Of a DNA stretch of 64,000 nt, positions 1 through 64,000 are shown piece after piece (position 1 is the stretch's first letter; each line of letters opens with the position of its first letter). Location: positions 3,570,001 through 3,634,000 of the forward strand of contig JAINUG010000073.1 in the NCBI GenBank assembly GCA_029706075.1. Reading direction: 5' to 3'. Source of the DNA: Aldrovandia affinis (taxonomy: Eukaryota > Chordata > Actinopteri > Notacanthiformes > Halosauridae). Under the pieces are notes generated by a model. The model was not told the origin of the DNA, did no database searches, and was given only the letters and a program-made list of their open reading frames with translations. A program made the position numbers and the translations under genes.

Positions 1-330
1 TGTTTGTGTGAAGGTCGTGTGTTTGTGTGAAGGTCGTGTGTTTGTGTGAAGGTTGTGTGTTTGTGTGAAGGTCGTGTGTTTGTGTGAAGGTCGTGTGTTT
101 GTGTGAAGGTCGTGTGTTTTGGTGTCGTGTGACTAAGGTCGTGTGTTTGTGTGAAGGTCGTGTGACTGTAAGGTCGTGTGTTTGGGTGAAGGTCGTGTGA
201 CTGTAAGGTCGTGTGTTTGGGTGAAGGTCGTGTGTTTGTGTGAAGGTCGTGTGACTGTAAGGTCGTGTGACTAAGGTCGTGTGTTTGGGTGAAGGTCGTG
301 TGACTGTAGGGTCGTGTGTTTGGGTGAAGG
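1..330. repeat. 19-bp minisatellite in klhl22 intron
   Basis: Tandem copies of a 19-bp unit built on TGTTTGTGTGAAGGTCG start at the window edge and decay into variants (TGACTGTAAGG, TTTGGGTGAAGG) toward the klhl22 exon-5 donor at 340. The array reaches almost to the splice donor and runs off the left end, so its full size is unknown. Confidence 0.9.
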
Positions 331-340
331 CCCTCGTTAC

Positions 341-3300
341 CTCCCGCCGAAGAGCAGCCACACACTCCCAGGTGTTGGTCTGGGGGTCGTATCTCTCCAC
401 GCAGTCCAGCTCGTTGCTGTAGTCTCGCCCCCGATGGCGTAGATGTGGCCCCCCAGCACACACACACAGTGGTCAGCGTGCTGCTTCTGCAGGGGCTTGA
501 TGCTGCACCAGTTGTTGTGGCGAGGGTCATACCTGCGTGGGGAGGCGGGCGAGATGCCAAACTGGGTCTAAAAGTACAGCTCAGTAAAATCTCCTCATTG
601 TATGAGTCAAAGACACCCTACGCCAGTGGAGTCTGTGGAGTCATCTGGTGCCATCTCATATACATTTAAGCCAATTACAAACCTCAGCCATTTTCTCATC
701 ACCTAACATATGCGTCTGTTTTTATGTTATAGCTGTTTCTGGTCAGAACTGTATTATAGGAATAAATTGCAGACTCCCACATTGAGACGTGCTCTGACTA
801 CATGAACTCACAGTAGATTCTTATATCTGTTTGAGCTGAGTTCTCTCTCTGTAGCACTAACAGTTGGTGACTTATGTTATGAATATTGACTACCATGGTC
901 TTTACCACGTCACTCAGGTTGGTTCTGACCCAGGTTACTAGTGGTCCTGGTTCTGACCCAGGTCACACAGGTTGGTTCTGACCCAGGTCACACGTTGGTT
1001 CTGACCCAGGTCACAGGTTGGTTCTGGTTCTGGCCCAGGTCACACGTTGGTCCTGGTTCTGACCCAGGTCACTCAGAGCGGTTCTGGTCCTGATGCAGGT
1101 TACTCAGACCGGTTCTGACCCAGGTCACACGCTGGTTCTGGTGCTGACCCAGGTCACAGGTTGGTTCTGACCCAGGTCACTCAGAGCGGTTCTGGTTCTG
1201 ACCCAGGTCACTCGTTGGTTCTGACCCAGGTCACTCAGTTGTGGGACTCACCTCCAGCAGCGCGTCTCGGCCCGGAAGCCGCTGGTGTTCTTGTCGCCCC
1301 CGATCAGGTAGACGAAGTTGTTGAGCACGGCGACGCCCTGGTTGGACATGCGCGGCGTCTGCGCGGCGCTGAGGGTCCTCCACTCGCCCCAGGACGGGTG
1401 GAACACCTGGAACTCGTCGCTGGCGGTGACGGAGCCGGGCGAGTACATCCCGCCGAAGCCCAGGATGCAGCGGAAGCAGGAGCGCGGCTGCGTGAGCGGG
1501 CTCTGCAGGATGGGCTGCCACAGCTCCTGCCCGTGGTAGCGCAGCGCGGCGGCCACGCAGTCGCGCAGCGGGCAGCGCTTCAGACGGTCGTGCAGCCGCT
1601 GCAGCACCACGCGCTCCATCAGGCAGAACCGCACCGCCTCCAGCATCTTCAGCGGGTCCTGAGAGAGGGGCATTCTGGGTAACGGTGTCTTTTACCACCG
1701 ACGGCAGGCAGTGTAGTGTAATGGTTCGGGAGCTGGGCTTGTAACTCAGAGGTTGCTGGTTCAATCCCCAGGTGGGACACTGCCGTTGTACCCTTGAGCT
1801 GAAGGTACTTAACCTGAATTGCTTCAGTAAAATATCCAGCTGTATAAATGGATTGTGTGTAAATAAATGTAAACTAAGTCGCTCTGGCTAAATGCCTGTA
1901 ATGTAATGTCCCAGCTACAGCAACATCCTCACACAGCTTATGGGCCTACAATGGCCTCACTGTCACAGTTTGTTCTGTTAATACCACAGCCAGCGCAGTG
2001 ATGATATCTTGTCTTGGCTGGCACTAGAATCAGATTATATTCGTTAAACAAACGTGGAATGAGAGGCCGCAGAATTAAACCCGCAGAGAGTGAAAGGAAA
2101 GGCAGGCAGTGTGGTATAATGGTTAGGGAACTGGGCTTGTAACGTTAAGGTTGCAGGTTCAATCCCCAGGTGGGATACTGCCGTTGTACCCTTGAGCAAG
2201 GTGCTGTACTGTATTGAATGTAAAGAAATGTGAAACTGTAAGTCGCTCTGGATAAGAGCGTCCGCTAAATGCCTGTAATGTAACGTAGTGAAAGGGCTCC
2301 CCCTGGTGGCCGTACCTGCAGGCACACCTGGTCCGACTCCACCTGCTCTGGGCTGTAGTGGTAGTGCAGCGCCGCCTCGTACACCTCGTTCTCGGAGCTG
2401 ACCTCCAGCTCGTCGCTCGACAGCACGCTGAACACCTTCTCGGGCGGGAGCTGGCGGTACACGGGCGTGCGGGAGAACGTCTCGATGTTCTTCAGGATGT
2501 ACGAGTGCACCTTGCTGCCCAGCTGCTCCAGGCCGTACATGTCAGCCAGCTTGTACACCTCCAGGATGTTGTCATCGTCCAGCCAGGAGAAGAGGAAATC
2601 ACAGCAGAAGCCAATCACGTCCTGAATCTACAACGGACACAGTGAAGAGCCAATCACGTCCTGAATCTACAACGGACACAGTGAAGAGCCAATCACGTCC
2701 TGAATCTACAACGGACACAGACCAATCACGTCCTGAATCTACAACGGACACAGTGAAGAGCCAATCACATCCTGAATCTACAATGAACACAGTGAAGATC
2801 CAATCATGTCCTGAATCTACAACGGACACAGTGAAGAGCCAATCACGTCCTGAATCTACAACAGACACAGGCCAATCACGTCCTGAATCTACAACGAACA
2901 CAGTGAAGGACCAATCATGTCCTGAATCTACAACGGACACAGTGAAGGACCAATCACGTCCTGAATCTACAACGGACACAGACCAAAGGTCCTGAATCTC
3001 ACGGACACAGTGAAGGACCAATCATGTCCTGAAACACAGCGGACACAGACCAATCACGTCCTGAATCTACAACGGACACAGTGAAGGACCAATCATGTCC
3101 TGAATCTACAACGGACACAGTGAAGGACCAATCACGTCCTGAATCTACAACGGACACAGTGAAGGACCAATCACATCCTGAATCTACAACGGACACAGGC
3201 CAATCACGTCATGTTGTGAAGAGCATGAACTTCATCCACTCCCCCAGTAAACTCTGAAGGGTAACAATGTTACTGTACACTGTGCTGCTACCGTGTCATG

Positions 3301-4477
3301 ACTGGATTAGCATTCCGCCGCTCCTCACGTTCTCTCTCACTGCCATTTCACTGAGGGCTCCCAAAACCGCTCCACATCATCTCCTACCTCCTCTTATGCA
3401 TGTGACTGTCTTAACCCTAAACGTGTCGAATATGGAGGCTTCAATCACTTGCTGCCCAACCCTAGATATGCAATTATGTAAAATATACAGTTATATGATC
3501 CACCGTGATAGCACAACATCTATAATTCCTGTCTTTTAAAGCCTTAATTTAAAATAACTAAATGTGGGAAATATATGTAGGCCTATAAGAGGAAGTGGTG
3601 TTCCATACAGATAAGAGACAAACAGGAAGGAAGATTCACTTCAGAGAAGTGACGATCACACTGCTGCTGCAGCTGCCTGCACAATGACACTACAAATGTG
3701 AAAAAGACACAGCAGTCAGGTTATTATAGGAGAGGAATAATACACACAGCTGTAGGCAGTTAGTGGCAGGGATGTTAACGGTTTTTTATTTTTAAATGTC
3801 TGTCTGTGAGATTTTGATTCATTTATGAGTGTCTAATGGCTTCTATAATTAGGATTGTGATTGTCATTGTACTGAATCTGTGCTGTGGAAAGTGACTGAA
3901 AAGTTAATGGTACAAAAAAAAGTAAAAAGAAAATACGATTTGTAATTTCATAGAAGGGCATTGGATGTTTTTTGGAGACATTTCGATTTACATTTAGCAG
4001 ACGTTCTGGATAAGAGCTCTGGATAAGAGCGTCTGCTAAATGCCTAAATGTAATGTAATGTAAATCTAAATGTCTCCAAAAAACATGCAATGCCTTTGTC
4101 TGAAAATAAGGAGTTAAAAGCGTTGGAAGCGTGCGATGGCAGCCGGCCCACCTGCAGCAGAGTGGAGGCGCACAGAATCTCCTGCACGTTGTGCAGGTCG
4201 AGCTCCAGCTCGGCCGTGTAGATGAAGTCCAGCAGCTTGGTCATGGCGGTGTGGGAGACCCCGTGAACTGGGATCTCTGACAGCTGCATCTCCCTCAGGC
4301 CTCCAGCAAACATTCCCCTGGAGGAGCGAGGGAGGGAGGGGGAGGAGGAGGAGGAGGAGGAGGAGGAGGGGGACACGGCACAGCTCACACCCCACAGAGC
4401 AACTCACTTATTCTCATCTCATCAAGCCAGACATGAGCCGAGCCGGACACACGCACGCACACACACACACACATATA

Positions 4478-4520
<43 letters not shown>

Positions 4521-4987
4521 TACTCAACACACTCCCAATACACACCTGCGCTGTTAATTCACCACATTGCGTGTAGATTACAGGCATTTGGCAGACGCTC
4601 TTATCCAGAGCAACGTACAACAAAGTGTAGTCCTGTAGTCAAGAACAGTTGAGCTGAAAGCCACCCTAAAGGGAAGTACGATTCCAGGTACAATTCCAGG
4701 TACATTGGGACAGGTTGAGCAGCCTAAGACAGTCTAGTGTGTTTTGTTTGTCCTTGTGCAGGGTACCTGAAGTAGTCGCAGGACGCCGCCAGCAGAATGC
4801 GGTGGGCTTGGATGGGCCTGCCCTCCACCAGCAGCACCACGTCGAACAGGATGCCCCCCTGCCTGAGCGCGAGCAGTCCTCCCAGTAGGCTGTGGGAGTG
4901 CGCGCTGCTGCGGTATGTCTGCCGGCTGCACTGGGCCGGTGGTGGGGCTGCCGCTCCAGCCGGGCTCAGATCCCGGTCCTCCGCCAT
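341..4987 (-). CDS. klhl22: Kelch-like protein 22 (BTB-Kelch CUL3 adaptor), 5' five coding exons
   Basis: KLHL22 is known as a substrate adaptor for CUL3 ubiquitin ligase (PLK1 at mitosis, DEPDC5 in mTORC1 signalling). Coding exons read 4767-4987, 4152-4317, 2316-2627, 1252-1658 and 341-532, all with GT-AG junctions. The first four join in phase. The start ATG (4985-4987) opens MAEDRDLSPAG. The BTB domain follows at about residues 45-120 (ILFDVVLLVEG, AHRILLAASCDYFR), then the BACK domain (about 130-230), then kelch repeats from about residue 300 (PRMSNQGVAVLNNFVYLIGG, then YDPRHNNW). Roughly 433 of an expected 630 or so residues are here; the remaining kelch blades lie beyond the left edge. 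Exon 5 lacks one base in a G run near 430-435, which breaks the frame. The identity is firm from continuous similarity to vertebrate KLHL22; paralogues such as KLHL36 fit less well. Confidence 0.93.
900..1245. repeat. GGTTCTGACCCAGGTCAC minisatellite
   Basis: Irregular tandem copies of GGTTCTGACCCAGGTCAC with inserted TGGTCC or CTGGTT blocks fill the klhl22 intron between exons 5 and 4 and end about 5 bases short of the exon-4 donor (1251-1250). Open frames crossing it are by-products of the repeat. Confidence 0.85.
1702..1915 (+). mobile_element. tRNA-derived SINE, family B (V-SINE/HAmo-like tail)
   Basis: The head carries a tRNA-like A box (GTAGTGTAATGGTTCGGGA) and B box (GGTTCAATCCC). It is followed by a unique body and the widespread fish tail AAGTCGCTCTGGCTAAATGCC with a TGTAATG-type end. 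It lies in a klhl22 intron opposite to the gene. The family name is by analogy; the tRNA head and tail are seen directly. Confidence 0.8.
2100..2290 (+). mobile_element. tRNA-derived SINE, family B, second copy
   Basis: Second copy of the element at 1702-1915, with the same GGCAGGCAGTGT start, B box GGTTCAATCCC, CACTGCCGTTGTACCCTTGAG-type body (diverged) and the tail GTCGCTCTGGATAAGAGCGT. Its end abuts the klhl22 exon-3 donor at 2315-2314, within about 25 bases. Confidence 0.82.
2628..3215. repeat. 39/33-bp minisatellite carrying klhl22 exon-3 splice acceptors
   Basis: About 16 tandem units, mostly 39 bp with some of 33 bp, occupy intron 2 directly upstream of exon 3. On the minus strand each unit contains GTTGTAG then ATTCAGGACGTGATTGGC, which is the exon-3 acceptor plus the first 18 exon bases. 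The true exon starts at 2627 and then diverges into unique sequence (TTCTGCTGT). Unit lengths are multiples of three, so long open frames exist on both strands; they are not genes. Confidence 0.93.
3945..4097. repeat. Inverted repeat (foldback) built on a SINE tail
   Basis: Two arms of about 40-60 bases face each other. The left arm reads GGCATTGGATGTTTTTTGGA and continues to GACATTTCGATTTACATTTA. The right arm is its near-perfect reverse complement (TAAATCTAAATGTCTCC then AAAAAACATGCAATGCC). The centre holds two head-on copies of the tail CTGGATAAGAGC. It lies in klhl22 intron 2, just below exon 2 on the minus strand. Confidence 0.8.
4330..4372. repeat. GGA trinucleotide microsatellite
   Basis: GAGGAGGAG run in the klhl22 intron just upstream of exon 2. 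On the minus strand it is pyrimidine-rich (CTCCTCCTC) and would serve as an extended polypyrimidine tract for the exon-2 acceptor at 4318-4319. Confidence 0.85.
4447..4522. repeat. CA dinucleotide microsatellite
   Basis: Interrupted (CA)n tract with two short TA breaks in klhl22 intron 1. Confidence 0.9.
4568..4622 (-). mobile_element. SINE 3' tail fragment
   Basis: Reverse-oriented copy of the shared fish SINE tail (GGCATTTGGCAGACGCTCTT and ATCCAGAGCAACGTAC), without a tRNA head. Confidence 0.65.
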
Positions 4988-5900
4988 CGCTGCTCGCGTT
5001 CGCCGGCCTAGCCTGCTCACATCACACCTGTCCGAGCGCGTCGCACCTGGGCACACAGGTACACGGCAGGCGTTAGGGGCGAGAGGTTCGCTTTCAGCTT
5101 AATTATGGATCTATTTTTTTTTTTTTTTTTTTAGCTGTCATCATTACGCTATGCATCACTACGTTGCTAGTTTTAGTAGTAGCTATCTAGAGGCTAACTG
5201 GCGAGCTTCTCTTCAAAACATAGCGAGCGAGCTAGCTAGCTATACATTTGTTGTAAACAATAAGTCAATAATCGCGAGCTAGCTTTGTAGTTATCCATGG
5301 CTTAAAATGTACACCCCTCCTCGTCCAATACATCGGCCATCTCGAATGGCGCAGCGGTTTCGACTGTTCAAATGTTAACTTACGATTCTCCGCACATTAA
5401 TAGTTCGCCACCAACTTTAGCCTCGTAGCTAGCTGGCTAGCCAGATATACAGTGTGTGTCGTCAGCCACCTGACATCAAACAAATTACCCGTCAGCTGGC
5501 TCCCAAATCAAAGCATTCCCAAGATATTACCACATGATTTCAACGTACAGACTCATACACCTCCCCGTTGAAACGACGACAATAATGTTTTTCCTATTTA
5601 TGTATTTTAAATTTGCTTTATGAGCAGTTGTCACCCTGCCCTTCGCTTTCGATTGCGATATTCTCTCGCTTATCTATTCGGTGTTTACTTTCTGAGCACA
5701 GCGCCGCGCGACGCAGTTCCAGGTTTACGCCCATGCAATAAAACGTCACTTCCGGCTGTAAAACCACACTTCCGTTCCTACCTCGACCTCGTGTTTGCGC
5801 AGCAATAAAACAACATTTCCGCACTAAGTGTGCAAATCGTGTCGGTAAACAACGCGAGCGAGTCAGCCTCAGCCCAATTTTTTTACACACATCTATAATT
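4988..5900 (-). promoter_or_regulatory. klhl22: klhl22 5' leader and CpG-rich promoter region
   Basis: Upstream of the klhl22 ATG the DNA is CpG-rich. A possible acceptor on the minus strand (GTGTGCCCAG) near 5049 suggests the leader begins in a separate upstream exon. At 5740-5790 two ETS-like sites (GTCACTTCCGG, CACTTCCG) lie close together, typical of TATA-less promoters. A poly-T run lies at 5112-5133 and a GCTAGCTAGC cluster near 5230. The transcription start is not defined by the sequence. Confidence 0.4.
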
Positions 5901-8900
5901 TAACTGTGGGCATCTGCTATTCGGGTGAAGATATCTGAAATTAAAATGGGAGAGATCTTTAATTCCAGCAAAGATATTTGCAGAGGTGGGATGGGTAGTC
6001 TGTACTCAAGCAAAAGTAAAGTTACTTAATGGAAATTAACTCAAGTACAAGTGCAGGCAAAAAACCTAATGAGAGGCGAGACGGCAAGATGACGAAACAC
6101 CGGCCAGGTTACTTGAAGGAATATAGGATGCGTAGGATTAGTGGCATCATTTTATATGAATATTTTGATATTTGGTATTAGCAGTGCTGTCATTGGGCCG
6201 GAACGCCGTCCAGGAAGTTAATTTGACGGCGGAAGTTCCGGTTCAGATTTAAATCCGTACACATGTTTTAAATTAGATGTAAAGCAACGAAAGTAGCTAT
6301 TTAAAGAATGTTTTGCGAGCTCACCCCCCACACACAACGTTGGCCCAGCCCAGCCCAGCCCAGTCTCTCTTTTTCACTTTCTCTGTCAGTGTCACTTCAA
6401 CACTCTACAGCGGGGGTATTCCAACCCAGTTTATACAATTGACGTTACTTACGTTATAAAAAGGGGATCTCGTAAATATTCCTGAACATCATCATTTGTT
6501 GCCATAATTTGCTTGACGTTGAATTAATATCAATCATTATAATCATCATAGATTTTGGTGCATTTTAAGTTACGAGTCATTATTAATGCAGTATTAGTAG
6601 TATGTATTTGATATTTAGGTATTAATAGGCAGACTGATTTTAGGAGTTGTGTTTTACAGATGTACAGATATTATTATATGAGTAACTTGGCCTTTTACTT
6701 TTTTTTACATTGACTACATTTTTGTTGAGATAGCACATCTGTTTGAAGTGTAGCATACATTAGGGGTGAGGGGTGAGTATGATTTCAGAATTCTAAAGAC
6801 AACTGAGTCATGGAATTATTTTATTTTGTGTGACCTGGGGCAGACACACCCAATCAATAGTCACCATTAGCATTTCAAACACCACACTCCCTTAGCACTC
6901 AGCTAAGAGGCTAACCAGATTGGAAAGTTTGAAAAACTTAGTTGACTTGCCTCTGGTGGATATTCGAAGCTTAGAAATAGCAGTATGGAGAGAGTTTTTT
7001 GGCTTTAAAGTTTTTGAAAAATAACACTTCAAAACATACACAGGAAAATTGGCAATTTGCAACCCTTAATTACAATGAGAAACACTGTGTGTTTGTCAAT
7101 GCCAAAACAGTAATGAACAAATTCCTCCTGTTTAAAACCTTAATTGTCATAATTGGGCTGTTAGGGATGTTGTTGAATTTTAAAGCGATGCCAGATCAGT
7201 TGAGTCAGGCTGACAGTCATGTGCTTTTGTGGAAAGTGGGCATATTGGGTAGAAAGGCTGGTTTAGTAACTTCAGAGACATTAGTAAATCAGAAGGTAAT
7301 TATCTTGCCTGAGTAATGCTTGGCGCTGACATGTCTTGAGGAAGCGAGTTGATTTAGTACATTGGCTTGAAATGTTCAATTATCGCTGAGTACAATATCC
7401 AATATTGATGCATTTCTTTAACATACCCTCCCCCTTTAAAGTTGAATGAAATAATGGCAATTAAAAAAATAAGAATTTATGTCTTTCTTGCAAACAAATA
7501 GCTCTGGGGAGATGCTGAGTTAAATTGTAATCTTGTATCGAATTGTAACGTAATTAGAAAAGTATGTTTGTGAAATTGCAGATTAGGCATCTAATTTTAT
7601 GATGAAAAGTACGTCTCAAGACCTGGCAGGCTATGAAAGGACAACGGTACAGTAGCGGCAGAGTGAAGTTAAACTCAGAATGTACAATTCTCAACACTGC
7701 TGCCATGGAAGGATGGACAATGTCAAAGGTACGTCCAGTAAGGTGGAATCTGGACTATGTCGGTTAATGAGTTCTTGACCTTACCGGTATGGTGGAAATC
7801 GCCCAGGAGTCCAAACGGAAGGAAGGACGCAGCACTCTCGGCCAGCACAGCTTCAGAATCTTTTATTCTTGAGCTGTACCAGCATTACGGGACCCAGAGA
7901 ACTCTGCCTGCAGAAGTCTGCCTAGTGATCTGTGGGTCCCCTTCGTATAGTACATGAGGGTATGCAGAATGAAAACAATGGAACGATGGTTAAGATAAAG
8001 ATTGAGTGATGAGATTGATAAAGATTGAGTGAGAATGTGTTGATCATCAGTCGTGTGTTTGGACTCTGATCTTCCTGTGTTGTTTTCTTCTGTGGTTAAT
8101 CTTGATTGATTGATTGAGTTTTCTTGATGAGTGGTCTTTTTCTGCCATCCATCTTTTGCTTTGTCATGCCACATCAACGTGCTAAACTCTGGCCACTAGA
8201 GCACCATCCATGAAGTCATTAATATTCTCCAAACTAGGACCCACCCACTAGCAGTAATCTCTGATCTTTGAGATAAATATTCATTCAGAAGATTCCTGTT
8301 AAACTGCACATGTGAAGGTTTTATAAATACAATTTCACAGAACACAAAGCACAAACCCTTGACTTGTTGCTTCGCCTCTCTGGTTGAGGACCAGTGGATG
8401 TTTCTGTTCTCATATTAAACCAGTGGGTCTGTCATTTTAGGGCTCGCTTCAGTGGACACAACACTTTCTGTGATCAGCTCTTATTCAGATGACTGACAGT
8501 ATTTTTGAATACCAAAATTACAGGAGACTATTGCGAAAATTGATATAGATACTGTATAAAACTTGTATGTAATATTTTTTTACCTTTTTTAATATTTATC
8601 CACAAATGCCTACATAAATACTCAGTTTAGACAAAGCAACATGCTCCCTAGCATATATTATTGAAATATAATTGCATGGTGTTCTGTATTATGATGATGT
8701 CCCCCACAGGATTGTCTGTAGTGTACATCGTTTCCCCCTAAAACATCCAAGATGAAAGTAATTTCCTCAATAACTGTAACTTATTTTAAAACTAAAGTTT
8801 TAAAACTAACTCTTGTTCGTTCCTCTCCCCCCAACCCCTCTACCTAAACCCAGGTGCAAAATCTATCACTTCCAAGGGTTGCCAGTAGATGGCACTGTTC

Positions 8901-9655
8901 AGCAGTGTAGACGCTGAGATCATTGCCTTGTGAGTGTCATGGGTGGAGGTGTGCTGGCGTGTTCACAGTGTGGGGTTCTCTTTGTTGTTTCTGGGGTCCA
9001 GTGTGTCCCAGGCTGCAGTGTTGTCAGGTTTTCTCTCAGACAGCTCTTCTGCCAGGCCTGCGTCCGTCGCAGCCTCTCAGCCACACTGCTGGGCGAGGCT
9101 GCAGCTTGAGGGCTGGTAGGATCTCTCTCTCCCTCCCTGACCAGGGGCTCTGGGCCTTCACAAGGGGGGAAAGGAGCACCACTCTCTCCCCGGACACCCA
9201 CGGCCCACTCACTTAGTTTCTATGGCGATGATTTGAGAGGTATTGTCGGAAACCCTCTCCACTCTTCTTCTCTACTGCAGGAACTGGGAGAGGAACAGTC
9301 ACGTTTACAATAACGTCTGAGGACTAAACCGTTTGAGATGTACATTTACCAGGTAACGTTGGGGCAGCAGGCTTGGGGGGGGAGCTTCCTGTTTAATGTC
9401 ATGTTTATGCGCACAGACTTCACACCAGAAGCTGAAACGGATTAGAAGACCGAGCCGTGATGCCCCACGGCGGAGGACATGCCAGCACGAAGAGAGCTCT
9501 GGGAAGCGTATGCTGCGTTTGAGACGCGCAAGACTCGAGACGTCCGCGAGGAGAGCGATGTTCGGGGAAAGGGAGAGGTGAGAAGGCTTTGTGGACGCGC
9601 CGATACTCGATTTGCATCAGACGCTAAACTGCCACTCCTTAGGACAGATCTACAC
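5900..9655. other. Intergenic, no supported gene
   Basis: Between the klhl22 promoter and the 31-bp minisatellite I see AT-rich unique DNA with only short, unsupported open frames and no splice-linked homology to a known protein. A small GC-rich patch lies at 8920-9220. A palindromic stretch (GGAACGCCGTCC, then GGCGGAAGTTCC) lies near 6200-6240. Confidence 0.5.
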
Positions 9656-9660
9656 GAGAC

Positions 9661-9972
9661 AACATCACCACAAACATTTCAGCAGCCACACAACATCACC
9701 ACAAACATTTCAGCAGCCACACAACATCACCACAAACATTTCAGCAGTCACACAACATCACCACAAACATTTCAGCAGCCACACAACATCACCACAAACA
9801 TTTCAGCAGCCACACAACATCACCACAAACATTTCAGCAGTCACACAACATCACCACAAACATTTCAGCAGCCACACAACATCACCACAAACATTTCAGC
9901 AGCCACACAACATCACCACAAACATTTCAGCAGCCACACAACATCACCACAAACATTTCAGCAGCCACACAT
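9661..9972. repeat. 31-bp minisatellite, about 10 copies
   Basis: Highly uniform head-to-tail units starting AACATCACCACAAACATTTC, with two copies differing by one base (AGCAGTC for AGCAGCC). There are no spacers. Because 31 is not a multiple of three, three frames stay open and rotate through the same peptides, producing spurious ORFs. Confidence 0.95.
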
Positions 9973-10424
9973 ACGTTTGAAAACTGACAGAAAGCATGTA
10001 CTGAGTAAAATGAGAATACAAGAACACAAGAAACAACATGAAGTAAAACCCACCCCACATCCATTAGCAATAAATAAAACAAATGAATAATAAAGAATAG
10101 AGTTGGTGTGCCAGCAGTGAGATACTGCTCACCCCCACAGATAATACCGTCATAGTGAGTGATTCCATTAATCGAATATGGGACAAATTCATTATATAAT
10201 AATTTAAATAAATAATTCTTAATTATTATACCTATTCAGTTTACAATTTGGGACAGGTCTGTTTGACGGCAGAAGCTAATATTTCGAAATCAATAGACCA
10301 GTAATTGCACGTTTTCATTGAGAACAGCATGGTAAAAGTGTGAGTGAATTGCGGGAGATCCAAACGCAGGAAGCAGCTGGATGAGAGGCGCTGATTGGCT
10401 GCTTCTGGCCCGCGCCACTTACCA

Positions 10425-10672
10425 GTTTAAGTGTTTTTCCAAAACTCACTCAGTGGACTGGGTGAGTTTTTATAAACTATATTATTATTTTTCTTATAGT
10501 TAGATATTTGCAGGGTTTTTTACACGATTATTCTTAGGGATTTAATTATTAAAATGTGATTTTTCATGCAAAAAACCCTCAAATTTAAAATGAAAATAAA
10601 AATAAATAAAATATCATGTAGATTTTCTCAAAATTGGTCAAAGTGGACTGAGTTTTGGAAAAACACTTCAAT
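10425..10672. mobile_element. MITE-like element with terminal inverted repeats
   Basis: The left end AAGTGTTTTTCCAAAACTCA is repeated as its reverse complement at the right end (TGAGTTTTGGAAAAACACTT), bounding about 245 bp of AT-rich DNA with no ORF. Superfamily not determined; the terminal duplication is unclear. Confidence 0.65.
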
Positions 10673-11026
10673 GATATATATTTATAACTATTGGCCGTTC
10701 CCCCTGGCGATGTCCCCGGCCTCCGGGTGAGAACGCTGGTCACGCGTCAGCAGCAAGCGATTGTTGAGAGGAAACCGTATAAATAAATACATAAATCAAT
10801 GGAGACCTTTGTATAAATATCAAATACCCTATAATGCACGTGGTGACTTTGTTGGTCAGCAATTTGGCACTAATGAACATCCTGTCTTCTAAAAGCGCTT
10901 CCTTAACTTCAGAATCTCACGTTTCATTTTGAGGTGTAAAGGCAGCAATGTGACGTGTTTTCATATGTAGACTAAAAATAAAATACAAACCACTACAAAA
11001 TAACACACAAAAGACCAGAAAAATAT

Positions 11027-11032
11027 TTTATT
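11027..11032 (-). terminator. smpd4: smpd4 polyadenylation signal
   Basis: TTTATT on the plus strand, AATAAA on the minus strand, 35 bases past the smpd4 stop codon (11067-11069). This implies a very short 3' UTR. Confidence 0.6.
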
Positions 11033-11066
11033 TACACGGGAAGGCAAAGAAAGTACGTACAGCTTG

Positions 11067-23415
<12,349 letters not shown>

Positions 23416-24350
23416 GAACGCAGGGCAGTCCAACAGCACGGCGTGAAGTTCGCGAAGTCAAGACTCTAAAATACACACGTTTCATAAATATTATAAGCGA
23501 ATAAGATCAACATAATACAATCCAAGTACAGCTAGACGGAGTTATTGTATATGACATGGCTTTACTAGAAGCAACATTAGCTAGCTAGCTAACATGAGTC
23601 AATTGAGTATTATCCATCAGCAATGAACTAGCTAGGAGACGTTAGCTAGCTACGTAACGGTCCTGTTATTAGCTAAAGATGGGTTTTGCTCTGCAGATCA
23701 TTGGTATGTAGCTAGTAGGGTGTATCGGCTCGTGGTATTGCTAACTCAATGGATTGAATGGCTAGCTAGTAGCGAACTAAGCGAAGTATCACATGAACGA
23801 TGGCTAGCTAGTAGCGAAGTATCACATGAACGATGCTGTTTGCAGAACTGCGATAATAAACAGGCTTCTTGCAAATCAAGCGAGATAAATGGCGAGCTTA
23901 TCGAGCTAACCTTAACTATGTAACCAAATATATAATCATTTAGCTGGCTAACGGATGCAAGCAGTAACGTCCAAAACAATACAGCTAATGTTACCGACAT
24001 TAGATGCACCGTTATGCAGATGTCTGCAGTGTCAACAGACAAAACATGTGTTTAATGTGAAATTATTACACATCATCCAGACAAATCGCATGGAAACATT
24101 CATATGTTAATATTAAACATGTTAATATTATTATGCGCTTTGGCTAAACATACTGAATAAATTATCTTCTAATCGGTAGTTAAATTCAATGCAATCTTAC
24201 CAGTTCCAATGTACCGCGTTCGATCGCGTCTTTGCAGAAACGGAACACAGTGACGCCATTTCCGCCCAAAGGGGCTCGCCCTCCGACGCCTGCAGTGATG
24301 TGGTTGCCTAGAGAAGCTGTCCGCACTTGATCGCAATAATCTTGGGACAT
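23416..24350 (-). promoter_or_regulatory. smpd4: smpd4 5' UTR, first exon and promoter region
   Basis: Upstream of the ATG a minus-strand acceptor (GTATTTTAG) gives a leader exon starting at 23465. A CpG-rich upstream exon ends at 24201 with a consensus donor (AACTG then GTAAGAT). That exon holds an ATG (24257-24259) opening 19 codons. Splicing joins TG to A, creating TGA exactly at the junction, so it would be a short upstream ORF, not an N-terminal extension. The interval between contains AT-rich unique DNA and repeated CTAGCTAG motifs. Confidence 0.5.
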
Positions 24351-24423
24351 ATTCGGAACATTGAAATATGTTGAAACTTTGCAGATAATTACCGTCAGAA
24401 GTACTGCAGTCTACAACAGAACT

Positions 24424-24545
24424 AGTGGTTCTGTGTGGCTCAGTCAGTAGGTTCGATTCCCACTAGGACCACATGTACTGAAAAATGTATGCATTCACTA
24501 CTGTAAATCGCTTTGGATAAAAGCGCCTGCTAAATGGCATATATA
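24424..24545 (+). mobile_element. tRNA-derived SINE, family C, internally deleted
   Basis: GTGGTTCTGTGTGGCTCAGT is followed almost at once by the B box GGTTCGATTCCCAC, so the segment between the boxes is missing. The tail AAATCGCTTTGGATAAAAGC is intact. Confidence 0.78.
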
Positions 24546-24704
24546 GGCATATATATATATATTATGGCAACTCCCAAAGACAACGCAGTACAAAACACAG
24601 ATTGACCACAGCAGTATAAGAGCAGAATGATGTGAACTGGACCTGACCACATAATATTGGATTCATTTAGAATTGGCAATTATTTGGTAAAATATAAAAC
24701 TAAG

Positions 24705-24770
24705 AGCGGCGGTGGTGCAGTGGATAGCGCTGTCGATAATGTTAGATAATGGATGGATGGATGGATATAA
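24705..24770 (+). mobile_element. Remnant of tRNA-derived SINE, family D
   Basis: GGCGGTGGTGCAGTGGATAG followed directly by a (ATGG)n tail. This is the two ends of the element seen whole at 32765, with the middle deleted. Confidence 0.7.
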
Positions 24771-24779
24771 AACTAAGAG

Positions 24780-25890
24780 GCAATTTTGCCTTAGTAATGT
24801 TGGTGTTTTATTTTGTTGTTGTTTTGAATGTAAAGAAATTGAGACTGGAAACATTATCACATATAATATCTTGCCTAATTTCCACTGATTACACAGCTAG
24901 ATGGTAATGTTACACAACATAGTGTCAACTGGGATAACTGTTTATACAACATGCTGGCGAACTGGTTAGTTTGTCATGAGCATAGTTCTAATTATGACAC
25001 CAATATGAGTTGGGAAAAGCAATTATAAAATAGCTACTAGATAAACAATGCTGACTGGTAAATGTGTCAACTGTCTTCCTTGGTGATTGGGTTCTTGGCT
25101 GTCATATTATCTTGTAGCCTACTTTGTATTTGCAATCGTTTTTACATGCACCATGTTTTGAACAAGAAAAACATATCTGTCTCAGCAGGAACTTCTAAGA
25201 TTTCCTAAAACAAATGCCTGTCTTACCAACTCTTTGAGCTTCTTAAATCAGTAAGTATTTTTTGGGAATAATGTGAATTATAGGTTAAGTCAAGGACATC
25301 CCATCTAGACTGACAGAGAAGACAAACAAGGTTCTTTGAAAATTATCCGTATTTAATGAGTATGAACCAAATGCTCATTTTAAATGAAACTATTCAAAAT
25401 GATTTGCAAAGAGATAATTCAATGTGACACTTGAAAAGATGTTTCTACTTGGCAAATATCCTATTGTACTACAGAAAAAGCATATCAGGACATTGAATAC
25501 GCTGTAGAATGCATAAACAATCAGACCAAGCATCTGGCGTGTTATATCAATCACAATCGATGTAGAAGCTCGTGCAGGAAATTAAAGATTTCTTCACAAG
25601 TGTAGCAGACTCTAATATAATATGTAATTCCGAAACATGTAAAATGATTTTCAAAACGGGTAAAGGTTGGGTACCCTTGTAGATTTGTTTTGTTCATTTG
25701 GAAATGATTGATTTTATCAACAATTATTTTGCACAATTATTTTTGTGCTTTGTATAGAAGGTGTGGTCTGTCGTTTTGCTGACATTAATTACTGTAGTTA
25801 CTGTATCTACTTATCTTTGGTAGTTCACTTTGTTAATCATGAAAGGGATTAACAGAGTGAACTACCAACGATTTTATATAAAAGTTCGGT
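24780..25890. other. Intergenic, AT-rich, no feature seen
   Basis: Unique AT-rich DNA between the smpd4 promoter and the duplicated smpd4 exons. No gene or array is recognised. Confidence 0.5.
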
Positions 25891-25894
25891 TAGC

Positions 25895-26068
25895 AGAACA
25901 AGAGGCCACAGGTGGAAATTAGTTTAAGGCAAATTCTGCACGGATATTAGGACGGTTGTCAATGCCTGGAGCAGCTTGCCAGGTCGGGTAGTAGAGGAAG
26001 AAACACTTGGGCCTAGATGGGCTGAACGGCCCGTTCTCCTCATGATGTATTCTTATGTTCTTATGTTC
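25895..26068 (+). mobile_element. Non-LTR retrotransposon 3' end, deleted copy
   Basis: Same element as 11418-11660 (AGAGGCCACAGGTGGAAATT, GATGGGCTGAACGGCCCGTT, ATTCTTATGTTCTTATGTTC) but missing about 60 internal bases. It borders the duplicated smpd4 exons on their 3' side, as in the parent gene. Confidence 0.7.
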
Positions 26069-26143
26069 ATTAATGCCTTAAACACTGCCACTCGCTCTCA
26101 AACCTCAAACTCATTTCTCTCAGACACTCAGGTGAATTCTTAC

Positions 26144-26615
26144 CCGCTGGTTCACGAGCGACGCGACCCAGAACATCAGCCGGACTAAACCCGCGTTCTC
26201 GTAGCTCCTGATGGGCTGCAGCTCGGGGTCGCCCTGATACTCGATCTCAAACCTGCGCAGCCCGTTAATAATCTGCGACAGAAAGAGCACATTAGGCACA
26301 AAGTTGTGTTTAACCAAGGTTTTAAAGGACATCTAAGGTGGAAAAATCAAGTGGTAAAGCAATGGCAAACAAAGAACACCATCCTCATAATTACACTTAC
26401 AATAAAAACATATTGATCGAGTAGTGAGTAGTGATATTCATAGACCTTCTTTAACCCAGAGGCGCCTCAGGTGAGTCTCTTACCTGCATCCTCCCCAGGT
26501 CAGTCAGGACGAGGCCGTTCTGTCCCTGGATGCAGTCAGGAAGCTGCCTGGAACCCGTGTCCTCCTCCACCGCGCTCACGCTCGCCATCAGCTCACACAC
26601 CTGCCCTGCGTTCAG
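26144..26615 (-). pseudogene. Duplicate of smpd4 exons 17 and 18
   Basis: 26484-26615 (132 bp) and 26144-26272 (129 bp) match smpd4 exons 17 (12648-12779) and 18 (11728-11856) in length, phase and splice sites. They encode LNAGQVCELMASVSAVEEDT and [20 protein letters not shown] with few changes: Val to Met in exon 17, and SYESAV to SYENAG in exon 18. The intron is also homologous but lacks the family-A SINE and the 66-bp tandem doubling of the parent. No other smpd4 exon is nearby, so it is a DNA-level partial copy, not a retrocopy. It lies about 2 kb upstream of the smpd4 promoter in the same orientation. Both exons remain open, so exonisation cannot be excluded. Confidence 0.92.
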
Positions 26616-26654
26616 CTTCACGCCACATTCACACACACACATTCACACGCACAA

Positions 26655-26765
26655 ACACACACGCTAGATGCTAGATGCAGTACTAGATACTCTTTAGATT
26701 AGGACATGACGAGCCTAGCTGGGCTGAACGGCCCGTTATCATCATTATATATTCTTAGGTTTGTT
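26655..26765 (+). mobile_element. Non-LTR retrotransposon 3' end, second flanking piece
   Basis: ACTAGATACTCTTTAGATTA, GGACATGACGAGCCTAG and GGGCTGAACGGCCCGTT match the part missing from the copy at 25.9 kb. The duplicated smpd4 exons are therefore bracketed by pieces of the same LINE end. Confidence 0.65.
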
Positions 26766-27999
26766 CTTACTGTGCAAACAAAACCGTCAGGGCATAAACT
26801 GTTTGCGTTGACTTCCACTGCTGTAGAAATGTTGTCGCTGGTTTTGGCAATGAAGAAACGGGGAAAAGTTAGGCAGTTTGTGCTAGTGAACAGGTGCGTG
26901 ACTCAGCATTTTCACACACGGGCACGAGGGAGCAGATTAATCTGCTTGGCCTCTGATTCCGAAACTTGGGGCATGCTCTATTTCCCATTCAATAAGCTGC
27001 TCATTCCTCATTGCTGAATTTGGCGCGTGTAGTGCGTAATTAAATGTGATATTTGCATGGCCCAGATTGTGCCATCATTCGGTCATCTGTGTGTGCATTG
27101 CACCATGACACATAACGCAGTTCGTGGGACTCCAGGGCATCTGGTAAACGGAGTGTTAAAATCCCCTCAGCACGGCCCTTTCAGCGCACACAAGCGGCGA
27201 TACGTGGTGGCTCTCCTTTTGGGATATTTAAGCGTATTCATCCATCGCAAATGCCCCACAGTGGCCGACAGCCCCCTTTGCCCAAAAAAGACTGGAGTAG
27301 CACCGCAGTTTAATGAGTGGCTGATTAATAATTCCAGTTTCATCTGGTTCAGGCCAAGCGGTATTGTAATCGCATCCCGCCCAGGCAGGCAGTGAAATCG
27401 CTGTTCTCTGCGGGGAGAGAGCACTGTTTTAAATCCTTCTGATGTGGCTTCAATCTCCTGCTATTTATGGCATCAGAGTCAATTTACTCCCCCTCTTTGA
27501 GCCATGTGTCCATGGATTGGTCTTTTTTTTAATCGAAACCATGAGAGATTAGCCCCCTTTATTTTTTTATTCACACCTGTCTGAAATCTCTGGCTCTGCG
27601 TCAGATCTCTGCTCTCAATTAATGTATTGCCTGGGCGCTGTGTGGCAGATGGAGGCACACGATTGGCTGTCATAGAAACACAACTGTCGGCGGTGTGACA
27701 CATGCTGCGTTTGATCCCGGAGAAAGCATTGCCCTGTCACGCGCGCTCCGATGATCTCTTTCTGCCTGAACCCGCAGCCAGGGCGCAGAGATGACAGTGA
27801 GGAGTCTGGACACATCGCTCTTGTAATTTATATGAGAGTGCCTGTCAGGAAAGGCCCTGTGCGGTCATAAAGAGAGGGCTGCCGTTTGCTTCTGGTTACA
27901 CCTTCACCCGCTCGAAAATGGTGAATGTGTTCTTCGACTGTGTGCGATTCCAACATGAAAGATGGCTTCTTGCTTGTATGGCTATGTTACACTAGTTCC

Positions 28000-28205
28000 T
28001 TAGCAGAAGCACTTATCCAGAGCACCTTAGACAGCTTGCATTTTTTACATACCGTCCATTTTGACAGCAGGATATTTCACTGAAGCGATTTAGGTTAAGA
28101 AACTCGTTAAAGGACATAACGCACGTGCCAAACCTAGGAAGTGAATCTGAAATCTCTGAGGTATTGGCCCACTTCCTTAACCACTACACTACACTGCCAC
28201 CCCAA
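28000..28205 (-). mobile_element. Degenerate family-B SINE
   Basis: Reverse order of tail (AGCAGAAGCACTTATCCAGA), body (ACATACCGTCC) and head (CCACTACACTACACTGCC), strongly diverged. Confidence 0.55.
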
Positions 28206-28884
28206 ACACCCTACTTCTGTCACGACCTGGACTGGAAAGCAATGCAACATGTCTGTCTGCAACCAAGTTATCTTTAGGTGAAGATATCATTGAAAGGAAT
28301 CAAATAATAAATAACGCCTCCAAATGCGTGGTTTCATAAATTATGTTATAAATATAATACATTTATATATCATATATTATAAAATATATTATATATGATA
28401 AATTAATTAAGCATTTAATTGAATGGAATTGTATGATATTCTATGGAAATATCATCAGAATTTTGAGAGGGATTCAGAACAACGTTGTTTTCTGTTCACT
28501 GACACCATTAACACAGACTACAGTGAGGCAAGAACAGATCTTTCACAGATCTGGCCTGTCGTCTGACCAGAGTCTCCAAGTGGAATAACTGCACATTTGC
28601 TTGGTCATTTGCCCCCTTTTTAATACTTTGCAGTGAAGCCAAGAAATCCAGACAGCATTTTTTTCAGATCCAGCATCTCTCACATTGTAAGGCTAATCTC
28701 TCACCAAGTGCAGTAAAATACGGCACATTCTCTGATCCACCGTCAGGCTGTGAGTAAAAAGAGAGAATAAGAGTGAGAGGATCCTTTCATCTTTCTTAGT
28801 GCCCTCCTTCAATCAAAGATGATTTTTGCTCTCACGTGAGGCTGTTTTACCACAGGCACTCCAAGCCACCGTGAAACCACACAA

Positions 28885-29158
28885 ACCTGGCACATCCAGG
28901 GTGACCACACAATCCTGCCACATCCAGGGTGAGAGCACAAACCTGCCACATCCAGGGTGAGAGCACAAACCTGCCACATCCAGGGTGACCACACAATCCT
29001 GCCACATCCAGGGTGACCACACAATCCTGCCACATCCAGGGTGAGAGCACAAACCTGGCACATCCAGGGTGAGAGCACAAACCTGCCACAACCAGGGTGA
29101 GAGCACAAATCTGCCACATCCAGGGTCACCCCACAATCCTGCCACATGGAGGGTGAGA
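28885..29158. repeat. 28-bp minisatellite, about 9 copies
   Basis: Alternating variants of CCTGCCACATCCAGGGTG followed by AGAGCACAAA or ACCACACAAT. Open frames on the minus strand are repeat artefacts. Confidence 0.9.
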
Positions 29159-32100
29159 GCGTTGAAGGCCCCTCTCATTCAGATGGCCAGTATTTGAACT
29201 GTCCAGCCACATACCTTGAGAGTGGATTTTTCTGAACAGCGATCAAATCCCCTTTTTCTTTCTCTTCTTTATTTGTCCGATCTGAATCGTTTATTTCAGT
29301 TTTAGAGACTTAGATACCTGATCTCCGGTACGTTTTGTTTGAGCTCATTGTGAGAAATGTGTGCAGTGACTACAGAGAGGCAGCAGGGATCTGTCCGTGG
29401 TTGTCTGTAAAGATATGGACCATAAATATAACATTTATGCTTGACTAGAGTGAAATTGCTTCGCCTATATGGCCAAGAAGTCTCCTGACAAATGCTGATA
29501 GAAAGTGCATGAAGAATGACTACAAAGAAGACTACAAATTGACATAAGGACACAGATATTATGAATAAATACATGCTCAATGGTAGGCTTATCACGCGAG
29601 GTCATTTTCTCTTTCTCCTTACAAGCTGTGAGGCCAAGTATTGCTGTTAAGGTTCATTTCGATTTAAAAAAAACATGAGACACTTCAAGACTGAAATGCA
29701 GAGGGCAATCATATTCTTTATTTGTGAGACTTTTTTGAAATATAGTTCTGGAAATCATGCCATTGGAGCTGTTAGTGCTGGCAGAGCCTCTGGGGTATGA
29801 ATATGGATGGCAGTTGGCCTTGAGTAAGGATCTAATTAAATTAACATGAAAGGAGGGAAAGAAAACATTAAATGTATTCTTTTGACAGCGTGCTCATTGA
29901 AAAGGCACATGAATAGTGTGGCGTTTTGATTCTGCCCTCTCTGCCTGCACAAGGAGAGCTCTTGTTGATGAGCAATGCTTTTCACAAGACAATAGTCAAG
30001 AAAATCAAACCGTGAAGTTTGAGATGTGACCACGCATAATAATGTAAAAGGAACAGGAATGTTGAAATGATAATTACCTATTGTCCTTCCTCGTATGATA
30101 TTTGTAACATGGCTGCCACTCTTGTCCCTTGACATAACATAAGCTCTTGTAAACTTAAAAAGTGAGTATCTCAACGCATTCCCGTAGATATTCCAAGCCT
30201 TTACATTAGAGGTGCTCGCCTGACTTTGAAAAAAAAAAAGTGAGAATTTTGCAGTGATCATTCCAAAGAAACTCATCAATCTTACGTTTCAGTGCAATTT
30301 TAACACCACACAGCTTCAGAAAACCCTCTCTTTGGTGTCATTGAAATCCTCCTCGGCTTGATGGCCAAACAAACGTATATATTTACCCCATTGCAACTAT
30401 CTCTTGGGAGGTGCTTTGCTTTGCCGTCAAAAGCAGAAGGGTTTCTTGGCCCAGATGAAAAAGCCCCTGGCCGTTTGAGATTCCTTTAGCACCACCCGCC
30501 TCTTTTCCTCCCCTCTAATTTCACACTGGATTGTGAGGAGAGGAGCAGAAAAGGAAAGAAAATGACTGCAATTCCATTCCTACACCCCCTGCCAGTAAAT
30601 TGGGCCTTTATTAAATTTAGGCCCCATCTATCAATACTGAGACCAGTATCGAAATTGCTCTGTTGGCCACAAATCGTCGGCAATAGATCGGGTCTTATTT
30701 GAAACAAGGCCGTCATTAATCTGGCTCACTTGTTTTCCTGAGGTGAAGGGGAAGCAGGCCGTATTAAGACTTGTATTTGTTCCCTCGGTGATGGATGTGG
30801 CCTCCATGAACCTCTGATTACCAGATTACCAGGAGTAAAGCAGGAATCCATTAGACAGACAATCATTTACTGCTGCTGGGGAGGCCGCGAATTCTCTCTT
30901 TTTCATCAGATACCAGGAGGGTGGCGAGGAAGAAGCAGAGTGATGTTCCAAACGCTTTCTTAAAAAGAGCGCTCACCAAGGAGACACCACCTCCATCGGA
31001 GATTACGCTTTTTTTTTCTCCCAACAATTTTTTTGAGATATATTTTTGTATTCTTTAATTTTGCCATCAGATGTCAGCTATTACAAAAATAGCCTGAAAT
31101 GCTGATGTTTTCTTAAAAACCCCCAGGAAATATTCAATCATATTTGTTGAATTGATCTTTACTGATATTAATAGATTTCAATTCAATACTTTCACCCCAC
31201 GGGGCAAACCTAATTTACAAACTATCCACAGAGAGACAATAATAGGGCTAGAATCGGCCCTCAGCCATGTGCAGGCCGATGACAATGGAATTATGATGAA
31301 GTGGAAAAGTCATTTCAAAATGTTGTCCTTGCTCTATTCTCAAAGTGGAGGGACTTATCAGTCCAGTGGGTTTGAGAGGAATCTCCTCTCCGGTGAGCTG
31401 AATATTGAAAAGAGGAGAATCTGCTGGCAAATTATCGCCAGCGAGGAAAGGTCAGAGGAAGTTAAACGTATCCAGGGAAGGCCGTGACCCCTCCGCGCCG
31501 ATAAGAAAAACAGTTCATGAAAGAACGAGTGTGGAGGGAAAGATCAGCTTGCTCCATTCTCACCTCCTCCGCTGGCGGTCAAAATCATTGTGGACCAGTT
31601 TTGTCCAACGCTTCCTCAGCGCCCAGTTATGTTTGGTTCTGTAAGTGCGAAGCTGCACTGTAATCTAAAAGACCAGCGCCAGATTTATTGTACTTATAGT
31701 TCAGGAATGTTTGTTTGTTTGTTCATTTTGTTGGTGTGTAAAGTGTTGAAGAAGGTCAATGAACTTCTCATGTCTTTATATTACACAAGACTCCCACTGA
31801 GGATAATAAATTATGACATTTCTCTTTAAAAAAACTCAAAATAGTCACTATTTGACCAGAGGAGAGTCTAATTAATATTTTCTGAATAACACATAAGGCC
31901 ATACCTTTTACCGGATTAAATCCCTTGCCTGGCAGGGATGCATTAAGATAGAAAAAAAAGGAAAATAGTTCTAAAATATTTGAAAAGTATTTTGTTGAGT
32001 TCCACTGTGGAGCCAGGATAATTGGAGACTAGTTGCCCTATCTTGTTCTCAGAGATTTTATCCTGATTGTGTGTGAATGTGTCTGCACCTGCTTGACCAT

Positions 32101-32397
32101 GTGCAGGTGTGGTCCTGAACCTTTGCTCTTGACCAAAAGCTATTTTATGTTACCATTGCATCATATTTCAAAATTAATTTGCATGAAAAGTTACTGTTAT
32201 GGCACATTCCCTGGGCCAGTGTGCACGTGCCTCTAGTTTAGGTTTATTATTATTATTAAGATTAATTATTATGAGAACCCACATATCCACAGTAGTGGTC
32301 CCATATGGCTGTCTTGGTTGGGTTTGTGTAATGTGTGTGTGAAATGCCCGTTTCATGTGTAATTGCGCTACGGAGCCCTGACCCCGGAACCAGTAAC

Positions 32398-32556
32398 CAG
32401 GGGCGTTGCTAGAGTCTGGTGGGGCCCTAGGCAAAAAAAAAAAAAAAAAAAAAAGACATTCCTCTGGGGTAAAGCTTGTCAGCCCTCGGTGACCCCCTAA
32501 CAGCCTGGGCGCCCCAGGCAGTTGCCTGCCTTGCCTGTTCACAAACAACACCTCTG
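32398..32556 (+). mobile_element. hAT-type nonautonomous element, left copy
   Basis: Begins CAGGGGCGTTGCTAG and ends CAACACCTCTG, giving inverted termini of about 11 bases with the hAT CAGRG pattern. About 159 bp with an internal poly-A run. The bases at its two sides do not match each other: CCAGTAAC on the left, CTCTCGGC on the right. Confidence 0.85.
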
Positions 32557-32620
32557 CTCTCGGCTGAAGGAACGAGACCCCGACCTCTTTGATCAGCTTG
32601 GCCAGGGCTCGGATCCCCAG
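32557..32620 (+). pseudogene. 3' half of a CARD exon (caspase paralogue)
   Basis: CTCTCGGCTGAAGGAACGAG through CGGATCCCCAG aligns with the last about 63 bases of casp1 exon 2 (CTCTCGGCTGAGGAAACGAG to GGGATCCAG), with a small internal shift. Weak homology persists into the intron (AAACGCCCTT). The 5' half of the same exon type is at 45040-45229. Confidence 0.85.
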
Positions 32621-32764
32621 CCTGCTCAACCAGTAAAAATAAGAATTCCAATGTAAAACGCCCTTGTTTAAAGTTTAGCACTGAATACTGAATACTATTA
32701 AAAACCCTCTCTTATCCTACATGTAAAATATATTTATTTGATTTAATATAATAATTACTACACC

Positions 32765-33131
32765 GGGCGGCACGGTGGTGCAGTGGATAGCACTGTCGCC
32801 TCACAGCAAGAAGGTCTCGGGTTCGAATCCAGGCCGGGGGCCTTTCTGTGCGGAGTTTGCATGTTCTCCCCGTGTCCGCGTGGGTTTCCTCCGGGTACTC
32901 CGGTTTCCTCCCACAGTCCAAAGACATGCACGTTAGGCTAATTGGAGAGTCTAAATTGCCCGTAGGTATGAGTGTGTGAGTGAATGGTGTGTGTACCCTG
33001 TGATGGATTGGCGACCTGTCCAGGGTGTATTCCTGCCTCTCGCCCGGAACGCATGCTGGGATAGGCTCCAGCACCCCCCCCGCGACCCTGACCAGGAATA
33101 AGCGGCTTAGACAATGGATGGATGGATGGAA
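32765..33131 (+). mobile_element. tRNA-derived SINE, family D, with ATGGATGG tail
   Basis: Complete element. A box GGTGGTGCAGTGGATAGCAC, B box GGGTTCGAATCC, a body with TTTGCATGTTCTCCCCGTGT and CCTCCCACAGTCCAAAGACA, and the RTE-like end AAGCGGCTTAGACAATGG with an ATGG tail. This family is widespread in teleosts. Confidence 0.88.
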
Positions 33132-34244
33132 TTACTACACCTACTATCGATACCAATTCATAATTTGTGTAGTAATTATGACATTAATAATGATTAATAT
33201 AATTAGTACACCAATTATCAATTAAATCACCAAATTTGTTGATAGCACCTAGGAATAGCACAGCACCTAGCACCCAGGAACTGTACTTCCCACTAGGATG
33301 GCTTTCAGCTAAACTGTTCTTGACTACGGTTAACACTTTGTTGTACGTCGCTCTGGATAAGAGTGTCTGCCAAGTGCCTGTAATGTAATGTAATGATAGG
33401 CAGAGCAAATTGGTAGATCAACCTTCATCTAAATATACAACTCACAATTCAATTAAAATTAACAGTTGGTTTATTAAGTTATACAACAGTTATACAAAGA
33501 CAAAATATTCAATGTCCAATCTACAGATGTAGGTTCACCTACCTTAACAAATACTAATTCCTAGACATAAAATTGACATGTAAAAATCACAAAAGAGATT
33601 CAATGGAAGAAAGTAATACAAAACCCAGTTTCTTTCCGCATGGAAACACACGCAGCCGAGGTGTGAACTGGGAGCAGATCTCCCAAGAAAAGCAGGAACG
33701 TTGTAGGACTACCCATGAGTAGCTATCTCCTCTAAAACTGCCAAAACAGATGTCTGTCAAAGCTACATACCTTACTGCCCTGGTTTCGATCATAAACTAA
33801 TAAACCTGTAAATAATTGGCACCATATTTGTTTATGACAATTTAACTCTGTTTGCCTGCGCAGGATCACCAAAGTGCACCTCCCCAACAGGTAAACTGGA
33901 ATAACTATCATTCACCAAAACCAACAAGGAAACATGAACATCCCCATAATTAATGCCACTAAAGATCCTCACTGCAGTTATGTGGAGAGTTCCTGGAGTA
34001 TCATACTGTACAAACATATCAGCCTTAAAAACATTGAACATACCTGTAGCAGGACTGTAAATCAGGGCATATTGCTGTGCCTGCTGATGTAAACACATTT
34101 TTATTCCCTCTCTTCATCTGCAAATCATGCTGGAGGACACGGGAGAGTGCCAACTTCAAATCATTTTGTCAGTGTGCCCACTCTGTGTGACCCAACACCC
34201 CCAACGATGGCAAAGGGCATCAGTGACAATTCATAATAATAATA
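33132..34244. other. AT-rich segment with one SINE tail
   Basis: A shared SINE tail lies at 33340-33395 (CGTCGCTCTGGATAAGAGTG). The rest is AT-rich unique DNA. An 88-codon minus-strand open frame at 33832-34098 resembles nothing I recognise and has no splice context. Confidence 0.5.
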
Positions 34245-34397
34245 ATATACACCATTTAGCAGACGCTTTTATCCAAAGCGACTTACAGTAGTGAATGCAA
34301 ACATTTTCAGTATATGTGGCCCCAGTGGGGATTGAACCCACAATCTAAGCATTGCCAATGCGGTGCTCTACCCACTGAGCCACAGAGAGCCACGATT
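34245..34397 (-). mobile_element. tRNA-derived SINE, family C, complete reverse copy
   Basis: Reads tail (TTTAGCAGACGCTTTTATCC), linker, B box complement (GGGATTGAACCCAC) and A box complement (GCTCTACCCACTGAGCCAC). It has a single head unit, showing the unexpanded form of the elements at 21.3 and 49.0 kb. Confidence 0.85.
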
Positions 34398-34784
34398 GAT
34401 TGTGGTTATGCACATTGCTCAGATGTATAGTTTCAGGGAACATCAGCAGATTAGAGTAGAGTAGGAACCTAGATAAGGAGATAATGTAGGAAATAGTGAT
34501 ATACACATTTATTGTAATCCATTTTGCTTCAACACTTAATCTTGTTAATCACTCAATAGCCAACATTGTTTTTGACGTGAAACCAATATTTGAAAGTGGT
34601 AAATTGTGTAATTAATTTTAATTATTCACCTTATTACATATGTAATGTTATGGTAATCGATACTTGTTAAACGCATCTGACCTTCTTCACTTGTGGGTGG
34701 TCAGCTATATTTTCGCAAACATTGTTGCACACCGTTTGATCATTGTTGCCAAAACCTTTGCCGAAAGGAGCAGGTCTCTTGAGA

Positions 34785-34880
34785 AACCCCGGGGGCAGCG
34801 ATTGGCTATCCGCCCCAGGGTGCGGGTGAGACGGCAGGAGCAAGCCGAGAAGCCGAGAAGCCGAGAAGAGCGAAGAGTCT
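34785..34880 (+). mobile_element. Family-A SINE fragment
   Basis: GGGGGCAGCGATTGGCTATC and CGCCCCAGGGTGCGGG match the middle of the family-A element, followed by a short AAGCCGAG triplication. Confidence 0.6.
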
Positions 34881-35284
34881 CTCTAGAGAGTAGGTGGGCT
34901 CCACCCCAAATTTAGTGTACCGGGGATTTCGTCCAATAAGCGTTGACTAAAATCAGAGCCAATCAAATGCGTGAATTTCCTTTAAAAAAATCTATACAGT
35001 ATCACTTTTCACTATAGGCCGTAAGGTGAACGCCGAAAATGTGTCTAGAAAGCAAATCTCGTTCCCATCAAACCCGACTACATACTTTTTACTTCATAAA
35101 AAAGATCTATTGGTGTTGAGCGAGAAAAAAAAGTTCTCTCAAAAAAAGTACACCTCAACAAAACCATCATTTTTATGAACAGTTAGAGCAGTCTGTGTCA
35201 AAGCAAGACAAAAAAGTGTCCAAGTCTATAGATCAGAAACACCCCACCCCCACCCCACATTTCCCAGGTAACACGGCAAATCTC

Positions 35285-35790
35285 TTAGTCATCACTATCA
35301 CTATCAGGAGAGCTATGATCACATGTAGCCCTTTCCTCAGTTTCTTTGAAAACATTTGCACAATTTTGGCACCGACATAAATCTGTACAAGACAGTCTTG
35401 CAGACATACAGGAACATCTTCCTGTCTCGCATTTGCCTTGCCTGCAACTGCAGTGGACTACCTGCAACACACTTTCAGGGGCAGGATTTCTAGTCATCCA
35501 GGTCACTGTTAAGTCCCCATCCTCAAGGTGCCATCCATTGCCAGCAGGTGATGGAGCACACATCTTAGCTTTAAAGGATGATCTCATTATTGCTGCTTGG
35601 TAGTTTGCCCTTTTGCAGTGTTGGTACAGGGCATCACTTGTGGGGGGAATGGATAGTTCTGGCAAGGCTGATGAACGCCTTGTATCGTGCCTCATTCACA
35701 TTTTCAGCAGCTGACTGGTCATACAGGTGGCACACGTATTTGCAAAGTATTGCAAAGGTAGACTGGTCCAGGTTAAAGCACCTTTGTTGC
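35285..35790 (-). pseudogene. Decayed Cys-rich (CXC-like) ORF of probable transposon origin
   Basis: A 136-codon minus-strand frame ends in CSCRQGKCETGRCSCMSARL, LSCTDLCRCQNCAN and an acidic SDSDD tail. It is preceded by DALYQHCKRANYQAAI. This order (an ANYQ.A.. block, then a tesmin/CXC-like Cys cluster) occurs in uncharacterised animal proteins often tied to mobile elements. Upstream, the related segment LCKYVCHLYDQSAAENVNEA continues in a different frame, so a one-base shift near 35660 breaks the gene. No splice sites or start were found. It lies inside the hAT-bounded caspase unit. The family assignment is tentative. Confidence 0.55.
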
Positions 35791-35999
35791 TCTGTAGCCC
35801 TCTCTCTATTCCCTCTGTAATGTAGTCAAATTGTGCATTGTTATCGTTGAATGTCCATTACTTGGTCAAATCTCGGTCGAGGTAGACCTCTGCCTACGGT
35901 TCTATATGTACTGTAGCTGTCAATGGGCTCACAGATGCTGCAAGAATAAAGTTGCAAGCAGAACGATCAGCATATGATTTTCGTTTTTTATTCCCATTC

Positions 36000-36055
36000 A
36001 TTACATTACATTACAGGCATTTAGCAGATGATTTTATCCAAAGCGACTTACAATA
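36000..36055 (-). mobile_element. SINE 3' tail fragment
   Basis: ACAGGCATTTAGCAGATGAT then TTTATCCAAAGCGACTTAC, the shared tail in reverse, about 750 bases upstream of the caspase start. Confidence 0.65.
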
Positions 36056-36299
36056 AGTGCATTTAACGTAGGTAAGCAAGAGAACTGCTAGTCACCGGAA
36101 ATCATAAGTACATCTCCCTACTAAACAAGCATCCAAGAGCATAACCAGGGCTGAGGTAAGTGCAAGAACAAATCTATCTTATCTGAAGTTACATTGCATA
36201 ATCAATTAATCACATAATTACATGTTGCGCAGGCGGTGAGCATTTGGGCAAAGATATCTCACATTCCGGGTCAAAAATATCGCATTTCGCATCGACAGA

Positions 36300-36798
36300 T
36301 TTCAATGAAATTTCACCAGAAACAAGAAAATGTTAAATTAACGTCCTGGATACCTTTTATTTAGTCCTGAACTTGCGATATATCATTTTGAAAGCACTAA
36401 ACACACTTTCGGAAGACTTCTGGCAGGATTTCCTTCGTCTTCGCTACTGCTTGTTAACGACGTGGAGGCACACATCTTGGAAGCTAGTTCCAAAAAGCGG
36501 CCACCTTATTGGTCTAGCGGGATCACGTGACGGCCGCTTCACCACTCGTCAACAAACTATTGATTACGCCCAGGACGTACGTAAGTATGGAGTCGGGTTT
36601 GATGGGAACGAGATGAAACGAAAAACGGGTTCACCTTGGCCTACTAGCAGGAAAGTTACGTTAACAAAACTTGTTGAGTTTTTGTCACACCTCATATACT
36701 TCGTTATTGCTTGAATTGCGAATCAGCAAAATAAACAACCTTCACGCCGGGATCTTCTAATCCTCCAGTTTTACGATCTCTGAATTGTGTTCTGTGCA
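36300..36798 (+). promoter_or_regulatory. casp1-like upstream region
   Basis: Unique sequence preceding the caspase ATG. It contains an E-box in GATCACGTGACGG near 36520 and ends with a short leader before the ATG at 36799. No TATA element or defined start site is evident. Confidence 0.3.
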
Positions 36799-39700
36799 AT
36801 GGCAGGTAAGAACAATTTTACATAAATTATTTGCCAGCTTGAAACAATAGCCTAAATTCAAGCTGCAAAACTTCCTGGAAACATCGCCAGAATAGACGAT
36901 TAAAAAGTTGCAGATCTATTATGTAGCATACATATCACACCTTATACTGCGACTCACTGGTATGTGGTATTCTATAACTCAGTTTTAGTTTAACTATTCA
37001 AAACGTATGATAAATACATTCTATTACAATTTGCGTTAAGTGCTTTCAGTTTCATTTTATGTACACGATGTCCTAGTCGCCATTGTGGTTGGTTATTAGA
37101 TGCATGTTAGAAAAACCAACAAACCCGATTTTCATTTTAACCAATTTAATCTTGTTAAAAAGACTGGTTATCACAATGGGAATTTATTTAATATCGTCAT
37201 TACTTCAACTATTACAAAATAGTTGAGAGTATCTGCAGTGTTTCAGCCAAAGTGTCGCAATCGTAAATATAATTCTAGATACATTTTCTGCAAAACAGTA
37301 TTCAAGGGAAATATTAGAAATGCTTACTTAATTAAAATTAAGCAGAACATATATTTTGTCCTTTCTCATTCTCCTAATTTGTTTTTGAACAGATACGCAG
37401 CTAACCACCGTGAGGGCCCAGTTTGTGAACAGAGTAACGAAGCCTGTCATTAACCAATTGCTGGACAACCTTTTAGAGGACAGGGTGCTGAACGATGAGG
37501 AACAGGAAGCGGTGATTCAGGAAAACGGAATGAGAGCGGATCAGGCGCGCAGCCTTATAGACATGGTACGGAGGAAAGGACAGAGAGCCAGTGAGAAGCT
37601 AATCTCTCGGCTGAGGAAACGAGACCGTGTCCTCTTTAATCAGCTCGGCCTGATTTGGGATCCAGGTGAGTGTATTTGAAAGACTCATTAAACGCCCTTC
37701 AGCAATGGCTGAAACCCCCAAGGACCTCTGAAGATGTATTATTATTAATATTATTATTATTGGAAGGATGGACTGGTGATTATTATTATTTTTTGTAAAC
37801 AGACTGCCTTATTTGGGGTTGAATTACAGTGTATAAATAAACTACAGTCACAATAGTGAGTAAAATCTGGATTTGCCAGTTGGTATGCTGCTCAAAGCTG
37901 TGGTTTGATATGCTGCTCAAAGCTGTGGTTTGATATGCTGCTCAAAGCTGTAGTTTGATATCCAGCTCAAAGCTTTAGTTTGATATCCAGCTCAAAGCTG
38001 TGGTTTGATATCCAACTCAAAGCTGTGGTTTGATATGCAGCTCAAAGCTGTGGTTTGATATCCAGCTCAAAGCTGTGGTTTGATATCCAACTCAAAACTG
38101 CTGTCAACTGGACTTTGTGTTGTGACTTTGCAGAACCATCAGAGGACCTTATCTTCTGCACTGAACAAGAGAAGAGAAAAGTGCTAGAGAGGAAACGCAG
38201 TTCGGTATGACTTCAGCTCGAATTGTATTGCAGCAGAGGAAGCATTACGTGGGTCACTGCTGAAGATTCCTGTTCAGCCTTCCAGGCCACCTTTAAAATC
38301 CAGTACAAATATTTTCTGCACATTGTACATTTTTTGTGTGTACCGTACTTAAAAAAGACTGTAGTTTGTTGCTAACTGGTCAGAAAGAGAGCTGTTGTGC
38401 TTTTCATATTTACATTTCATCAAGATTGTGTGCAATGAACATATGATGATGATTATGTGTGATCTCCGTTTCTGTATTTTTTGTTCTTCCTTAACTTAAA
38501 AGTGCTTCTGAATCCCTGTTTCCGCCAGATTTACATTCCAAATGAGAAGCCTGACCGGAAACGCTTGGCTCTGCTCATCAACAACATCAATTTTGTCTGC
38601 GAATCCATGCTGAGGCGTGGCGCTGATAAGGACGAGGAGCGCATGGAGAAACTCCTGAGGGACCTGGACTATGATGTGGTGAAATACAGGAACTTGTCGG
38701 GCCAGGTACAAACAGAGAGGATGGGTCCAACGTTAAAAAACCCTAAAAAAACAGAGGGGAAGAACGGGTACATGGGCTGCACATCAGACATCCGTTTTTT
38801 ACGAACAGCAACATCCACTTCAGACCAGATCTGGGTCAAATAATTATTTCAAATACTGTAACCCTTTCGACACCAGTAGAATTCCTGCAGATTACTGATC
38901 ATTTTAATTTTTGTTTTCACCAGTTTTCAGAACAAAATTAGCTTTCCGTACGATTGCAGCTTTTGAAGAGTTAAAGAATTTAAAGAAAGCCTGCTGCTTA
39001 AGAAAGCCTTGAGACTTTCTGTAGATGAAAATGTAGAGATAAGATTCCCTGTGTGCATTTTGAACAATGTTTTGTTCATTTAGAGTGAGAAGAGCTTCAT
39101 CACCAAGCATCAGCATACAATTTAGAGACAATACACAACATATTTACAAACTGTACATGTACTGACAATAAAACACTGGTCACTTTAGAGCGTTTTACCG
39201 CTATCATGTGTCATTAGTAACATATGGTGTAGCATTTTCAATAAGGAAAATTGTTGATGGCAGATATGAACAGCTGAATCTTTCAGTTGAATACTTTGGC
39301 AAGATGGACCCGTTACAAAGAGACCTTTTGTATTGCATTAGGGAGTCGTGATGGGGGTCGGATTGGTTAATAAAGATCATATGGGTTTATGCTTTTATCG
39401 TTGACATGTAAACGGTGTCCAGTGAATCCTGACTCATCACCTACCATATATGTGTGTTTGCAGGACATAGATAAAGAGGTGGCAGCGTTCTCTAAGCGTG
39501 AGGAGCACTCGTGTTCGGACAGCACATTTGTGGTGATCATGTCCCATGGGAAGCGGGATGCCATATGTGGGATCCACCACGATACTTCCAATAATGTGAC
39601 TGACCTCTTCAAAATCGACAACATCTTCAAGCACCTCAACACTGAGAACTGCAGGAATCTGTTAAATAAACCCAAAATCATCATCATCCAGGCCTGCAGA

Positions 39701-42634
39701 GGAGGTGAGCTTATCTGACCAGGCCAGGTGCTTTACTGTGCAATCAATCTCTTTGTGTGTAAATAGATTTCTTCATATGCAATAAAAAAACTCAAAAACA
39801 TTTAATCATATTTGCCACCTTTGATATGGCTGGATAGTACAGTATTACTGTGTCGCCTTCCTAGAATCATTAGACTACTACGATCTAGCGAACCACTGGG
39901 CCAAGAGCCGTCTGTGCGATCAACTAGTGTGTGCAAATGTGTGTTGTCTAGAGGAGGGTGGGTCAACGCTGGTGTATGACAGTGAGTCTGATATTGTCCC
40001 GGACGGCCTGGAGGATGACTCAGGTGTCAGGCGTGAGCACAGGGAGAAGGACTTCATCATTTTCATGGCCTGCACTCCAGGTAAGGGATGACCACCTCCC
40101 CTAATGGAAATAAGATGTATTGAAATGTAATGAAATAAATATGTAATCAAGATCGGAATAGATATTGCAACACTTCACAATATATGGCCAAATACAAATA
40201 GCTACTCTTTCAGATATTGCAATATATATGTATTTGTAAGAATATGTTGCTGTGAAATATATTTATCATTATAGTCGTTATAGTCCCACTTTAAAGTGTC
40301 AAGTGCCACTTTAAATGGGATGGGTGTCGCATTGTGCATTATAATGTTCTGTGTAGCAGGCTTGCTCCTCCAGTGTGAATGGGGGTAAAGCAGACTACGA
40401 ATTGGCAAACCAGATGCTGGTCGGATGTATATGATGAGAGTTTGAGCCCCTGGACCACGTAAACCAAGAGTATGCAACCCATGCTGCACTGGGCCTACTT
40501 ACACTGCCAGACCTGGTTCAAATACATATTTGAAGGGGCCCCTAGGTGGAGCAATGGTAAAGGCACTCGCTCGGAGTGCAGGTTGCCCACTGCGGTCGGG
40601 TTTCGAGCCCCGGCTGTGCCAGCCTGGCGTTGGCCAGGAGTCCCGTTCAGGGCGGCGATTGGCTGTCCACCATGTGGGAGGTGGCCAGCATGAGCTCACC
40701 AGAAGTGGCTCTGTATGAACCGGAGTTACAGTTGACAGCTTGGCGAGTTCTGTCGCTGTGGAGGGGGTTCATCGCCTTTGTCACTGCCGAGCTCATAGTA
40801 GAAGGGGGGCTACTTCACACGAAAAGAGGGTACAATTGGCTACTAAATTGGGTGGAAAAATTGGGAAAATCTGAAAAATAAAAAATATATATTTGAAATA
40901 CTTTAACTCTCGCTGGTTAAAAGAAATATATCCCTGAGAATTTTAAAAAATGAAACATGTTACTAACCACAATGTACAATCATAAGAAAGAAGAGTTTTG
41001 TTCTGAAAACGTTTTGAAAACAATACTGGTCTACTACATTAACAAAACGACACTACCTGTACTAGACTGGCCTGCTAGCTAGCCCAAACACATTCCACCC
41101 CGTCCAGAGTTCAGTGCCATTCAACACCTGCTGCTGATACCACAGTTGCGTTTGAGATGTGTGGTTTTAATTCCTCGTCATGTAGCACCTGCTAAAATAT
41201 AATAATTATCGAATGAGGAACTACATTCATTATTCAAGCAGTGTTTCAGGCAGCATGTCTGAATTTGTTACTGTCTTGACTCACCAAAATGGATTGGCTT
41301 TTGTCCTTTTAAACACACAAGTGTTTATTATCATGGAAAATAAATATATATATATTAACAGGTAAAATGGATTTCTGTCAAAGGGTCGAAATGAACCACA
41401 TTTGCTTTTCCCCATTCAGACACTCTGTCCTACAGAGACCCTAAAAAAGGAGCTCTATTCATCCAGCGGATTGTGGAGACGTTCAACACATATGCCCATG
41501 AGGATCACATCCAGAAACTGTTCATGAAGGTGAGTATTTATGCCACATACCGCTGAGGGAGTATTAAATGATCATTCTGTTTTCTCAATTATTTATCTTA
41601 TTTTCAGTGAGTTCCCCTTACTCTGGGGATCCACCAGAAGCAATTTTCTTGCTAGACGTCACTTTGATCGCTAGCCGGTGGCCGCTCATTTGGGCGTTCC
41701 CACTCAAGCAGCTTTTGGGAAGAGCAGGTTACATTGTGCATGTACAGCTATCAAGTTTGTAGTAGAGTGAACCGAGCCGAGCCCATAGGACATAAAGCAA
41801 GTAAACTACTATCAAGACATTGATAGTAAATGGTTTGACTTGAACAACACGTTTGCACTCACATCACACAAACTAGCTGACTTTACCTTTACCATGACCT
41901 TTCTAGCTAGCTACCAGCAATTAACATACTTTACATTTAATTGCACGGAATGAATCAAAGTCACCAGGAATCCCCACTATTTTTGATATTTTGCACCATG
42001 CGTCATTCTTTTTATTGACGTCCCTGTAGGCTATACAAACAGGGACGCATCGTAAAGTTTGGGAAACCCAGACACTGCAACAATTAGCCTCTCCTCCATT
42101 TTGGTATGGAACAAATTTACAGTAGGAACCAAAAACATGCACTTTAGTTTACAGTAAGGAGAAATAAGGACATCTCTCCAATTGATTATCGCTTCACCGC
42201 ATCACCAATAAAGTTAATGAATATGAAATAACTTCATAATGAAATGCATGAAGTTAAATCTGTTCAACTCTCTTTTGCACTGAGCATGCTGACTTTGCAC
42301 CACTAACGGTCGCTTCACCCCACATCGCCTACCATTGCCAGCTCCCATTGAAAATGAATGACTTCCGGCCGATTTCATCGCTTCTGGTGGATCCCTAGGG
42401 TTAGGTGTCCGCCCCCTTGTTTTCATGGTTCATTTATTGAGTTAAAAATACATTGTGAAGATATGCAAGAAATAAGCTATCGGAAATCACAGTTTTCTGC
42501 CAGTTTAATGTGGCACCTTTGCCTGTCTATTTTTCCAATAGGTTTTGCGCCGATTTGATAAATTCCCCAGACAAATGCCATCCATGGATAGAGTAACTCT
42601 GAGCAAGAAGTTCTACCTCTTCCCTGGGCTCTGA
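36799..42634 (+). CDS. casp1: Caspase-1-like inflammatory caspase with N-terminal CARD, 8 coding exons
   Basis: A cysteine protease of the inflammasome type. Exons: 36799-36805, 37393-37665, 38134-38204, 38529-38705, 39464-39704, 39952-40080, 41420-41529, 42542-42634. All are GT-AG and in phase, giving 366 residues. CARD spans about residues 5-92 (FVNRVTKPVINQLLDNLLED, RSLIDMVRRKGQRASEKL). A short basic linker is followed by the p20 region (IYIPNEKPDRKRLALLINNI). The catalytic His is in MSHGKRDAICG (about 204) and the catalytic Cys in IIIQACRG (about 254). An Asp-rich interdomain linker follows (YDSESDIVPDGLEDD), then p10 with the substrate-pocket SYRDPKKG (Arg about 305) and the family C-terminus FYLFPGL. 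The start encodes only MA plus one base in a 7-base exon, as in CARD caspases. CARD rather than PYD argues against the zebrafish caspa/caspb type. Caspase-4/5-like naming is possible. Confidence 0.94.
37885..38105. repeat. 25-bp minisatellite in casp1 intron 2
   Basis: About nine copies of GCTCAAAGCTGTGGTTTGAT plus five variable bases, ending about 30 bases before the exon-3 acceptor. Confidence 0.9.
40533..40895 (+). mobile_element. tRNA-derived SINE, family A
   Basis: Head CTAGGTGGAGCAATGGTAAA and GGGTTTCGAGCCCC, body GGCGGCGATTGGCTGTCC, A-rich end AATTGGCTACTAAATTGGGT. It is in casp1 intron 6. Confidence 0.78.
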
Positions 42635-45039
42635 GCTGCTGGCTGTGCCCTGGCTTCATTACTATTAAGTAATGAGATGCCATTCTGAATGCTGTATTGC
42701 TTACACATTTTTTATTTTTTTATTTAACCTTTATACATGTGTCGTATGTGCCCCCTACATTTCACATGTGGGCTGTGGGGGGGAAGGGGGTTGTAGGAAG
42801 TGGGAGCTGATGAATTGAACCCAGGGCAATGCATCTTCTCTGACAATATACAATATGACCAATCAGTAAACAAGACTCCTAATTGGGGGAGGGGGGTGGG
42901 GGGGTGGGTGTGTGATTATTATAAAAAAACGTAATGTGATATGAATGGAAAGTGTCCAATTAAACACATTTTCTTGTCCAAAATGTTTGCATTTATATTC
43001 ATTGTAATCTGTGATCTGCTTGCCTCACCTAAATTGCCATACAACTGTGCAGCCAAAGTGGCGCTGAAAAAGTATTCATGCTTTTATCTCATCGAGTCAA
43101 CCATTGTAACTTTTTACTTTTATGTGTCCAAAGTTACAGGCACCTGAATACAAAAGAAACATGCTTGATCCATATGAGCCTAGTCATATGAGCCTAGTCT
43201 GCTGCTGGGAGGTGCATAACACGGCAGCGTTATCCATTATTCACCTCAATTGCACAGCCGGCCGAGGAACATTATGAAAGGTGCTGAAAAAAGGACAACA
43301 GAACTCAGATATCGGCAGTGAGGGTGCGGGAGGCTTGCGTCCTGCTCTGATTTATATGCTTATAGTGGCCTGTGTCCCTGCGGTGTGGCCAAAACTCCCA
43401 GTGTGCTCGCTAACTCCGCTAACTCCGCTCGCTCTTGCGCTTTCATGCTGTGAAAAGAAACAGGAGCTCTTCTACGAAAAGAATCAACTCAGCTTGTGGG
43501 GGAGGGGGAGGGGGTTGCCTGTAAACTTCAAATAAACATGGAAGAATCACCTCAGAGGAAGACCGCCGCACAGCGGGGAAGAGAGAGGGCCTGTAAAGCG
43601 TCTCAGGAGAAGAAGTGCAGATCTAGGATCAGTTTAGCATTTTAGCTCATAATGGATAAGGTTAGGATATGGACAGGAGAAAACTGATCCTAGATCAGCA
43701 CTCCTATTCTGAGACACTTTATGAATACAGGCCCCTGGGCTGCTGCACCTGGAAGGACCGCAGTCCTGTGTGGTCCATACAGGAGGGAGGACGGCATGAC
43801 AACGCCCTGCAGCCCCAGTGCATCGGAAACGGGATGATGTAATCAATGACTGCATGGCTGGAACTCCAGTGTGCAGTAAGGTGCATGGCAGGTGCATGCG
43901 AGGTTGTGTGGCTAAGGTCGTATGTGAAGTGTTACATTTACATGACATTTAGGCATTACATGGGGCCTTCAGCAGCCTCAAGCGCTAGGCCAGGAGACAC
44001 AGACAAGGTCATCAGGGTTACATGGCTTGCCCCCATTTCCTACTGTTAAAAACCCCCAAAAATAAAAATTAAATTAAATTTAAAAAAGGGGAATGGGAGA
44101 TGGTTCGCACGCAAGTCTGCTCAGGTCACCCCCTGTGTCCCTCACAGACACAGTTGAGATAACAACTGTGTTTTGGCACGTTCATAAGCAATAACTGTGC
44201 AAAGTAGCTGATCAGTATCCTACTATTAAATCCCCAAAACTGTTAAATGAGAAGTTAAAGATTTTGACAAAAGAAAGATCGTGCATATGTGAAATTAAGG
44301 GCTTGACCTTCATTTGAAATTCCTAACAATGTTTTCCTGCACACAGCTTTGACACCTGTTACAGTAGGCTACTGCTGCTATGTTGGTCTACTGTACTTCA
44401 AGAAACATGTAGGCTACTCAATTCTCTCAGACAGCCTAGAGTATTAGCTCAGCTAATTCTAGCTTGTTGTCTGTCTGTCCCCTTCAAGTCGGCCATAGTA
44501 GTTGCCGGTTGCCGAGCGACAACTACTCTTGATGGTGTTGTGGCTTTGTTTGAGTTTTTTTGATAGAACATTGTATGTGGGTGTCAAAGTTTGCTAGCAT
44601 GATCAAAATATTACCTTTTGGTAGCTCACCATTCAATTAGGTAAATTATGATTTTTAATAAAAACGTAACACACCTATTAAAGCCCTGTCCGGACGAGAT
44701 TAGTTTCACTAGGGGAGGTCAGGTAATGCCATTTTCACCAGAGTAATTCAGACATTTTACTACTGTGCGGAACGACCATGTCAGTGAAGTCCTCTGAAAA
44801 TTCTATTCCTGCCTGGATCGACATGTCAGTGTTTGATGCAAATTACAACTATATTGGGCGGTAGCCTACATTTGAATTTTTATAATAGGCTACTTCCCAT
44901 TTTTATGGTTGTGAATTGATTGCTCAAACTGGGGTTGAAAATACGGTTACCCCGACACTGATTTGATGCATAAAGTCTAATGTTGAATCCAATGTTGTGT
45001 CTGCCTTGTTTTCGGCATGTCTTAAAACATGGGGGGCAG
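42635..45039. other. casp1 3' flank, no further gene
   Basis: AT-rich unique DNA after the caspase stop, with G-rich runs at 42775-42905. It carries the MITE at 43586. A degenerate SINE-like stretch (ACATTTAGGCATTACATGGG) lies near 43940. No second catalytic caspase exon is visible before the CARD half at 45040. Confidence 0.5.
43586..43737. mobile_element. Foldback MITE
   Basis: GGGCCTGTAAAGCGTCTCAG and AGATCTAGGATCAGTTT at the left are mirrored by AAACTGATCCTAGATCAGC and CTTTATGAATACAGGCCC at the right: inverted arms of about 50 bases around a small loop. This is a common fish palindromic element. Confidence 0.8.
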
Positions 45040-45229
45040 CAGTTTGTGAAGAGAGTAACGAAGCCTGTCATTAAGCAATTGCTGGACAACCTTTTAGAGG
45101 ACGGGGTGCTGAACGATGGGGAACAGGAAGCGGTTCAGGTAAACGGAATGAGAGCGGATCAGGCGCGCAGCCTTATAGACATGGTACGGAGGAAAGGACA
45201 GAGAGCCAGTGAGAAGCTAATCTCTCGGC
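45040..45229 (+). pseudogene. 5' half of a CARD exon (caspase paralogue)
   Basis: About 190 bases closely match casp1 exon 2 (FVKRVTKPVIKQLLDNLLED, then NGMRADQARSLIDMVRRKGQ), with one in-frame 3-base loss and a few substitutions. The copy begins part-way into the exon (CAGTTTGTGAA) and stops dead at the hAT-type element at 45230. The reading frame is still open into that element. The missing 3' half is the fragment at 32557-32620. Confidence 0.92.
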
Positions 45230-45379
45230 CAGGGGCGTTGCTAGAGTCTGGTGGGGCCCTAGGCAAAAAAATTAAAAATAAAACAAATAAATAAATGGAC
45301 ATTGCTGTGGGGTAAAGCTTGTCAGCCCCGGGGGCCCCAGGCAGTTGCCTGCCTTGCCTGTTCACAAACAACGCCTCTG
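45230..45379 (+). mobile_element. hAT-type nonautonomous element, right copy
   Basis: CAGGGGCGTTGCTAGAGTCT to ACAAACAACGCCTCTG, about 150 bp, the same family and orientation as the copy at 32398. It is flanked by CTCTCGGC on the left and CCAGTAAC on the right, the reverse assignment to the left copy. Confidence 0.88.
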
Positions 45380-45387
45380 CCAGTAAC

Positions 45388-45676
45388 CGGGGGTGACGCA
45401 CTGAGCGCGCGGACTACAGGGTTCTCGTGGCGGCGCGAGAGTCAAGCGGGAGACGAACACGGCGAGAGACAAACTTTGAAGCGCACGAAAGCTGATCCAC
45501 GCGCACACGAATTAACGGACAAACCGCAATTTCGTTCGGGTTTCCTATGAGAGAGGGGAAGACCGAAATCTTTACGGGACTTTAAAAAAATAACAAAACT
45601 GTAACAACGCTGCTGAGGTTGGACTGACCGTACAGGAGGACGCCGAGCGGAGCTGCGCACCTTTCTGCCGCTTCAG
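45388..45676 (+). promoter_or_regulatory. CpG-rich promoter and untranslated first exon of an unidentified gene
   Basis: A dense CpG stretch (ACGCACTGAGCGCGCGGACT, GTGGCGGCGCGAGAG) ends at a strong donor, GCCGCTTCAG followed by GTAGGCC at 45677. The only ATG (45547) opens 12 codons and then a stop, so the exon looks untranslated. No coding exon of this gene is found downstream in the window. It begins immediately after the caspase unit, so that unit appears to have landed in its proximal promoter. Confidence 0.45.
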
Positions 45677-46344
45677 GTAGGCCTGCCATTTCATTTAATT
45701 TCATTTAATTTCGCATCGAACCAAGATGGCCATCATTACAGTGTAGGTTCACCGCGATGTAACTCCAGGTGTGGGAGGCTAATGCAGAGCGCTTGTTGTT
45801 GGCCATAGATATTAACGAGCAGTACTGTATTCGGTGAACCTCGGCTTTCATTGACACCATTTACTAATAGTTCCGTTGTTGCGCCGCAGAGTTACATTAC
45901 TGTAATGTTACATTACTTTACACAAACCAGGTTTGGGTTTGATTAGAAAACTCTGCATGCCATGGACTAAAAGGGCTCAATACAAAGGCCTGAAATCGGC
46001 GTATAGATTTTGAAAATAAAAGCAACAGATACTGTAGCTAATAGCAGCTGAGAGTGAATGCCTCGGCAGATGAAATAGACTGTAGGTGGCCAGATGGCTG
46101 GTGTGCCACGCCAGTGGGCACTGAAGGGATGTGTTATAGTTCTGTACATGCAGAATGTTGGATGGCTGTTGGCTGAGCCAGCTTGACCTTATTGGGCCCA
46201 TGTACATGCTGTACGGAGTAGCCCCAAACTACAGACTGCAAACTACTGTAATACATGAAGTATATAATCATCACTGTTGTGACTCTCGCTATTGCTGTGT
46301 CACCTGCACCTTCCCAGAAAAGCACTGCAGCTCAGGTCACGCTA

Positions 46345-46560
46345 CGTCACAGGTGTTTAGCAGACGCTCTTATCTAGAGCGACTTACACAGTTTACATTT
46401 CTTTACATACAATCCATTTATACAGCTGGATATTTTACTGAAGCAATTCTGGTTGAGTACCTTTAGCTCAAGGGTACAACAGCAGTGCCCCACCTGGGAA
46501 TCTAACCAGCAACCTCTTAATTACAAGCCCAGTTCCCTAAAAATTATACTGCACTTTGGG
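46345..46560 (-). mobile_element. tRNA-derived SINE, family B
   Basis: Reverse copy: tail TTTAGCAGACGCTCTTATCT, body TTATACAGCTGGATATTTTA, and head with B box complement GGGAATCTAACCAGC. Confidence 0.8.
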
Positions 46561-46889
46561 CGCCTGGTTCTTCATTGGGAGTGACGCAGCAGTAACCCTT
46601 TAACCCAGACTACTTCAGGTAAGAATGAGACCAAAATGGTGGTGTGTTTTTTTGCACTCCATTTGATATACATGTCAAGATTCAACTCATTGAAAGTTAG
46701 ACACCTAAACAGTGACATCAAAAAGATGTTATGTCAAGATGAACTTCAAGAAATTCAAGGGATTTGTTATATAAAAAATATGAGGGTAAAATAAAGGAAA
46801 CACCAACATAAAGTGGCAATAGGCATTGTCTTTGTATTATCTTGCACTACATATAAAGGTGAAAATTGTCCAACAGTTCAAATTAGTAC

Positions 46890-47095
46890 ATTTTACATTT
46901 ACAGTTACATTTTTAGCTATTTAACAGACGCTCTTATCCAGAGCGACTTACAGTTTACATTTATTTACATACAATCCATTTATACAGCTGGACATTTACT
47001 GAAGCAATTCAGGTTAAGTACCTTTAGCTCAAGGGTACAATGGCAGTGCCCCCCACCTGGGAATCGAACCTGCAACATCTACATGCAACATACCT
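46890..47095 (-). mobile_element. tRNA-derived SINE, family B, head-truncated
   Basis: Second reverse copy 350 bases from the first (ACAGACGCTCTTATCCAGAG, CAAGGGTACAATGGCAGTGC, GGGAATCGAACCTGC). The A-box end is missing. Confidence 0.78.
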
Positions 47096-47897
47096 TTGAA
47101 GTGGGGTACACAGAGACACAATACCCCATTTCTTGCTTGGAGGCAACCTTCAAGCTAGCCTCTCTTTGTAACAATGTGAAATTGCAAGCTCTTATACTAC
47201 TGAATGACATTACAATGGTCATACAATATTATAAAAATCAATGAATGCACTTGCTTTGGATTAAATATGTAGGATCAAAGCTTTGAATTGTTAGACTTTT
47301 AAATGTGATTTACCTTTGTGTTTGCAGTTTGAAATGGTGTTTATTGTTTGTGATTTATTGTCTTAATAACCGTTCCCTTTGTTTTGAGCTGTGCATTATT
47401 AGTCTGTTTAGCTTTTTGTGAACCTGCAGCTACTCTACGTTGGACCAGGTTTCTCTTCCCAAATAGATGGTTTGATCTGTGTGGGACAGCCTAATTAAAC
47501 ACAGTTTAAATAATGCATTCGGTCTCTGTAATGGCTGCAGTAATTATTGGGCCACTGTGATGTGCGCCCAAGTGCCTCCCAGACATTTGGAAACGCTGTT
47601 TGCTGTGCTTTTATAAATATGCTTCTCACTCCCAGGGCTGAGGCCCTGTCCTGTTAAACGGACGGTGCTTGTTGCTGCAGGTATGCACAGAGCCATGACA
47701 AATGGGGAGCCTTCTGTTGCTCTGGAATCTGCTCCAAGCTAGTCTCGATTTGTATTACAATTGAGGATATATTTCTCTTTAAACTTTTCAACACGTAGGC
47801 AGCGCATTATTTTAGGAGTGTCTTGCAGTTGTTCCTTATCTCTCTGGGGTGTTGCATCATACAGTGCAACATTTCAAATGATGTTGAAAACCATTCG

Positions 47898-48218
47898 TAG
47901 TGCCACATAATGGTGTTCAGAAGCATTCGTAGTGCCACATAACGGTGTTCAGAAGCATTCGTAGTGCCACATAACGGTGTTCAGAAGCATTCGTAGTGCC
48001 ACATAACGGTGTTCAGAAGCATTCGTAGTGCCACATAACGGTGTTCAGAAGCATTCGTAGTGCCACATAACGGTGTTCAGAAGCATTCGTAGTGCCACAT
48101 AACGGTGTTCAGAAGCATTCGTAGTGCCACATAACGGTGTTCAGAAGCATTCGTAGTGCCACATAACGGTGTTCAGAAGCATTCGTAGTGCCACATAACG
48201 GTGTTCAGAAGCATTCAT
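47898..48218. repeat. 32-bp minisatellite, 10 copies
   Basis: Almost identical units of GTAGTGCCACATAACGGTGT plus TCAGAAGCATTC; only the first copy differs (ATAATGG). No spacers are present. The uniformity suggests recent expansion. Confidence 0.95.
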
Positions 48219-48657
48219 AAACATGTATCTATAAATTCCCACGGACTCCTTCGTGAGAGGCCCTTCAGGGAAACATTTCAATGTTTGTGGCGCATAATTA
48301 AGCACTTGTTACCAACTCCCTCGCCTCATTTTGAGTTTTACTACCCAAACATGTCCCTGCTGGTGTCTCATTCATTCATAAATGGTCACGTAGGAAACGG
48401 TGTCCATTATTTATGAGAGGTGATTTGTTGCTCGTAGGAGAATGAATGTGTAAATGTGTTTGTGCTGCTTAAGTACAGTTTGAGAGGGGTTGATCTTTTA
48501 CTAGATGTAAGAAATGCTACATGATTGTGTGAAATGAGGGAGCCTTCAGTCATTAATAATGGAATTTATTATAATAATAATAATAATGGGACATGCCCTC
48601 CATACATGTACATTTCAGTTGATTTGAGTAAAAGTGCTTTTTTTAGACATTTTACTT

Positions 48658-48718
48658 TTACATTTTAAGCATTTAGCAGACGCTCTTATCCAGAGCGACT
48701 TACAAGATGTGCATTAAT
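48658..48718 (-). mobile_element. SINE 3' tail fragment
   Basis: AAGCATTTAGCAGACGCTCT then TATCCAGAGCGACTTACAAG, the shared tail in reverse. Confidence 0.65.
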
Positions 48719-48956
48719 ACATGGTAAGATCAGTCATTGTTCACACAAAATCAGTGCAGTAATACAGCGATAGACATCATAGTTGGCAGCTGCACACCAT
48801 ACCTGTAACATAGGGAAGGAAAAGGTTAGTCAATTTTACGCAGAGCGGAGGGGTCTGGCTGGGGTGTAGGGTTTGATGAGTGTCTGGAGGTAGGAGGGAA
48901 CAGTTCCTCTAGCCGCCTGATAAGCCAGCACCAGTGATTTGGATTTGATGCTTGTG

Positions 48957-49570
48957 GTTCTGTGTGGCTCAGTAGGTAGAGCGTGGTTCTGTGTGGCTCA
49001 GTAGGTAGAGTGTGGTTCTGTGTGGCTCAGTAGGTAGAGCGTGGTTCTGTGTGGCTCAGTAGGTAGAGCGTGGTTCTGTGTGGCTCAGGTACAGGTCAGT
49101 AGGAGCGTGGTTCTGTGTGGCTCAGTAGGTAGAGCGTGGTTCTGTGTGGCTCAGTAGGTAGAGCGTGGTTCTGTGTGGCTCAGTAGGTAGAGCGTGATTC
49201 TGTGTGGCTCAGTAGGTAGAGCGTGGTTCTGTGTGGCTCAGTAGGTAGAGCGTGGTTCTATGTAGCTCAGTAGGTAGAGCGTGGTTCTGTGTGGCTCAGT
49301 AGGTAGAGCGTGGTTCTGTGTGTCTCAGTAGGTAGAGTGTGGTTCTGTGTGTCTCAGTAGGTAGAGCGTGGTTCTGTGTGGCTCAGTAGGTAGAGCGTGG
49401 TTCTGTGTGGCTCAGTAGGTAGAGCATGGTTCTGTGTGGCTCAGTAGGTAGAGCATGGCGCTGACAACGCTTAGGTTGTGGGTTCATTTCCCACTGGGAA
49501 CACATATACTGAAAGATGTATGCATTCACTACTGTAAGTCACTTTGGATAAAAGCGTCTGCTAAATGGTT
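48957..49570 (+). mobile_element. tRNA-derived SINE, family C, with head expanded into a 29-bp array
   Basis: About 17 units containing TGTGGCTCAGTAGGTAGAGC precede a single body (GCTTAGGTTGTGGGTTCATT, CACTACTGTAAGTCACTTTG, GGATAAAAGCGTCTGCTAAA). The structure is the same as at 21.25 kb, in a different locus. Confidence 0.88.
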
Positions 49571-52540
49571 GATATTATTATATATTATTATATTGATGCG
49601 TATCTTTATCTCCTTGGACCCCATGATGTCATCTATGGCATCAGCCATTTCATCTGAGTTGTGTTTATGTTTGTGGTGTAAAGTGTGAAGAAGCTGGATA
49701 TTTACTAAATAATAGAATGAGTAAATTGTTGATACTCTTAATGTTTTCTGATCCTATAAAATACTGTACATGTACTTGTAAGTAGCTTGCAACATTTGTG
49801 CTCTTGTGTGAATATGCTCAAATTATTAATAGTTTCTAATGTTCCCATTGTGTGTTATGTTAAATCTCTCCACCAGCTTGGTCTAATATACCATTTTTGC
49901 TGTAATACTGTGCAAATAGTGCGTATGAGATTTATTGTGATTGTTTAACAATATCACACTATTGAAGAAAATGCATTCTGTATTCATAGTTAAATCTCTT
50001 ATTTAGGTGAGTTTACCTGTAGTCAGCCACTAACTCATGCCCGCACATTAGCACAGCGACTCTGGTGCTTTTAAATGTGCTGCTCGGACTTGAACCCGCA
50101 CCCTTCTGTTCACATATCAGTGAAAACTGTCCATCCGCTCTAGTTATGGTCCCCCATTAATCTACTTACCAGTTCACAAATAAGTCAAAAACCACACATG
50201 CCAGAAAGGTACTTTGAGATGTTACTTTACCAACGGTGTGTTTACCTTAAAGTGAGGAAAGGAGCTGTTTGGTTGTGGAGGAACGCTCTCACGTTTGCTG
50301 AATAAATGTTGGGTCACATTGATGTTGCACAGGAGAAGAACACTGCTCACCGCCGTGCGCACGTTGACAGATATATTGTTGTCCTTTGTCCTTTCCTCTC
50401 GAGTCGCTCCTGATTCAGAACGCTCTCCTCCGGTCTGAGAGAGCAGGGCGCACACAAGTGCAGCAGTACATCTTCTGGCCTGGTGATGTTTTTACCGTGT
50501 TGTGGTAATGGGGTCAGCTGACTCTGTCGGTGAATTACAGCACCTCTCTGGAGCTAATGGAGGGACACACCCGCTCTGATCCTGGGGCCGGTCCCAGCTC
50601 ATTGGCCATATCGAAAAGTACATTGAGTTACAAACAGTACATTTTATCACAAGCTGTATCTGTGTGTCGGCACATTTTGTCAGTATATTATGAGGTGTAT
50701 TTTGTTCATCATAAAAAAAATTGTGTGTGCTGCCTCATAGGTCATGTTAGATGTGGACATTAAGCTAAACTTCAAACGCTTCTTTGAACAAAATGTATCA
50801 GACCCATTTCTAAACATCATGTTTATTGTTATGAAATATGACATTTGTGTCAGGATTCAGCAGGGTGTTTTCGAGGTCATTTCTGGCTGAAATCCAACAC
50901 GGATGAAGGTCCCCTTCAGCTGCCAGATCCACCTTTGACTGTTTAAATGAATCCAGTCTGTTAGTGTTTTCATCTGAATTTGACAGATACGGCTCTTCAC
51001 AGTAATAAGGTCAGAGGATGGCAGAGCCTTGGTGCTGGAGAGCTCTCTGTTGTCTGGGGGGAAAGTCACATTGTCCTGCTCTCGTAGGCAACTGGCAGGC
51101 AAACAAAGTGGAGGCCCTTGCTGAAATGATAAGTAAATACGGTTTAATGGGCTCCGAATCAGGAGGGAGATCTGCGGGCGGGAAGGTGTGCCGGGCGGCC
51201 GGTGAGAATGGGGCCCAGGCCACCGTGGTTATTATTAGCGCTATCGTTGATCAGATAGGGCTGGAAAATGAAGGGCAGTGATGGATTTCCAGGCTGCAGC
51301 CTGGCATTGCAGCTGTCACGACCGCAGGGGAGGCTGTCTGTCCGGAGCGGGGGCCGGACCGCACCACCACCGGGGTCACCTCTGATTGGCCACATTGTGT
51401 CTGTGCGAGACGCACCTTCAAACTTTCACTGGAAGGTCAGCGAGTTTAACAACACAACTTCAGCTCGGTCTCAAACTCGCAGGTCGATGCGTGACAATGT
51501 CTCAGCGGTCTGCAACACAGGCGTAAGGTCTTCAGAAAGTGTTGTCCTGGAGTTGTTCTTGGCTCCTTAGCTGAAATATTAACTGGTGCAAATTAGAAAT
51601 TTGAAGGAATGATGTATATCAGTGTAAAGTAAAAATCATGATTTTTTGTTTTGTTTTGTGTATGTGTGCACAAGCTGAAATTAGAAAAACTGTCCATATA
51701 TTAAATGGAATAAATACATTTCTATCACTTTTCAAAATGATCCAGATTTGACATTTGCGTGGCATTAAATTATATTTGAGCTCCATCGGTAGATGTTCCA
51801 GTCCGGGTCGTTTTTGCTCAACGTTGACCGTAGCTGTCTTCAAGGGAGCAGGTCTCACAGTGGTCAGAGATGTGGTTTTTCTGTTCTGATCTGATTCTTG
51901 TTTGTGGGTAATGTAACAAGTCTAGCGTATCCCCAACCCGCATAACAGACATGAATTGGGTCTGAGAGTCCGTTCGTCCGTCTGTTCTGTTCTTCCGACA
52001 TACTGAGAGAACATCGCTCTTTATCGCTCTTCAGACTTACCCAGAGAACATCGCTCTTTATCGCTCTTCATACGTCCCAAAAACACATGAGCATGCCCTG
52101 CTGCTCTGCACAAAGCAAAACAAGACAAGAAATAAACAGCAAACACTTAAGAATCTCTTGAATTCTTGAAAGCAGCTGAAGAGGCTTGAGAAGTTCTGAA
52201 GCTCTGGCCTGTGATTGTCATTTTGAGCGCTGTGTTGTTGCAGACGGTGAGACCCCAGTCCTGCTGCGGCCCGAGCCTGGTCCTGCTGCGGCCGTGTTTG
52301 GCACTTTAATGGATGTCGGCCGGTGCAGTGTGAGCTCCCAGCGCTGCCTCTTTGCGCTCCCTGTGTGCGGAGTTTGGCCGGGCACCAGCGCCCTTGTGAA
52401 GGAGACGGAGGTGCACCTTTACTCTGGAGGGGAAATGGACCCTCCCGTGTTTGAGCAGCTCTCTCTCTCCCTGTCTAATGCCTTCTGCAGCTGTCTGACA
52501 ATGAATCAGCCTCCTTACTGCAGATCACATTAAATACACA
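49571..52540. other. No gene seen; unique, partly enhancer-like DNA
   Basis: Mostly AT-rich unique sequence. The 50.85-51.40 kb block is GC-balanced, open over 80 codons in two frames and possibly conserved non-coding DNA (GTTATTATTAGCGCTATCGT). No splice-linked coding potential could be established. Confidence 0.4.
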
Positions 52541-52554
52541 CGATGGGAGAGACC

Positions 52555-52955
52555 AGTCACGGTGAGAACACGGTGAGCTGGAGGAGAACCAGGGGGACGT
52601 GGAGAACCATGTAGAGAACCTTGGGGATGTAGAGAACCATGTAGAGAACCATGGGGACGTGGAGAACCATGTTGAGAACCATGGGAACAGAGAGAGAACC
52701 ATGAGAGAACCACGGAGAACCATGAGGACATAGAGAACCATGCAGAGAACCATGAGAGAACCATGAGGATGTAGAGAACCTTGGGGACAGAGAGAACCAT
52801 GGGGACAGAGGGAGAACCATGTAGAGAACCATGGGGACAGAGAGAACCACAGAGAACCATGAGGATGTAGAGAACCTTGGGGACAGAGAGAACCATGCAG
52901 ACGTAGAGAACCATGAGAGAACCATGCGGACGTAGAGAACCATGAGAGAACCACA
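52555..52955. repeat. AGAGAACCATG minisatellite
   Basis: Higher-order array of GAGAACCATG joined by GGGGACAGA, AGGATGTAG or CGGACGTA. Minus-strand frames rich in HGSL are repeat artefacts. Confidence 0.9.
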
Positions 52956-54235
52956 GGGACGTTTTTTAGGCCAATGTTGAAAACAACACTGCAAGTTCAG
53001 TGTCAGGGTGCTTTTTTCCTCCCTGTATTAAATGTGTTATTTGTGGGGCGGAAGGCTTTGATGTGACAGAAAACCTGTCTCCCATTTCCACCGTTACGCT
53101 GCTCTTTAAGCATCGGCGATGGAGGAAATCTCATTATTCCAAAATCAAACTTCAAAGAATTCAACCGTGTTTTGAAGAGAATATTTCGGGAGTGCGGTTA
53201 ATGTGTTGCAAATAAATGAAAAGGCCGTGGAGGTTAATTTTTCATCTGCAATTTTAAAGAAGGCTTCTCTGACACACCGGCCGGTTCTCAGACACGTAGA
53301 CCTGCTTTAGCACAGACTGTTATTACAGGGCGTAGATAAAGCAGTTTTGATTAGTTTTCCACATGCTTATCATATTTCACAATTATGAAACTGAGAATCC
53401 TGTGTCATGCAGACAGTTGGCAATATTAAAGTTGCACATTTCCAGATGGCCTAGTTGTGAACTGGGAACAATGTAAATCAAGGCAGTTGGAATTGTAATT
53501 GAATCTGTCATTTCAACAGCCCAAATATTCATTTCTTTAGGGGGGGAAAAAAACACATTTTGAACATGGATATTGTTCTCACTTCCAGTTCCTACTCTGC
53601 ACAATTCAAGCGCAAACTGTGCCTGTGTGCCTGAGAGTTAATGGCAGCTTCCTGCAGTTGTTGTAACGAGAGTGATGTGGTAACAGAGATGGGTTTGAGG
53701 AGTGTTCTTTTGGCAAAGGTCTTACAAAGGCATTGAGGAAGATGGTTTCCAGTAGCTCCCAGTCAGCAAAATGTCACACAATGAAGTCGAGTCCTTGCTA
53801 AACTGAAAAGATTCCTCAGCAGTTCTGCACAATGGCTTCACTAATTGATAAAGCGCGATGCTGCCTGTAATGATATGTGAATATGGACGTCCTGCAGCCA
53901 CAACAGCACAAAGAATGAGCTCAGAGCGCTTCAGGATTTCTGTAATACATTCAGATTAGCATGAACTCCTAACTCTCTCGTTGTGTGTTGTTCTTCAGAG
54001 TGAACATGACCCAACCGCTTAGTTAAATACATTATGTTGCAGCAATGGCCTCTGGGTAATGTTGTACAGACGCCATGTTTAATTTGTTGTTTAACTATAC
54101 CACCTTGTAAAAAAGAAAATAAAAAAAGCTTACCGTGTATTAATAATTTAAGAACTTTCCAAAGAAACCTTGTTCGCACAAGTGTACCTTTAGGCGGTGG
54201 ATATCAATTACAAACTAGCTCCTGCATTAAATTAT
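52956..54235. other. No feature seen
   Basis: Unique AT-rich sequence without recognised genes or repeats. Confidence 0.45.
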
Positions 54236-54239
54236 GGAC

Positions 54240-54475
54240 CCTGGTGCTCTCTCTCTCCTCTCTCCCTCTCTCCTCTCTCCCTCTCTCCCCTCTCTCTCTC
54301 TCTCCTCTCCCTCTCTCTCGCTCTCTCTCTCTCTCCCTCTCTCCCTCTCGCGCTCTCCCTCTCTCTCGCTCTCTCTCTCAGGGTTCTTTCTTCATGGTGC
54401 TAGTCTCTTTCTTCATCGCTCTCTCGCTCTCTCGCTCTCTCTCCCTCTCTCTCCCTCAGGGTCCTTTCTTCAGGG
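54240..54475. repeat. CT-rich simple repeat with an internal 50-60-bp duplication
   Basis: (CTCTCCCT)n and (CTCTCG)n tracts. CTCAGGGTTCTTTCTTCATG and CTCAGGGTCCTTTCTTCAGG mark a duplicated segment within it. Confidence 0.9.
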
Positions 54476-54811
54476 TGCTAGTCACGCAGGATTGATAATA
54501 GGAATTCTAAGGGCAATAAAAGCACAAGCACAATTAAAACCTCAGGAATATATCAATATGCTTCTTGGTTTAGTCCACTGCCCTTCCAAAGGACACCGCT
54601 GCCTCACATTCACCTTCCTCCCCCCTTTCCAAATCCAAATCTCAAATCTCCCTTTTCACCAGGAATACATTTTCATTAGTCTGCTGTCCTGAGCCGCATG
54701 AATCTGGTATTTATTAGATGACCGCGATCATCTCAGAGCCCTTGAAGAGAGGGGTCTTGTGTCCTCCCATTTGACATGTCCTCTGTTCTTTCCATTGAAT
54801 AGACCCCGCTG

Positions 54812-55038
54812 CACACGGACACACGGACCCATGGACACACGCACACACGGACACAATCACACAGACACACTCACACTCACAGACACACAGACACACTCAC
54901 AGACACACGGACACACGCACACAAACTCAGACACACAGACAGACACACTGATACACACAGAGACACACACACACACACACAGACAGACACACTGATACAC
55001 ACAGACACATTCACACACACACAGACACAGACACAGAC
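54812..55038. repeat. ACACGG/ACACAG simple repeat
   Basis: Imperfect (CA)n with periodic G (CACACGGACACACG, CACAGACACACTCACA). Confidence 0.9.
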
Positions 55039-55269
55039 TGTTTCAGCTCCCCTCTCAGTCCTGTCCTGTGAGATTTCTCTGTTGGGTAAAGGCCTTCAGC
55101 AGAAGACCACGCAGACCTCCGCCGCAGGGAGAGAGGGTTGGGAGCACCCTACACACATCATTCATGACTGGAGATTCTTGAGAAGCTTACCAGAACATTC
55201 CAAAAGACAAAATCAAATTTCACAAAAAAATGAAGAAACATCTGCAGAGAGGCCCCTGGATATAGCCCC

Positions 55270-55695
55270 CGGCCTCCAGAGATGTACCCTAACCCTAACC
55301 CCTCCCTCCAGAGATGGACCCTAACCCTAACCCCTGCCTCCAGAGATGTACCCTAACCCTAACCCCGGCCTCCAGAGATGGACCCTAACCCTAACCCCGG
55401 CCTCCAGAGATGTACCCTAACCCTAACCCCTCCCTCCAGAGATGGACCCTAACCCTAACCCCTGCCTCCAGAGATGTACCCTAACCCTAACCCCTCCCTC
55501 CAGAGATGGACCCTAACCCTAACCCCTGCCTCCAGAGATGGACCCTAACCCTAACCCCTGCCTCCAGAGATGGACCCTAACCCTAACCCCTGCCTCCAGA
55601 GATGGACCCTAACCCTAACCCCTCCCTCCAGAGATGGACCCTAACCCTAACCCCTCCCTCCAGAGATGGACCCTAACCCTAACCCCTGCCTCCAG
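55270..55695. repeat. 32-bp minisatellite containing telomere-type CCCTAA repeats
   Basis: About 13 units, each made of ACCCTAACCCTAACCCC and CCTCCAGAGATG. Each unit therefore holds two vertebrate telomere hexamers (TTAGGG on the minus strand). It lies far from any visible chromosome end. Confidence 0.93.
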
Positions 55696-55699
55696 AGAT

Positions 55700-57110
55700 G
55701 ATATTTCTGAGTTAGAGTGAAGATAACATGTCAGCCCTGAGCCGTTTCAGTCATGTTTACGTCTCTTAAGCGCCTCGCTTGTTGGGGTCTTGCCTCCGTA
55801 CGGTGCCGCTGGTCTGTTACCAGCTCTGACTCTGACGTTCCTGCATGGGATTAAAACCCGCTGACTCACTGATTTCATTGAGCAATTACACCAGTGACCG
55901 TGGTGTGGAAACAGACACGCACTCACCGGGGAGTGAAAGGCGCTCGCTCATCTCCCTGAGCGATGGCAGCAGGTTGTGTCTTTAGCGTTTACAGAAGACC
56001 AGACTGCAGGTGCTGTTTGAGCGCCCTTGCACCATGTTTTTTGGTTGCTGAAATTGCAATTTTTTCTGTCTTGTTTGCAATAAAATGCTTTGCCTGGTTT
56101 GGGCCTGGGTCAGGCCTGTATGTAAATGGAATTGTGTGCTGTGTGGAGAGTTCAGATTTGTTGCTGGGGAAAGGCCCGTAATCATTTAAACAAGATGGAT
56201 GTCCGGGCTGAGGCAGAAGCAGGCGGTCCAGACGCTCAGTCGTCTACGGAGGTGCTGCACCATCACTTTCCTTCATTTGCGTATTTGTGATTTTTGACGC
56301 GTCTGATCAGATCCTGGCTTTGCCTTTGCTTTGCAGAATCACCTCATTACACTGTTACTGAAAATGTGCTGCGTGCTTTTTCACCATTTCCATTTGCCAT
56401 GACCCTGAAGAATGTCACTGAAATGAATCACAGATTGAGAAAGGGCTGGATGTGTTTTGCGTTGTGCAGTAACCCACCCAGGAATACGGGTTCTGCTGAT
56501 CAAATGCCCACAACATTGGAATATGATGCAAGTAAACATTGGCCCCTGCCATTCAGCAATCAGTTATACACAAGGCTCTATAGCATTTGACCAGTGTTCA
56601 ATACAGACAACACCACAGTGATCTGATCAGCAGCCTTGTGTGTGTAGACCGCTTTGAGAGTTTGCACATTTGACAGAATCTAAAATGAAGTGGGCCATTG
56701 GCTGAGTGGTGACCTGGGAACAGTGGGTGATTATTGGTCCAACAGTAACGTTGGTTTGAAGTGGTTTGGCCATTGAACAAGGCATGCTCATGTGTACAAG
56801 ATAAAATGATCCTTTGAAAGTTTAAACTACTTGGGCTCAAACTTCAGCTCAAAGAGGTGAAAATGGGATAAAATGATAATGTAGTACATTGAGGTGATGA
56901 AACTTTACCTTGTGCTGCACAGAAGTTTCCAAAGCCCATCGGTGGCCTGATAAACTTCAGCAACACAAAGACCCTCAGAAACAAAGACCCCCTTGGCAGG
57001 GCCAGTGATGCCTGAGCTTCAGGGGACATCCAATCTATTATTTTTATTTGTATTAGTATTATATATTATATTTGTATTAATGTATTCAATGCGAAGTGTT
57101 TGTGCGCAAG
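55700..57110. other. No gene seen
   Basis: Unique sequence with no recognised feature. Short open frames here lack splice support. Confidence 0.45.
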
Positions 57111-57114
57111 TCTA

Positions 57115-57415
57115 AATGTGGTGAGAGTGTATTAAGGTGCTGTGTTCCTGCGCTCTGTGAGTGAATGTGTTGAGAGTGTATTAAGGTGCTGTGTTCCTGC
57201 GCTCTGTGAGTGTGGTGAGAGTGTATTAAGGTGCAGTGTTCCTGCGCTCTGTGTGGTGAGAGTGTATTAAGGTGCAGTGTTCCTGCGCTCTGTGAGAGTG
57301 GTGAGAGTGTATTAAGGTGCTGTGTTCCTGCGCTCTGTGTGGTGAGAGTGTATTAAGGTGCTGTGTTCCTGCGCTCTGTGAGTGTGTATTAAGGTGCGGT
57401 GTTCCTGCGCTCTGT
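57115..57415. repeat. About 39-bp minisatellite
   Basis: Seven or so copies of GAGAGTGTATTAAGGTGCTG plus TGTTCCTGCGCTCTGTGTG-type sequence, with length variants in the linker. Confidence 0.88.
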
Positions 57416-57914
57416 GCCCAGGTGACGTACCCATCGGAACACAGCGCTCAGTTTCTCCGCTCAGCTCGGACACTCTACCCCCTTGGGTCCTCTCCGCTGA
57501 CTCCAGGTCAGGGCCGCTGACAGCCGGGATGAAAGTGAGCATGTGAATGTGAGGAACCGTGTCTCTCGAGTGTCTCACGTTTCCCGAACCGTCAGTCAAG
57601 GCCGTGCCGGTGGTAACCGAGACCAGGAGGTCAGACGTAATGGCTCAAACACAAGGTCTCTCTGAAAGGAATGTGCAGTCAGAGGTCTGTTTGAGCCTCG
57701 AAGGCTTGCTTTAGACACGTCAACTTGCATCGAAATTTAGAAATGGCTTGCAAACCGTGACACTAATCAGGTTAAAACATGTTTTAGGCATAAATGGAAG
57801 TGGTGTAAATGATCTTGCATGAGGTTTTAAAAGCGTCTCCAGATATCCCTGCCATGTTTAGGAGAACTTTGTGCGAGCTGTTGGCCAGGCCTCTCCCCAG
57901 CGCGGTTTAAGGTG

Positions 57915-58235
57915 TTGTGTGTCTGTGTGTGTCTGTGTGTGTCTGTGTGTGTGTGTCTGTGTGTGTGTGTCTGTGTGTGTGTGTCTGTGTGTGTCTGTGT
58001 GTCTGTGTGTGTCTGTGTGTGTCTGTGTGTGTGTCTGTGTGTGTGTCTGTGTGTGTCTGTGTGTGTGTCTGTGTGTCTGTCTGTGTCTGTGTCTGTGTCT
58101 GTGCCTGTGTGTGAGAGAGTGAGAGAGTGAGAGACTGAGAGAGTGTGAGAGTGAGAGTGTGAGAGTGTGAGAGTGTGAGAGTGAGACCTGAGAGGGTCTG
58201 TGAGAGTGTGAGAGTCTGTGTGTCTGCAGGGGATG
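57915..58235. repeat. GT/CTGTGTGT and GAGAGTGT simple repeats
   Basis: Long (TG)n with CTG punctuation grading into (GAGAGTGT)n. All frames across it are low-complexity artefacts. Confidence 0.93.
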
Positions 58236-58239
58236 ACGG

Positions 58240-59700
58240 AACCTGGGTCTGACACAAGTGTGTGCTGCAGGGGATGGAGTAAATACAGTGGAATGGCTGT
58301 ACTCACAGTCCTGGTGAATACGTGCAGATAGTTGTGTTCAAAGTTCTGGTGAACGCAGTGGGTCTTTGTTTTGGATGGAAACTGCTGTATGATCATGGTA
58401 AATTGTGACTGTAATGTAAGCCTTGAAATAGAAAGGTAAATACATTCCTATATATATATATATTTTACATCTGTCCTGACAAATTTGGGGCGGTTGTCTC
58501 AGTTGACTAAGCAAACCATTTTTGAGCCTTAAATTCAATTTAATGGCTGTTCTAGTTGAACACCTATCAAAGTAAGTCACTGTGATTAAGATTAATTAGA
58601 TAAAGGAAGACCAATCATGATAAATGCGATCCAAAAAAGACGTATATATTTTGTTCATTGAATCGATGGCACTACATAATTCTGACAACGGAAGCAGCAA
58701 CAAGCCTTTCCTGTAACTCAGGCAGTGCACTGAACTCTGGAGGTGTGAGCTACAGGCTATGAACCCTGCTGAACCAAAACATTGCCATAAATTAAAACAG
58801 CAGCTAATTAATAATCGTCCATAGCCTTCACTGTAATGTGAATTTCTCTTTGAAGAAGCACAAACAAATCATCATGAGTATCTGAGACCAGATATGACCG
58901 CAGTAGATAACTCGTATAAAACCTGTCTGAGCAGCAGCTCAATCAATCCATACTCATTACGACCAGCTGGAACGGTGAATTCTGAATATTAAATTTGATG
59001 TTTTTGACATGTTTTTTTAATGACCAGATGAGCCCTCAAAACACACAGGCCAAACATTGGATTCTCTGCTTGGCGTTCATTTTACAATATTTTTATTGAT
59101 CTAATTGTTCATCTGTGTTTTCTGCATCATGCCACACAGTACATTCCAGACCAGCACAGAATATAACTCATCCATCCATTTATCACCGAATGAAATGGGG
59201 CTTGACCCTGTTTATCCTCCCTGGCCTGATGACCCCTCCTCTCCCTTCTCCGTGGGGGTTAAAACAGAGACATCAAAGCTCCAGTACACGAATGGAGCCA
59301 CAGAGGACCCAGTGAATGACTCCTGCAAACAGCACATCTGATTGCTTTTCGTTTGCATGTTCAAGAGGATGTTGTTTCCAGGGCTTCCTCTTGTCATTTA
59401 GAAAGAGATGTGTCTCTCTGCTGCAGTGTTATAGAATGACTGCTTATGAACTTAACTGTAATCCATAAGCCGATGGAGAAGCCATATTACCCGACTGAGT
59501 GAGGTAAAAATGATCTGTGTTGTGCTCTTCTCAGTCTTGCGTTGTCTGACAGGAAGCAGTAAAACCCACTCAGTATTTTCATGCGATGCCCTTTCTATGA
59601 AATCCTCGACTCAGATAAAGAGATGCGTGCCCTGCTAAATGGACATGCAGTAGTGCATCATGCCAATACATGAATGACTGCTTGGCATTGTTTAAAATAG
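58240..59700. other. No supported gene
   Basis: Unique sequence. A 66-codon stretch at 59145-59341 follows an AG and ends in a stop (VYPPWPDDPSSPFSVGVKTE), but no family was recognised. Confidence 0.4.
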
Positions 59701-59705
59701 TACCT

Positions 59706-59850
59706 TGTGGGGTCTCGGGTGGCGTAACCGTCAAAGAATTCACCCGGAATGCGAGTTGCCCACTGCAGCCGAGGCTGAAGGCCGTTTTTTCCCCCACCCA
59801 GAAAACCGAAATAATCTCCTAATACAAAGGCCAAAAAGAGAGGACATGAG
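59706..59850 (+). mobile_element. Family-A SINE, head fragment
   Basis: GGGTCTCGGGTGGCGTAACC and GCGAGTTGCCCACTGCAGCC resemble the tRNA head of family A; the rest is lost. Confidence 0.5.
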
Positions 59851-59939
59851 GGGAAAAAACTAAACTGGACATCCTGCATCTGCACCTGCATCCTTGTTTT
59901 TAAATAAAACATTTTCACAAAATGTCCGACACCTTCGTG

Positions 59940-60130
59940 AGTGAGTGAGTGAGTGGTGAGTGAGTGAGTGAGTGAGTGAGTGGTGAGTGAGTCACAGGCA
60001 TGGCAAGTGCTGTGCTTTTCTGAGAAAGGCCAAAGTGAGTGAAGGTGACACCTGATCAGAGTGAGTGAGTGAGTGTGGTGTGAGTGTGAGTGAGTGTGTG
60101 TGTGTGTGTGTGTGAGGGAGAGAGTGAGAG
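59940..60130. repeat. GAGT tetranucleotide repeats
   Basis: (GTGA)n in three runs around a 60-base unique insert, then (GT)n and (GAGA)n. Confidence 0.9.
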
Positions 60131-61800
60131 AGAGGGAGGCCACTGCTGTCCAAGGTCCTGTAGCCTCCCGGGTGGTGGAAGGGGACACAAGCGATGACAG
60201 CGGCCAGAGAGGAGCGGAGAGGAGCAGAGAGGAGCAGCCCTCTCCACTCCCCACCCTGCCACTGAGCCCCCACCCTGCCTTTTATGACTTACTGAATGCC
60301 TGACTGGGAGACATGGCTTTTGATCATGAGGGATTGGGGGGTTAAAGGATCTTCCAAAAAACAGACTGTACTGAATGCATGCACTTTTCAAAATGTGTCT
60401 GAAATACTGCAGAAGAACTTATGTTAGTGTCATATTTACTGTGAGCGCTCTGATTGGCTGTCCACGATGTCATGTTTCCCCTCTCGTCTGGTGTCAGGGA
60501 ATGTCAGGGGCCTTCACTGCCCTCAGAGTGACATGGCTGGTCGCCCGCGGCAACCCAGCTCAGCGCCTAATGATAGCCAAGTTTGTCACTCTTGTCAGGT
60601 CAATGTGCTTGTGGCTTGTAGATTCACAATTTTTAAAATCAGACTTTTAATGAGATATCCGTTGTCTGTTGGCTGCAAGAAAGTCTGTGTGTCAACACAT
60701 CCTGTCAAGCCAGCTGCCTTTGGGTATGTTCCTGTGCCTTTAAACAGAAAGCGCTGCCGTTTCATGGTGAGCCGTAGCTTGTGGGAATTAACTTTAAAAT
60801 CAAGTGCTTTGCAGGAGTGTCAGTGCCGTGACGGAGAGTGCAGGAAGCACACTCGGGCAGAGAGGCGCTCTCAGTCCTGTCTCCTTTCTGAGTTCCCCTC
60901 CACTCCTGGATGAGGAGAAAGCTCTTGGGCTTTGGGTTTCAAATCTTAGAGGACCCACGGCTACAACTTCTGTTAAAAAAGAATAAAGTAATTCAGTGAG
61001 TAGGGATGGCAGTGGATATAAGATCCTCATGTGAGTGAAGCTGATGTGTATTACTGGAGAGAGGGGTCCATACAGAGGAGGGCCAGAGAGGGCTCCATCA
61101 TCACCCAGACAGCCCGGAGAAGAGCAAACGAAACCGGCCACTCCTTCAGAGGGCACCAGGGCCACAGCAGGGAAAAATCAAACCTGCTGTCTGACAGAGA
61201 CATGGAGGGGACCGCTGGAGAGCCAATGGGGAGAAGCAGCTCAAAATCATGCTGAAGGATGAATGAATTATGATATTATAATCATTATGATTATGATTAT
61301 GATTGTAATAATATCATTACTCTTAGTATAAGTAATAATAATCTCATATTATTTTTGTCCCTACTCTTAAAGAAGGTTGCAGTTATTTCATGACATTAAT
61401 TTGAGGTTGTTAGCATATTGAAGGGAAATTCAGTCTTGTTGAGGATTCAGTCTGTCTGGGTTGTACAACACATTTTAGACAATGTACAAGCTTGACCTAC
61501 TTCCCTAGTGTTTTTTCATAACGGAATCATTTAGCATCCTAATAAAGTCCTAAATGAAAATTACACCTTAACTGGGTCAAACTAGAACGACTTCAATGTG
61601 CACATAATACAATATTCCAGACCAGCTGGCCAGTTATTACTCACATTTTAGTGTCATGTTTTTTAACGAATGCATTTTTTTATTAATGCAACAAAAACAT
61701 TTAGTTCTCCTTTGTCATCACTGATAAATAAAAGGCCAAAGTTCTTTGCAGGAAATATGTCCTGGGATGTGTGAGAACAGCGTATGATCACAGGAATGGG
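60131..61800. other. No gene seen
   Basis: Unique sequence without recognised features. Confidence 0.45.
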
Positions 61801-61809
61801 CCTCAGGAT

Positions 61810-61985
61810 GGACGCAGGGTGATGGTGATGGAGCAGGATGGAGCAGGGTGATGGTGATGGAGGAGGATGGCCTCAGGGTGATGGTGATGGAGCAGGATGG
61901 GCGCAGGGTGATGGTGATGGAGCAGGATGGATGCAGGGTGATGGTGATGGAGCAGGATGGGTGCAGGGTGATGGTGATGGAGGAG
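61810..61985. repeat. 30-bp minisatellite, about 6 copies
   Basis: GGGTGATGGTGATGGAGCAG plus GATGGNNGCA. As 30 is a multiple of three, open frames occur on both strands. Confidence 0.9.
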
Positions 61986-62689
61986 GGTCTCTTCTACACC
62001 AGCGTGTGTGCCTTGAGTGGCAGGCATCGTAGGAGCTGCACAGCCCCGTTCTGGGTGGAGAATAAGCAGGCGAAGTGGGTGAATACGTTTCCATGGCACC
62101 CTTTTATTGAATCCCGCACTATTCAATTTCTTTGTGCCTTTCATAGCTATTTTTCATAAGTCTTTCAGGACAGAACATATTTGCTCCTAGCAATCATGTG
62201 CTTGATGCTGAATATCTTTTTGACAGCTTTTTCCTGAGAGAAGAAAACAACAAAAAATCTTTATTAGTGATCTAAAAAAAATAAAATAATGTATTACTTA
62301 TTTTTATATATACAGTATACTTCCACCTAAACGACTACCGTACATGCAATTTGCCGGATTATCCATGGCCTCATTTAGATGTGAATATCCAAGTTATTCT
62401 TGATAAATGTCTGCCCTTTAGCTCAATAACGTATGAAGTGTTTTTAATGTTTCCTCTCATTCTCCCGCTCATATCTGGTCATGGCTTACAAAAATGGGGA
62501 AACAGTTTTTTTTGCTATGTAGTGAGGTGTCAAACATAGTTTGCCGAACCGTGTTTGAAAGTCCAGGGGTGCATGGCTTTGTCTTCAGAATGAGAGGCAG
62601 CAAACTACACTTTATCTACTAATGGTGAGTGGAATGCACTGTTGCCTTTTAAAGTGAAAGGCAGCTTAAGCTGTATAAAAGCAGAAGGA

Positions 62690-62850
62690 AAGACTCGCTG
62701 CATATATGAGTGGTCGTGTGTCGGTGACAGGCTTCGGCCTAGGCGGGCACTGGCACTGAGGGAGGGGATAATTGGCACGAAAAAAAGAGTGGGAATTGGA
62801 TACTAAAAAGTGGGGGGAAAAATTTGGGAAAAACAGCAAAAATAATAAAT
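62690..62850 (+). mobile_element. Family-A SINE, 3' fragment
   Basis: GGGAATTGGATACTAAAAAG followed by an A/G-rich end matches the family-A terminus. Confidence 0.55.
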
Positions 62851-63539
62851 GCAATTATTAATGAACTGTTGGCCTGAATGAAACCAACATCTGGAAAACT
62901 GCGCACGGCAATCCTGGAAAACTGTGCACGGTAATGCTGGACATTCTTTGCCCAGGGGGTGTGCAGAGTGACTGCACACATTTAGCGTTGATTGATCCCG
63001 CATCTTAGCATCGCATTCAGCTTCTGACTCAGCATCCGCATTCAGCCTTCTGACTCAGCATCAGCATCCGCATTCAGCATCTGATTCCAGTTGGAAATCC
63101 AGCCGCAAGTATTTTTCAATCCTTTAAAATACGTCCTTCCATTCAGAATACGCACTGGAGTCTCTGAATGTCCTGATAGATTTGACAATACAGTTGACTA
63201 GATGGTTGTGTTGCGTCATGCCTAGACCTTAGAGAGTAGGCTATGGAGTGTAGGTGGAAATGGAATGACAAACAGCACATTTAATTTAATTTGGCTCTTT
63301 AGGAACAGAGTCTCACGTCTAATACTTAATATAGTCACAGTGTTAGGGCTCTAATAGTGTTAGGGTTCTAATACAGTGTTATGGTTCTAATACAGTGTTA
63401 CAAATATACGTACATGTGACGTGTAACTGACTGGTTTAAATAATGATGTTAAATTGCTTGGCATACAGTATTTACACATTTTATCGAGCTAGATGGCAAT
63501 CGAAGAGAGATGTGAGGAAGTTAAAAATCAAACAGCTTG

Positions 63540-63960
63540 AGAGAGGAAGTATAAGATATTAGCAAAGAACGTCTTTATTAACCTTGCGTTAGATTTTTTT
63601 TTTTCCCTGAGAGAGAAACGAGTGAAAACAGCAAGTGTCCTGCCAAGCTCTAAGACAGCCCTTCAAAGGCCCAAATTACTCATTAGGCGGTGATGGCCAC
63701 TGATGCAATTAATAGATTTGCTTTCTCCATCTGTGAAGCAGTGGCTGCTATAGGCACTAATATGCAAATTAATACTGGATCAAGCGTGGCATTAATTAGG
63801 GTTCTCCACTTCTACTCAACACTTAATGAAATAAACATGTCTGGAAATGTATTATGGCTAATCACACTGATTTCAATTACAGCTCACTACATCTATGAAT
63901 CTGTCTTTAATCTTCAGTGGGTGGAGAAATGCGATTGTTTTGCGCTGGCGTAGAAAGTGG
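63540..63960. promoter_or_regulatory. Enhancer-like unique block rich in TAATTA words
   Basis: About 400 bases of non-repetitive AT-rich DNA with clustered homeodomain-type cores (CAATTAATAGATTTG, GCAAATTAATACTGG, GCATTAATTAGGG, TTTCAATTACAGC) and no decayed transposon. The character is that of a vertebrate conserved non-coding element, but conservation is inferred, not shown. Confidence 0.35.
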
Positions 63961-64000
63961 TGGCACGGAGGACAAGTTATTCCCATGAAAACATCGTGAC

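Follow-up and report, generated by a model that had tools for sequence, protein, structure and literature searches.

How did a caspase-1-like gene come to lie between two copies of a short transposable element whose target duplications match each other crosswise? We addressed this question in the window – the whole stretch of DNA from the deep-sea fish Aldrovandia affinis that was analysed, 64,000 nucleotides in length – which contains zero N and sits within a 4.64-Mb contig (C2278).

Two element copies with crosswise target duplications

A preliminary description of the window reported two direct copies of a 150–160-bp element flanking the caspase segment. Both copies are present, at 159 and 150 bp and in the same orientation. 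We refer to the element as E, to its two copies as E1 and E2, and to the DNA between them as the block.

32390..32397, no strand: t1, outer target duplication, left copy, CCAGTAAC
32398..32556, + strand: E1, 159-bp non-autonomous hAT-like element with two intact ends, from alignment to E copies
32557..32564, no strand: t2, inner target duplication, left copy, CTCTCGGC, part of a CARD exon
45230..45379, + strand: E2, 150-bp copy from the same family as E1, lacking 20 bp internally, from alignment to E1
45380..45387, no strand: t1, outer target duplication, right copy, CCAGTAAC
45388..45700, no strand: right host flank, CpG-rich (CpG observed/expected 1.37)

The outer flanks share CCAGTAAC and the inner flanks share CTCTCGGC, each at 8/8 bases, and neither copy has a duplication of its own – the two flanks of E1 mismatch at 6/8 bases, as do those of E2. 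The crosswise arrangement thus stands as first described. Exact E ends are present at 4/4 junctions, and the E–block–E unit spans 12,982 bp. Over the whole window, on either strand, CCAGTAAC occurs only at 32390 and 45380, and CTCTCGGC occurs at 32557 and 45222, plus 7835 and 37604, the last of these being the corresponding place of an intact CARD exon. Two random 8-mers from the window agree with a probability of 5.9e-5, giving ~3.5e-9 for both crosswise pairs (taken as two random 8-mer pairs and uncorrected for selection of the case). This value rules out a chance match of the flanks, which the preliminary description had also judged very unlikely. CpG observed/expected is 0.31 in the left flank (31900–32390), compared with 1.37 in the right flank.

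The terminal inverted repeats of E1 and E2 are short (11 bp), imperfect (9/11 and 10/11 inverted identity) and begin CAGGG/CAGAG – ends of a type that we take to place E among the hAT elements. A genome search with E1 gave 94 candidates, of which the best 40 were scored; E2 is absent from these, so the set is non-exhaustive. Ends were read in the first 20 of the 40 matches, and the second 20 were used for 3' alignment only. Consistent with the hAT assignment made earlier, all 11 other full-length copies with canonical ends among the 20 read carry their own 8-bp duplication, 10 of them at 8/8 and one (L026) at 7/8. This count leaves out L025, which has a non-canonical 3' end and in which no duplication was seen, and L028–L035, in which only the 3' part matches. 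The L016 site has the duplication CTCTCGAC, one base off CTCTCGGC; it was considered as a CARD homologue and rejected, the similarity being limited to a local stretch of 12 bases, one of them mismatched. A scan of viral contigs for E returned 0 matches.

A caspase-1-like gene inside the block

The block contains a gene (gene 1, annotated as AAFF_G00390330) with the following exons, the bounds of which are approximate from the CARD exon onwards.

36799..36805, + strand: end of exon 1, ATGGCAG followed by a GTAAG donor; the same is found at C224 244064 and 249435
37389..37667, + strand: intact CARD exon, without E
38133–38204, + strand: linker exon
38529–38705, + strand: exon
39464–39709, + strand: exon with SHG and QACRG motifs
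39972–40082, + strand: exon
41440–41532, + strand: exon
42542–42631, + strand: last exon plus stop, the gene extending to 42634

The layout runs from exon 1 through a CARD, a p20 region with catalytic His and Cys motifs and a p10 region to a stop, and the frame is open; we read gene 1 as a complete caspase-1-like protease gene on the basis of this predicted coding sequence. The stretch 38967–39044 was rejected as a further exon, its frame being found in 0/3 annotated proteins compared. The annotated protein has 366 aa. A protein search with those of the window's caspase exons that had been delimited returned AAFF_G00390330 itself as the best match and AAFF_G00036880, which lies on contig C224, as the second, with another match on contig C1013. 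Among solved structures, the closest to gene 1 by sequence is Caspase-1 (9wz6, E 7.3e-64). Against beta, one of two caspase units on C224 that we call alpha and beta, gene 1 has a dN of 0.068 and a dS of 0.067 (NG86, 987 exon bases with approximate bounds). With open frames, near-equal dN and dS suggest neutral or fast protein change in gene 1 relative to beta.

The inner flanks are two halves of one CARD exon

In addition to the intact CARD exon of gene 1, CARD sequence adjoins the inner end of each E copy.

45040..45229, + strand: 5' half of a CARD exon, lacking the first ~30 bases; the right t2 copy (45222–45229) forms its end
32557..32633, + strand: 3' half of a CARD exon; the match to alpha extends to 32655

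They are the halves of a single exon. Joined over a single CTCTCGGC, the sequence up to 45229 and the sequence from 32565 form one open CARD (Pfam CARD, E 1.3e-20). That the halves join in this way indicates that E formerly lay inside the CARD exon and that CTCTCGGC was its ordinary target duplication.

We compared both halves with the CARD exons of alpha, beta and gene 1. Over the first 50 bases after the duplication, the body of the 3' half matches alpha at 45/50 and beta at 46/50. Its exon end, CAACCAGTAA, is alpha-like, whereas beta has CAACCAGGTGA, and this difference is what places the 3' half with alpha. The 5' half is 96% identical to gene 1's own CARD (95/96 over the last bases) and 91.7% identical to alpha, while the 3' half matches the gene 1 CARD at only 38/50. 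Because the 5' half is near gene 1 and the 3' half is not, part of the block may have been changed by conversion or later exchange, or the block may be of mixed origin. The pattern points to such exchange or mixture having blurred the exact copy from which the CARD halves came.

A donor-like cluster and an internal joint

A genome search with the intact CARD exon gave 7 matches: 2 in the window, 2 on C224 (244931 and 250732), 1 on C2013 and 2 on C1013. None of the 5 CARD copies outside the window contains an E insertion. We compared the block with parts of the three arrays on C224, C1013 and C2013, in 17 stretches of 10 kb (of which L038 and L052 include 5 kb of N each). The nearest array is that on C224, which is also colinear with the block and differs from it by 399 mismatches in 9570 aligned colinear bases (4.2%), the block having insertions and deletions of its own. 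The C224 partners are, in order, the alpha CARD at 244970–245253, then 247.6–249.8, 250.1–252.5 (with the beta CARD within), 252.6–255.4, 255.8–257.2, 258.8–259.6 and 259.75–260.32 kb. The alpha–beta interval is repeated within C224 (241.8–244.4 kb), so the corresponding stretch of the block has two possible partners there. The order of the block is that of C224, opened inside the alpha CARD exon and closed at a joint that we call J.

44435..45027, + strand: left side of J, matching C224 259753–260323
45028..45039, no strand: J, joining C224 ~260.32 kb to 244.97 kb with no long homology

At J the sequence returns ~15 kb in C224, to the CARD 5' half. The block is thus a permuted copy of the C224 caspase cluster. 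The first 200–240 bases of 44435..45027 are a dispersed repeat; beyond the repeat, a query of 44435–45100 matched the window and C224 only, among the best 40 of 375 candidates. The J junction is absent from C224, which is a contig separate from the target contig, C2278. With no donor CARD containing E found and with J absent from C224, the intermediate of the event was not seen.

Two mundane explanations can be weighed at this point. The first is an assembly artefact, in which a tandem array would have been collapsed and joined to the contig by way of the 150-bp E repeat. By reasoning only, a collapsed tandem unit would resemble a circle in the assembly graph, with E as the shared repeat. The 399 differences from C224, the block's own insertions and deletions, the sequence differences between E1 and E2, the lack of N in the window and the 4.64-Mb length of the contig together make an artefact very improbable. 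The second is an ordinary segmental duplication, with the E flank matches being accidental or the result of later gene conversion. The further caspase copies in C224, C1013 and C2013 show that other kinds of duplication also occur in this genome. Against this explanation stand the exact E ends at four junctions, the pair of 8/8 flank matches (~3.5e-9) and a CARD exon cut precisely at the inner duplication, and we give it even less weight than an artefact.

Probable transposase action on the outer ends of E1 and E2

We favour, with a probability of roughly 0.56, the reading that a transposase used the outer ends of the two E copies, by macrotransposition or by an Ac/Ds-type composite insertion. 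E, a short non-autonomous hAT element, would have inserted in the alpha-unit CARD exon of the caspase-1-like cluster, generating the duplication CTCTCGGC. Two same-direction copies of E would then have come to bracket 12.7 kb of the cluster in permuted order – the CARD 3' half, a complete beta-type caspase gene, downstream DNA, J and the CARD 5' half. A hAT transposase would have taken the left end of E1 and the right end of E2 as one composite element, and insertion of this composite at CCAGTAAC, in a target presumably free of E beforehand, would have produced the outer duplication.

Two sub-routes could supply the bracketed stretch. In sub-route (a), a tandem duplication with J would copy E plus the block, after which E–block–E would jump (macrotransposition). 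In sub-route (b), transposition during replication would involve E ends located on sister chromatids or belonging to a double E; the flanks would then be copied a second time and fusion of the broken ends would create J, as in the composite insertions of maize Ac/Ds. The sub-routes would leave identical products, and we consider them about evenly matched. Counting against (b), the donor in maize carried a pair of elements separated by 822 bp, and a double E was not seen here; (b) also wants linkage of donor and target, which lie on the separate contigs C224 and C2278.

Composite transposition would be expected to leave an outer duplication around the whole unit, inner flanks from one donor site, and an internal joint between the donor flanks. 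The outer duplication is CCAGTAAC, at 8/8. The inner flanks come from one donor site, as CARD halves that meet over CTCTCGGC. J is the internal joint, with the qualification that the joint of a tandem duplication or of a circle would look alike. What the DNA preserves is the product of the history and not the enzyme, and we infer the role of the transposase from that product.

The preliminary description had offered two accounts, insertion of the whole unit as a macro-transposon and recombination of a circle with an E already present at the site. Both survive, with the first kind favoured; that the inner flanks are CARD sequence, that the block is a permuted copy of the C224 cluster, and that J exists had all been missed. 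Now that these are recognised, the event has a donor, and a third route – Ac/Ds-type composite insertion – opens. Every route considered requires both J and an E inserted in the CARD exon, and an identical final sequence would result from macrotransposition, composite insertion and the circle. What separates them is whether an E was already at the target and whether E1 and E2 are sister copies.

The circle account is possible, if distinctly less probable than transposase action on the outer ends. A circle closed at J, with one E in its CARD exon flanked by CTCTCGGC, would have recombined with a target E whose duplication was CCAGTAAC, making E1 and E2 reciprocal recombinants of two independent elements. 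Every junction is predicted in this way, including the crosswise duplications and J, and translocation via circular intermediates has been reported for cattle KIT in the portion of that source available (PMC12235870). The account requires two E copies at unrelated sites, and the homology is only ~150 bp, with 5/117 mismatches between E1 and E2 outside an A-rich tract. The block also contains dispersed repeats that are commoner than E, and none of them served in the event: the one described above gave 375 first-look candidates versus 94 for E (query lengths differ, and the best 40 of each were scored), so homology-driven integration need not have picked E, though this is a soft argument.

Sequence relationships of the two E copies fall on both sides. 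The exact 18-base GGGGTAAAGCTTGTCAGC is found in E1 and E2 only across the searchable genome (copies with another change in these bases would escape), and T occupies the E1/E2-specific position in 39/39 other aligned copies. An exclusive base is in keeping with descent of both copies from one E; under the circle account it must be a coincidence or a conversion patch. By a rough estimate, the probability of the shared base arising twice is 4–9%, and a single base in common could reflect a conversion patch instead of descent. In a maximum-likelihood tree, E1 and E2 are not joined. E1 instead falls weakly with L017 (split support 71.4/47 over the full length and 74.5/83 on the 3' part), with which it has two other bases in common. 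The separate placement of E1 and E2 agrees with recombination between two independent elements. The unseen intermediate and the uneven likeness of the CARD halves to alpha and gene 1 also weigh against the preferred reading.

The preferred reading, transposase action on the outer ends, includes a more specific possibility: a germ-line hAT composite insertion in a vertebrate, in which alternative transposition of miniature-element ends in the course of replication would have copied 13 kb of the caspase cluster anew and placed an entire immune gene elsewhere in a single event. We regard this specific version as rather unlikely. Miniature elements of ~150 bp are generally regarded as moving nothing but themselves. 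At this locus, a pair of them apparently brought an entire immune gene, with its several exons, to a different site, and because the old and new target duplications of the block are both kept, its past is legible at single-base resolution. Should an empty site bear this reading out, composite hAT transposition, known from maize, would also build vertebrate gene copies. A straightforward genome-wide screen also follows from the pattern, for two elements of one family whose 8-bp flanks match crosswise.

Comparison with known systems

In maize macrotransposition, the outer ends of two linked direct Ds copies mobilise both elements together with the intervening DNA as one unit. Unlike in Ds macrotransposition, a prior tandem duplication would be required here for J and the split exon. 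Reversed-ends composite insertions of maize Ac/fAc, in the accessible part of the report that describes them, measure 14,287, 19,341 and 23,647 bp; they are bounded by outer duplications of 8 bp and contain an internal joint, formed in one case with a 3-bp microhomology, in one with none and in one by homologous recombination (PMC4270019). Like these insertions, the 12,982-bp unit described here (compared with 14,287–23,647 bp in maize) has outer hAT elements, an 8-bp duplication round the whole, apparently copied donor flanks and an internal joint (PMC4270019). Unlike the maize cases, so far as that part of the report goes, it is found in a vertebrate, involves a 150-bp non-autonomous element, represents an old event inferred from sequence and has a complete gene inside. 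Donor and target here are on separate contigs, and no double-element donor was seen, which also differs from what is reported for maize.

For cattle, Durkin reportedly described in 2012 a translocation of KIT by a circular intermediate, and to our knowledge its breakpoints do not have transposon ends. The available text of a report on colour-sidedness, which cites that study, describes serial translocation of KIT through circular intermediates (PMC12235870). As in the portion of the KIT work available, a gene-bearing block has been copied elsewhere in permuted order; unlike the KIT case so described, the four outer junctions here are exact transposon ends with target duplications.

Among the titles and abstract openings of the literature found, none named a vertebrate composite hAT insertion with a gene. 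They do include Teratorn of medaka, a piggyBac-based composite element.

Tandem duplications linked to hAT elements in maize B73 have been ascribed to reversed-ends transposition, according to the accessible part of the report (PMC3744419). As in those cases, an old rearrangement is recognised here because the 8-bp duplications of a pair of hAT copies are mispaired (PMC3744419). The B73 cases, as presented in that part, are local tandem duplications with one flank matched and one not, whereas the block described here is dispersed and both of its flank pairs match crosswise.

A step in identity within the split CARD exon

The CARD exon split by E, a short non-autonomous hAT-like element, differs in its two halves when compared with the intact CARD exon of the moved caspase-1-like gene (gene 1). 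Its 5' half (45040-45229) is 96% identical to gene 1 positions 37419-37611, with 95/96 matches over the last bases, but its 3' half (32565-32614) matches gene 1 positions 37612-37661 at just 38/50 bases. This step coincides exactly with the position of E – as if gene conversion had occurred after E inserted and had halted at the element.

Target sites of E

Another E copy (L016) carries the duplication CTCTCGAC inside AATCTCTCGACT, one base off the CARD target, at a site without CARD homology. This near-match perhaps reflects a target preference of E. The block itself inserted (32390-32397 / 45380-45387) at the margin of a CpG-rich stretch, with an observed/expected ratio of 1.37 on the right and 0.31 on the left; the stretch is perhaps a promoter.

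Related caspase and CARD units

The moved gene (37389-42631) and its relative on contig C224 (250741-256660; L039-L040) both keep open frames, with approximately equal dN (0.068) and dS (0.067), a sign of fast or relaxed protein evolution. C224 also holds a CARD unit (244064-249435; L038, L039) that has a separate exon 1 and in which no caspase exons were found up to the next exon 1. Either this unit consists of a CARD alone, or the C224 caspase gene (beta) uses it as an alternative beginning. An additional caspase copy on contig C2013 (59019-60972; L043, L044) has a CARD followed immediately by sequence matching window positions 41936-42271; protease exons were not found within the 40 kb examined.

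Other features of the window

1231-5098, minus strand, frames of a candidate BTB/kelch protein
28820-29183, minisatellite, 28-bp units
35285-35692, minus strand, frame with a CXC (TCR) domain (Pfam, 1.7e-5)
47813-48292, minisatellite, 32-bp units
48892-49537, minisatellite, 29-bp units

The CXC-domain frame, which probably belongs to another mobile element, lies in a stretch (~35015-36642) absent from the C224 block. The BTB/kelch name is putative, and is one that we presume from a resemblance by eye.
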